DNA from: Hemileia vastatrix
Lineage: Eukaryota; Basidiomycota; Pucciniomycetes; Pucciniales; Zaghouaniaceae
NCBI GenBank assembly: GCA_030280995.1
Contig: JASXTE010000186.1
Span: forward strand, 23,260 to 87,259
Direction of reading: 5' to 3'
DNA: 64,000 nucleotides
The notes beneath the pieces are model-generated. The model searched no databases. It was given only the letters and a program-made list of their open reading frames with translations, and was not told the origin of the DNA. Every line of letters starts with the position of its first letter. Within the stretch, counting starts at the first letter, position 1. The position numbers were made by a program, and so were the translations under genes. This document shows, piece after piece, positions 1 through 64,000 of the stretch.

Positions 1-165
1 TCGATTTGATAAGAAAAATCTCTAGCTTCGGAGCCCTATTCTTTTTCTTTTTCTTTTTTACTTTCTTCTTTGAGAATAAATAAGATCATGAAGAATTCTA
101 TAAAAATATTTTTACTCCTCTTTCTTTAAGAAAAAAGCTTTATATAAAATAACATATATACTACA

Positions 166-1666
166 ATGATTACGCTTCTACTAATTATTCCACTTCTTGG
201 TATTCTAACACTAGTACCTATGGGTGGTGGTTCCTTCGGAGAAAACTCAATTCAATCGGATAGAAAAATGAAACAAGTTGCACTGGCAGCATCCATGCTA
301 AACTTTATTGTTTCTATGGTTCTATGGTCAGAATTTGATTCAAGTTCGAGTGAATATCAATTTACACAAGAATTTACTGAAGCAAACTTTTTTGTTTCTT
401 CTCCAGCTGTATTTTCAAACCTGAAACTAGGTATTGATGGTATTTCTCTTTACTTTGTACTTCTTACAACATTTATTACACCTATTTGTATCCTAAGTAA
501 TTGGGATAATATTAAACATAATCTAAAATCATTTCTAATTGCATTTCTACTACTAGAAACACTACTAGTAGCTGTATTTACAGTATGTGATCTTCTTCTA
601 TTTTATGTCTTTTTTGAAAGTGTTCTAATTCCACTATTTCTAATTGTAGGTATTTTGGGGTGGTACAAAAGATGCAAGTCGAATTCGAGCTGCATTTCTA
701 CTATTTCTATATACACTATTTGGTTCACTATTTATGCTACTGGCATTTCTAGTAATTTTCTATAATATTGGATCTACTGATTTCCAAGTGGTATCACTTC
801 TAAGTAATGAAATTACTCTAGATTCACAAAAACTACTTTGGCTAGCAATTTTCATTAGTATGGCAATTAAAACTCCACTACTACCATTTCACGTATGGCT
901 ACCTCGTGCTCATGCTGAAGCACCTCTAGCTGGAAGTGTAATTCTAGCTGGTCTAATTCTTAAACTAGCTACTTATGGTTACATGCGAATTCTAATTCAA
1001 TTTCTACCTGATGCTACAGCCTACTTCTCACCTCTAGTACAAACAATTGCAGTAGTGACTCTAATTTATGCTTCACTAGCTACACTACGACAAACTGATT
1101 TTAAAGCACTAGTTGCTTATTCTTCTATTGGACATATGGCAGTAGTAGTACTAGGTCTATTCTCAAATACTATTCAAGGTATTGATGGTGCTATTCTTCT
1201 AAGTATTGCACATGGAGTTGTATCACCAGCACTATTTATTCTAGTAGGTGGTGTTCTTTATGATCGATACCATACACGTGTAATTCGTTATTACCGAGGT
1301 GTTACTGCATATATGCCCGTATTTTCTCTACTATTCTTTGTATTTACAATCTTTAATGCTGCTGTACCTCTAAGTGCAAACTGGGCAGGTGAAATGCTAT
1401 GTCTAACAGGAGCGTTCCTACGAAATCCTATCTTTGCAATTCTAGGAAGTACAGGAATTGTACTAAGTGCTGCTTACAGTATTTGGCTATATAACCGTAT
1501 TGCTTTTGGTGGATGGAGTTATTATCTAAATTATACAACAGATATTTCACGACGAGAATTTATGGTACTAATCCCTCTACTAATTGTTGCAGTGGTCTTT
1601 GGTGTATTCCCTAATATTGTCCTAGATCAAGTACATGCTTCTGCTTCAACACTTATTTATAGCTAG
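166..1666 (+). pseudogene. nad4: NADH dehydrogenase subunit 4, copy A, broken by a one-base insertion
   Basis: Nad4 is a proton-pumping antiporter-like membrane subunit of respiratory complex I. The reading frame starts with MITLLLIIPLLG and matches copy B almost residue for residue, but a run of four T (653-656) replaces the three T of copy B. This shifts frame after about residue 163; the original frame resumes in an overlapping ORF to the stop TAG at 1664-1666. The second half carries the family's H-V-W-L-P-R-A-H-A-E-A-P motif (about 888-926). All conserved Arg codons are CGN and Leu codons CTN. The insertion lies in a homopolymer next to GGGG, so a sequencing error is as likely as a real lesion. 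A C-tract follows the stop. Confidence 0.85.
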
Positions 1667-1684
1667 TAAAACAGTATAAATCTT

Positions 1685-1689
1685 CCCCC
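1685..1689 (+). terminator. C5 tract downstream of nad4
   Basis: A CCCCC run followed by pyrimidines lies 19 bases after the nad4 stop. Similar tracts follow most protein genes here on the sense strand, so it is read as a candidate mRNA 3'-end signal. That role is inferred from position only. Confidence 0.45.
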
Positions 1690-1701
1690 TTTCTATTGAT
1701 T

Positions 1702-1776
1702 TTCTCCGAAGGGGCTAGAAGGGTTGCTTCGCTAAAAGGGGCTAGAAGGAGTGTCCATGGGGTATTCTCCGAAGGG
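1702..1776. repeat. Cluster of GC-rich short repeats
   Basis: Several copies of the elements CTCCGAAGGG, GCTAGAAGG and TTGCTTCGCTA are packed here. Copy B has one more TTGCTTCGCTAGAAGG unit at the same place, showing that the repeat content changes between mitotypes. Confidence 0.7.
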
Positions 1777-1870
1777 TTTCATTAACATTATTTTAAAGTT
1801 CATAAAAATTCAATAGCTAAGTCAATGAATATAGGCATAGAAGGTTTGATTTATTGCTAATCAATTCTTT

Positions 1871-1957
1871 TCCCTTCTAGCCCTAGCAAAGCAAGAAGGG
1901 AAAGTAGGTAAAGACTGAATTAGATTCTTTTTTATTGCCCTTCTAGCGAAGCAAGAA
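1871..1957. repeat. GC-rich CTTCTAGCGAAGCAAG elements before trnM
   Basis: Two imperfect copies of the CCCTTCTAGCGAAGCAAG element flank an A+T spacer immediately upstream of trnM. They are the reverse complement of the CTTGCTTCGCTAGAAGG form seen elsewhere. Confidence 0.65.
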
Positions 1958-1960
1958 AAA

Positions 1961-2031
1961 GCGCTTTAGTGTAGAGGTTGCATTGCAAACTCATGATTTG
2001 CAGGACCAGTGTTCGATTCCTGGAATGCGCT
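1961..2031 (+). tRNA. trnM(cau): tRNA-Met (CAU), first of two
   Basis: The cloverleaf has acceptor GCGCTTT with AATGCGC (one T-T mismatch), anticodon stem GCAAA/TTTGC with loop CTCATGA (anticodon CAU), and T arm CCAG/CTGG. A second CAU tRNA lies at 16340. Initiator, elongator or lysidine-modified Ile roles cannot be assigned by eye. Confidence 0.9.
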
Positions 2032-2093
2032 CAAATAATTTGGAGAATTTTATTTTTACTAATCATTGATAAAATAAGTAATTGATTTGTTGC

Positions 2094-2184
2094 CTGCTTC
2101 TTGCTTCGCTAGGGATAAATTCTTTTTCCCCCAATTTTTTAATAACTCCTTCTAGCGAAGCAACCCTGCGGACCCTTCGGAGAA
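2094..2184. repeat. GC-rich palindromic repeat cluster between trnM and trnE
   Basis: It contains CTTCTTGCTTCGCTAGGG, then CCTTCTAGCGAAGCAA and CCCTTCGGAGAAA, that is, both orientations of the dispersed element. Confidence 0.7.
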
Positions 2185-2202
2185 AAAGAAATCATTTATT
2201 GC

Positions 2203-2274
2203 GGTCTTTTAGTTTAATGGTAAAACCCTCGGTCTTCATCCGAGTGAGTAGGCGTTCGATTCGCCTAAAGATCA
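2203..2274 (+). tRNA. trnE(uuc): tRNA-Glu (UUC)
   Basis: Acceptor GGTCTTT/AAAGATC, anticodon stem CTCGG/CCGAG with loop TCTTCAT (anticodon UUC), and T arm AGGCG/CGCCT. It begins the trnE-trnT-trnQ run. Confidence 0.9.
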
Positions 2275-2331
2275 AGTATTTTTATTGCTTCTCCGCCAAT
2301 AAATGACAGCCCTTCGGTCAGAAATCCATAA

Positions 2332-2402
2332 GTCGACTTAGTTCAGTGGTAGAATAGGTAACTTGTAATTACTTGACACTAGTTCGATTCTAGTAGTCGG
2401 CA
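2332..2402 (+). tRNA. trnT(ugu): tRNA-Thr (UGU)
   Basis: Acceptor GTCGACT/AGTCGGC, anticodon stem GGTAA/TTACT with loop CTTGTAA (anticodon UGU), T arm with TTCGATT loop and discriminator A. Confidence 0.9.
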
Positions 2403-2553
2403 TTCATATATTTGAGTTGTATTTCTCTTGCTAAAGCTGAGAACGGATTAAGATCTTTTCCCCCCATAGTAGAGAATGGTTTTTTGCTCCGCTAGTATAA
2501 AAGAATTAATAAAATAAGCAATAGATTATTGAGCATAGCATAAAATAATAGTT

Positions 2554-2624
2554 TAGGATGTCGTCTAACGGAAAGACAGTATATTTTGGATGTACGAATA
2601 GTTGTTCGATTCAACTCATCCTAG
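2554..2624 (+). tRNA. trnQ(uug): tRNA-Gln (UUG)
   Basis: Perfect acceptor TAGGATG/CATCCTA, anticodon stem GTATA/TGTAC with loop TTTTGGA (anticodon UUG), and T arm GTTG/CAAC. Confidence 0.88.
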
Positions 2625-3260
2625 ATTCATTTTTCAGGATCTTAAAGTAACAAAAAATAATGTAGGCGCAGTAGAAATTTTATTCAATTCTTACTATATA
2701 AATAAAATATCCGATTTTGACTAATGGAACCCTTAAGGATTAGATATGTATAGGAAGATCCAGATTATTCTGGACTTTTTTAATAAAAATAATTAATAAA
2801 GAGCCCTAATTCTATTTCTATTTTTTCACTTGTTTTTTGCTCCGCTAGAAGCGGTTATTTATTAGAATAAGATTTTTTTGGCAATATAAAGTAAATGTTT
2901 AGCTTTACAAAGATCTCCTTTTATCTTATTTGATTCATGGGGATTCTCGATTCTAGCTCAATTACTTTATTCTATTGTAGAGGGCATATTCTGAAGAAAA
3001 CTATTTATTGATAAAAGATTCGTTTTTATTACTAGACGTGTAGTTATCATAGAATTCGTAATCGATAATTTAAGTCTATCTTCAGCAATTCATTCTCATT
3101 TTGTTATCTTCATTAGCAGATACTACAAGAAATGGTATCTTGCTCCGAAAGGAAGATGTAAAAAATGGACTAACAAAATAGAAATGAGTAAATGCACCGG
3201 GTGGCTAGCTTTGTCAGCAACCATTGCACCATTAGTGCATTCTTAAAATTTAACTATATC
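2625..3260. other. Intergenic region trnQ-nad6, no gene seen
   Basis: A+T-rich spacer of 636 bases. It holds one GC-rich TTTGCTCCGCTAGAAGCGG element (about 2836-2854). An in-frame ATG at 3192 precedes the conserved nad6 start but gives no family-like N-terminus. No tRNA or conserved ORF was found. Confidence 0.6.
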
Positions 3261-3950
3261 ATGAACAACTTTCTACTCGATTTTCTAGCTCTTGGAGCTA
3301 TCCTTAGTGGTATTCTTGTAATTACAAGAAAAAACCCTGTAATTTCAGTACTATTTCTAATTTCTGTATTTGTAAATGTAGCAGGTTATCTAGTTCTTCT
3401 AGGTGTAGGATTTATTGGTATTTCTTATCTTATTGTTTATGTAGGGGCAATTGCAATCCTATTTCTATTTGTTGTTATGATGCTAAATCTACAACTTGCT
3501 GAACTAAGTGCAGTAGGATCTGAATATACTCAAAATCTACCTCTGGGTGCAATTGTTGGATCTCTGTTCCTTATTGAACTAATTTCGATTCTACCATCAA
3601 GTTTCAAAGGTACTCCATCTTCTTCATTTAATCTTAGAGGAGATGCAGGACTATCTTCTGTAATTCCATCAGGAAGTGCTTCAAGAGATATTCAACTTGG
3701 ATTCCTAAACTGGATGAATTCCTTTATCCTGGGATCTGAATCTGAAGCATCAAGAGATTCATATCTTGATATTCATCAAGCTTTTAACCCTATGTCAGCA
3801 GATACTTACTTTGCTAATTTCCTACAAATTCAATCTATTGGACAAAACCTTTATACATATGGTGCTCTATGGCTTCTACTAACTAGTTTTATTCTACTAC
3901 TAGCTATGGTAGGACCAATTACTCTAAGTATGAGAAAATCAAATAATTAA
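3261..3950 (+). CDS. nad6: NADH dehydrogenase subunit 6
   Basis: Nad6 is a hydrophobic membrane-arm subunit of complex I; 229 residues. I chose the start at 3261 (MNNFLLDFLALGA) because family proteins begin just before this first membrane helix; an upstream ATG at 3192 adds an unrelated leader. The conserved core N-P-V-I-S-V-L-F-L-I and Y-V-G-A-I-A-I-L-F-L-F is present. Residues about 105-165 form a Ser-rich loop longer than usual. Codon 23 (3327-3329) is AGA at the position where fungal Nad6 has Ser (V-I-T-S-K-N-P-V), a key hint that AGA is read as Ser. A C5 tract follows the stop. Confidence 0.95.
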   Translation: MNNFLLDFLALGAILSGILVITRKNPVISVLFLISVFVNVAGYLVLLGVGFIGISYLIVYVGAIAILFLFVVMMLNLQLAELSAVGSEYTQNLPLGAIVGSLFLIELISILPSSFKGTPSSSFNLRGDAGLSSVIPSGSASRDIQLGFLNWMNSFILGSESEASRDSYLDIHQAFNPMSADTYFANFLQIQSIGQNLYTYGALWLLLTSFILLLAMVGPITLSMRKSNN

Positions 3951-3988
3951 GAAAAACTAATTACTATTTTCTAAATTATAAATATTCT

Positions 3989-3993
3989 CCCCC
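3989..3993 (+). terminator. C5 tract downstream of nad6
   Basis: CCCCC run 38 bases after the nad6 stop and just before trnC; a candidate 3'-end signal like those after other genes. Confidence 0.4.
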
Positions 3994-4008
3994 TATCTTT
4001 ATAAATAA

Positions 4009-4082
4009 GAGTCAAGTTATAGATGGCTTCTGTTGGAGAATTGCAAATTCTTTCATTAAGGGTTCAATTCCCTCTTGACTCT
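4009..4082 (+). tRNA. trnC(gca): tRNA-Cys (GCA)
   Basis: Perfect acceptor GAGTCAA/TTGACTC, anticodon stem GAGAA/TTCTT with loop TTGCAAA (anticodon GCA), and T arm AGGG/CCCT. Confidence 0.88.
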
Positions 4083-4375
4083 TTTATAGAAACAAGTGAT
4101 TCTGTCCATCCAGGGAAAGCTGCACCACTTCAGATGCACAAGATAGTGGACAATGAACATTCTTTTATAACTATCATATCAGATAATTCTAGATTCGTTC
4201 AGTTCTTTATTAACTACTACTCTCCGCAGAAATATTATTTCGCTTCTTATCTAGTAGCTATAATGAAATTGTGTAGTTTCGTATAGTAATTTAATTCTAT
4301 ATAAAGCTATAGTATATTATAATATACTATAATATATATATATACTAAGAAGCCTCTTGATTCTAAGTTAACTAA

Positions 4376-4446
4376 AAGAACATAGTATAATGGTAGTACG
4401 TTGATCTCCAAAATCATTTATGCGAGTTCGACTCTCGCTGTTCTTG
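4376..4446 (+). tRNA. trnW(cca): tRNA-Trp (CCA)
   Basis: Acceptor AAGAACA/TGTTCTT, anticodon loop CTCCAAA giving CCA rather than the UCA usual in fungal mitochondria that read UGA as Trp, and T arm GCGAG/CTCGC. It fits the exclusive use of TGG for conserved Trp. It implies UGA is stop or unassigned, unless the anticodon is modified. Confidence 0.9.
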
Positions 4447-4649
4447 TTACTATAAATTATATCAATATATTACCGTCTATAAAACACATAGCAAGGCCAT
4501 AACCTTTAGAATCAAGACACTTATAGTCCTATATAAAGAATATTTTAAATATAGGTTAAATAAATGAATATTTATTTAACTGCATGGTTCTATCATCAAC
4601 TCCTCTTCAAAGGCTTCTCAAGTAAAATGTTTGATTCATTTTATCCCTT

Positions 4650-4673
4650 CTCTTGCTTCGCTAGAAGCAAGAG
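4650..4673. repeat. Perfect 10-bp-stem GC hairpin
   Basis: CTCTTGCTTC, loop GCTA, then GAAGCAAGAG. It is the exact reverse complement of the hairpin at 10438-10461 and the cleanest form of the dispersed GC-rich element. Confidence 0.8.
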
Positions 4674-4698
4674 GTAGAAAACAAAAAGTATATTTACT

Positions 4699-4730
4699 CC
4701 CTTTCTAGCGTAGCAAAGACCGCCGAAGGG
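4699..4730. repeat. GC-rich short repeat cluster
   Basis: CTTTCTAGCGTAGCAAAG followed by CCGCCGAAGGG, degenerate versions of the two dispersed motifs. Confidence 0.6.
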
Positions 4731-4954
4731 AATTCAATTTCTTATAATTTTATGCATATAGATCAATTATAAATCTATTTTTAATATAGGTACTGGAAAC
4801 ATCTTTATATGTAGACATAACAATTCTATTATTGGATTATTTTCTAATAATCTAATGGGAATATATATAAATTAAAAAAGATATTCAGCCTTTGTTTACT
4901 AGTTAATGTAAAGCACTTTATTTATTTCTATATCCGCCTTCGGCAATATTGTAG

Positions 4955-5206
<252 letters not shown>

Positions 5207-5293
5207 TCTAATTTATGATTACTAACCGCAAATAAAACTGCTTACTAAGTAAAATAGGAGGGATAATAATAATACATAATATGACTATTTTAT

Positions 5294-5299
5294 CCCCCC
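5294..5299 (+). terminator. C6 tract downstream of atp9
   Basis: TATCCCCCCACCAC, 87 bases after the stop; a candidate 3'-end signal. Confidence 0.4.
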
Positions 5300-5505
5300 A
5301 CCACTGATTTCTGCTGAATTACCAAATAAAAGATCGAACTTATCATTGAATTATAAATTCAAAGAAACATAAATTACTTATATATTATTTTATAATATAC
5401 AGATAGTCTATATAGGATATGTATAATCAAATATTTTATCATATACGTTTCGTCTAAAAACGGTCGGCAGATAAATGAAAAAGCATGTAAACCCCATAGA
5501 AAGAA

Positions 5506-5512
5506 GGGGGGG
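5506..5512 (-). terminator. C7 tract downstream of atp6 (minus strand)
   Basis: G7 on plus, so C7 in the atp6 transcript, 8 bases after its stop. Copy B has six. Confidence 0.45.
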
Positions 5513-5520
5513 ATATGCAT

Positions 5521-6297
5521 CTAGTGAAGATCAATTGCATCTTTAAGGTATGAAGCTGTAAGAATACAGAATACATAACTTTGAATAAATGATACAGCGA
5601 TTTCAAGACCAATAAGCCCTACAAATACTGAGAATGGAATTAGTGTAACAACAGCTACGATAAAACTAGATGTGAACATTGGGTATAGAAATCCAGATAG
5701 AATTTTAAGTAGAGTGTGACCACTTACCATATTTGCAAATAGTCGGACTCCTAGAGAAACTGATCGAGCTAGATATGAAATTAGTTCAATTGGTGCTAGT
5801 AGTGGTACTAGTGCTAGAGGTGTTCCTGAAGGTACAAAGAATGAGAAGAAATGCACTTTATGTAGTTGTAGACCTAGAATTGTAACACCAATGAAGATAG
5901 TAACACTTAGACCTAGACTAACTACAATAGAAGTTGCTACAGTAAATCCATAAGGAATATTTCCACTTAGGTTAGCAAATAGAATAAAGAAGAATAGAGA
6001 ATAGATAAATGGTAGATACATTTCGCTAGCAGCCCCGATTTGAGCTTTCACTAGTCCATGTAGTGATGCATAACTACTTTCTAGTGCAATACTCCATCGA
6101 CTAGGAATTAGTTGTTTGTTATTATTAGCTACAAAGTGTAGTCCTAGTGCTAGATATACTGCAATAATTGTATATAGCCCTAGATTTGTTAGAGAAAGAT
6201 TAATATAACCTAGAATAGGCATATTTAGAGCAATTAGACTTGTTACTTCAAATTGTTCTAGAGGTGAATGAATTAGTTGAGAAAACATTGTTGACAT
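5521..6297 (-). CDS. atp6: ATP synthase subunit a
   Basis: Subunit a forms the proton half-channels beside the c-ring of Fo. 258 residues, N-terminus MSTMFSQLIHSPLEQFE. The essential Arg sits in L-G-V-R-L-F-A-N-M (codon CGA), followed by the conserved S-G-H-T-L, and the C-terminal helix has Q-S-Y-V-F. Five to six membrane helices are expected. It is downstream of atp8 on the same strand with a 600-base spacer. Copy B has a different N-terminus (MSTLR... in place of MSTM...) caused by a small insertion. Confidence 0.97.
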   Translation of the reverse strand: MSTMFSQLIHSPLEQFEVTSLIALNMPILGYINLSLTNLGLYTIIAVYLALGLHFVANNNKQLIPSRWSIALESSYASLHGLVKAQIGAASEMYLPFIYSLFFFILFANLSGNIPYGFTVATSIVVSLGLSVTIFIGVTILGLQLHKVHFFSFFVPSGTPLALVPLLAPIELISYLARSVSLGVRLFANMVSGHTLLKILSGFLYPMFTSSFIVAVVTLIPFSVFVGLIGLEIAVSFIQSYVFCILTASYLKDAIDLH

Positions 6298-6899
6298 TTT
6301 TTGTTAATTATTTTTGTACAATACCTCACGGGGATACTGTAGTTCTGTTCTATTACTTTTAAATTAAACTAATTTATACAATTAAATCACTCTAACATTA
6401 AATTAAAAGAGTGTTTTTAAAATACTTTATTTTGAATCTTTTCCTCCGAAGGGTTGCTTCGCTAGAAGGGAAGTTTTTTTATTTTCCAAAATAAAATGAA
6501 CTTGTATAATTAGCTTACTAAGAAACCACATATTTTAAATAAGTAGCTTTCTCTGAAGTGTTAAGATGGTATCAGAACTTTATTTTATCTTTTTATTACT
6601 GAATTATTCTTATTTTGGAGGGGAAAACTCCTTGAATATTATATTTTTGTTTTTGAAATGCTTATTTTTCGTTTAGTAGTAAAATAGTGCTATTTAGCTA
6701 ACCATTTTATTTTACAGGAGTAAAATAAGTCATTTTAAGTGGCTGCCTTTGTAATAAGGTAGAAAACTTTGAATATCTTACAATCATTTATGATTTTCTC
6801 CTTGGAAGAAGAGTGTGCTTGTAAATGTAGCAAAAATTTTTCATGATCGTAGGATCGTGGCGATGTCTGTCTACATGACCTAAAAAATGTCGTAAACGA
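6298..6899. other. Intergenic region atp8-atp6 with hairpins
   Basis: 602 bases without a recognisable gene. A GC-rich repeat lies at 6442-6471. Stem-loop sequences lie at about 6840-6900, just downstream of atp8 on its strand. The rest is A+T-rich. Confidence 0.6.
6442..6471. repeat. GC-rich short repeat pair
   Basis: TCCTCCGAAGGG joined to TTGCTTCGCTAGAAGGG, both dispersed motifs side by side. Confidence 0.7.
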
Positions 6900-6902
6900 C
6901 TA
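6843..6902 (-). other. Hairpin cluster immediately 3' of atp8
   Basis: On the minus strand right after the atp8 stop come GTCGTTTACGAC (4-bp stem, 4-base loop), then an ATGT..ACAT stem and GATCCTACGATC. The block is GC-richer than its surroundings and almost identical in both copies. It could be an RNA processing or stability element; no family is recognised. Confidence 0.4.
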
Positions 6903-7046
6903 TAGTTTAGTGATGTACATTCGTGTTAGAAACAGTTCTGTAAATGCAGGTAGAACATAACGACTCATAATGTAAATCATTACAAATAGTCCTAGAAATG
7001 CAAATGAGATTTGATTTACGAAATAAAATGGAAGTAGTTGAGGCAT
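6900..7046 (-). CDS. atp8: ATP synthase subunit 8
   Basis: Short ORF of 48 residues on the minus strand beginning [12 protein letters not shown], the signature start of fungal Atp8 (MPQLxPFYF.NQ). One membrane helix (about residues 13-35) and a basic tail ending T-R-M-Y-I-T-K-L. Length matches the family (about 48). Atp8 is a peripheral-stalk/Fo subunit of ATP synthase. Leu codons are CTN and Arg codons CGN. It precedes atp6 in the minus-strand block. Confidence 0.95.
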
Positions 7047-7735
7047 TGATTATTTTTATCTGTTTTGCTCTTTATGTATCATTCATCTAATGAATGATTT
7101 TAGTAATGAGCTGTTTCACCGCAATAAATTCTTTACTATAATAGAGACTCGCAGGGATAGATTTTACTGAAATGATATTTCTATCTTAAATATAGAATAT
7201 CTTCTTGATTATTCTATATTTTGTGAACCCTTAATTATATAGAAATAATACATAGAAACAATGAAAAAATTAGCTTCGCATAAGCGATTGCTAGTAAAGG
7301 TTGAAAAATTGATTTTCGTTATTATTTTGCATTGAAATAAAGCTTAAGTATATTAATTGATTAAAGTTAAATTAATCTATTCTTATACGATTTGAATCTA
7401 AGGAAGAATATAAATATCTTGCTTTTCCGAAGGAAAGATTACTGTATAATAAACTTTTATGATTTTTATACTTACTATTAAATTATGTGTATACCTATAT
7501 AACTACATATACACAAATCTCCTCAGTGGTTTAAGGAACTTATGTTACATAATGTAATGTAAGAATATAATAATAATTCATTATTATTATTAGATATTAA
7601 TTTATGGCCCCTTCGGAGAGATTAAAAAAGTATTTTTATTGTATTTATATGGCTTATAATAAATGGGCTACATATAATAAAATAGAAGTAAAGAAGGGGG
7701 GAAAATGAATATTCATTATTTTATGACAAAATTCT
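7047..7735. other. Intergenic region nad1-atp8, no gene seen
   Basis: 689-base A+T-rich spacer. It holds a CCCCTTCGGAGAG element (about 7609-7621) and a site near 7420 where copy A has CTTGCTTTTCCGAAGG but copy B has a full CTTGCTTCGCTAGAAGGGG element. A G6 tract lies at 7696-7701. Confidence 0.6.
7696..7701 (-). terminator. C6 tract downstream of nad1 (minus strand)
   Basis: G6 on plus, 34 bases past the nad1 stop on its strand; five G in copy B. Confidence 0.4.
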
Positions 7736-8725
7736 CTAATAAGGAGAAATGTCAAATGCAATAAGAATACTAGGTACTAGAATAAGTAGAGCAATTGCTA
7801 CTGGAAGAAGTCCTGTCCAACAAAATACCATAAGTGAATCGTACCGCATTCGAGGTAGAGTAGCACGAATCCATACAAAAATAAACATAAATAGAACAGC
7901 TTTAATAGCTAGAGCAATACTTTGAAGATTAATGAATGAATCATTAGTGAATACTTCAGGTAGATTATATCCACCTAGAAATAGAATAGCAGTAAATGTA
8001 GACATTAGTACGATACTTCCATATTCTGCTAGGAAAAAGAATACAAAGATCATTCCAGAGTGTTCTGTCATAAATCCAGCAACTAGTTCTGATTCAGCTT
8101 CAGGAAGATCAAAAGGTGTACGATTTGTTTCAGCTAGAGCTGAAATAAAGAATAGAATAAAAATAGGTAGTAGTGGAATAATATACCATACATTTTGTTG
8201 AGCTTCAATGATTTCAGTAATATTAAATGTACCACATAGTAGAATTACAGATAGTACAGCAGCACTATAAATTAGTTCATAACTAATCATTTGAGCAGTA
8301 GATCGTAGAGATCCTAGGAATGCATATTTAGAGTTAGCAGACCACCCTGCGAATAGGATTCCATAAACTCCAATTGAAGATAGAGCTAGAGAATAAAGAA
8401 TTCCTAGTGAAAAATCAGATAGAGTTAGACCTGGTCCAAATGGGATAACACCCCAACCTAGTAGACTAAAAATTAGTGAAATCATAGGTGCAAAAATGAA
8501 TAGTCCTTTTGTAGATTGTGATGGAATAATTTGTTCTTTTACTACTAGTTTTAGAGCATCTGCAAATGGTTGTAGTACTCCGTAATAACCTACAATGTTC
8601 GGACCAATTCGTCGTTGCATTGAAGCCATTACTTTTCGTTCAAGAATTGTCATAAACGCTACTGCTAGTAGAATAGGGACTAGTACAATTAGAATTTCTA
8701 GAAGATTATATAGAGTTGATAGCAT
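7736..8725 (-). CDS. nad1: NADH dehydrogenase subunit 1
   Basis: Nad1 forms part of the quinone-binding site of complex I. 329 residues from the chosen start MLSTLYNLLEILIVLVP, which matches where fungal Nad1 proteins begin. A longer frame from 8758 adds eleven residues (MTRATHPFLNL) that vary between copies. Conserved blocks seen: E-R-K-V-M-A-S-M-Q-R-R-I-G-P-N, the A-E-T-N-R-T-P-F-D-L-P-E-A-E-S-E-L quinone-site loop, and W-I-R-A-T-L-P-R-M-R-Y-D near the C-terminus. Every Arg in these motifs is CGN. About eight membrane helices. Confidence 0.95.
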   Translation of the reverse strand: MLSTLYNLLEILIVLVPILLAVAFMTILERKVMASMQRRIGPNIVGYYGVLQPFADALKLVVKEQIIPSQSTKGLFIFAPMISLIFSLLGWGVIPFGPGLTLSDFSLGILYSLALSSIGVYGILFAGWSANSKYAFLGSLRSTAQMISYELIYSAAVLSVILLCGTFNITEIIEAQQNVWYIIPLLPIFILFFISALAETNRTPFDLPEAESELVAGFMTEHSGMIFVFFFLAEYGSIVLMSTFTAILFLGGYNLPEVFTNDSFINLQSIALAIKAVLFMFIFVWIRATLPRMRYDSLMVFCWTGLLPVAIALLILVPSILIAFDISPY

Positions 8726-8758
8726 TAAATTTAAAAATGGGTGCGTAGCGCGGGTCAT

Positions 8759-9188
8759 TACACTTCGATTACTTTTACATAATTTCTTGTAAATAAAGAA
8801 CGAAGGTAACGTCCAAAGCTAGAAAAGTACTGATTTCTCTGTTTTATATAAAATAACAATATCAGCAAAGCAAGAGAATTATATGATCGATCTTCCATAG
8901 AAAAATGACGGAGCAAAAAAAAAAATAGAAAATTATTTTCCTTATTAAGCTAAGAATGACCAGACAATGAATTACAACTGTATATTGATTGAAAAATAAT
9001 TTTTTATCTTATTTAAAAGTTTATTTACCCTTCTTATTTACTATAAAGCTGTAAAAGAATTGTAAGGGATTTATTTGAGGGGGGTGCCAATGCAAAATAA
9101 TTTATGAATTAAAAATAAGCCTAAAAAATAGCTTTATTTAATTAGACTACTTTTATAGTGTTTTTGCTTTTAGGAGGAATTTTACTAA
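8759..9188. other. Intergenic region cox2-nad1, no gene seen
   Basis: 430-base A+T-rich spacer with a poly-A run near 8916-8930 (length differs in copy B) and a G6 tract at 9079-9084. No ORF or RNA recognised. Confidence 0.6.
9079..9084 (-). terminator. C6 tract downstream of cox2 (minus strand)
   Basis: G6 on plus, about 105 bases beyond the cox2 stop on its own strand; same in copy B. Confidence 0.4.
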
Positions 9189-9983
9189 CTAAGCTAGAGA
9201 ATCAATCCATGAAAGGTATTTTTCAGGACTTACACTTTCAATAGCAATAGGCATAAATCCATGGTAAACACCACAAATTTCTGAACATTGTCCATAGAAT
9301 ACACCTTCACGTTCAATAAGAACAGATGTTTGGTTTAGTCGTCCTGGTACAGCATCAATTTTAAGTCCTAGACTAGGTACAGCAAAATCATGAATTACAT
9401 CTTGTCCTGTTACGATAAATCGAATATGTGTATCTACAGGTACTACTACTCGGTTATCAACATCAAGTAGTCGTAGTTGACCATCTTCAAGATCAGTTTC
9501 AGGTACCATGTAGGAATCAAATTCAACAGATTCTCCGTCTTCATTAATAAAATCGGAGTATTCATATGACCAGTACCATTGATGACCAGCAGCTTTAATT
9601 GTCATTGACGGTGAAATTACTTCATCCATTAGGTATAGTAGTTTAAAACTAGGGAATGCAATAGCAATTAGAACTAGAGCAGGAGTAATTGTCCAAATTA
9701 GTTCAATAAGTGTACCATGATTAGCATATTTATAAATAATTTGTGATTTAGTAGCACCATTACTTCGAAGAGTTGTGCTTTTAAAATTAAGAATAGTAGA
9801 AGATAGTACCCATAGTACTCCAAAACAAATTACTACAAGATAGAAAAAGATTGAATCATGTAGTTCTGTAATACCTTCTTGTGTTGGTGATGCACCATCT
9901 TGGAATCCAAATTGCCAAGGTTGTGGAGCATCATTATAAATTGGTTGTAGTAGACTACCAAAAAATGAGAATAGAAGATTCAT
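9189..9983 (-). CDS. cox2: Cytochrome c oxidase subunit II
   Basis: Cox2 carries the dinuclear CuA centre that receives electrons from cytochrome c. 264 residues. The N-terminus has [11 protein letters not shown] and two membrane helices (about 40-65, 90-110), followed by the aromatic H-Q-W-Y-W-S-Y-E-Y segment. The CuA ligands lie in D-V-I-H-D-F and in [13 protein letters not shown]. The loop has Val-Tyr where many fungi have Ala-Asn, but the Cys, His and Met ligands are intact. Protein identical in copy B. Confidence 0.97.
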
Positions 9984-10347
9984 TGTAATATCGTATTTTT
10001 AAAAAGAATATCATTGTCAGTAATAATAGATGATTCATCTATTGAATTACTCAATATATTATCTTCTTTATTTTGACTAAAAAATAGTAGTATATAAATA
10101 CTAAATAAAGAAGAAGAGCATTTCTTATTTACGAGAATAGAATTGGCAATTAAGCCTAATAGGCATTATGTATCATATCCTAATTTCTATTAACGCTATA
10201 TGCAGTAATTTTGTTTTTATATTTATTGGTGCCTTGACAGCAAAGTTTAGTCTTCGAAGAAATTCATGAATAGAACTTCATATTGTGTTGTCTATATCTC
10301 TTTTTGAGATTGTTAAGAGAATATTAGTAGCTAATAAGTATGATGAT
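9984..10347. other. Intergenic region trnV-cox2, no gene seen
   Basis: 364 bases, A+T-rich, no recognisable ORF or RNA gene; a few substitutions between copies. Confidence 0.55.
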
Positions 10348-10416
10348 AAGGAATAGAGGAATCGAACCTCTGTATCCAGTGTGTAAGACCGGTGTTAAAC
10401 CACTCAACTAATCCCC
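10348..10416 (-). tRNA. trnV(uac): tRNA-Val (UAC)
   Basis: On the minus strand: acceptor GGGGATT with weakly paired TATTCCT, anticodon stem CCGGT/ACTGG with loop CTTACAC (anticodon UAC), T arm AGAGG/CCTCT. The only tRNA found on the minus strand; it lies downstream of rns in that transcription unit. Confidence 0.87.
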
Positions 10417-10437
10417 TTTTTCAGATTTGTTTTCTAC

Positions 10438-10461
10438 CTCTTGCTTCTAGCGAAGCAAGAG
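10438..10461. repeat. Perfect 10-bp-stem GC hairpin, opposite orientation
   Basis: CTCTTGCTTC, loop TAGC, then GAAGCAAGAG, the exact reverse complement of 4650-4673. At the same place copy B has only TCAGCGAAGCAAGG, so the element is absent or rearranged there. Confidence 0.8.
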
Positions 10462-10630
10462 AAGGGATGAAATGAAGTAAAATTCATATTTTATAGTATT
10501 TATTACTAAATTGTGAATTTCGTGATTATATCCATATAAAAATATAAGATATATATATGTTTAACTATATTAGTTATATAATGTAACAGTACATTATAGA
10601 ATTAATAAAGGGGGTTATATGATTATTATC

Positions 10631-12125
10631 AATCAGCCACAAGTTCCCTTACGGCTACCTTGCTATAACTTACCAAGAGGAACTCTTTCTTACTCCAATA
10701 AATCCTTACTAAACCATATATTAGATAGATTCATGATAGAACATTTTTCTAAGATAGTATTCCATAATTCGTATTGTTCATAAGTTCAGAATGACCCTTA
10801 GTTGATAGACGGTTAGTACCTCCCAAATATAATAGTTCACCGTTGCGTACTTATCAACGATTACTCGGAATTCCTGATTCACGTAGTCGAGTTTCAGACT
10901 ACGATCCTTATATTACTTTATTTACTGGTTAGCTCTATATTATAAAATTAGTAAGCCCTTGGGCTTACTAATATATATTGCATCAGTTTGTTAAGTCCAA
11001 GTAGCACGTCTGTAGCCCATACTCCATAAGGGTCATGAAGGCTTATCGTATTCCCAAAATGCAAGTTATTCTTGACAAATTCTAAGATTTATAACTTAGA
11101 ATAGGGATTGCGTTCGTTGGCGGACTCAACCTGACATCTCACGACACGAACTGCCGACAGCCATGCAACGCCTGTGATTTTAGAAATATCTAGCATAACT
11201 AGAAATAGTCTAAATCATTCAAGGAGAGGTAAGATTTTACGCGGATTATCGTATTAAACAACATGCTCCACTCCGGGTCTTTAGGATGGTCTAATCTTTT
11301 TGCTTTCTGTCTTGAGACTGTACTTACAAGGTGTTACACATACAGCAGTTAGCTTTTTATCTGGTTATATAAATACCAAATAATAAGTGTAAATAGTTTA
11401 CGGTTTGGACTACACGGGTATCTAATCCGTTTTGCTCCCCAAACTTTCATCCCTCAGTGTCAATCTTTACTTGGTTAGCTGCTTTCGCCTTTAGTGTTCT
11501 ACTAGATATCAATGGATATCATCCCTTCTCCTAGCATTCCGCTAACCTCCATTAGATTCTAGTTTCTATATGTTATTGATTTATTTCAATCAATAAGAAA
11601 CAACCTACAGATCCTTAATACCTATTAATTCAATTTAACGTTAGCCCAGTTCGTTTAACCGCGTCTGCTGGCACGAGACTTAGATTGGACTATTAGTAAG
11701 GTAACGTCATTATCCTCCCTTACGACACTCTATAATCTAATATAGATTAGAGTTCTGGTTAGCTGGGTCACTTTTTCAAGCATTGCCCAAGATACTCCTC
11801 TGCTGCGCGTCTATAAGACACTATCGGCTATTCTCAAACCGATTGCGGGAATTGAAGCTTTCGCTCTTTCCTATTCGTTATAGGCTTGGTGTGCCTTTAC
11901 CACACCAACTACCTGCTAAATATAAAGCCAATCCCTAGTCAGGTTATACCTTTTCTATATACTTGTTTCCTAAGTAACTAAGGGTATGTACTTGTTTCTC
12001 CTCGCCTTTAGCCATGATTCCTCAATAAGAAATCATTCGACTTGCATGAGTAAAACTACCAGATAACGTTCAAACTCTGCTAAGATTAAACAGATATTTA
12101 ATTATATACAAAGAGTTTCTACAAT
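10631..12125 (-). rRNA. rns: Small subunit ribosomal RNA
   Basis: The minus strand carries SSU landmarks. Near the 5' end is AGAGTTTGAACGTTATCTGG and GCATGCAAGTCG-like sequence. In the middle, GTGCCAGCAGACGCGG and GGATTAGATACCCGTGTAGTC. Later, the GCATGTTGTTTAATACGATAA region and CTTGTAAGTACAG-type helices. Near the 3' end, AAGGTAGCCGTAAGGGAACTTGTGGCTG. Ends are estimated from these motifs to within some tens of bases. No intron seen. Only one substitution against copy B was noticed inside it, so it is far more conserved than its flanks. Confidence 0.93.
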
Positions 12126-12578
12126 TTTGTTGAAAGTCACCATAAGAACTTTTACATTATGTAAAAACTAAAATAGGATACACAGTAATAGTGATCATTT
12201 TATTCTATTCCTTTATATAAATCGAATGACACTCTATTTTAAATTAGATTCCATCTTAATTAACTTAATACAAAATGAGTTATGCATTGTACTATCTACA
12301 AGGATCTATTGCATCTATTCTATTATAGGAATGAGAATTATGGTAATATCTACATGCTATTTATATTATTTGGTTTAGAATATTTTAGGTTATTTTCCGG
12401 GCAGCCCCCTTCTAACGAAGCAATAAGCAGGCAACTAAAATAGATATGTTAATGTATTTTTTGCGAAGTAGTCCAATGTATATGAACATCAAATAAAATC
12501 GGGTTTAATAATAGTTATTAAGGAAACAATTCTATTTTTATAGTAGATAAATGATCTCTTCGGAGCAAAAAAAAAATA
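12126..12578. promoter_or_regulatory. Divergent intergenic region rns/trnD, candidate promoter region
   Basis: This 453-base stretch separates the 5' end of minus-strand rns from plus-strand trnD-nad4L-nad5. It is the only place in the unit where transcription units diverge, so promoters for both directions are expected. I see no consensus promoter motif. It contains a GC-rich CCCCCTTCTAACGAAGCAA element (about 12405-12423) and CTCTTCGGAGC (about 12557-12567). Confidence 0.4.
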
Positions 12579-12652
12579 GGGAATCTAGCATAATTGGTTA
12601 ATGTCCTAAATTGTCAGTTTAGACGATGCCAGTTCGAATCTGGTGGTTCTCG
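12579..12652 (+). tRNA. trnD(guc): tRNA-Asp (GUC)
   Basis: Acceptor GGGAATC/GGTTCTC with wobble pairs, anticodon stem CTAAA/TTTAG with loop TTGTCAG (anticodon GUC), T arm CCAG/CTGG with TTCGAAT loop. Confidence 0.88.
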
Positions 12653-12734
12653 TAATAAAATCCCTTAAGGAAACTTTCTCACTGTATATTCACCGAAAGG
12701 TAGTGTTTTATATATCTTTTTTTAATAATTTATA

Positions 12735-13034
12735 ATGAATCTATCTGTAATTCTATTTATTATTGGTATTCTAGGATTTGTTCTAAATCGTAAAAATATT
12801 ATTCTTATGCTAATTTCCATTGAAATTATGCTACTAGCGGTAACACTACTAGTACTAGTAAGTTCATATAGTTTCGATGACATTCTAGGTCAAACATATA
12901 GTATTTATATTATTGCTATTGCTGGTGCAGAATCAGCAATTGGACTAGGTATTCTAGTTGCTTACTACCGTCTACGAGGAAATATTTCTCTAGCTGACCC
13001 GATTTCAAATAAATCAGGGATTAGTAATGGATAG
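12735..13034 (+). CDS. nad4L: NADH dehydrogenase subunit 4L
   Basis: Small three-helix membrane subunit of complex I. 99 residues starting [15 protein letters not shown], with the conserved acidic residue of helix 2 in S-I-E-I-M-L and the G-A-E-S-A-I-G-L-G segment of helix 3. nad5 begins 19 bases after its stop. In many fungi these two genes overlap by one base, so here they are slightly separated but probably cotranscribed. Identical in copy B. Confidence 0.96.
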   Translation: MNLSVILFIIGILGFVLNRKNIILMLISIEIMLLAVTLLVLVSSYSFDDILGQTYSIYIIAIAGAESAIGLGILVAYYRLRGNISLADPISNKSGISNG

Positions 13035-13053
13035 ACCGAAAGGAATATATAAT

Positions 13054-15093
13054 ATGTATCTATCACTTCTACTACTTCCCATTTTTGGATCTTGTGTAGC
13101 TGGATTTCTAGGACGTAAAATTGGTGTGACAGGTGCACATATCATCACTTGTTCATGTCTAATTACATCTGCTTTCCTAGCTATTGTAGCATTTTATGAA
13201 GTAGGACTATGTGGATCTCCTGTATCCATTAACATTACAAGTTGGATTGATTCTGAACTAATGGATGTTTCTTGGGGATTTATGTTCGATAGTCTTACTG
13301 TATCTATGCTACTACCTGTACTAGTTGTATCTGCACTAGTCCATATTTTCTCTGTAGATTATATGAGTAGTGATCCTCATAATCAACGATTTTTCTCTTA
13401 TCTATCTATGTTTACATTCTTTATGCTAGTACTAGTAACTGGAGATAACTATCTAATTATGTTTGTAGGTTGGGAAGGAATTGGGATTTCTTCTTATCTT
13501 CTAATTAATTTTTGGTATACACGTATCCAAGCTAATAAAAGTGCTATTAAAGCGCTAGTTGTTAACCGTGTAGGGGATATGTTCCTATCTGTAGGATTTT
13601 TTGCTATGTTCTTTGTATTTGGAAATCTAGATTATTCAACAGTATTTAGTGTAGCACCATTTATTAATGAAACAATCATTACTCTAATTGGTCTACTTCT
13701 ACTTCTAGCTGCTATGGGAAAAAGTGCTCAACTTGGACTTCATACTTGGCTTCCAGATGCTATGGAAGGACCTACTCCTGTTAGTGCTCTAATCCATGCT
13801 GCAACTCTGGTTACAGCTGGAGTTTATCTTCTACTTCGATCAAGCCCTGTAATTGAATATGGACCAACAACTCTAATTGTGATTACATGGGTAGGGGCTC
13901 TAACAGCTTTCTTTGCTGCAAGTACAGGACTACTACAAAATGATCTTAAACGAGTGATTGCTTATTCTACATGTAGTCAAATGGGTTATCTATTTATGGC
14001 ATGTGGTCTTAGTCAATATAATGTTGCTCTATTTCATCTAGTAAACCATGCTTTCTTTAAAGCTCTTCTATTTCTAGCAGCAGGAGCAGTTCTTCATGCT
14101 ACATATGATCAACAAGATCAACGACGTCTAGGTGGTCTTATTGGATTTCTACCATTTACATATACAGCAATTCTTATTGGATCACTAAGTCTAATGGCGC
14201 TACCATGGCTAACAGGATTTTACTCTAAAGATCTTATTCTAGAAGTAGCCTATGGACAATATGAATTCTCTGGACAAGCTGCTTATTGGCTAGGAACTAT
14301 TTCAGCATGTCTAACTGCTTTCTATAGTCTTCGACTTATTTCTCTGACATTTCTTACTTATCCTAATGCTAGCAAATCAGTTTATCTAAATACACACGAT
14401 GCACCTACTATTGTAATGATCCCACTAATTATTCTATCTCTACTAGCTATTTTCTTTGGATATCTAGGACGAGATCTATTTGTTGGTATGGGTTCAGATT
14501 TCCTATCACCTAGTCTATTTATCCATCCTAGTCATATTTCTCTAGTAGAAGCAGAATTTGGACTACCACTCCTTATTAAACTACTTCCTGCTATTGGAAC
14601 TCTAGGAGGAGCTGGACTGGCACTTTATATGTACCATGTACTACCTCTATTCACAATTCAACTAACAAATACATCATTTGGACGAAACCTTTATCGTTTC
14701 TTTAATGGTAAATACTATGTAGATGTAATTTATAATCATTACTTTATTAATGGTGGACTTAATGTGGGATACACAGTAAGTAAAACACTTGATCGAGGTA
14801 TTATTGAACTTATTGGTCCATATGGTCTAAGCACTAGTCTAACAAGAAGTAGTCGAGATATTTCTAAACTAGATACAGGAAACCTTACAAGTTATGCACT
14901 GTATATCATGCTAGGACTAATTGTTATTACTCTAATGCTATTCTCTCCAATTATGCTATCAAATCAAAGAACTTCTATTCTTAGTGGTTCTGATAGTGGA
15001 ATTACAGATCCTCGTCTAGTATTTATTTTCGTAACTGGACTTATTCTACTAACAAGCTACTCTTCGACTCCGAGTTTTACAAATAAAGTATAA
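13054..15093 (+). CDS. nad5: NADH dehydrogenase subunit 5, intronless allele
   Basis: Nad5 is the distal antiporter-like subunit of complex I with the long lateral helix. 679 residues, start [13 protein letters not shown] chosen by family; an ATG at 13027 inside the nad4L end adds nine extra residues. Conserved [31 protein letters not shown] and [11 protein letters not shown] blocks are continuous. The intron site used in copy B (after nucleotide 717, near 13770) is empty here. One position is Thr ACA (14665-14667) in copy A and AGA in copy B. Confidence 0.97.
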   Translation: MYLSLLLLPIFGSCVAGFLGRKIGVTGAHIITCSCLITSAFLAIVAFYEVGLCGSPVSINITSWIDSELMDVSWGFMFDSLTVSMLLPVLVVSALVHIFSVDYMSSDPHNQRFFSYLSMFTFFMLVLVTGDNYLIMFVGWEGIGISSYLLINFWYTRIQANKSAIKALVVNRVGDMFLSVGFFAMFFVFGNLDYSTVFSVAPFINETIITLIGLLLLLAAMGKSAQLGLHTWLPDAMEGPTPVSALIHAATLVTAGVYLLLRSSPVIEYGPTTLIVITWVGALTAFFAASTGLLQNDLKRVIAYSTCSQMGYLFMACGLSQYNVALFHLVNHAFFKALLFLAAGAVLHATYDQQDQRRLGGLIGFLPFTYTAILIGSLSLMALPWLTGFYSKDLILEVAYGQYEFSGQAAYWLGTISACLTAFYSLRLISLTFLTYPNASKSVYLNTHDAPTIVMIPLIILSLLAIFFGYLGRDLFVGMGSDFLSPSLFIHPSHISLVEAEFGLPLLIKLLPAIGTLGGAGLALYMYHVLPLFTIQLTNTSFGRNLYRFFNGKYYVDVIYNHYFINGGLNVGYTVSKTLDRGIIELIGPYGLSTSLTRSSRDISKLDTGNLTSYALYIMLGLIVITLMLFSPIMLSNQRTSILSGSDSGITDPRLVFIFVTGLILLTSYSSTPSFTNKV

Positions 15094-15149
15094 TACTATT
15101 ATAATGCCATTCTTAATGGATTATAGTAAAACCAATTAAATTATGCAAT

Positions 15150-15155
15150 CCCCCC
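15150..15155 (+). terminator. C6 tract downstream of nad5
   Basis: CAATCCCCCCTTATTTT 57 bases after the stop; candidate mRNA 3'-end signal, conserved in copy B. Confidence 0.45.
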
Positions 15156-15336
15156 TTATTTTGATATCTTTGTTATAAAAGTTATATGCATTATAACTCT
15201 TCCAAAAAAATGTCGTATAATTGCATTAAATATAGGAATACTTTGTAGTCAAACCTACAGAGTGAGCGTAGCAAAAATAGATTTATTTTCTAGAATATCT
15301 TAAAATATACTATATTACTAGACTGATTTGTACTAT

Positions 15337-15410
15337 GGTAATCCTAGCTCATCTGGCAGAGCGCCGATCTGTGGCTTCGGAGGTATCCGGTTCGATCCCG
15401 GAGTTTTACC
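15337..15410 (+). tRNA. trnH(gug): tRNA-His (GUG)
   Basis: Anticodon stem CCGAT/TTCGG with loop CTGTGGC (anticodon GUG), D stem GCTC/GAGC, T arm TCCGG/CCGGA. An extra 5' G (15337) can pair with C73, typical of tRNA-His. The acceptor GTAATCC/GTTTTAC has two mismatches. Confidence 0.88.
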
Positions 15411-15724
15411 CACTTTTCGTAATAAAACATTTTTACTAGTAAACCTCCGATGTTTTACTGTATCATTTTAAAATATTCTAATCTATTTAATACTTCTCCT
15501 TAGAAAAGCTAGAGAGAAATTATTCTAAACAAGATAAGAGATCTTATAATAAATGAATTCTGAAAAATATTTTTTACGCGTGAAGCAAACATATTTCAAA
15601 ATCAAAATAAGGATGGAACCAACAAAATTAGGTTATTTATTACAATTAATTGATTTAAGATAAAATATTTCTTATTTAGTGTAGTAAGAGGAGTTATTAT
15701 CCAGCTATATAAAAATAGAATTTT
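15411..15724. other. Intergenic region trnH to candidate rnpB
   Basis: 314 A+T-rich bases; no gene, RNA motif or GC-rich repeat recognised. Confidence 0.5.
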
Positions 15725-15975
15725 TATTCAATTAAGGAAGGTCTGAGACACAGTTGATTTTATTTTTAATATCCATCTAAATTTCTTGTTGTATTTAATG
15801 ATTTAAAGTATAAATAACTTTATTAAATAAATGTTATGAAATTTTACTTATTTATTGAATACAAAGGTAGATAACGAAGATATCAATAAAAATTGGGATT
15901 CATTAATGGTAAAATCAAATATAAAAAATAGGCTATGAAGCTATATTTCTATACATTACAGAAAATAATAATAAG
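15725..15975 (+). ncRNA. rnpB: Candidate mitochondrial RNase P RNA
   Basis: A+T-rich gene-free stretch with motifs in the order expected for RNase P RNA. Near the 5' side AAGGAAGGTCTGAGACACAG (15734-15753) resembles the conserved GAGGAAAGTCCGGGCTCCA region I. A central GGTAAAATC and an AAATAGG follow. Near the 3' side is TTACAGAAAATAAT (15956-15969), like the ACAGAA of region V. RNase P RNA would trim tRNA 5' ends. rnpB is known in zygomycete mitochondria. Boundaries are guesses, and the match rests on short motifs only. The stretch is nearly identical in copy B, although no protein is encoded. Confidence 0.5.
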
Positions 15976-16339
15976 AAAATAACAAATTTGCTTATTACGT
16001 ACTATAATTAATGGTAAGTGTCACTATTTATAAATCAAATAATTATACCTAGTTCTATTAATACTCAATACAAATTTTATGCTATGACTAGCATAGAATT
16101 ACTATATGACATACTAAATTTAGCTTATAAATAACTAATTTTATTGCTCCGTATTCATTTCTATTTTAGTTATGTACAATCGTTACAATTCTTTATATTA
16201 CCCCCTAGTATTCTTATTGAATTGTAAGAATACTAGTCAAGATATAATTCAATCTTATAATAAGATATACCGCCCTCTTTGGGTTTAAGGTCCTTTCTTA
16301 ATAATAATACAATAAATTAAAATAGAGAATAAATGAAAA
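15976..16339. other. Intergenic region candidate rnpB to trnM
   Basis: A+T-rich; contains C5 at 16201-16205 followed by a 12-bp inverted repeat (16205-16236). No coding capacity. Confidence 0.55.
16201..16236 (+). terminator. C-tract plus long hairpin
   Basis: CCCCC leads into CTAGTATTCTTA, an 8-base loop and TAAGAATACTAG, a perfect 12-bp stem; copy B keeps the stem despite nearby changes. It may mark a transcript end (for example of the candidate rnpB) or a replication element. Confidence 0.4.
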
Positions 16340-16413
16340 GCTGAAGTAGGCTAACTGGTTAAACCATACCACTCATAATGGTAATAAGAAGGGTTCGAGT
16401 CCCTCCTTCGGCT
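16340..16413 (+). tRNA. trnM(cau): tRNA-Met (CAU), second
   Basis: Acceptor GCTGAAG/CTTCGGC (one G-T), anticodon stem TACCA/TGGTA with loop CTCATAA (anticodon CAU), T arm GAGGG-like with TTCGAGT loop. It could be initiator, elongator or Ile-lysidine tRNA. Confidence 0.9.
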
Positions 16414-16439
16414 AGTAAAATAAGAATAAATAATCAATA

Positions 16440-16522
16440 GGACAAACTACTATTGGTGAAGTATGGCAACTTCTAATTGCTGAAAAATGATTTTCTTAGG
16501 AGTTCAAATCTCCTTTTGTCCA
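16440..16522 (+). tRNA. trnS(ucu): Ser-type tRNA with anticodon UCU (predicted AGR decoder)
   Basis: Class II tRNA with long variable arm (GAAAA..TTTTC). The acceptor GGACAAA/TTTGTCC is identical to trnS(GCU) at 22369, and the T arm AGGAG/CTCCT is shared with both other tRNA-Ser genes. The anticodon stem GGCAA/TTGCT carries loop CTTCTAA, so the anticodon is UCU, which reads AGA/AGG. A normal tRNA-Arg(UCU) would be class I without this arm. It is therefore read as a duplicated tRNA-Ser(GCU) with changed anticodon, delivering Ser at AGR. Discriminator is A rather than the G of the other two, so charging needs direct proof. Confidence 0.8.
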
Positions 16523-16914
16523 AAGTATCTTTTCTTCATTAGCACAAGCTATATCTTTATTCTATTTCTTCTTGGAAGGTCTACTTAAATCAAGATAATG
16601 TTATGTAATATAATATTTATAACGACTTTTTTTATTGGAGTAAAGAAACTATGAACAGCTGAAATAATGAGTTCTCTCCTTCTAGCGAAGCAAGAAGCAA
16701 GGATTATTTAGTTAATTATAAAGTAAATGAATATTTTATTCAAGTCAACTATTGAATGAAAGTAGTATTGGCAATAGATTCTTCTTGGAAACTACCTTGC
16801 CAAATTACATGAATATAAAGCTATAGCTTTATATACCCCTCCTTATTTCTTGACTTTTAAAATTATGGCCCTTCAAAGCAAAAGCGTCAAAGTCTATTAA
16901 ATTAAATCAAAACA
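16523..16914. other. Intergenic region trnS(UCU)-rps3
   Basis: 392 A+T-rich bases with a CTCCTTCTAGCGAAGCAAG element (16677-16702). A short palindrome AAAGCTATAGCTTT lies at about 16818-16831. No gene. Confidence 0.55.
16677..16702. repeat. GC-rich short repeat
   Basis: CTCCTTCTAGCGAAGCAAG followed by AAGCAAGG; one end of the motif is duplicated. Confidence 0.65.
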
Positions 16915-18051
16915 ATGAATCTTCTACTTAATCGAGTATCATCTCAAAATATTGGGGGAAAAAACTCACTGACAATTCAAGGAAATCAAATTCTTTCTAA
17001 TAATAGAAGTACACTTGATATTTCTATTAAAAGCACGTCACATAATAAAATGACATTTCTAGTAATGGATAAAAAAAATCTAAGTACTAGAAGAAATCAA
17101 TCATCAGAAAGCAAAGAAGTATTTTGGAATCGTGGAACAACTGCGTGGAAAAACGATAGAGATCGTATGTCTAATTCTATTGCTACTTTTTCTGGGAGTG
17201 GTACAAGAAAATTTTCTTGCTTCGCTAGTAGAAACAAAAGTTATCACTTTACAAACAATACTCTTGGAATGGGACAAACAAGAAAAATGAATGGCCATGA
17301 TAATAATGCTGTGCTACTTCTTAATTCATTTTTTGGTGGGTCTATTCTTACTGGTACTAGTCTTGAAGGATCAAGAACTAGAAAAAATACAGGAAATATT
17401 GCATGTATTATCAGAAAACCATCTTTCAGTCATACAAATCATAAAGTGACAATTCAACTTTTTTATTATACGAGTATCCCTAATGAAGCTTTTTCTACAA
17501 CGAATTCTACAGCAAAAAAAATGAGATCTAATGTATCCTTCCGAGGAAGAGCAAAAGATTCTGTAATGGCACATCCAAACAGAAGATCAATGCTGACTTC
17601 TCTATCTACTTATCTAGCTCAACTTTATAAAAAGGAAGTTTCTCTAGTTATGATTCGTCTGCATTATCCATATCTAGATAGTTATATTCTAGCACAATAT
17701 CTTGCTCATAATGCACCAAATAATACCTTTATTCAATTTCAAGAAACTATTTTCACCAATGCAGCAAAAGCATTTCATAGTTCTGATCTACCTAGTCATA
17801 TTACAGGAATTAAAGTACAAATTTCAGGACGACTGACTACAGAATCTGTAATTCCACGTATCACGGTAAAATCTAGTCTAATTGGATCATTTGGTGGATC
17901 TGATAAAGGGAAATCTACTCTAGCGGAACAAAAAACAAATGCAAGAAATAACTCAGGTAAAATTAGACGAGTTATTGATTACTCTAGATTTACTCATAAA
18001 AATAATCTAGGATCCTTTACTATTAAAGTATGGATTGCATCAAGACAATAA
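16915..18051 (+). CDS. rps3: Mitochondrial ribosomal protein S3
   Basis: Rps3 is the small-subunit ribosomal protein retained in many fungal mitochondria. 378 residues, basic and Ser/Asn-rich. The C-terminal part is recognisable: L-H-Y-P-Y-L-D-S-Y-I-L-A-Q-Y-L-A (about 244-260), G-I-K-V-Q-I-S-G-R-L (about 302-311) and the end K-N-N-L-G-S-F-T-I-K-V-W-I. Conserved Arg there are CGA/CGT, while AGA codons cluster in the Ser-rich variable part (for example around 16999 and 17090). A dispersed GC-rich element sits in frame at 17214-17232 (encoding S-C-F-A-S). Three residue differences or fewer against copy B. Confidence 0.85.
   Translation: MNLLLNRVSSQNIGGKNSLTIQGNQILSNNRSTLDISIKSTSHNKMTFLVMDKKNLSTRRNQSSESKEVFWNRGTTAWKNDRDRMSNSIATFSGSGTRKFSCFASRNKSYHFTNNTLGMGQTRKMNGHDNNAVLLLNSFFGGSILTGTSLEGSRTRKNTGNIACIIRKPSFSHTNHKVTIQLFYYTSIPNEAFSTTNSTAKKMRSNVSFRGRAKDSVMAHPNRRSMLTSLSTYLAQLYKKEVSLVMIRLHYPYLDSYILAQYLAHNAPNNTFIQFQETIFTNAAKAFHSSDLPSHITGIKVQISGRLTTESVIPRITVKSSLIGSFGGSDKGKSTLAEQKTNARNNSGKIRRVIDYSRFTHKNNLGSFTIKVWIASRQ
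17214..17232. repeat. GC-rich element inside rps3 coding sequence
   Basis: TCTTGCTTCGCTAGTAGA matches the dispersed CTTGCTTCGCTAGAAG element and is read in frame. Confidence 0.65.
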
Positions 18052-18079
18052 AGTCATTTATAGAACTTTGTGAAACAAA

Positions 18080-18085
18080 CCCCCC
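18080..18085 (+). terminator. C6 tract downstream of rps3
   Basis: ACAAACCCCCCTATC 29 bases after the rps3 stop; same in copy B. Confidence 0.45.
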
Positions 18086-19568
18086 TATCTAATTTATCGA
18101 TAAATTATTCAATTGCTTATATACAATAAAATTTTATGAAAATTTCTATCTTTAAAGTAATAAGTTTGATTTAACAAAAAAAGTCAAGTGAAATTCTTTT
18201 TTAACGAAGCGATTTCTCCTTCGAAGAAGAGATTCAAAAGACCTTATTTTAAGAGTGTCATATTATTATTTATAGGAATCGATGACAATATAGAGTATAC
18301 AATTAAGTAATTAAAGGGGTTATTAGGGATGCCTAGCAGATATATTTGAAAGGAAGTATAAGACTTAAAGTATAAATAATAATTCTATCTATTTAGACAA
18401 TCCTAAGGAAAACCAAAAAGAAGAATAGAATTGTAATTTCTTAATTTAATAAGACAAGAAAATATCAAATTCTCTTCGGTGTAACTACGTTGGGAAGTAA
18501 AACATTATAGTACCAATAGGAAAGGAAATCAACAGAGACTTCGGAAGTAATGGTGAGTGAAACCGAAATAGCCAAAAAAACGATTTAAATAAAAGTTTCT
18601 AAAAGAATTTTAGAAAGAGCTGTAATAAGTAATTTTTAATTGAAATACTATAAACTAACAATACTTTGGAATAAGTACTATTATCGATTAGATAAACCAT
18701 AGAAGGTGAAAGTCCTGTATAAATTTAAATCGTTTCTTAGTAAGTAATTACTTACTGAGTGTTTACTAAATTTCATCATAAGAATTTAGTAAATGTTTAA
18801 GTAATATGGGGACGTCAGCCCTGTATGAATAAGAGGGTACCATCCTTCAAGGCTAAGTATAATATATCTAGCGATAGTGAAGAGTAACGTGAGTGAAAGG
18901 TGAAAAGTAAGTAGATGACTAGTGAAATAGATCCTGAACTAGTAACCCTATAAGCAGTTGAAGTTGGATAGAATCTAATAACAACGTACCTTTTGCATAA
19001 TGGGTCAGCGAGTTAGTTTATAAAGCAAGGTGAATAGCCTAAGCGAAAGCGACTGTTTTCCAAAATTGTATTTTTTAAAATGAAATACACAAGAAAATAG
19101 GTGATAGTTTTATGAACTAGACCCGAAGCCAAATGATCTTACCATGATCAGGCAATAAGTGGCCGAACGGTTGAATGTTGCAAAATTCTCCGATGAATTG
19201 TGGTAAGGGGTGAAAGGCCAATCTAATTTGGATGATAGCTGGTATTCTGCGAAACCTATTTAGGTAGGGCGTTTGTTTATAGATTATTATATGTACAGCA
19301 CTGATCATCATACTTACTATTTATTGAAAGTAGTTTCTACTCTTGATAGATAGTAGTGATTCTATCACTATGTTAAATTGGGGGGTATTACAACTCTACC
19401 ATTGATGGTTAACCTCGGAAGGATAATAATTGATAACAAGCGCACAGTCTATTCATGATAAGGTGGATAGACAAAAGGGAAACAGCCCAGAGTACGTGTT
19501 AAGGTCCCAAAATATTGCGAAGTGAATATAAGAAAGTTTTTTCATTTATTTTGAACTAAATTATTCTC

Positions 19569-19585
19569 TTCTTGCGTAGCAAGAA
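19569..19585. repeat. GC-rich palindrome inserted in rnl
   Basis: TTCTTGCGTAGCAAGAA, a 7-bp inverted repeat related to the dispersed element, in an expansion segment of rnl. Confidence 0.6.
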
Positions 19586-19792
19586 AAAGAAATTAGTCGA
19601 AATAATCCTAATACAACCATCAAGTAGGCTTGGAGGTAGCCATCTTTTAATGATAGTGTAACAACTCAGTGGTCAGAGTTTTACTAATTGATTAGTAAAA
19701 CCGTGTCGGAAAAAAGCGTCGAAGATTTAACGGGTCTATTTTATGATTACATAGAATTAGCAATATACCTACACCGTACCTATTATTATGTA

Positions 19793-19812
19793 GGGTCCCT
19801 TCGGAGAAGCAA
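19793..19812. repeat. CCCTTCGGAGAAGCAA element inserted in rnl
   Basis: Same CCCTTCGGAG core as in nad2 and many spacers, here within a variable stretch of rnl. Confidence 0.6.
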
Positions 19813-21620
19813 CAAAAATCAAATAAACTATATAATAGTAAGGGTAGCAGAACACTCAGTAACTAGTTGAAGATTAGTGTTTCATTAATTGGATAGTACT
19901 GAAGAGAAAATGCTGACATGAGTAACGTAAAAAGGAGTTATAACACTCCTCACCGAATACGAAAGGGTTTCATGGATAAGTGAATCTGCCATGAGTTATA
20001 CGGTCTCTAAGATATACAGGCGAATGTTTGTATTTGATGAGAAATAAGAATACATTCTATATATCTATTCGATTGAATAGATCAAGAAAAAGTAGAGTGC
20101 ATACGATATTATTATGAATAAGAATAATGAATTATAACCGTACCCTAAACCGACACAGGTTCGTAAGTAGAGTATACTAAGGTGTAGAGATAATGCTTGT
20201 GAAGGAACTCGGCAAATTGTGCCCGTAAGTTAGACGATAAGGGTAACCGTTCTCTAGTCTCGCAAGAATATAGAGAATGTGTGTCACAAAATCGAGGGCT
20301 GCGACTGTTTACCAAAAACACAGCAACTTGCTAAGACTAACAGTATTTGTATAAGTTGTGAACTCTGCCCAATGCCACGTAGTATAAAGAAGGTGATAGT
20401 CAAATGTATAAAGATTCAGTTTTCTGAGTTTTTATATGTTTAGTTTACTAGTCATTGACTGATGCCGTGGTGAATGGCGGTCTTAACTATAAGGATCTGA
20501 AAGTAGCGAAATTCCTTGGCCATTAAATGTGGTCCTGCATGAATGAGGTAACGTGGCCCTGCTGTCTCCACAAGCATCTCAGTGAAATTGAATTAGCCGT
20601 GCAGATGCGGTTTGCCTTCAGTTAGACGGGAAGACCCTATGCAGCTTTACTGTAGTTTGATGTTGATTCTTTTTTACACAGGTGTAGAATACAAGGGAGT
20701 CTATTGACGACAATGAAATACCTTGACTGTAGTAATAAAGAATCTAACGCTTCGCCGAAAAAGAGATTCATCTCAAAAGTAATTGGACAGTATCAAATGG
20801 TCAGTTTGACTGGGACGGTAGCCTCTAATAAAGTATCAGAGGCCTTCAAAGGTATGTATATATTGGTCAGAAACCAATAAACCATGTAAGGTTTATTAAA
20901 GCGTAATGGTAAAAACATGCTTTACTGAAAGATTGACAAATCAATCAGATACGCAAGTAGGACATAGTGATCCGGTGGTACATTATGGAATGGCCATCGC
21001 TCAAGGGATAAAAGTTACGCTAGGGATAACAGGTTTATCGTTTGCGAGAGTTCATATTGTCCAAACGGTTTGACACCTCGATGTCGACTCATCTCATCCT
21101 CCAGGTGTAGTAGCTTGGAAGGGTTCAGCTGTTCGCTGATTAAAGAGGTACGCGAGTTGGGTTCAATACGACGTGAGTCAGTATGGTCCCTATCTTCTGA
21201 AGGAAAAAGTAATCAAGAAAGAACCTCCGGTTAGTACGAAAGGACCGCTGGGGATGATTCAATAGTGTACCTATTGTTTACTATAGCATAGTAGGGTAGC
21301 CACAATCATGACAGATAAGCGCTGAAAGCATCTTAAGCACGAAGCACATCTTTTGAGATTACTAGAGATAAGAAGTAGACCACTTCTTACTATTCATTGA
21401 ATTTTTCAGTCTATCTTAGACGAAATATCCATCGAATAATAGGGTGCAAATGTACATATAGTAATATACTTAGTTTAGCACTACTAATCCATCAAAAAAC
21501 TTAATTGTACTATATTGTCTAATTTTATTTTCATTTTTATAACTTATAATGTGTTGCCTACTTCTTGCTTCGCTAAAAGAGGGTCTATCATTTCTCTTTT
21601 TCTGGAAAATAGAATGATTA

Positions 21621-21695
21621 CAGACTGATGGCCTAACGGTTGAGGGCGATCACTTTGGGAGTGGGAGTTTTGGGGTTCGACTCCCCACAGTCTGA
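21621..21695 (+). tRNA. trnP(ugg): tRNA-Pro (UGG)
   Basis: Perfect acceptor CAGACTG/CAGTCTG, anticodon stem ATCAC/GTGGG (one mismatch) with loop TTTGGGA (anticodon UGG), T arm TGGGG/CCCCA. Confidence 0.87.
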
Positions 21696-21862
21696 TTTTA
21701 TTAAGAAAAGTAACTATAGTAATATACTTCTTAATTATTTGATTCGTACGAATGAATTCCTTTGAAAAGAAATTCATTCTTTTCACTTTTGATTGGGGGC
21801 GAAGCTCTACTAATAAAATGATTTTATAATAATATAAGATAAGAAGTATATAGATAAAATAA

Positions 21863-21934
21863 GGTGCTATAGCATAGAGGTCATGCGAAGTACTGTTAAT
21901 GCTTATTACGAAAGTTCGAATCTTTCTAGCACCT
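21863..21934 (+). tRNA. trnN(guu): tRNA-Asn (GUU)
   Basis: Perfect acceptor GGTGCTA/TAGCACC, anticodon stem AAGTA/TGCTT with loop CTGTTAA (anticodon GUU), T arm GAAAG/CTTTC. Confidence 0.88.
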
Positions 21935-22184
21935 TAAAAGAAAGAAATAGAGAATTATATATATCTTTATTAAGGCCTTCGGCGGTATTTTTAGGAGATC
22001 GCAAATAAATAAAGAGATTTTTATTTGGGAGAAAAATTCATTGTTCATTAATTCAAAACTCAAAAATGATATTTATATAGGTGCTCCAATTTTTCCTTTG
22101 GTCTTACTAAGTAGTAATAGCAATAAAAGGGATCGAAATTGATTTGAATTCTAGCTTTATTAGTACATAAAGTCGCATATTATA

Positions 22185-22258
22185 GAGGGTATAACTCAGT
22201 TGGTTAGAGTGCGATACTTTTAATATCGAGGTCGTAGGTTCGACTCCTACTGCCCTTA
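22185..22258 (+). tRNA. trnK(uuu): tRNA-Lys (UUU)
   Basis: Acceptor GAGGGTA/TGCCCTT, D stem ACTC/GAGT, anticodon stem CGATA/TATCG with loop CTTTTAA (anticodon UUU), T arm GTAGG/CCTAC. Confidence 0.92.
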
Positions 22259-22368
22259 TTCTATTCTATTATTCTTTTTTACTTCATCTAATTTTTCTGA
22301 TTAGTTTAGTAACTCATGAATTAATAAGTATAATTTGGAGGAGGGAGGGAAAACGAAATAACTATTAA

Positions 22369-22456
22369 GGACAAACCGCCATTGGAGAAGTTAAGGCGAT
22401 TGCTAATTGTCTGGAAGATTTTAAATTCCTTAGGAGTTCGAATCTCCTTTTGTCCG
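22369..22456 (+). tRNA. trnS(gcu): tRNA-Ser (GCU)
   Basis: Class II tRNA: acceptor GGACAAA/TTTGTCC, anticodon stem GGCGA/TTGTC with loop TTGCTAA (anticodon GCU, for AGY), long variable arm, T arm AGGAG/CTCCT with TTCGAAT, discriminator G. It is the likely parent of the UCU-anticodon paralog at 16440. Confidence 0.9.
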
Positions 22457-22640
22457 ATTCATATTCAATTTCTGGTTTCAACCAGAAAAAATAAAGAATC
22501 ATTTCTTCTAATTCGCATGAAATTAGAAAGATTTCAAATTTGTTGTATTCATTTTTTATTTTTTGTTTTTATGATAGTTTATTTGATAAGTATTTTTTTA
22601 AAGAATACTTATTTGCTACGTGTGGACAATTTTAATTTAA

Positions 22641-26752
<4,112 letters not shown>

Positions 26753-26760
26753 ATATCTAA

Positions 26761-26768
26761 CCCCCCCC
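26761..26768 (+). terminator. C8 tract downstream of cox1
   Basis: C8 followed by TCTAC, 8 bases after the cox1 stop. Confidence 0.45.
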
Positions 26769-26989
26769 TCTACAATCAACTCATATTACTTTCTTGTATA
26801 CAAAAATAGTAGTATAGTAACTTTACATAATTTTTCTGCTACTTTGACCTTGTATTCTCTATATAAGAATACGTACTATTCTCTTTTGAGAATAGAAGCC
26901 ATAAATCCGCTGTAGGAAAGATCCAATAAAATATCGGTTTATAAGGGTGAAAGGATGCTCCTGCATAACATAATAAAAATTCCAAAAAC

Positions 26990-27063
26990 GGGGATATCGT
27001 ATAGTTTGGTCAGTACACATCTGTTGCATAGATGTAACGCGAGTTCAACTCTCGCTGTCTCCA
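26990..27063 (+). tRNA. trnA(ugc): tRNA-Ala (UGC)
   Basis: Acceptor GGGGATA/TGTCTCC, perfect anticodon stem CATCT/AGATG with loop GTTGCAT (anticodon UGC), T arm GCGAG/CTCGC. Confidence 0.9.
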
Positions 27064-27125
27064 TAAATTATACTTTCTTATTATTTGAATAATTCTTAAT
27101 AAAGTATTGTATCCATTGAATAAAA

Positions 27126-27198
27126 GCCTTGATAGCTCAACTGGTAGAGCGTAGATTTGAAGCATCTAAGGAGTTGGGTTCGAGTCCCTCTCTCGGCA
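27126..27198 (+). tRNA. trnF(gaa): tRNA-Phe (GAA)
   Basis: D stem GCTC/GAGC, anticodon stem TAGAT/ATCTA with loop TTGAAGC (anticodon GAA). The acceptor GCCTTGA/TCTCGGC has two mismatches and the T stem TTGGG/CCCTC two more, unusual among its neighbours. Confidence 0.85.
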
Positions 27199-27495
27199 TT
27201 TACGGACCAATATATCAAGAATTGAATTCTTTGATTTAATAAAATAAAAAGAACCTATACTAATGAATAAATGCTATAATTCATTATCCATATTCTATTT
27301 GTGTACAATGACGATAAGACAATATTACTTGGTCTCCCCTTCGGAGAAGAAAATAAACCATGCCCTCCAATATTATCAATTGGGCCCTTCGGAGAGAAAG
27401 CATTAAAATTTTTATTTTTACTTTGTATTATTTTATTGTTCTAGTGAGGGATCCCTACGAAGTTTCTATGACATGACCTATTGCAGAATCTTCTG

Positions 27496-27518
27496 TTGCT
27501 TGCTTCGCTAGAAGGGAA
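27496..27518. repeat. GC-rich short repeat
   Basis: TTGCTTGCTTCGCTAGAAGGG, a full copy of the dispersed element between trnF and trnY. Confidence 0.65.
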
Positions 27519-27533
27519 GAATAATAGTACTAT

Positions 27534-27616
27534 TGCAGATTTTCCTAATTGGTAATGGAGGTGCTCTGTAAAAGCATTGACTTATGTCGTAATAGGTTCG
27601 AATCCTATATCTGCAA
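27534..27616 (+). tRNA. trnY(gua): tRNA-Tyr (GUA)
   Basis: Class II form: perfect acceptor TGCAGAT/ATCTGCA, anticodon stem GTGCT/AGCAT with loop CTGTAAA (anticodon GUA), long variable arm, T arm ATAGG/CCTAT. Confidence 0.9.
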
Positions 27617-27701
27617 TTTTTGATCACTAAATTTATTTATAGTATACTAGAGTTCTAATAATGTTATTCAAACTCATCTTTTATTTTATGGAAGATCATC
27701 G

Positions 27702-27723
27702 TTGCTTGCTTCGCTAGAAGGGA
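27702..27723. repeat. GC-rich short repeat
   Basis: TTGCTTGCTTCGCTAGAAGGG, nearly identical to the copy at 27496-27518. Confidence 0.65.
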
Positions 27724-27765
27724 ACATTTTTCTCCGTCCAAGGAGAAAATGGCCCAAAAAAATTA

Positions 27766-27849
27766 GGACGTGTGGTAGAGTGGTCTAATACATCTAACTT
27801 GAAATTAGAAGCTTTAATCAAGCCAGGAGTTCGAATCTCCTCGCGTCCG
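27766..27849 (+). tRNA. trnS(uga): tRNA-Ser (UGA)
   Basis: Class II: acceptor GGACGTG/CGCGTCC, anticodon stem CTAAC/ATTAG-like with loop containing UGA, long variable arm, T arm AGGAG/CTCCT, discriminator G. It decodes UCN. Confidence 0.9.
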
Positions 27850-28324
27850 ATTCAAAATTAAGCTACGCGCACTATTATAGGAGTAGAATATATTATTGTT
27901 CTCCGAAAGGCTAATCGTTTTCAGCTTTAGCATAAACGAGATAAGTATTACTAGCGAAGCAAAAAATATATCCCATTTTAGCAATTTACCTATTATTTTC
28001 ATTAAGCTATTTTTTATAAATTTATAACATATATATGTATACAGATTCAGAAATGAACTTTTCTTTGTCTCATATTTCTCCATGTTGAGAAGAAATATCT
28101 TGAAGTAAATAATACTAAATATATATATATAATCAAATCATTACTAATAACTCATTCACAACACTATTATAAAGTAAAATAATGATATAGTCAGTAATAA
28201 GTCACGATGAATCCTTCGTATTTTATTTTAGATTTATTTTCTCCTTGGACCCCTTCTTGCGAAGCAAGAGAAATCACAAAAATAAGTATATAAGCTCTAA
28301 AGGATCGTGCATAAAATTAATAAA
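27850..28324. other. Intergenic region trnS(UGA)-cox3
   Basis: 475 A+T-rich bases with GC-rich elements near 27952 (CTAGCGAAGCAA) and 28252-28271 (CTTCTTGCGAAGCAAGAG). A weak minus-strand open frame here resembles nothing and overlaps the tRNA. Confidence 0.55.
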
Positions 28325-29149
28325 ATGAATTCACTATCACGAACACAATTTCAAGCGCAACCATTTCATCTTGTAACTCCAAGTCCTTGGCCGCTACTAA
28401 CTTCATTTGCACTACTAATTCTAACATCTGCAACTGTAATGTACTTTAATGGATATGCTAACCCATTTGGAGGATCAGGTCTATTTCTAGTAGGAGTAGG
28501 ATTTGCTACAACTCTAGCAGCTATGATTCTATGGTTCCGAGATGTTATTACAGAAGGAACATTTCTAGGAGATCACACATTTCTAGTACAAAAAGGGATT
28601 ACAATGGGAATTGCTCTATTTATTGTAAGTGAAGTATTTTTCTTCGTTTCAGTATTCTGGGCTTTCTTTCATTCAAGTCTAAGTCCTACAGTAGAACTAG
28701 GAGCTCAATGGCCTCCACTAGGAATTGCTACAATTAATCCATTTGAGCTACCTCTACTTAATACTGTGCTTCTACTATCTTCAGGAGCTACAGTAACTTA
28801 TGCACACCATTCTCTAATTGAAGGAAACCGACGAGGTGCTATTTTCGGTACAATTATGACAATTCTTTTTGCTATTCTATTTACAATTTGTCAAGGAATT
28901 GAATATGCAAATGCAGGATTTACAATTGCTGATGGAGTATATGGTTCAACATTCTTCTTTAGTACTGGATTCCATGGAATTCATGTCCTAATTGGTACAG
29001 CGTTTATTGCAGTAGCATTCTTCCGAATGCTAAGCTACCATCTAACTGATATGCATCACGCAGGTTTCGAAGCTTCAATTCTATACTGGCATTTTGTCGA
29101 TGTAGTTTGGCTATTCCTTTTCGTAACTGTATACTGGTGGGGATCATAA
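28325..29149 (+). CDS. cox3: Cytochrome c oxidase subunit III, with recoded 3' end
   Basis: Cox3 is a seven-helix core subunit of complex IV. 274 residues, start MNSLSRTQFQAQPFHLV; an upstream GTG at 28307 is in frame but not needed. Conserved W-P-L-L-T-S, the helix-3 acidic residue in V-S-E-V-F-F-F, H-S-S-L-S-P and the end [20 protein letters not shown] are intact. The last 28 codons (29063-29146) recur as a second version at 30318-30401 that encodes the same residues with about sixteen synonymous differences. The present 3' end therefore appears to have arrived with the adjacent endonuclease gene. Unlike other genes it has no strong C-tract right after its stop. Confidence 0.95.
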   Translation: MNSLSRTQFQAQPFHLVTPSPWPLLTSFALLILTSATVMYFNGYANPFGGSGLFLVGVGFATTLAAMILWFRDVITEGTFLGDHTFLVQKGITMGIALFIVSEVFFFVSVFWAFFHSSLSPTVELGAQWPPLGIATINPFELPLLNTVLLLSSGATVTYAHHSLIEGNRRGAIFGTIMTILFAILFTICQGIEYANAGFTIADGVYGSTFFFSTGFHGIHVLIGTAFIAVAFFRMLSYHLTDMHHAGFEASILYWHFVDVVWLFLFVTVYWWGS

Positions 29150-29173
29150 TCCCGCTTTTTAGTTATATTTATA

Positions 29174-30223
29174 ATGAACTTTAAAGATCTTCTAGTTGAT
29201 ACATACAAACGAAGTGTTACTCTTCGTCAACTAATAAAACCCCCTTTTGTACTTACAAAAGAAATTATGAGAGAAGCTCTACAAATGACAGTAACAGATG
29301 AAATGATGAATCTTTGTAGAGAAATTCATAAAAAAGGGGTTAGTTGAAATGTACCATGGTCAAAATCAGAAGCTTATAATGAATTTAAGCTAGTACATGG
29401 TACAACTCATCGTAATTCTACTAATAAAACAGCAGGTTGTTATCTACTAGATGATGGACAAGGAAATACTTATGTAGGAAAAAGTACACATCTATCTCTC
29501 CGTATTCGTAATCATCTAACAGGTGGACATAAATTTACTAAAATGATTCTTGAAAACCTAAAAGAAAATCAAGCAAAAGTCACTACTTTTCTAGTGACTT
29601 CAGACAATGTAGACACTGCTATTCATTCACTTGATATTACACTAGATGTATTTCTTACTATTCTAGAACAGTATCTAATTCTTTCTCTAATTCCAACTGT
29701 GAATAAACTAATTATTTCTACCACTGGAGGTACTGAAGTATCCTCTCTTTCTAAACTTACAACAGAAGAAAAAATTCAACTGAATCCTAAAACTACACCC
29801 ATTTATTGTTATATGGTAGATTCAGAAGGATATGTACTTCTTCATGTCCTACAATCTCAAAATAGTCTAGGAAAAGCTCTTAATAAAAGAACAGGATATG
29901 CAAAATTCGTTATGGAAGAACAAAATGGTTGGATTCGAGATAAACTTTTTATCACTAAAACACCAATTGCTAACGCTGAAAGAAATCAAATTAGTTTTGA
30001 TCACTTTATCAGTGATGTTAAGTCCGTACTCGATACAAAAGCTTCTCGAAAAGGGCATTCAGTTACGGTAATTGATGCATCTACAGGTATTGAAGTAGGT
30101 ACTTTTCCTAGTATCAGTTATGTAAGTAAACATATTATTAAAGGTGCTAACCGATATGGTCTAAAACAAGCTTGTGATACAGGAAAAGCATACAGCGGAT
30201 ACTATCTTTACACTGCACATTAA
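29174..30223 (+). CDS. Free-standing GIY-YIG homing endonuclease gene behind cox3, in-frame TGA
   Basis: An open frame of 350 codons begins at ATG 29174, 24 bases after cox3, and ends at TAA 30223. It is interrupted only by TGA at codon 58 (29345-29347), in the context V-S-*-N-V-P-W-S. The GIY-YIG region follows: A-G-C-Y-L-L near codon 86 and T-Y-V-G-K-S-T, with L-S-L-R-I-R-N-H and later L-E-Q-Y-L-I-L (Glu) and P-T-V-N-K. No in-frame ATG lies between the TGA and the GIY motif. The enzyme is therefore dead if TGA stops and intact if TGA is Trp. Leu codons are CTN as in the host. It probably inserted into cox3, replacing its 3' end. Confidence 0.8.
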
Positions 30224-30314
30224 AGGATATATCATATATTTATATGCATTTGTCTAAGAGAGTGCATTTACTATTGAATTCATGCTTTTTATCTTCAGAA
30301 TTCATTTTAAATTA

Positions 30315-30404
30315 GTAGGATTTGAAGCATCTATTCTTTATTGGCACTTTGTTGATGTTGTATGGCTATTTCTATTTGTTACAGTTTACTGGTGGGGATC
30401 ATAA
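30315..30404 (+). pseudogene. cox3: Displaced native cox3 3' end
   Basis: Reads [14 protein letters not shown]... to W-W-G-S-stop, identical in protein to the active cox3 end except Val for Ala at its first residue, but differing at about sixteen third positions. It lies 92 bases after the endonuclease ORF and is followed by the C-tract normally found behind genes here. It therefore looks like the original 3' terminus pushed downstream. An alternative is a second exon used by splicing; no group I core was seen between the two. Confidence 0.85.
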
Positions 30405-30435
30405 TAAATCCTATTCTTAGGAAATTTTCTCCCAA

Positions 30436-30440
30436 CCCCC
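30436..30440 (+). terminator. C-tract behind the displaced cox3 end
   Basis: CCCAACCCCCTCCCTC 32 bases after the remnant's stop; presumably the original cox3 mRNA 3' signal. Confidence 0.45.
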
Positions 30441-30530
30441 TCCCTCTATAAAAATAGAGCGCGATCTTTAGCGTAGCAAAAAGGGCCATTTTTTTTTTAT
30501 AAAAGCTTACTGTATATAAGAATAGCATAT

Positions 30531-30600
30531 TGTCCTTAATTCAACGGCTAGAATGTGTTACCGATAATGACAATATAGTGGTTCGATTCCACTAGGACAA
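30531..30600 (+). tRNA. trnI(gau): tRNA-Ile (GAU)
   Basis: Acceptor TGTCCTT/TAGGACA, anticodon stem TGTTA/TGACA with loop CCGATAA (anticodon GAU), T arm AGTGG/CCACT. Confidence 0.88.
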
Positions 30601-31114
30601 ATTACTCTTTATACCCCGTTTTTTGTGGTTTCTCTTGCTTCGCTAGAAGGGGGCCTGCTTCGCTGTCCGAAGGGGGCTTCGCTCCTTCCCAATTTACTTT
30701 AGATAATTTCTATTTTCGGATTATACTTTCCTTCGGCTACAATTGTTGCCGAGTGAGCATAACAGAAATATATGAACATTGAAAGCTACTATTCTATTTC
30801 TAGAGTATGTTAGCTATATTTTTCTTAACTACTAACGTAGTAAATAATAACCTAAATATAACATTCTTCCTTTCTAGCGAAGCAAGAAGCAGAAAAGATT
30901 ATAAGGAAATATTCCTCTTTATTACTACTATTTCATTGCTCCGCTAGTAGGAGAAAATAAAAAATGAAATAAACTAGTAATAATATACTATCTTAATTTC
31001 AACTTATGAAATTAGGTATAGGATTCAATTCATTAACGGATTCTTCCACTAGTCTACTTAAGATGAATTTAGTCAACCAAGTGTTTGAAATAAACACTTT
31101 AATTAACCTAAAAA
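30601..31114. other. Intergenic region trnI-cob
   Basis: 514 bases holding the densest GC-rich cluster (30631-30690) and another element at 30869-30892; the remainder is A+T-rich, no gene. Confidence 0.6.
30631..30690. repeat. Dense GC-rich repeat cluster
   Basis: TCTCTTGCTTCGCTAGAAGG, then GGGCCTGCTTCGCTGTCCGAA and GGGGGCTTCGCTCC, at least three partial copies in tandem. Confidence 0.7.
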
Positions 31115-33603
31115 ATGCGACTACTTAAAACACATCCCATTCTTGGTCTAGCCAATAGCTTTGTTATTGATTCACCTACACCAGCAAATATTTCGTATAT
31201 GTGGAACTTTGGATCTCTACTAGGAGTTTGTCTAATTATTCAAATTCTTACAGGGGTATTCCTAGCTATGCATTATACACCATCAGTAGATCTAGCTTTC
31301 GTAAGTGTAGAACACATTATGCGAGATGTTAACTACGGATGGCTAATTCGATATCTACATGCAAATACAGCCTCTTTCTTCTTTATTTTTGTATATCTTC
31401 ACATTGGTCGAGGACTTTACTATGGATCATATAAATCACCACGAGTACTTCTATGGTCAATTGGAGTCGTAATTCTGATCCTTATGATGGCAATTGCTTT
31501 CCTAGGTTACGTATTTAGCCTAAAATGTGATATGTGTTTTAATTATAGTCTGTATTCTTCTATTAGTACCTTTTCAATGTCAATGGTAATCAGTTCTACA
31601 CCTTCTAACAGTCTACAAACTATTCTAAATGAGCATAACCTTAAACCAATTTATATTATTGAAATGACTCCCTTCGGGCAAATTGATCAAAACAAAAGTG
31701 AATCTAGCGTTAAAAAACTTCTAAATTCTTTTGCTGGTATCTACATTTGTACCAATAAGGTAAATGGTCATATGTATGTTGGTAGTGCTGGAAAAAGTCT
31801 GATATATCGGCGTTACCGTGGACATATTCATCTAGCAAAAGGTGGTAGTGTTCTAGTAAATCGTGCTATTAATAAGTATGGTATTGATAACTTTGCATTT
31901 ATTGTTGTAGAGGTAGTGCCTGAAGAATATAATACAAATAAAGAGTATATTCTAAAACTGGAACAAAAATACCTTGATCAACTACTGCCAATTTACAATA
32001 TTGCTAAAGTAGCAGGATCTGTACAAGGAATTCAACGTACACTAGAATCACGTATACGTCAAAGGGAAAATATGACACCTAAACAAATTGAACGTATTCG
32101 TAATCTGAATCTAAATAAAAATCTAGATCCAGAAACACGTGAACTTATTCGGATTGCTGCTACTGAACGAACAGCAAGTGCTGAAACTCGTAAAAAAATG
32201 TCTGAAAGCAATAATAAATCTACACCTATTGTAGTTTATGATGTTGAATCAGATATCATTTATAAAGAGTTTAAAAGCATGGCAGATGTTGCACTTCATT
32301 TCTTTGAGGATTCAACTAAACGATATCCTGTAAAACGTGCACTATCTACACAAGGTCTACTACTAGGAAAATATAAACTATTTAAAAAATAATCTATTAT
32401 CATATAGTCCTATTACTGCGTAGCGCCCCTTCCCTCACTAATTTGTATAAACTAGAGGTGAATTCATGCAAATGCATGAAGAGTAATAGAAGACCTCGAC
32501 GGGGGTCTTGGAAAAGCATCTTCTTGAAATAATAGAAAAGGCTATGCTTTTCTGGCGATGCGAGTGAAAACGGTCAAAGAGACATATCACATCTAGAGAC
32601 CGTCGGTTCTATACAGGATCGCTACAGACTGGGTCACTTGTGGGTGCCTGAAATGGTGCTTAATGTACAGTCGGACATCTAAATCTATATCATTATCTAC
32701 ATTTTAATGATCTTGTATTTTCAAGGTCCAAGATGATAAATTAGGAAGTAATATGTTCTAATTTTGATTGGATACAACTCTTATTTATAGTGATACAAGC
32801 TATATAAATAAAGAGAGATGTTGTATGTTCTTCCTTATGGGCAAATGTCACTTTGGGGAGCTACTGTAATTACTAATCTTCTAAGTGCTATCCCATGGAT
32901 TGGACAAGATTTTGTTCAATTTGTATGGGGAGGATTCAGTGTAAGTAATGCTACACTAAATCGATTCTTTTCACTACATTATCTACTACCATTTCTACTA
33001 GCTGCACTAGCTGTTATGCATATTCTAACACTTCATGAACATGGAAGTAGTAATCCACTAGGAGTATCAGGGAACACAGATCGTCTACCATTTCACCCTT
33101 ACTTTACATTTAAAGATCTAGTAACTATTTTTGTATTTCTACTAGCTCTATCTATGTTTGTATTTTATATGCCAAATGCACTAGGGCATTCAGATAACTA
33201 TATTCCTGCGAACCCTATGCAAACACCTCCTTCAATTGTACCTGAATGGTATCTACTGCCATACTATGCTATTCTACGATCAATTCCTAATAAACTGCTA
33301 GGTGTACTTGCCATGTTTAGTTCACTGCTAATTCTTCTGGCAATGCCTCTTCTAGATACATCACGAATTCGAGGTAGTCAATTCCGACCACTGATGCGAT
33401 TCTCATTCTGGATGTTTGTAGTATGTTTCTTTATCCTAATGTTTATTGGTAGTCAACACGTTGAATCACCATATGTAGAAATTGGTGCCGCTGCAACAGC
33501 TTTCTACTTTGGATGGTTTGTATTTGTTGTTCCAGTAATTGGAATTATTGAAAACACACTAATGGATATTTCTAGTGATAGCTCTACTTCACTAAATAAA
33601 TAG
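31115..33603 (+). CDS. cob: Cytochrome b, one intron
   Basis: Cytochrome b carries both b hemes and the Qo/Qi sites of complex III. Exons 31115-31507 (393 nt) and 32824-33603 (780 nt), inferred from protein continuity (F-L-G / [15 protein letters not shown]) with T at the 5' exon end and G at the intron end. 390 residues. Heme-ligand His pairs lie in exon 1 (H-Y-T.., [12 protein letters not shown]) and exon 2 ([17 protein letters not shown]). The P-E-W-Y Qo motif is present. A long C11 tract follows the stop. Confidence 0.96.
31508..32392 (+). CDS. GIY-YIG homing endonuclease in cob intron (fused to exon 1)
   Basis: The frame runs from exon 1 to TAA at 32392. GIY-YIG domain: F-A-G-I-Y-I-C-T and M-Y-V-G-S-A-G-K, then Y-R-R-Y-R-G-H (Arg) and L-E-Q-K-Y-L-D (Glu), P-I-Y-N. 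The C-terminal half has repeated short basic helices typical of NUMOD3 DNA-binding segments (around T-P-K-Q-I-E-R and A-E-T-R-K-K-M-S-E) and a final helix-turn-helix-like part. An in-frame CCCTTCGGGC stretch (about 31670-31679) resembles the dispersed repeat. Arg is almost always CGN; ATA and AGG occur, which are rare in the core genes. Confidence 0.87.
31508..32823 (+). mobile_element. Group I intron in cob (after nt 393)
   Basis: 1316 nt at the known cob-393 insertion site. Behind the ORF is a core with GACCTCGACGGGG, CGGTCAAAGAG, GCTACAGACTGGGTCAC (R-like) and TACAGTCGGAC (S-like) at about 32495-32680, resembling group ID introns. It encodes a GIY-YIG endonuclease. Confidence 0.85.
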
Positions 33604-33609
33604 ATTAAT

Positions 33610-33620
33610 CCCCCCCCCCC
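33610..33620 (+). terminator. C11 tract downstream of cob
   Basis: The longest C run in the window, 7 bases after the cob stop; a candidate mRNA 3'-end signal. Confidence 0.5.
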
Positions 33621-33850
33621 AAATTTATGTTCCGAAGGTAAATGATATAGGTACACGATATTAATCATTACTCTTAATTTTAAAGCCTTTTTCTCCGAAG
33701 GGCCCCATCAATAAATTTATCACTCAAAGTGAATTCATATAACAAAAATACAAAATGAAAATCCTTTTTTTAATATCACTGTGGCCGAAGGGGAACATTC
33801 AACAATTTTGTATTTCTTCTCTTAGGGAAGATCAAATATGTGTTTATAAA

Positions 33851-33933
33851 GCGAGCATGTTGAAATTGGTAGCCAAGCTATTCTTAGGAAATAGTGGTCT
33901 TAGACTATGTAGGTTCAAGTCCTACTGTTCGCA
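33851..33933 (+). tRNA. trnL(uag): tRNA-Leu (UAG), the only Leu tRNA found
   Basis: Class II: acceptor GCGAGCA/TGTTCGC, anticodon stem CTATT/AATAG with loop CTTAGGA (anticodon UAG), T arm GTAGG/CCTAC, discriminator A. It decodes CUN. No trnL(UAA) was located in the unit, matching the near absence of TTA/TTG codons. Confidence 0.9.
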
Positions 33934-34114
33934 ATATATCATTCAATTTCTCCGAAAAGTTAATCATAGCGAAATATACTGCTTCTTCTCCGAATCCTTT
34001 TTTATGAAACTTCTTCTCTACTAAAGGGAAGAATGAAAAATTATCTATTCTTTTTATAATTTGGGATTTTGCTGCTTCGAAGGGGAGAAATCGTCTGCAA
34101 TCGCTAATAATTAT

Positions 34115-34188
34115 GCATCTTTAGCTAAATTGGTCAAAGCACCTAACTTCGGATTAGGCGATTGTGGGTTCGAGCCCTACAAGATGCT
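34115..34188 (+). tRNA. trnR(ucg): tRNA-Arg (UCG)
   Basis: Perfect acceptor GCATCTT/AAGATGC, anticodon stem CCTAA/TTAGG with loop CTTCGGA (anticodon UCG), T arm GTGGG/CCCTA-like. The only Arg tRNA found; it reads CGN. Confidence 0.92.
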
Positions 34189-34304
34189 TGATATATTTAT
34201 CTTAAGAAATTTTCACTTTATCATAATCATCAAGAGATAGTAAAAAAACTCATTTTTCGAACTTTTTCATTGATTTTAAAATGGACCCCTTCGGAGTGAA
34301 ACTA

Positions 34305-34375
34305 GCAAGTATAATTTAATGGTAGAATACGATACTTCCAATATTGTTGCTTCGGTTCGATTCCGAATACTTGTA
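34305..34375 (+). tRNA. trnG(ucc): tRNA-Gly (UCC)
   Basis: Acceptor GCAAGTA/TACTTGT, anticodon stem CGATA/TATTG with loop CTTCCAA (anticodon UCC), T arm TTCGG/CCGAA. Confidence 0.88.
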
Positions 34376-34597
34376 TACTGATCTTTTAATATTATTATTT
34401 TCATTAAAGCAAGGACTAAATAAAGTCATATTTTTTGAGAAATAGAGTTTGTTTGAATCAGAATTTTTCTATTACTTAAAAAAAGGGTGAAAAATCTTCC
34501 TTCGCTACTGAGGGTTCTTACGGGGACTATATAATTTTCTACATGATTTTTGACATACCTACTGCTTCGAAGGGAAAAAATAATAAATAAGAGAGAA

Positions 34598-36286
34598 ATG
34601 CTTTCAATTGGTCTAATTTGTCTTCTAATTGCCGTACCACTTTTTTCCTACCGTATTACTCCTAGTCTATTTAACCGTATTACTTCTGTAATTCTCATCT
34701 ATTCTGCTCTTCTGGCTTTTAATGGTCTATACATTGAGTCACTAGCTTCCGGAGTAGGTATTTACAGTGGACTATTTCATGTAACTAGTCTATCTCTAGG
34801 TACAGAGTCATTTCTACTATTTGTAGGTGCTCTTATTCTTCTAGGTTGGGCACCATTTACTCAAAATAAACTTAGTTTTGGCCCCTTCGGAGTAGTTTTC
34901 AATTCAAGTAGGGCTTCAAATCAAAACGAACCAAGTTCAACGATGGTACCTACTATTAGTGAATATTCACTAATGATCCTATTTACTACTATTGGTGCTT
35001 CTCTTCTTATGTCGAGTTCAGATCTAGTATCTATGTATCTTTCTATTGAGCTTCAAAGTTTTGCTGTTTATATTCTAGCTACTCTCTACCGAGAATCAGA
35101 ATCATCAACTGCAGCTGGACTTAAGTATTTCCTTCTAGGGGGTCTATCTTCAGCACTTATTCTGCTAGGTACAGCACTAATCTATAGTTATACAGGTCTT
35201 ACACAATTCGAAAGAATTTATACACTAACTGCAGTAACTTCATCATCAGGTGATACAAGTACACTTCCTGTAGTACTAGGTCTAGTGCTAATTGGAGTAG
35301 GTTTTCTATTTAAAGTAGCAGCTGCTCCATTCCATAATTGGGCACCTGATGTTTATGATGGTGTACCAACTATTGTAACATCATGGCTAACTACTATGCC
35401 AAAAATTTCTATTTTTGTATTTCTTCTAGAACTACAAACAGGTCTAGAAGGTAGCGTAGAGTCACTATCTATTATTCATTCTTGGCTATCTACTGATGGA
35501 TCGGATGGATCAATCAATGTATGGAAAAATCTTCTTCTAGTAACTTCTCTACTATCTCTAGTAGTAGGAACTGTAGTAGGTCTATCTCAATATCGTATTA
35601 AACGTCTACTAGCTTTCTCAACAATTAGTCACGTAGGATTTCTTCTACTTGCTCTAGCAATTAATACTCAAGAATCTATTGAATCTTTCCTATTTTATAT
35701 TCTTCAATATAGTCTAACAAATGTAAACACATTCCTTATTCTACTAGCATTTGGATACATGATTCACGGAAGAATTCTTAGTGGAACCCTTCGGAGCCGA
35801 GGAGGAAAAAGAAGTAATGTTTCCCCTTCGGAGAGAGATATTCAATTTATCGATGATCTAAAAGGTCAATTCAAACAAAACCCACTTCTAGCTATTAGTC
35901 TAGCACTTTGTCTATTTTCAATGGCAGGAATTCCTCCACTAATTGGTTTTTTTGCTAAACAAATGGTTCTATATTCATCTACTCATGGTGGATATTATTT
36001 CCTATCTATTGTTGCTATTCTTGTAAGTGTGATTAGTGCATCTTATTATCTAAAAATTATTCGAGTAATTTACTTCGAAAAACTAACAAATAAAGATGAT
36101 CAAGAAAATACCTTTAATACAACTACACCTCTACAAGACGAAGGCTTTGCCTCTACTCAATCAATTACAAATGTTCATAGTATGCTTATTGCAACACTTA
36201 CAATGGTTATTACTCTATTTGTTCTACAACCATCTATCCTACTAAATAGCTGTCACCTTCTGGCCCTATCACTATTTTACTACTAA
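34598..36286 (+). CDS. nad2: NADH dehydrogenase subunit 2, with repeat-derived inserts
   Basis: Antiporter-like membrane subunit of complex I. 562 residues from ATG 34598 ([16 protein letters not shown]); an upstream TTG-initiated extension is ignored because TTG is otherwise unused. Conserved [23 protein letters not shown] and [13 protein letters not shown] are present. Two low-conservation inserts contain the dispersed CCCTTCGGAG element: about 34881-34940 (G-P-F-G-V-V) and about 35787-35840 (T-L-R-S-R... and S-P-S-E-R). Codon 206 (35213-35215) is AGA in F-E-x-I-Y, where relatives have Ser, Asn or Asp. The stop overlaps the nad3 start by one base (TAATG). Confidence 0.94.
34881..34894. repeat. 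GC-rich element inside nad2 (first)
   Basis: GCCCCTTCGGAGTAG, in frame, encoding part of G-P-F-G-V. Confidence 0.6.
35787..35836. repeat. Two GC-rich elements inside nad2
   Basis: ACCCTTCGGAGCC and CCCCTTCGGAGAGAG, 35 bases apart and read in the same frame-compatible way, within a hydrophilic insert. Confidence 0.62.
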
Positions 36287-36708
36287 TGAACACAATTACA
36301 CTATTTCTAATTTTTATTCCAATTCTAGTAGTTATTCTACTATTTGCTAATCTTCTTCTAGCTGTTCATCGGCCAGATTCTGAAAAAGTAACACCATATG
36401 AATGTGGATTTAGTCCCGTATATGGACAAACTCGTAATCCTTTTTCAATTTCATTTTATCTAGTAGGTATTCTATTCCTAGTTTTTGATCTGGAAATTCT
36501 ACTAACTTATCCTATTGCTGTTACTCTTTATCAAGTAGGAACATATGGATTTTGGATTATGATTCTGTTCTTTATTGTCCTAACTGTAGGATTTGTATAT
36601 GAAATGGGTTCTGGAGCCCTTTACTTTACAAATAATAGAGCAGGTGCTCCTTCTAAAGGATCAAATGATTCTATCAACAGTAGCGACACTCTCAAAAGAG
36701 AAAAATAG
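36286..36708 (+). CDS. nad3: NADH dehydrogenase subunit 3
   Basis: Three-helix complex I subunit. 140 residues, start [15 protein letters not shown] overlapping the nad2 stop by one base. The conserved Y-E-C-G-F (with the redox-sensitive Cys loop) and F-D-L-E-I-L-L motifs are intact. A hydrophilic C-terminal tail of about 25 residues (from N-N-R-A-G) is longer than usual and contains two AGA codons. A C7 tract follows. Confidence 0.95.
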
Positions 36709-36728
36709 ATGTTTAAAGCATTATATAA

Positions 36729-36744
36729 TACTACTATAGTAGTA
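36729..36744. repeat. 16-bp perfect palindrome after nad3
   Basis: TACTACTATAGTAGTA, followed by a further TATACTACTACTATATAATA partial repeat; could form a stem or be replication-slippage derived. Confidence 0.6.
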
Positions 36745-36765
36745 TATACTACTACTATATAATAA

Positions 36766-36772
36766 CCCCCCC
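36766..36772 (+). terminator. C7 tract downstream of nad3
   Basis: CCCCCCCACCC 57 bases after the stop of nad3, directly after the palindromic A+T stretch. Confidence 0.45.
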
Positions 36773-37465
36773 ACCCAAGGAATATTTTTTGAATAGATTT
36801 ATATAAGTATTTCATTACAAAATATTTTATTCTGCTCTCTTCCTCAAATTTACAATAAGCATTATTATTCTATGTGAATATACTATTTTTTATAGACATA
36901 AAATAAAGGTTGTAATTGACCCTAAAAATTTTTTTTTTATTATGCAAACGTTAAGAATAAATAAGGAGAAATACTTACATTTTTATTTATTATAAGTAAT
37001 GATTAGTATATATTAATATATTAATACCCCCCCTCTTCTTTTTATTTACGTTACTTAGCCTAAATTCTTATAATCACACGATAGTTCTTATCTTAAGAAC
37101 TGAATTTTTGCTGGTAGTATTAACGTATAGTTCTATAGAAAAATATTTTTATGCTACGTAAAAATCAAAAGAGCACTAATAAATATCTATACTGAAAGTC
37201 TATAAGACATAATACTATCTATAATAAAAAAATCACTTTTTTAGTATATTTTTATGCTACTCCGCAATTTTCTCCTTGGACGTAGCAAGAAAAGATAGGA
37301 TTCGATTTGATAAGAAAAATCTCTAGCTTCGGAGCCCTATTCTTTTTATTTTTCTTTTTTACTTTCTTCTTTGAGAATAAATAAGATCATGAAGAATTCA
37401 TAAAAATATTTTGACTCCTCTTTCTTTAAGAAAAAAGCTTTATATCAAATAACATATATACTACA

Positions 37466-38965
37466 ATGATTACGCTTCTACTAATTATTCCACTTCTTGG
37501 TATTCTAACACTAGTACCTATGGGTGGTGGTTCCTTCGGAGAAAACTCAATTCAATCGGATAGAAAAATGAAACAAGTTGCACTGGCAGCATCCATGCTA
37601 AACTTTCTTGTTTCTATGGTTCTATGGTCAGAATTTGATTCAAGTTCGAGTGAATATCAATTTACACAAGAATTTACTGAAGCAAACTTTTTTGTTTCTT
37701 CTCCAGCTGTATTTTCAAACCTAAAACTAGGTATTGATGGTATTTCTCTTTACTTTGTACTTCTTACAACATTTATTACACCTATTTGTATCCTAAGTAA
37801 TTGGGATAATATTAAACATAATCTAAAATCATTTCTAATTGCATTTCTACTACTAGAAACACTACTAGTAGCTGTATTTACAGTATGTGATCTTCTTCTA
37901 TTTTATGTATTTTTTGAAAGTGTTCTAATTCCACTATTTCTAATTGTAGGTATTTGGGGTGGTACAAAAGATGCAAGTCGAATTCGAGCTGCATTTCTAC
38001 TATTTCTATATACACTATTTGGTTCACTATTTATGCTACTGGCATTTCTAGTGATTTTCTATAATATTGGATCTACTGATTTCCAAGTGGTATCACTTCT
38101 AAGTAATGAAATTACTCTAGATTCACAAAAACTACTTTGGCTAGCAATTTTCATTAGTATGGCAATTAAAACTCCACTACTACCATTTCACGTATGGCTA
38201 CCTCGTGCTCATGCTGAAGCACCTCTAGCTGGAAGTGTAATTCTAGCTGGTCTAATTCTTAAACTAGCTACTTATGGTTACATGCGAATTCTAATTCAAT
38301 TTCTACCTGATGCTACAGCCTACTTCTCACCTCTAGTACAAACAATTGCAGTAGTGACTCTAATTTATGCTTCACTAGCTACACTACGACAAACTGATTT
38401 TAAAGCACTAGTTGCTTATTCTTCTATTGGACATATGGCAGTAGTAGTACTAGGTCTATTCTCAAATACTATTCAAGGTATTGATGGTGCTATTCTTCTA
38501 AGTATTGCACATGGAGTTGTATCACCAGCACTATTTATTCTAGTAGGTGGTGTTCTTTATGATCGATACCATACACGTGTAATTCGTTATTACCGAGGTG
38601 TTACTGCATATATGCCCGTATTTTCTCTACTATTCTTTGTATTTACAATCTTTAATGCTGCTGTACCTCTAAGTGCAAACTGGGCAGGTGAAATGCTATG
38701 TCTAACAGGAGCGTTCCTACGAAACCCTATCTTTGCAATTCTAGGAAGTACAGGAATTGTACTAAGTGCTGCTTACAGTATTTGGCTATATAACCGTATT
38801 GCTTTTGGTGGATGGAGTTATTATCTAAATTATACAACAGATATTTCACGACGAGAATTTATGGTACTAATCCCTCTACTAATTGTTGCTGTGGTCTTTG
38901 GTGTATTCCCTAATATTGTCCTAGATCAAGTTCATGCTTCTGCTTCAACACTTATTTATAGCTAA
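37466..38965 (+). CDS. nad4: NADH dehydrogenase subunit 4, copy B, intact
   Basis: Complete 499-residue frame, normal for fungal Nad4. It keeps the V-G-I-W-G-G-T-K sequence that is frameshifted in copy A. Motifs H-V-W-L-P-R-A-H-A-E-A-P-L-A-G-S and the C-terminal helices are continuous. About eight substitutions separate it from copy A, one changing Ile to Leu near residue 46, and the stop is TAA instead of TAG. A CCTTCGGAGAAA stretch near 37530 (G-S-F-G-E-N) looks like the dispersed repeat read in frame. A C5 tract follows at 38984-38988. Confidence 0.97.
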   Translation: MITLLLIIPLLGILTLVPMGGGSFGENSIQSDRKMKQVALAASMLNFLVSMVLWSEFDSSSSEYQFTQEFTEANFFVSSPAVFSNLKLGIDGISLYFVLLTTFITPICILSNWDNIKHNLKSFLIAFLLLETLLVAVFTVCDLLLFYVFFESVLIPLFLIVGIWGGTKDASRIRAAFLLFLYTLFGSLFMLLAFLVIFYNIGSTDFQVVSLLSNEITLDSQKLLWLAIFISMAIKTPLLPFHVWLPRAHAEAPLAGSVILAGLILKLATYGYMRILIQFLPDATAYFSPLVQTIAVVTLIYASLATLRQTDFKALVAYSSIGHMAVVVLGLFSNTIQGIDGAILLSIAHGVVSPALFILVGGVLYDRYHTRVIRYYRGVTAYMPVFSLLFFVFTIFNAAVPLSANWAGEMLCLTGAFLRNPIFAILGSTGIVLSAAYSIWLYNRIAFGGWSYYLNYTTDISRREFMVLIPLLIVAVVFGVFPNIVLDQVHASASTLIYS

Positions 38966-39266
38966 TAAAACAGTATAAATCTTCCCCCTTTCTATTGATT
39001 TTCTCCGAAGGGGCTAGAAGGGTTGCTTCGCTAAAAGGGTTGCTTCGCTAGAAGGAGTGTCCATGGGGTATTCTCCGAAGGGTTTCATTAACATTATTTT
39101 AAAGTTCATAAAAATTCAATAGCTAAGTCAATGAATATAGGCATAGAAGGTTTGATTTATTGCTAATCAATTCTTTTTGCTTCTAGCCCTATCAAAGCAA
39201 GAAGGAGAAGTAGGCAAAGACTGAATTAGATTCTTTTTGATTCCCCTTCTAGCGAAGCAAGAAAAA

Positions 39267-39337
39267 GCGCTTTAGTGTAGAGGTTGCATTGCAAACTCAT
39301 GATTTGCAGGACCAGTGTTCGATTCCTGGAATGCGCT
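39267..39337 (+). tRNA. trnM(cau): tRNA-Met (CAU), copy B
   Basis: Same cloverleaf as 1961-2031, anticodon CAU; no difference seen within the gene. Confidence 0.9.
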
Positions 39338-39509
39338 CAAACAATTTGGAGAATTTTATTTTTACTAATCATTGATAAGATAAGTAATTGATTTGTTGCC
39401 TGCTTCTTGCTTCGCTAGCGATAAATTCTTTTTCCCCCAATTTTTTAATAACTCCTTCTAGCGAAGCAACCCTGCGGACCCTTCGGAGAAAAAAGAAATC
39501 ATTTGTTGC

Positions 39510-39581
39510 GGTCTTTTAGTTTAATGGTAAAACCCTCGGTCTTCATCCGAGTGAGTAGGCGTTCGATTCGCCTAAAGATCA
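39510..39581 (+). tRNA. trnE(uuc): tRNA-Glu (UUC), copy B
   Basis: Identical structure to 2203-2274. The following spacer lacks a short CTTCTCC insert present in copy A. Confidence 0.9.
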
Positions 39582-39631
39582 AGTATTTTTATTGGCCAAT
39601 AAATGACAGCCCTTCGGTCAGAAATCCATAA

Positions 39632-39702
39632 GTCGACTTAGTTCAGTGGTAGAATAGGTAACTTGTAATTACTTGACACTAGTTCGATTCTAGTAGTCGG
39701 CA
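39632..39702 (+). tRNA. trnT(ugu): tRNA-Thr (UGU), copy B
   Basis: Same as 2332-2402, loop CTTGTAA. Confidence 0.9.
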
Positions 39703-39854
39703 TTCATATATTTGAGTTGTATTTCTCTTGCTAAAGCTGAGAACGGATTAAGATCTTTCCCCCCCCATAGTAGAGAATGGTTTTTTGCTCCGCTAGTATA
39801 AAAGAATTAATAAAATAAGCAATAGATTATTGAGCATAGCATAAAATAATAGCT

Positions 39855-39925
39855 TAGGATGTCGTCTAACGGAAAGACAGTATATTTTGGATGTACGAAT
39901 AGTTGTTCGATTCAACTCATCCTAG
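39855..39925 (+). tRNA. trnQ(uug): tRNA-Gln (UUG), copy B
   Basis: Same as 2554-2624, loop TTTTGGA. Confidence 0.88.
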
Positions 39926-40561
39926 ATTCATTTTTTAGGATCTTAAAGTAACACAAAAGAATGTAGGCGCAGTAGAAATTTTATTCAATTCTTACTATAT
40001 AGATAAAATATCCGATTTTGATTAATGGAACCCTTAAGGATTAGATATGTATAGGAAGATCCAGAATTATCTGGACTTTTTTAATAAAAATAATTAATAA
40101 AAAGCCCTAATTCTATTTCTATTTTTTCACTTGTTTTTTGCTCCGCTAGAAGCGGTTATTTATTAGAATAAGATTTTTTTGGCAATATAAAGTAAATGTT
40201 TAGCTTTACAAAGATCTCCTTTTATCTTATTTGATTCATGGGGATTCTCGATTCTAGCTCAATTACTTTATTCTATTGTAGAGGGCATATTCTGAAGAAA
40301 ACTATTTATTGATAAAAGATTCGTTTTTATTACTAGACGTGTAGTTATCACAGAATTCGTAATCGATAATTTAATTTTATCTTCAGCAATTCATTCTCAT
40401 TTTGTTATCTTCATTAGCAGATACTACAAGAAATGGTATCTTGCTCCGAAAGGGAGATGTAAAAAATGGACTAACAAAATAGAAATGAGTAAATGCACCG
40501 GGTGGCTAGCTTTGTCAGCAACCATTGCACCATTAGTGCATTCTTAAAATTTAACTATATC
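39926..40561. other. Intergenic region trnQ-nad6, copy B
   Basis: Counterpart of 2625-3260 with scattered substitutions; no gene. Confidence 0.55.
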
Positions 40562-41251
40562 ATGAACAACTTTCTACTCGATTTTCTAGCTCTTGGAGCT
40601 ATCCTTAGTGGTATTCTTGTAATTACAAGAAAAAACCCTGTAATTTCAGTACTATTTCTAATTTCTGTATTTGTAAATGTAGCAGGTTATCTAGTTCTTC
40701 TAGGTGTAGGATTTATTGGTATTTCTTATCTTATTGTTTATGTAGGGGCAATTGCAATCCTATTTCTATTTGTTGTTATGATGCTAAATCTACAACTTGC
40801 TGAACTAAGTGCAGTAGGATCCGAATATACTCAAAATCTACCTCTGGGTGCAATTGTTGGATCTCTGTTCCTTATTGAACTAATTTCGATTCTACCATCA
40901 AGTTTCAAAGGTACTCCATCTTCTTCATTTAATCTTAGAGGAGATGCTAGACTATCTTCTGTAATTCCATCAGGAAGTGCTTCAAGAGATATTCAACTTG
41001 GATTCCTAAACTGGATGAATTCCTTTATCCTAGGATCTGAATCTGAAGCATCAAGAGATTCATATCTTGATATTCATCAAGCTTTTAACCCTATGTCAGC
41101 AGATACTTACTTTGCTAATTTCCTACAAATTCAATCTATTGGACAAAACCTTTATACATATGGTGCTCTATGGCTTCTACTAACTAGTTTTATTCTACTA
41201 CTAGCTATGGTAGGACCAATTACTCTAAGTATGAGAAAATCAAATAATTAA
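40562..41251 (+). CDS. nad6: NADH dehydrogenase subunit 6, copy B
   Basis: 229 residues as in copy A. AGA at the Ser-conserved codon 23 (40628-40630) is kept. In the variable loop, codons 40946-40951 read GCT AGA where copy A reads GCA GGA, a Gly to AGA change. A C5 tract lies at 41294-41298. Confidence 0.95.
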   Translation: MNNFLLDFLALGAILSGILVITRKNPVISVLFLISVFVNVAGYLVLLGVGFIGISYLIVYVGAIAILFLFVVMMLNLQLAELSAVGSEYTQNLPLGAIVGSLFLIELISILPSSFKGTPSSSFNLRGDARLSSVIPSGSASRDIQLGFLNWMNSFILGSESEASRDSYLDIHQAFNPMSADTYFANFLQIQSIGQNLYTYGALWLLLTSFILLLAMVGPITLSMRKSNN

Positions 41252-41313
41252 GAAAAACTAATTACTATTTTCTCAAAAAATTATAAATATTCTCCCCCTA
41301 TCTTTATAAATAA

Positions 41314-41387
41314 GAGTCAAGTTATAGATGGCTTCTGTTGGAGAATTGCAAATTCTTTCATTAAGGGTTCAATTCCCTCTTGACTCT
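41314..41387 (+). tRNA. trnC(gca): tRNA-Cys (GCA), copy B
   Basis: Same as 4009-4082. Confidence 0.88.
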
Positions 41388-41680
41388 TTTATAGAAACAA
41401 GTGATTCTGTCCATCCAGGGAAAGCTGCACCACTTCAGATGCACAAGATAGTGGACAATGAACATTCTTTTATAACTATCATATCAGATAATTCTAGATT
41501 CGTTCAGTTCTTTATTAACTACTACTCTCCGCAGAAATATTATTTCGCTTCTTATCTAGTAGCTATAATGAAATTGTGTAGTTTCGTATAGTAATTTAAT
41601 TCTATATAAAGCTATAGTATATTATATTATACTATAATATATATATATACTAAGAAGCCTCTTGATTCTAAGTTAACTAA

Positions 41681-41751
41681 AAGAACATAGTATAATGGTA
41701 GTACGTTGATCTCCAAAATCATTTATGCGAGTTCGACTCTCGCTGTTCTTG
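41681..41751 (+). tRNA. trnW(cca): tRNA-Trp (CCA), copy B
   Basis: Same as 4376-4446; anticodon CCA is confirmed in the second copy. Confidence 0.9.
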
Positions 41752-42513
<762 letters not shown>

Positions 42514-42824
42514 TCTAATTTATGATTACTAACCGCAAATAAAACTGCTTACTAAGTAAAATAGGAGGGATAATAATAATACATAATATGACTATTTTAT
42601 CCCCCCACCACTGATTTCTGCTGAATTACCAAATAAAAGATCGAACTTATCATTGAATTATAAATTCAAAGAAACATAAATTACTTATATATTATACATA
42701 ATATACATATAGTCTATATAGGATATGTATAATCAAATATTTTATCATATACGTTTTGTCTAAAAACGGTCGGCAGATAAATGAAAAAGCATGTAAACCC
42801 CATAGAAAGAGGGGGGATATGCAT
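42514..42824. other. Convergent intergenic region atp9-atp6, copy B
   Basis: Counterpart of 5207-5520. C6 at 42601 and G6 at 42811-42816; the A+T palindrome near 42690 differs from copy A. Confidence 0.55.
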
Positions 42825-43607
42825 CTAGTGAAGATCAATTGCATCTTTAAGGTATGAAGCTGTAAGAATACAGAATACATAACTTTGAATAAATGATACA
42901 GCGATTTCAAGACCAATAAGCCCTACAAATACTGAGAATGGAATTAGTGTAACAACAGCTACGATAAAACTAGATGTGAACATTGGGTATAGAAATCCAG
43001 ATAGAATTTTAAGTAGAGTGTGACCACTTACCATATTTGCAAATAGTCGGACTCCTAGAGAAACTGATCGAGCTAGATATGAAATTAGTTCAATTGGTGC
43101 TAGTAGTGGTACTAGTGCTAGAGGTGTTCCTGAAGGTACAAAGAATGAGAAGAAATGCACTTTATGTAGTTGTAGACCTAGAATTGTAACACCAATGAAG
43201 ATAGTAACACTTAGACCTAGACTAACTACAATAGAAGTTGCTACAGTAAATCCATAAGGAATATTTCCACTTAGGTTAGCAAATAGAATAAAGAAGAATA
43301 GAGAATAGATAAATGGTAGATACATTTCGCTAGCAGCCCCGATTTGAGCTTTCACTAGTCCATGTAGTGATGCATAACTACTTTCTAGTGCAATACTCCA
43401 TCGACTAGGAATCAGTTGTTTGTTATTATTAGCTACAAAGTGTAGTCCTAGTGCTAGATATACTGCAATAATTGTATATAGCCCTAGATTTGTTAGAGAA
43501 AGATTAATATAACCTAGAATAGGCATATTTAGAGCAATTAGACTTGTTACTTCAAATTGTTCTAGAGGTGAATGAATTAGTTGAGAAAACCTACGTAGTG
43601 TTGACAT
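42825..43607 (-). CDS. atp6: ATP synthase subunit a, copy B
   Basis: 260 residues. Identical to copy A except that the N-terminus reads M-S-T-L-R-(AGG)-F-S-Q instead of M-S-T-M-F-S-Q, from an extra CTACGTAG-type stretch near 43590. The catalytic Arg region L-G-V-R-L-F-A-N-M is unchanged. Confidence 0.97.
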   Translation of the reverse strand: MSTLRRFSQLIHSPLEQFEVTSLIALNMPILGYINLSLTNLGLYTIIAVYLALGLHFVANNNKQLIPSRWSIALESSYASLHGLVKAQIGAASEMYLPFIYSLFFFILFANLSGNIPYGFTVATSIVVSLGLSVTIFIGVTILGLQLHKVHFFSFFVPSGTPLALVPLLAPIELISYLARSVSLGVRLFANMVSGHTLLKILSGFLYPMFTSSFIVAVVTLIPFSVFVGLIGLEIAVSFIQSYVFCILTASYLKDAIDLH

Positions 43608-44209
43608 TTTTTGTTAATTATTTTTGTACAATACCTCACGGGGATACTGTAGTTCTGTTCTATTACTTTTAAATTAAACTAATTTATACAATTAAATCAC
43701 TCTAACATTAAATTAAAAGAGTGTTTTTAAAATACTTTATTTTAAATCTTTTCCTCCGAAGGGTTGCTTCGCTAGAAGGAGAGTTTTTTAATTTTCCAAA
43801 ATAAAATGAACTTGTATAATTAGCTTACTAAGAAACCACATATTTTAAATAAATAGCTTTCTCTGAAGTGTTAAGATGGTATCAGAACTTTATTTTATCT
43901 TTTTATTACTGAATTATTCTTATTTTGGAGGGAAAAACTCCTTGAATATTATATTTTTGTTTTTGAAATGCTTATTTTTCGTTTAGTAGTAAAATAGTGC
44001 TATTTAGCTAACCATTTTATTTTACAGCAGTAAAATCAGTCATTTTAAGTGGCTGCCTTTGTAATAAGGTAGAAAACTTTGAATATCTTACAATCATTTA
44101 TGATTTTCTCCTTGGAAGAAGAGTGTGCTTGTAAATGTAGCAAAAATTTTCCATGATCGTAGGATCGTGGCGATGTCTGTCTACATGACCTAAAAAATGT
44201 CGTAAACGA
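43608..44209. other. Intergenic region atp8-atp6, copy B
   Basis: Counterpart of 6298-6899 with the GC-rich repeat and the hairpin block just 3' of atp8 retained. Confidence 0.55.
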
Positions 44210-44356
44210 CTATAGTTTAGTGATGTACATTCGTGTTAGAAACAGTTCTGTAAATGCAGGTAGAACATAACGACTCATAATGTAAATCATTACAAATAGT
44301 CCTAGAAATGCAAATGAGATTTGATTTACGAAATAAAATGGAAGTAGTTGAGGCAT
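44210..44356 (-). CDS. atp8: ATP synthase subunit 8, copy B
   Basis: 48-residue [12 protein letters not shown]... protein identical to copy A. Confidence 0.95.
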
Positions 44357-45044
44357 TGATTATTTTTATCTGTTTTGCTCTTTATGTATCATTCATCTAA
44401 TGAATGATTTTAGTAATGAGCTGTTTCACCGCAATAAATTCTTTACTATAATAGAGACTCGCAGGGATAGATTTTACTGAAATGATATTTCTATCTTAAA
44501 TATAGAATATCTTCTTGATTATTCTATATTTTGTGAACCCTTAATTATATAGAAATAATACATAGAAACAATGAAAAAATTAGCTTCGCATAAGCGATTG
44601 CTAGTAAAGGTTGAAAAATTGATTTTCGTTATTATTTTGCATTGAAATAAAGCTTAAGTATATTAATTGATTAAAGTTAAGTTAATCTATTCTTATACGA
44701 TTTTTATCTAAGGAAGAATATAAATCTCTTGCTTCTTGCTTCGCTAGAAGGGGAGATTACTGTATAATAAACTTTTATGATTTTTATACTTACTATTAAA
44801 TTATGTGTATACCTATATAACTACATATACACAAATCTCCTCAGTGGTTTAAGGAACTTATGTTACATAATGTAATGTAAGAATATAATAATAATTCACT
44901 ATTATTATTAGATATTAATTTATGGCCCCTTCGGAGAGATTAAAAAAGTATTTTTATTGTATTTATATGGCTTATAATAAATGGGCTACATATAATAAAT
45001 AGAACGGGGGAAAATGAATATTCATTATTTTATGACAAAATTCT
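44357..45044. other. Intergenic region nad1-atp8, copy B
   Basis: Counterpart of 7047-7735. Near 44730 it carries a complete CTTGCTTCGCTAGAAGGGG element where copy A has a degenerate one. Confidence 0.55.
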
Positions 45045-46034
45045 CTAATAAGGAGAAATGTCAAATGCAATAAGAATACTAGGTACTAGAATAAGTAGAG
45101 CAATTGCTACTGGAAGAAGTCCTGTCCAACAAAATACCATAAGTGAATCGTACCGCATTCGAGGTAGAGTAGCACGAATCCATACAAAAATAAACATAAA
45201 TAGAACAGCTTTAATAGCTAGAGCAATACTTTGAAGATTAATGAATGAATCATTAGTGAATACTTCAGGTAGATTATATCCACCTAGAAATAGAATAGCA
45301 GTAAATGTAGACATTAGTACGATACTTCCATATTCTGCTAGGAAAAAGAATACAAAGATCATTCCAGAGTGTTCTGTCATAAATCCAGCAACTAGTTCTG
45401 ATTCAGCTTCAGGAAGATCAAAAGGTGTACGATTTGTTTCAGCTAGAGCTGAAATAAAGAATAGAATAAAAATAGGTAGTAGTGGAATAATATACCATAC
45501 ATTTTGTTGAGCTTCAATGATTTCAGTAATATTAAATGTACCACATAGTAGAATTACAGATAGTACAGCAGCACTATAAATTAGTTCATAACTAATCATT
45601 TGAGCAGTAGATCGTAGAGATCCTAGGAATGCATATTTAGAGTTAGCAGACCACCCTGCGAATAGGATTCCATAAACTCCAATTGAAGATAGAGCTAGAG
45701 AATAAAGAATTCCTAGTGAAAAATCAGATAGAGTTAGACCTGGTCCAAATGGGATAACACCCCAACCTAGTAGACTAAAAATTAGTGAAATCATAGGTGC
45801 AAAAATGAATAGTCCTTTTGTAGATTGTGATGGAATAATTTGTTCTTTTACTACTAGTTTTAGAGCATCTGCAAATGGTTGTAGTACTCCGTAATAACCT
45901 ACAATGTTTGGACCAATTCGTCGTTGCATTGAAGCCATTACTTTTCGTTCAAGAATTGTCATAAACGCTACTGCTAGTAGAATAGGGACTAGTACAATTA
46001 GAATTTCTAGAAGATTATATAGAGTTGATAGCAT
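45045..46034 (-). CDS. nad1: NADH dehydrogenase subunit 1, copy B
   Basis: 329 residues from MLSTLYNLLEI, same as copy A. The only coding difference noticed lies in the optional upstream extension (His for Arg), which supports the downstream start. Confidence 0.95.
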   Translation of the reverse strand: MLSTLYNLLEILIVLVPILLAVAFMTILERKVMASMQRRIGPNIVGYYGVLQPFADALKLVVKEQIIPSQSTKGLFIFAPMISLIFSLLGWGVIPFGPGLTLSDFSLGILYSLALSSIGVYGILFAGWSANSKYAFLGSLRSTAQMISYELIYSAAVLSVILLCGTFNITEIIEAQQNVWYIIPLLPIFILFFISALAETNRTPFDLPEAESELVAGFMTEHSGMIFVFFFLAEYGSIVLMSTFTAILFLGGYNLPEVFTNDSFINLQSIALAIKAVLFMFIFVWIRATLPRMRYDSLMVFCWTGLLPVAIALLILVPSILIAFDISPY

Positions 46035-46067
46035 TAAATTTAAAAATGGGTGCGTAGCGTGGGTCAT

Positions 46068-46499
46068 TACACTTCGATTACTTTTACATAATTTCTTGTA
46101 AATAAAGAACGAAGGTAACGTCCAAAGCTAGAAAAGTACTGATTTCTCTGTTTTATATAAAATAACAATATCAGCAAAGCAAGAGAATTATGTGATCGAT
46201 CTTCCATAGAAAAATGACGGAGCAGAAAAAAAAAAATAGAAAATTATTTTCCTTATTAAGCTAAGAATGATCAGACAATGAATTACAACTGTATATTGAT
46301 TGAAAAATAATTTTTTATCTTATTTAAAAGTTTATTTACCCTTCTTATTTACTATAAAGCTGTAAAAGAATTGTAATGGATTTATTTGAGGGGGGTGCCA
46401 ATGCAAAATAATTTATGAATTAAAAATAGGCCGAAAAAATAGTTTTATTTAATTAGACTACTTTTATAGTGTTTTTGCTTTTAGGAGGAATTTTACTAA
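46068..46499. other. Intergenic region cox2-nad1, copy B
   Basis: Counterpart of 8759-9188; G6 at 46390-46395; a longer poly-A run near 46224-46236. Confidence 0.55.
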
Positions 46500-47294
46500 C
46501 TAAGCTAGAGAATCAATCCATGAAAGGTATTTTTCAGGACTTACACTTTCAATAGCAATAGGCATAAATCCATGGTAAACACCACAAATTTCTGAACATT
46601 GTCCATAGAATACACCTTCACGTTCAATAAGAACAGATGTTTGGTTTAGTCGTCCTGGTACAGCATCAATTTTAAGTCCTAGACTAGGTACAGCAAAATC
46701 ATGAATTACATCTTGTCCTGTTACGATAAATCGAATATGTGTATCTACAGGTACTACTACTCGGTTATCAACATCAAGTAGTCGTAGTTGACCATCTTCA
46801 AGATCAGTTTCAGGTACCATGTAGGAATCAAATTCAACAGATTCTCCGTCTTCATTAATAAAATCGGAGTATTCATATGACCAGTACCATTGATGACCAG
46901 CAGCTTTAATTGTCATTGACGGTGAAATTACTTCATCCATTAGGTATAGTAGTTTAAAACTAGGGAATGCAATAGCAATTAGAACTAGAGCAGGAGTAAT
47001 TGTCCAAATTAGTTCAATAAGTGTACCATGATTAGCATATTTATAAATAATTTGTGATTTAGTAGCACCATTACTTCGAAGAGTTGTGCTTTTAAAATTA
47101 AGAATAGTAGAAGATAGTACCCATAGTACTCCAAAACAAATTACTACAAGATAGAAAAAGATTGAATCATGTAGTTCTGTAATACCTTCTTGTGTTGGTG
47201 ATGCACCATCTTGGAATCCAAATTGCCAAGGTTGTGGAGCATCATTATAAATTGGTTGTAGTAGACTACCAAAAAATGAGAATAGAAGATTCAT
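46500..47294 (-). CDS. cox2: Cytochrome c oxidase subunit II, copy B
   Basis: 264 residues, protein identical to copy A, CuA ligand motif [13 protein letters not shown] intact. Confidence 0.97.
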
Positions 47295-47658
47295 TGTAAT
47301 ATCGTATTTTTAAAAAGAATATCATTGTCAGTAATAATAGATGATTCATCTATTGAATTACTCAATATATTATCTTCTTTATTTTAACTAAGAAATAGTA
47401 GTAGATAAATACTAAATAAAGAAGAAGAGCATTTCTTATTTACGAGAATAGAACTGGCAATTAAGCCTAATAGGCATTATGTATCATATCCTAATTTCTA
47501 TTCACGCTATATGCAGTAATTTTGTTTTTATATTTATTGGTGCCTTGACAGCAAAGTTTAGTCTTCGAAGAAATTCATGAATAGAACTTCATATTGTGTT
47601 GTCTATATCTCTTTTTGAGATTGTTAAGACAATATTAGTAGCTAATAAGTGTGATGAT
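47295..47658. other. Intergenic region trnV-cox2, copy B
   Basis: Counterpart of 9984-10347; scattered substitutions, no gene. Confidence 0.5.
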
Positions 47659-47727
47659 AAGGAATAGAGGAATCGAACCTCTGTATCCAGTGTGTAAGAC
47701 CGGTGTTAAACCACTCAACTAATCCCC
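47659..47727 (-). tRNA. trnV(uac): tRNA-Val (UAC), copy B
   Basis: Same as 10348-10416. The hairpin that follows trnV in copy A (10438-10461) is reduced to a fragment here. Confidence 0.87.
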
Positions 47728-47930
47728 TTTTTTTAAGATTTGTTTTCTCAGCGAAGCAAGGAGTGAAATGAAGTAAAATTCATATTTTATAGTATTTATT
47801 ACTAAATTGTGAATTTCGTGATTATATCCATATAAAAATATAAGATATATATATATATGTTTAACTATATTAGTTATATAATGTAATAGTACATTATAGA
47901 ATAAATAAAGGGGGTTATATGATTATTATC

Positions 47931-49425
47931 AATCAGCCACAAGTTCCCTTACGGCTACCTTGCTATAACTTACCAAGAGGAACTCTTTCTTACTCCAATA
48001 AATCCTTACTAAACCATATATTAGATAGATTCATGATAGAACATTTTTCTAAGATAGTATTCCATAATTCGTATTGTTCATAAGTTCAGAATGACCCTTA
48101 GTTGATAGACGGTTAGTACCTCCCAAATATAATAGTTCACCGTTGCGTACTTATCAACGATTACTCGGAATTCCTGATTCACGTAGTCGAGTTTCAGACT
48201 ACGATCCTTATATTACTTTATTTACTGGTTAGCTCTATATTATAAAATTAGTAAGCCCTTGGGCTTACTAATATATATTGCATCAGTTTGTTAAGTCCAA
48301 GTAGCACGTCTGTAGCCCATACTCCATAAGGGTCATGAAGGCTTATCGTATTCCCAAAATGCAAGTTATTCTTGACAAATTCTAAGATTTATAACTTAGA
48401 ATAGGGATTGCGTTCGTTGGCGGACTCAACCTGACATCTCACGACACGAACTGCCGACAGCCATGCAACGCCTGTGATTTTAGAAATATCTAGCATAACT
48501 AGAAATAGTCTAAATCATTCAAGGAGAGGTAAGATTTTACGCGGATTATCGTATTAAACAACATGCTCCACTCCGGGTCTTTAGGATGGTCTAATCTTTT
48601 TGCTTTCTGTCTTGAGACTGTACTTACAAGGTGTTACACATACAGCAGTTAGCTTTTTATCTGGTTATATAAATACCAAATAATAAGTGTAAATAGTTTA
48701 CGGTTTGGACTACACGGGTATCTAATCCGTTTTGCTCCCCAAACTTTCATCCCTCAGTGTCAATCTTTACTTGGTTAGCTGCTTTCGCCTTTAGTGTTCT
48801 ACTAGATATCAATGGATATCATCCCTTCTCCTAGCATTCCGCTAACCTCCATTAGATTCTAGTTTCTATATGTTATTGATTTATTTCAATCAATAAGAAA
48901 CAACCTACAGATCCTTAATACCTATTAATTCAATTTAACGTTAGCCCAGTTCGTTTAACCGCGTCTGCTGGCACGAGACTTAGATTGGACTATTAGTAAG
49001 GTAACGTCATTATCCTCCCTTACGACACTCTATAATCTAATATAGATTAGAGTTCTGGTTAGCTGGGTCACTTTTTCAAGCATTGCCCAAGATACTCCTC
49101 TGCTGCGCGTCTATAAGACACTATCGGCTATTCTCAAACCGATTGCGGGAATTGAAGCTTTCGCTCTTTCCTATTCGTTATAGGCTTGGTGTGCCTTTAC
49201 CACACCAACTACCTGCTAAATATAAAGCCAATTCCTAGTCAGGTTATACCTTTTCTATATACTTGTTTCCTAAGTAACTAAGGGTATGTACTTGTTTCTC
49301 CTCGCCTTTAGCCATGATTCCTCAATAAGAAATCATTCGACTTGCATGAGTAAAACTACCAGATAACGTTCAAACTCTGCTAAGATTAAACAGATATTTA
49401 ATTATATACAAAGAGCTTCTACTAT
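47931..49425 (-). rRNA. rns: Small subunit ribosomal RNA, copy B
   Basis: Same landmarks as copy A. One substitution inside (near 49231) and several just beyond the 5' end (49416-49462) were noticed. Ends estimated. Confidence 0.93.
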
Positions 49426-49877
49426 TCTGTTGAAAGTCACTATAAGAACTTTCACATTATGTAAAAACTAAAATAGGATACACAGTAATAGTGATCATTT
49501 TATTCTATTCCTTTATATAAATCGAATGACACTCTATTTTAAATTAGATTCCATCTTAATTAACTTAATACAAAATGAGTTATGCATTGTACTATCCACA
49601 AGGATCTATTGCATCTATTCTATTATAGGAATGAGAATTATGGTAATATCTACATGCTATTAACATTATTTAGTTTAGAATATTTTAGGTTATTTTCCGG
49701 GCAGCCCCCTTCTAACGAAGCAATAAGCAGGCAACTAAAATAGATATGTTAATGTATTTTTTGCGAAGTAGTCCAATGTATATGAACATCAAATAAAATC
49801 GGGTTTAATAATAGTTATTAAGGAAACAATTCTATTTTTATAGTAGATAAATGATCTCTTCGGAGCAAAAAAAAATA
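49426..49877. promoter_or_regulatory. Divergent region rns/trnD, copy B, candidate promoter region
   Basis: Counterpart of 12126-12578; scattered substitutions near the rns 5' end, otherwise conserved. Confidence 0.4.
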
Positions 49878-49951
49878 GGGAATCTAGCATAATTGGTTAA
49901 TGTCCTAAATTGTCAGTTTAGACGATGCCAGTTCGAATCTGGTGGTTCTCG
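49878..49951 (+). tRNA. trnD(guc): tRNA-Asp (GUC), copy B
   Basis: Same as 12579-12652. Confidence 0.88.
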
Positions 49952-50033
49952 TAATAAAATCCCTTAAGGAAACTTTCTCACTGTATATTCACCGAAAGGT
50001 AGTGTTTTATATATCTTTTTTTAATAATTTATA

Positions 50034-50333
50034 ATGAATCTATCTGTAATTCTATTTATTATTGGTATTCTAGGATTTGTTCTAAATCGTAAAAATATTA
50101 TTCTTATGCTAATTTCCATTGAAATTATGCTACTAGCGGTAACACTACTAGTACTAGTAAGTTCATATAGTTTCGATGACATTCTAGGTCAAACATATAG
50201 TATTTATATTATTGCTATTGCTGGTGCAGAATCAGCAATTGGACTAGGTATTCTAGTTGCTTACTACCGTCTACGAGGAAATATTTCTCTAGCTGACCCG
50301 ATTTCAAATAAATCAGGGATTAGTAATGGATAG
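50034..50333 (+). CDS. nad4L: NADH dehydrogenase subunit 4L, copy B
   Basis: 99 residues, protein identical to copy A; nad5 follows after 19 bases. Confidence 0.96.
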
Positions 50334-50352
50334 ACCGAAAGGAATATATAAT

Positions 50353-53300
50353 ATGTATCTATCACTTCTACTACTTCCCATTTTTGGATCTTGTGTAGCT
50401 GGATTTCTAGGACGTAAAATTGGTGTGACAGGTGCACATATCATCACTTGTTCATGTCTAATTACATCTGCTTTCCTAGCTATTGTAGCATTTTATGAAG
50501 TAGGACTATGTGGATCTCCTGTATCCATTAACATTACAAGTTGGATTGATTCTGAACTAATGGATGTTTCTTGGGGATTTATGTTCGATAGTCTTACTGT
50601 ATCTATGCTACTACCTGTACTAGTTGTATCTGCACTAGTCCATATTTTCTCTGTAGATTATATGAGTAGTGATCCTCATAATCAACGATTTTTCTCTTAT
50701 CTATCTATGTTTACATTCTTTATGCTAGTACTAGTAACTGGAGATAATTATCTAATTATGTTTGTAGGTTGGGAAGGAATTGGGATTTCTTCTTATCTTC
50801 TAATTAATTTTTGGTATACACGTATCCAAGCTAATAAAAGTGCTATTAAAGCGCTAGTTGTTAACCGTGTAGGGGATATGTTCCTATCTGTAGGATTTTT
50901 TGCTATGTTCTTTGTATTTGGAAATCTAGATTATTCAACAGTATTTAGTGTAGCACCATTTATTAATGAAACAATCATTACAGTAATTGGTCTACTTCTA
51001 CTTCTAGCTGCTATGGGAAAAAGTGCTCAACTTGGACTTCATACTTGGCTTCCAGATGCTATGGAAGGTTGGGTATTTATTGGCGTAATTACACTATACA
51101 CATTTATCATAAGCTATGTATGTTGTCCTTCCTTTGAAACTATTTTTCTAAGTAGAACTCTTCTAATAGTACCTAAAGACGTACTAGGAAGTATTACCGG
51201 ATGTATGCTAGGAGATGGTAGCATTCGTCCAGGAAGTAGAACTAAAGGAAATTGTATTGGAGGTAATGCTCGTTATAATATGACGATAAAAGAATCCAAT
51301 AAGAACTATCTAGAATATCTAAAAGAGACAGTTTTTTATAATTTCAAACCTAGTAAACTAAATTCTTATCCTAATACTCTTCTACCTCAACATGTCAATA
51401 AGACAGTAAGACAATATCATTTCTCTACAGCTAGTATATCTTTTTTTACGGAACTTCATAAACTATGGTATGTGTGGGATACAGAGAAAAATCGTTTTAA
51501 AAAAGTGATTCCTCTATGCATTTCTGACCTATTCACAGTTGAAAGTCTTTGTCATTGGATTATTCAAGATGGATATTTCGATGGATATGGACGAAGTCAA
51601 ACAACGATTCTATGTACAGAATCTTTCACTAAAGAAGAATGTATTCTTCTACAAAGAGTACTTCTAAGCTACAATCTAAAATCAACTCTAAAAGTACGTA
51701 ATAAAGAAATGGATACATATCGTATCCGTCTAAGTAAGACAAGTATGTCAACACTTATCGATCTAGTACTAGAACTTACACCAGCAGAGTTTCATTATAA
51801 ACTCGGAATTAGCAGCAACTAACAGTTAAACCCTGGGCCTTCCTTAAACTTCACTATATGCTGGAATACCCTAAAGCTAAAACTACTTAACTATTTCACC
51901 TCTGCAAACTTAAGTGTATGAAGAATAGTGAGTAAAAATGTTTTAGATACTATTATTATTAATAGAATGGGCAATCAGCAGGAAACCAAATTACATGTGC
52001 ATCCGCATTCCCCAATGTAAAAGTAGGATCCTCAGAGACTATACGTGGAGCAAAGCTGAATTTTTATTTAGTTTTGATGATCTAGTCCGATCCATAGCGA
52101 AAGTTATGGCTATACTATTATGACGCCAATTAATAGTGTAGCTAGTGTTAATAGTTTTATTTTTGATATGTTCACTGATAATAACTATTAGGCTAGTAAC
52201 ATATTCGCCTACTCCTGTTAGTGCTCTAATCCATGCTGCAACTCTGGTTACAGCTGGAGTTTATCTTCTACTTCGATCAAGCCCTGTAATTGAATATGGA
52301 CCAACAACTCTAATTGTGATTACATGGGTAGGGGCTCTAACAGCTTTCTTTGCTGCAAGTACAGGACTACTACAAAATGATCTTAAACGAGTGATTGCTT
52401 ATTCTACATGTAGTCAAATGGGTTATCTATTTATGGCATGTGGTCTTAGTCAATATAATGTTGCTCTATTTCATCTAGTAAACCATGCTTTCTTTAAAGC
52501 TCTTCTATTTCTAGCAGCAGGAGCAGTTCTTCATGCTACATATGATCAACAAGATCAACGACGTCTAGGTGGTCTTATTGGATTTCTACCATTTACATAT
52601 ACAGCAATTCTTATTGGATCACTAAGTCTAATGGCGCTACCATGGCTAACAGGATTTTACTCTAAAGATCTTATTCTAGAAGTAGCCTATGGACAATATG
52701 AATTCTCTGGACAAGCTGCTTATTGGCTAGGAACTATTTCAGCATGTCTAACTGCTTTCTATAGTCTTCGACTTATTTCTCTGACATTTCTTACTTATCC
52801 TAATGCTAGCAAATCAGTTTATCTAAATACACACGATGCACCTACTATTGTAATGATTCCACTAATTATTCTATCTCTACTAGCTATTTTCTTTGGATAT
52901 CTAGGACGAGATCTATTTGTTGGTATGGGTTCAGATTTCCTATCACCTAGTCTATTTATCCATCCTAGTCATATTTCTCTAGTAGAAGCAGAATTTGGAC
53001 TACCACTCCTTATTAAACTACTTCCTGCTATTGGAACTCTAGGAGGAGCTGGACTGGCACTTTATATGTACCATGTACTACCTCTATTCACAATTCAACT
53101 AAGAAATACATCATTTGGACGAAACCTTTATCGTTTCTTTAATGGTAAATACTATGTAGATGTAATTTATAATCATTACTTTATTAATGGTGGACTTAAT
53201 GTGGGATACACAGTAAGTAAAACACTTGATCGAGGTATTATTGAACTTATTGGTCCATATGGTCTAAGCACTAGTCTAACAAGAAGTAGTCGAGATATTT

Positions 53301-53530
53301 CTAAACTAGATACAGGAAACCTTACAAGTTATGCACTGTATATCATGCTAGGACTAATTGTTATTACTCTAATGCTATTCTCTCCAATTATGCTATCAAA
53401 TCAAAGAACTTCTATTCTTAGTGGTTCTGATAGTGGAATTACGGATCCTCGTCTAGTATTTATTTTCGTAACTGGACTTATTCTACTAACAAGCTACTCT
53501 TCGACTCCGAGTTTTACAAATAAAGTATAA
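50353..53530 (+). CDS. nad5: NADH dehydrogenase subunit 5, intron-containing allele
   Basis: Exons 50353-51069 (717 nt) and 52208-53530 (1323 nt) together give the same 679-residue protein as intronless copy A. The junction restores A-M-E-G / P-T-P-V-S-A. Against copy A: the codon before the intron is GGT instead of GGA, a Leu is Val 69 bases upstream (TCT to AGT change near 50982), and Thr537 (ACA) becomes AGA (53102-53104). Cotranscribed with nad4L. Confidence 0.96.
51070..51822 (+). CDS. LAGLIDADG homing endonuclease in nad5 intron (fused to exon 1)
   Basis: The frame continues from nad5 exon 1 to TAA 51822, about 250 intron-encoded residues. Two motifs: [11 protein letters not shown] (about 51193-51225) and [13 protein letters not shown] (about 51547-51585), the LAGLIDADG_2 type, with T-E-L-H-K-L-W-Y between. 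It begins with a hydrophobic linker (W-V-F-I-G-V-I) that could hold the fusion in the membrane before processing. Host-like CTN Leu codons; some ATA (for example T-I-K). It would drive the intron into the intronless allele. Confidence 0.9.
51070..52207 (+). mobile_element. Group I intron in nad5 (after nt 717), only in copy B
   Basis: 1138 nt. The exon ends in T and the intron in G. The 3' part has the group I core: CAATCAGCAGGAAACC, CTCAGAGACTATACG (R-like, about 52032-52047) and GATCTAGTCCGATCC (S-like, about 52080-52095). Position 717 of nad5 is a known group I site in fungi and corals. Its absence from copy A makes this a presence/absence polymorphism within one sequence. Confidence 0.9.
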
Positions 53531-53775
53531 TATTATTATAATACCATTCTTAATGGATTATAGTAAAACCAATTAAATTATGCAATCCCCCCTTATTTTG
53601 ATATCTTTGTTATAAAAGTTATATGCATTATAACTCTTCCAAGAAAAATGTCGTATAATTGCATTAAATATAGGAATACTTTGTAGTCAAACCTACAGAG
53701 TGAGCGTAGCAAAAAATAGATTTATTTTCTAGAATATCTTAAAATATACTATATTACTACACTGATTTGTACTAT

Positions 53776-53849
53776 GGTAATCCTAGCTCATCTGGCAGAG
53801 CGCCGATCTGTGGCTTCGGAGGTATCCGGTTCGATCCCGGAGTTTTACC
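53776..53849 (+). tRNA. trnH(gug): tRNA-His (GUG), copy B
   Basis: Same as 15337-15410. Confidence 0.88.
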
Positions 53850-54163
53850 CACTTTTCGTAATAAAACATTTTTACTAGTAAACCTCCGATGTTTTACTGT
53901 ATCATTCTGAAATATTCTAATCTATTTAATACTTCTCCTTAGAAAAGCTAGAGAGAAATTATTCTAAACAAGATAAGAGATCTTATAATAAATGAATTCT
54001 GAAAAATATTTTTTACGCGTGAAGCAAACATATTTCAAAATCAAAATAAGGATGGAACCAACAAAATTAGGTTATTTATTACAATTAATTGATTTAAGAT
54101 AAAATATTTCTTATTTAGTGTAGTAAGAGGAGTTATTATCCAGCTATATAAAAATAGAATTTT
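53850..54163. other. Intergenic region trnH to candidate rnpB, copy B
   Basis: Counterpart of 15411-15724; no gene. Confidence 0.5.
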
Positions 54164-54414
54164 TATTCAATTAAGGAAGGTCTGAGACACAGTTGATTTT
54201 ATTTTTAATATCCATCTAAATTTCTTGTTGTATTTAATGATTTAAAGTATAAATCACTTTATTAAATAAATGTTATGAAATTTTACTTATTTATTGAATA
54301 CAAAGGTAGATAACGAAGATATCAATAAAAATTGGGATTCATTAATGGTAAAATCAAATATAAAAAATAGGCTATGAAGCTATATTTCTATACATTACAG
54401 AAAATAATAATAAG
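54164..54414 (+). ncRNA. rnpB: Candidate mitochondrial RNase P RNA, copy B
   Basis: Same motif order as 15725-15975: AAGGAAGGTCTGAGACACAG, GGTAAAATC..AAATAGG, TTACAGAAAATAAT. Only a single substitution was noticed. Confidence 0.5.
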
Positions 54415-54779
54415 AAAATAAGAAATTTGCTTATTACGTACTATAATTAATGGTAAGTGTCACTATTTATAAATCAAATAATTATACCTAGTTCTATTAA
54501 TACTCAATACAAATTTTATGCTATGACTAGCATAGAATTACTATATGACATACTAAATTTAGCTTATAAATAACTAATTTTATTGCTCCGTATTCATTTC
54601 TATTTTAGTTATGTACAATCGTTACAATTCTTTATATTACCCCCTTAGTATTCTTATTGAATTATAAGAATACTAGTCAAGATATAATTCAATCTTAGAA
54701 TAAGATATACCGCCCTCTTTGGGTTTAAGGTCCTTTCTTAATAATAATACAATAAATTAAAATAGAGAATAAATGAAAA
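54415..54779. other. Intergenic region candidate rnpB to trnM, copy B
   Basis: Counterpart of 15976-16339; keeps the C-tract and 11-12 bp hairpin (about 54641-54676) despite substitutions around it. Confidence 0.5.
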
Positions 54780-54853
54780 GCTGAAGTAGGCTAACTGGTT
54801 AAACCATACCACTCATAATGGTAATAAGAAGGGTTCGAGTCCCTCCTTCGGCT
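54780..54853 (+). tRNA. trnM(cau): tRNA-Met (CAU), second, copy B
   Basis: Same as 16340-16413. Confidence 0.9.
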
Positions 54854-54879
54854 AGTAAAATAAGAATAAATAATCAATA

Positions 54880-54962
54880 GGACAAACTACTATTGGTGAA
54901 GTATGGCAACTTCTAATTGCTGAAAAATGATTTTCTTAGGAGTTCAAATCTCCTTTTGTCCA
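54880..54962 (+). tRNA. trnS(ucu): Ser-type tRNA with anticodon UCU, copy B
   Basis: Identical to 16440-16522, including the UCU anticodon loop CTTCTAA and long variable arm, although the DNA on both sides differs between copies. Confidence 0.8.
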
Positions 54963-55352
54963 AAGTATCTTTTCTTCAATAGCACAAGCTATATTTTTAT
55001 TCTATTTCTTCTTGGAAGGTCTACTTAAATCAAGATAATGTTATGTAATATAATATTTATAACGATTTTTTATTGGAGTAAAGAGACTATGAACAGCTGA
55101 AATAATGAATTTTCTCCTTCTAGCGAAGCAAGAAGCAAGGATTATTTAGTTAATTATAAAGTAAATGAATATTTTATTCAAGTCAACTATTGAATGAAAG
55201 TAGTATTGGCAATAGATTCTTCTTGGAAACTACCTTGCCAAATTACATGAATATAAAGCTATAGCTTTATATACCCCTCCTTATTTCTTGACTTTTAAAA
55301 TTATGGCCCTTCAAAGCAAAAGCGTCAAAGTCTATTAAATTAAATCAAAACA
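54963..55352. other. Intergenic region trnS(UCU)-rps3, copy B
   Basis: Counterpart of 16523-16914, with the GC-rich element near 55115-55139; small indels. Confidence 0.5.
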
Positions 55353-56489
55353 ATGAATCTTCTACTTAATCGAGTATCATCTCAAAATATTGGGGGAAAA
55401 AACTCACTGACAATTCAAGGAAATCAAATTCTTTCTAATAATAGAAGTACACTTGATATTTCTATTAAAAGCACGTCACATAATAAAATGACATTTCTAG
55501 TAATGGATAAAAAAAATCTAAGTACTAGAAGAAATCAATCATCAGAAAGCAAAGAAGTATTTTGGAATCGTGGAACAACTGCGTGGAAAAACGATAGAGA
55601 TCGTATGTCTAATTCTATTGCTACTTTTTCTGGGAGTGGTACAAGAAAATTTTCTTGCTTCGCTAGTAGAAACAAAAGTTATCACTTTACAAACAATACT
55701 CTTGGAATGGGACAAACAAGAAAAATGAATGGCCATGATAATAATGCTGTGCTACTTCTTAATTCATTTTTTGGTGGGTCTATTCTTACTGGTACTAGTC
55801 TTGAAGGATCAAGAACTAGAAAAAATACAGGAAATATTGCATGTATTATCAGAAAACCATCTTTCAGTCATACAAATCATAAAGTGACAATTCAACTTTT
55901 TTATTATACGGGTATCCCTAATGAAGCTTTTTCTACAACGAATTCTACAGCAAAAAAAATGAGATCTAATGTATCCTTCCGAGGAAGAGCAAAAGATTCT
56001 CTAATGGCACATCCAAACAGAAGATCGATGCTGACTTCTCTATCTACTTATCTAGCTCAACTTTATAAAAAAGAAGTTTCTCTAGTTATGATTCGTCTGC
56101 ATTATCCATATCTAGATAGTTATATTCTAGCACAATATCTTGCTCATAATGCACCAAATAATACCTTTATTCAATTTCAAGAAACTATCTTCACCAATGC
56201 AGCAAAAGCATTTCATAGTTCTGATCTACCTAGTCATATTACAGGAATTAAAGTACAAATTTCAGGACGACTGACTACAGAATCTGTAATTCCACGTATC
56301 ACGGTAAAATCTAGTCTAATTGGATCATTTGGTGGATCTGATAAAGGGAAATCTACTCTAGCGGAACAAAAAACAAATGCAAGAAATAACTCAGGTAAAA
56401 TTAGACGAGTTATTGATTACTCTAGATTTACTCATAAAAATAATCTAGGATCCTTTACTATTAAAGTATGGATTGCATCAAGACAATAA
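55353..56489 (+). CDS. rps3: Mitochondrial ribosomal protein S3, copy B
   Basis: 378 residues. Differs from copy A at two residues (Gly for Ser in Y-T-x-I-P-N, Leu for Val in D-S-x-M-A-H) plus a few silent changes. The last difference between the two units lies here (56189). C6 at 56518-56523. Confidence 0.85.
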   Translation: MNLLLNRVSSQNIGGKNSLTIQGNQILSNNRSTLDISIKSTSHNKMTFLVMDKKNLSTRRNQSSESKEVFWNRGTTAWKNDRDRMSNSIATFSGSGTRKFSCFASRNKSYHFTNNTLGMGQTRKMNGHDNNAVLLLNSFFGGSILTGTSLEGSRTRKNTGNIACIIRKPSFSHTNHKVTIQLFYYTGIPNEAFSTTNSTAKKMRSNVSFRGRAKDSLMAHPNRRSMLTSLSTYLAQLYKKEVSLVMIRLHYPYLDSYILAQYLAHNAPNNTFIQFQETIFTNAAKAFHSSDLPSHITGIKVQISGRLTTESVIPRITVKSSLIGSFGGSDKGKSTLAEQKTNARNNSGKIRRVIDYSRFTHKNNLGSFTIKVWIASRQ

Positions 56490-56737
56490 AGTCATTTATA
56501 GAACTTTGTGAAACAAACCCCCCTATCTAATTTATCGATAAATTATTCAATTGCTTATATACAATAAAATTTTATGAAAATTTCTATCTTTAAAGTAATA
56601 AGTTTGATTTAACAAAAAAAGTCAAGTGAAATTCTTTTTTAACGAAGCGATTTCTCCTTCGAAGAAGAGATTCAAAAGACCTTATTTTAAGAGTGTCATA
56701 TTATTATTTATAGGAATCGATGACAATATAGAGTATA

Positions 56738-59700
56738 CAATTAAGTAATTAAAGGGGTTATTAGGGATGCCTAGCAGATATATTTGAAAGGAAGTATAAG
56801 ACTTAAAGTATAAATAATAATTCTATCTATTTAGACAATCCTAAGGAAAACCAAAAAGAAGAATAGAATTGTAATTTCTTAATTTAATAAGACAAGAAAA
56901 TATCAAATTCTCTTCGGTGTAACTACGTTGGGAAGTAAAACATTATAGTACCAATAGGAAAGGAAATCAACAGAGACTTCGGAAGTAATGGTGAGTGAAA
57001 CCGAAATAGCCAAAAAAACGATTTAAATAAAAGTTTCTAAAAGAATTTTAGAAAGAGCTGTAATAAGTAATTTTTAATTGAAATACTATAAACTAACAAT
57101 ACTTTGGAATAAGTACTATTATCGATTAGATAAACCATAGAAGGTGAAAGTCCTGTATAAATTTAAATCGTTTCTTAGTAAGTAATTACTTACTGAGTGT
57201 TTACTAAATTTCATCATAAGAATTTAGTAAATGTTTAAGTAATATGGGGACGTCAGCCCTGTATGAATAAGAGGGTACCATCCTTCAAGGCTAAGTATAA
57301 TATATCTAGCGATAGTGAAGAGTAACGTGAGTGAAAGGTGAAAAGTAAGTAGATGACTAGTGAAATAGATCCTGAACTAGTAACCCTATAAGCAGTTGAA
57401 GTTGGATAGAATCTAATAACAACGTACCTTTTGCATAATGGGTCAGCGAGTTAGTTTATAAAGCAAGGTGAATAGCCTAAGCGAAAGCGACTGTTTTCCA
57501 AAATTGTATTTTTTAAAATGAAATACACAAGAAAATAGGTGATAGTTTTATGAACTAGACCCGAAGCCAAATGATCTTACCATGATCAGGCAATAAGTGG
57601 CCGAACGGTTGAATGTTGCAAAATTCTCCGATGAATTGTGGTAAGGGGTGAAAGGCCAATCTAATTTGGATGATAGCTGGTATTCTGCGAAACCTATTTA
57701 GGTAGGGCGTTTGTTTATAGATTATTATATGTACAGCACTGATCATCATACTTACTATTTATTGAAAGTAGTTTCTACTCTTGATAGATAGTAGTGATTC
57801 TATCACTATGTTAAATTGGGGGGTATTACAACTCTACCATTGATGGTTAACCTCGGAAGGATAATAATTGATAACAAGCGCACAGTCTATTCATGATAAG
57901 GTGGATAGACAAAAGGGAAACAGCCCAGAGTACGTGTTAAGGTCCCAAAATATTGCGAAGTGAATATAAGAAAGTTTTTTCATTTATTTTGAACTAAATT
58001 ATTCTCTTCTTGCGTAGCAAGAAAAAGAAATTAGTCGAAATAATCCTAATACAACCATCAAGTAGGCTTGGAGGTAGCCATCTTTTAATGATAGTGTAAC
58101 AACTCAGTGGTCAGAGTTTTACTAATTGATTAGTAAAACCGTGTCGGAAAAAAGCGTCGAAGATTTAACGGGTCTATTTTATGATTACATAGAATTAGCA
58201 ATATACCTACACCGTACCTATTATTATGTAGGGTCCCTTCGGAGAAGCAACAAAAATCAAATAAACTATATAATAGTAAGGGTAGCAGAACACTCAGTAA
58301 CTAGTTGAAGATTAGTGTTTCATTAATTGGATAGTACTGAAGAGAAAATGCTGACATGAGTAACGTAAAAAGGAGTTATAACACTCCTCACCGAATACGA
58401 AAGGGTTTCATGGATAAGTGAATCTGCCATGAGTTATACGGTCTCTAAGATATACAGGCGAATGTTTGTATTTGATGAGAAATAAGAATACATTCTATAT
58501 ATCTATTCGATTGAATAGATCAAGAAAAAGTAGAGTGCATACGATATTATTATGAATAAGAATAATGAATTATAACCGTACCCTAAACCGACACAGGTTC
58601 GTAAGTAGAGTATACTAAGGTGTAGAGATAATGCTTGTGAAGGAACTCGGCAAATTGTGCCCGTAAGTTAGACGATAAGGGTAACCGTTCTCTAGTCTCG
58701 CAAGAATATAGAGAATGTGTGTCACAAAATCGAGGGCTGCGACTGTTTACCAAAAACACAGCAACTTGCTAAGACTAACAGTATTTGTATAAGTTGTGAA
58801 CTCTGCCCAATGCCACGTAGTATAAAGAAGGTGATAGTCAAATGTATAAAGATTCAGTTTTCTGAGTTTTTATATGTTTAGTTTACTAGTCATTGACTGA
58901 TGCCGTGGTGAATGGCGGTCTTAACTATAAGGATCTGAAAGTAGCGAAATTCCTTGGCCATTAAATGTGGTCCTGCATGAATGAGGTAACGTGGCCCTGC
59001 TGTCTCCACAAGCATCTCAGTGAAATTGAATTAGCCGTGCAGATGCGGTTTGCCTTCAGTTAGACGGGAAGACCCTATGCAGCTTTACTGTAGTTTGATG
59101 TTGATTCTTTTTTACACAGGTGTAGAATACAAGGGAGTCTATTGACGACAATGAAATACCTTGACTGTAGTAATAAAGAATCTAACGCTTCGCCGAAAAA
59201 GAGATTCATCTCAAAAGTAATTGGACAGTATCAAATGGTCAGTTTGACTGGGACGGTAGCCTCTAATAAAGTATCAGAGGCCTTCAAAGGTATGTATATA
59301 TTGGTCAGAAACCAATAAACCATGTAAGGTTTATTAAAGCGTAATGGTAAAAACATGCTTTACTGAAAGATTGACAAATCAATCAGATACGCAAGTAGGA
59401 CATAGTGATCCGGTGGTACATTATGGAATGGCCATCGCTCAAGGGATAAAAGTTACGCTAGGGATAACAGGTTTATCGTTTGCGAGAGTTCATATTGTCC
59501 AAACGGTTTGACACCTCGATGTCGACTCATCTCATCCTCCAGGTGTAGTAGCTTGGAAGGGTTCAGCTGTTCGCTGATTAAAGAGGTACGCGAGTTGGGT
59601 TCAATACGACGTGAGTCAGTATGGTCCCTATCTTCTGAAGGAAAAAGTAATCAAGAAAGAACCTCCGGTTAGTACGAAAGGACCGCTGGGGATGATTCAA

Positions 59701-59953
59701 TAGTGTACCTATTGTTTACTATAGCATAGTAGGGTAGCCACAATCATGACAGATAAGCGCTGAAAGCATCTTAAGCACGAAGCACATCTTTTGAGATTAC
59801 TAGAGATAAGAAGTAGACCACTTCTTACTATTCATTGAATTTTTCAGTCTATCTTAGACGAAATATCCATCGAATAATAGGGTGCAAATGTACATATAGT
59901 AATATACTTAGTTTAGCACTACTAATCCATCAAAAAACTTAATTGTACTATAT
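56738..59953 (+). rRNA. rnl: Large subunit ribosomal RNA, copy B
   Basis: Same landmarks as copy A; no difference noticed over about 3.2 kb. Ends estimated. Confidence 0.93.
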
Positions 59954-60058
59954 TGTCTAATTTTATTTTCATTTTTATAACTTATAATGTGTTGCCTACT
60001 TCTTGCTTCGCTAAAAGAGGGTCTATCATTTCTCTTTTTCTGGAAAATAGAATGATTA

Positions 60059-60133
60059 CAGACTGATGGCCTAACGGTTGAGGGCGATCACTTTGGGAGT
60101 GGGAGTTTTGGGGTTCGACTCCCCACAGTCTGA
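60059..60133 (+). tRNA. trnP(ugg): tRNA-Pro (UGG), copy B
   Basis: Same as 21621-21695. Confidence 0.87.
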
Positions 60134-60300
60134 TTTTATTAAGAAAAGTAACTATAGTAATATACTTCTTAATTATTTGATTCGTACGAATGAATTCCTT
60201 TGAAAAGAAATTCATTCTTTTCACTTTTGATTGGGGGCGAAGCTCTACTAATAAAATGATTTTATAATAATATAAGATAAGAAGTATATAGATAAAATAA

Positions 60301-60372
60301 GGTGCTATAGCATAGAGGTCATGCGAAGTACTGTTAATGCTTATTACGAAAGTTCGAATCTTTCTAGCACCT
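60301..60372 (+). tRNA. trnN(guu): tRNA-Asn (GUU), copy B
   Basis: Same as 21863-21934. Confidence 0.88.
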
Positions 60373-60622
60373 TAAAAGAAAGAAATAGAGAATTATATAT
60401 ATCTTTATTAAGGCCTTCGGCGGTATTTTTAGGAGATCGCAAATAAATAAAGAGATTTTTATTTGGGAGAAAAATTCATTGTTCATTAATTCAAAACTCA
60501 AAAATGATATTTATATAGGTGCTCCAATTTTTCCTTTGGTCTTACTAAGTAGTAATAGCAATAAAAGGGATCGAAATTGATTTGAATTCTAGCTTTATTA
60601 GTACATAAAGTCGCATATTATA

Positions 60623-60696
60623 GAGGGTATAACTCAGTTGGTTAGAGTGCGATACTTTTAATATCGAGGTCGTAGGTTCGACTCCTACTGCCCTTA
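60623..60696 (+). tRNA. trnK(uuu): tRNA-Lys (UUU), copy B
   Basis: Same as 22185-22258. Confidence 0.92.
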
Positions 60697-60806
60697 TTCT
60701 ATTCTATTATTCTTTTTTACTTCATCTAATTTTTCTGATTAGTTTAGTAACTCATGAATTAATAAGTATAATTTGGAGGAGGGAGGGAAAACGAAATAAC
60801 TATTAA

Positions 60807-60894
60807 GGACAAACCGCCATTGGAGAAGTTAAGGCGATTGCTAATTGTCTGGAAGATTTTAAATTCCTTAGGAGTTCGAATCTCCTTTTGTCCG
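60807..60894 (+). tRNA. trnS(gcu): tRNA-Ser (GCU), copy B
   Basis: Same as 22369-22456. Confidence 0.9.
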
Positions 60895-61078
60895 ATTCAT
60901 ATTCAATTTCTGGTTTCAACCAGAAAAAATAAAGAATCATTTCTTCTAATTCGCATGAAATTAGAAAGATTTCAAATTTGTTGTATTCATTTTTTATTTT
61001 TTGTTTTTATGATAGTTTATTTGATAAGTATTTTTTTAAAGAATACTTATTTGCTACGTGTGGACAATTTTAATTTAA

Positions 61079-64000
<2,922 letters not shown>

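Follow-up and report, generated by a model that had tools for sequence, protein, structure and literature searches.

Reading of AGA and AGG (AGR) as serine is known from the mitochondria of invertebrates, echinoderms and flatworms (NCBI tables 5, 9 and 14), in which a single trnS usually decodes all AGN codons. To our knowledge, AGR = Ser has so far been an animal mitochondrial trait, and no report of it in fungi was found by title or abstract start in the literature searched. The stretch of 64,000 nucleotides analyzed here (the window) resembles the animal codes in that, by sequence and fold, AGA and AGG would be read by a mitochondrial tRNA-Ser, while trnR(UCU) was not found; it differs from them in its fungal host and in a second, dedicated class II tRNA with anticodon UCU beside an intact trnS(GCU). 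Tables 5 and 9 also read UGA as tryptophan, and table 5 reads AUA as methionine, whereas the 4,727 exon codons of the window include no TGA, ATA or UUR, and the only trnW found carries CCA. In yeasts, mitochondrial CUN codons have been reassigned, and some yeasts read nuclear CUG as serine. These cases likewise concern fungal sense codons reassigned by tRNAs of changed identity, but the codons are different, and CUN is the only leucine box in the window exons.

In the mitochondria of marsupiomonadalean green algae, AGR is described as alanine with a UCU tRNA that is considered a modified trnR(ucu), and AUA is rare (PMC12574857). This case parallels the window in an organellar sense-to-sense change of AGR, a UCU tRNA and the rarity of AUA, but its tRNA is a presumed derivative of trnR(ucu) instead of a trnS(GCU) paralogue, and the residue is alanine instead of serine. 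In the mitochondrion of the window, AGA and AGG very probably mean serine (probability of about 0.92).

The window is a mitochondrial genome from a fungus near Ustilaginomycotina, consisting of one unit of ~37.3 kb and most of a second copy, with 32.6% G+C and the usual fungal mitochondrial genes, rRNAs and group I introns. Two blocks, 98.7% and 99.8% identical, repeat bases 1-25562 at 37302-64000, and an intron in nad5 makes the second copy about 1.1 kb longer. The two copies (1-37301 and 37302-64000) are tandem, slightly diverged units and represent either two mitotypes or an assembly concatemer. The additional intron in the nad5 of copy 2 (about 51068-52208) belongs to group I and carries an endonuclease-like ORF, and the nad4 of copy 1 is split into two reading frames. 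In the cox3 region (28322-30404), a GIY-YIG ORF (29174-30223, with a single in-frame TGA) comes after cox3, and after this ORF the 3' end of cox3 is repeated (30315-30404, 73/90 identical), which looks as if a mobile endonuclease gene had inserted here and the tail of cox3 had been duplicated with it. Two Nad2 matches are named as fungi, Macalpinomyces bursus (75%; Ustilaginales) and Parajaminaea phylloscopi (64%; Microstromatales), both from Ustilaginomycotina, and two further matches with bacterial names look like misfiled records. In the Nad2 tree, the window and proteins P0040-P0043 form one clade with a support of 100/99. The features discussed below are collected in Table 1.

Table 1. 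Positions of the tRNAs and AGR-containing genes in the window.
Feature	Position	Strand	Remarks
Class II tRNA, anticodon UCU, A73; proposed tRNA-Ser for AGA/AGG	16440..16522	+	ARAGORN, BLAST, fold
UCU tRNA, second mitochondrial repeat	54880..54962	+	Identical 83/83; ARAGORN, sequence comparison
trnS(GCU), G73; presumed parent of the UCU tRNA	22369..22456	+	Identical copy at 60807-60894; BLAST
trnS(UGA), G73	27766..27850	+	
trnR(UCG), for CGN	34115..34188	+	Sole class I Arg tRNA found
trnL(UAG)	33851..33934	+	Sole Leu tRNA found
trnW(CCA)	4376..4446	+	
rps3 (VAR1 family), 18 AGA	16915..18051	+	AGA codon 167 at 17413 in near-invariant Ser column, 36/38
nad2	34598..36286	+	AGA at 35213 and 35771
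cox1 intron 1 GIY-YIG ORF, 7 AGA and 2 AGG	22914..23897	+	
cox1 intron 2 LAGLIDADG ORF	24401..25486	+	AGA at 24470, 24755, 24809, 25052
nad6 (copy 2), 6 AGA, 0 CGN	40562..41251	+	
nad5 (copy 1), 2 AGA	13054..15093	+	

Each unit encodes 23 tRNAs, 22 of them detected by ARAGORN, together with trnS(GCU), which ARAGORN missed and BLAST recovered; two have the anticodon CAU, one of which could be trnI(CAU). The minimum-free-energy fold of the UCU tRNA is a full cloverleaf with stems of 7 bp (acceptor), 4 bp (D), 5 bp (anticodon), 5 bp (variable arm) and 5 bp (T) and the anticodon loop CUUCUAA. Of the 22 other tRNAs in the unit, trnS(GCU) matches it best, with a score of 46.5 against 14.0 for the next and a maximum of 10.5 over 1000 shuffles, and the two share 69 identities in 91 alignment columns. 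The first-pass annotation had credited them with the same acceptor stem and T arm; the 7-bp acceptor stem is indeed identical, whereas the T arm differs in one loop base. Their anticodons differ at wobble position 34 alone, and, judged by sequence, the UCU tRNA is clearly a paralogue of trnS(GCU), in line with the duplication and anticodon change that the annotation had proposed. The discriminator base is A73 in the UCU tRNA, as in trnL(UAG), and G73 in trnS(GCU) and trnS(UGA). Published work describes G73 as strongly determining recognition by some SerRS and A73 as a leucine determinant, and A73 casts some doubt on the predicted serine charging of the UCU tRNA.

A class I trnR(UCU), reported as missing at the outset, was found neither by ARAGORN with default and intron settings nor, in bases 1-38000, among Rfam matches to E 5 or by a cloverleaf scan that picked up 16 of the 22 known anticodons, including UCU and GCU, but no new ones. 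Similarly, trnL(UAA) was not found by ARAGORN (default and intron settings) or by the cloverleaf scan, and the trnL(UAA) of L045, a basidiomycete-like contig described below, gave no match longer than 11 bases as a BLAST query. Neither the UCU tRNA nor trnS(GCU) is detected by the Rfam tRNA model, whose silence is therefore insufficient against a class II tRNA such as trnL(UAA). A UCA form of trnW was not found either. The metazoan mitochondrial mode of ARAGORN returned four more 'tct' candidates and one 'taa', and its 50% threshold returned many more among the matches listed; both sets were put aside, as they were unsupported by any other method.

The exon count (nad4 and nad6 taken from copy 2 and the rest from copy 1, with approximate exon borders in cox1 and cob) gave zero for each of TTA, TTG, ATA and TGA, along with 478 CTA, 163 CTT, 372 ATT, 69 TGG and 95 CGN; the stops were TAA (6) and TAG (8). 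Leucine is written with CTN only, despite the AT-rich genome. The four missing codons were also absent from the copy-2 genes checked, and atp8 (6900-7046, minus strand), which lies outside the exon count, has two CGN and no TTR, ATA, TGA or AGR. One TTA, three ATA and one TGA occur in the 1,326 codons of four intron or free-standing ORFs, and the nad5-intron ORF present in copy 2 only has four ATA and no TTR in 250 codons. UUR, UGA and AUA are hence unused in the exons, and no tRNA reading UUR or UGA was found.

AGR makes up 34 of the exon codons (33 AGA and one AGG), 18 of them in rps3, and is nearly absent from the core respiratory genes, with none in the copy-1 exons of atp6, atp9, cob, cox1-3, nad1 and nad4L. 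Near its start, atp6 of copy 2 carries an inserted CGT AGG pair, both codons of which are missing from copy 1. Between the repeats, compared without nad4 and atp6 (lengths differ), AGA stands in place of GGA (Gly) once in nad6 and of ACA (Thr) once in nad5, which would be gentle changes if AGA is serine.

The meaning of AGR was scored on deep alignments of three proteins, namely, Rps3 (all 39 homologues), Nad2 (54 of 120 listed) and the cox1 intron-1 GIY-YIG ORF (73 of 120 listed). Besides the window, near relatives were excluded: one, two or four rows of Rps3 depending on the analysis (four in the 20-site scoring), four rows of Nad2 and three of the intron-1 ORF. In the first scoring of 26 sites, AGA gave +6.7 for Ser and -10.0 for Arg, and AGG gave +2.1 and -3.4, respectively. 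This scoring called 50 of 57 codons as in table 4; the seven exceptions were AGA and AGG, together with five codons represented by 1-5 sites. The log-odds of AGR over 20 sites were +11.2 for Ser, +1.2 for Thr, -1.1 for Asn, -10.4 for Arg and -34.5 for Leu; at an occupancy of 0.8 (17 sites), Ser reached +10.6, Arg -8.2 and Leu -30.9, and at 0.9 (14 sites), +11.7, -4.6 and -24.2, respectively. In 2000 site bootstraps per set, Ser exceeded Arg in 99.8-99.9% and was the top of all residues in 87-99%, while Thr was on top in 10-13% (20- and 17-site sets). Sites favoring Ser over Arg numbered 16/20 for AGR, 2/32 for CGN and 113/126 for Ser codons. The AGR pattern differed from that of CGN (Fisher p 6e-8 to 3e-7), and no difference from ordinary Ser codons was detectable (p 0.09 to 0.25). 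Columns dominated by Arg had been named in advance as the sign against a serine reading; in these three proteins, the outcome went against Arg, and Ser was the best residue over 20, 17 and 14 sites.

Most AGR sites lie at weakly conserved positions, and the clearest columns, apart from that of Rps3 in Table 1, are found in nad2 at AGA 35213 and in the intron-1 ORF at AGG 23505 (codon 274; Ser 60/70) and AGA 23721 (codon 346; Ser 60/68, Arg 7). The four AGA codons listed by the first-pass annotation as standing at serine positions are all present, with unequal outcomes. In nad2, AGA 35213 (codon 206 from the nad2 start, 222 in ORF numbering) falls in a strong Ser column, with Ser in 38/50 homologues, Gly in 11 and Ala in one, although Gly or Gln occupies this position in the best solved chains. 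Codon 23 of nad6 (40628) faces Ser in the best solved chain but Ala in four plant-type chains and in control locus L005. In intron 2, the solved endonucleases shown have Ser, Ser, Asn and His at 24755 and Lys, Ile, Cys and once Arg at 24809. Of the further sites, nad2 AGA 35771 (codon 408) is Ser in 27/49 homologues and Tyr in the solved chains, and nad6 AGA 41234 (248 in ORF numbering) is Lys or His in the solved chains, among which we take 7zm7 to be from Chaetomium and 7aqq from Arabidopsis. The residues in such pairwise PDB alignments (nad6, nad2, nad5 and intron 2) were mixed, and the likelihood does not include them. Conserved arginines are written CGN, as the annotation had maintained, including Rps3 248, 306 and 315 and all columns with at least 80% Arg in Nad2 (4) and the intron-1 ORF (12). 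In the three alignments with their controls, AGA and AGG stand at conserved Ser and off conserved Arg positions, as in AGR = Ser codes.

Several AGA codons nevertheless fall in basic columns, and these are an argument for AGR having remained arginine, decoded either by a nuclear tRNA-Arg(UCU) imported into the mitochondrion or by the UCU tRNA charged by ArgRS, with the Ser-column sites being real Ser-to-Arg substitutions. The columns are Rps3 358 (Lys 23, Arg 9, Ser 6), Rps3 377 (Arg 14, Asn 6), Rps3 224 (Arg 9, Ser 8, Lys 6) and Nad2 421 (Lys 19), and the nad5 codon at 14845 (607 in ORF numbering), which is Lys in the best solved chain and Arg in plant-type chains, counts against Ser, as do nad6 41234 and intron-2 site 24809 with the residues given above. 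Rps3 is an RNA-binding protein, in which arginine is expected. If AGR is serine, these sites become serine, the residue that six homologues have at Rps3 358. Retention of arginine is nevertheless highly improbable in view of its negative score, the likeness of AGR sites to Ser codons and not to CGN, the strictly CGN spelling of the conserved arginines and the class II structure of a tRNA derived from trnS; under the serine reading, no imported tRNA would be decoding AGR.

The same A73 that connects the UCU tRNA with trnL(UAG) would be compatible with a third residue, most plausibly Leu, given a class II tRNA with this base, or Thr, which came out on top in the minority of bootstraps given above. 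This is the least probable of the alternatives, since Leu has the lowest of the scores given and Thr stays far below Ser, the UCU tRNA scores 6.0 against trnL(UAG) compared with 46.5 against trnS(GCU), and Thr tRNAs are class I. A73 might also make the tRNA a weak serine acceptor, so that AGR would be ambiguous or poorly decoded and tolerated at loose positions only, for which the scarcity of AGR and its concentration in rps3 also speak. With AGA and AGG at near-invariant Ser positions of Rps3 and the intron-1 ORF, and a UCU tRNA kept identical in both repeats, we consider poor decoding improbable too, though by a small degree the least so of the three.

Control loci were collected by scans with cox1 (L001-L004), Nad2 (genome contigs, L005-L084, best 80 of 83) and the intron-1 ORF (L085-L087), and codons were tallied in 11 of the 87 (L001, L003-L008, L045 and L085-L087, with L087 lacking aligned codons). 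In eight of the nine tallied loci that use AGA, Arg was the commonest window residue opposite it, with a total of 90/123, i.e., L005 24/34, L006 29/35, L004 7/11, L003 6/9, L001 4/9 (a locus that may not be mitochondrial), L008 2/3, L085 12/16 and L086 6/6. By column, Arg was the commonest residue at 27 of 33 AGA sites (L005 4/6, L006 3/4, L008 2/3, L085 9/9, L086 5/6 and L087 4/5), compared with none of 12 AGR columns of the window (Nad2 0/4 and intron-1 ORF 0/8).

The ninth locus, L007 (FNAW01000012.1, filed as Blastococcus), is a fungal-type mitochondrial contig with adjacent nad2-nad3 and nad4L-nad5 (regions 4819-9250 and 10001-14873). Its AGA is not Arg: opposite 44 AGA codons, the window has Ala 12, Phe 5, Ser 4 and Thr 4, among others, and in its profile Ala is the best of 20 residues yet below background (-11.6; Thr -17.8, Ser -17.9). 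This shows that non-Arg AGA exists outside the lineage of the window, and AGA = Ala in L007 may be taken as only a lead. L045 (PAQV01000020.1, filed as a Rhodobacteraceae MAG) is a basidiomycete-like mitochondrial contig whose cox1 is 73-89% identical to that of the window; it has no AGR and no ATA in 1,622 aligned codons, with 85 TTA and a trnL(UAA). An AGR-free mitochondrial state therefore exists, but L045 lies outside the clade of the window, on a long branch of unsure place in the Nad2 tree, and it serves as an analogy and not as an ancestor.

Among the proteins, P0042, from the Nad2 clade of the window, shows table-code Arg at two Nad2 columns with Ser fractions of 0.84 and 0.64; similarly, P0003 has it at the Rps3 167 column and P0160 at columns 274 and 346 of the intron-1 ORF. 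At columns with at least 60% Ser, Arg also occurs in two more rows of Rps3, two more of Nad2 and ten more distant rows of the intron ORF. These protein records suggest that the code of the window may be common to the lineage of P0042, with the caveat that Arg in a Ser column is not a specific sign. Scans of viral contigs with nad5, intron 2, the Nad2 alignment and a T-arm/acceptor DNA pattern revealed no relatives, and the exact T-arm/acceptor pattern occurred in none of the 87 loci.

The scarcity of AGR, the UCU tRNA and the emptied TTR, ATA and TGA codons fit codon loss followed by capture, with L045 providing an AGR-free state outside the clade. AGR and its own trnR(UCU) would have disappeared in the way that TTR, ATA and TGA seem to have been vacated; trnS(GCU) would then have been duplicated, and a change of the wobble base from G34 to U34 in the duplicate would have produced a tRNA-Ser(UCU) reading AGR. 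Serine identity depends on the long variable arm rather than the anticodon, so that the duplicate would have kept it and could have captured the empty codons, after which AGR would have reappeared, mostly at variable positions.

It is fairly likely that a fungal clade near Ustilaginomycotina has its own mitochondrial code, in which AGR became serine by way of a duplicated trnS with a single change at the wobble base and in which none of UUA, UUG, AUA and UGA is assigned, and that L007 may have moved AGA to alanine independently. The proteins of this lineage would be mistranslated in databases, in which P0001 (Rps3) and P0040 (Nad2) show Arg at sites read here as Ser. If a fungal case arose when a duplicated tRNA-Ser changed a single base of its anticodon, the mechanism of the reassignment would be simple, and the codon-capture model would become directly testable, given the further emptied codons of this genome. 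If this is true, the mitochondrion would show codon loss and capture in progress in nature, one vacated pair having been filled again and four codons having stayed empty.
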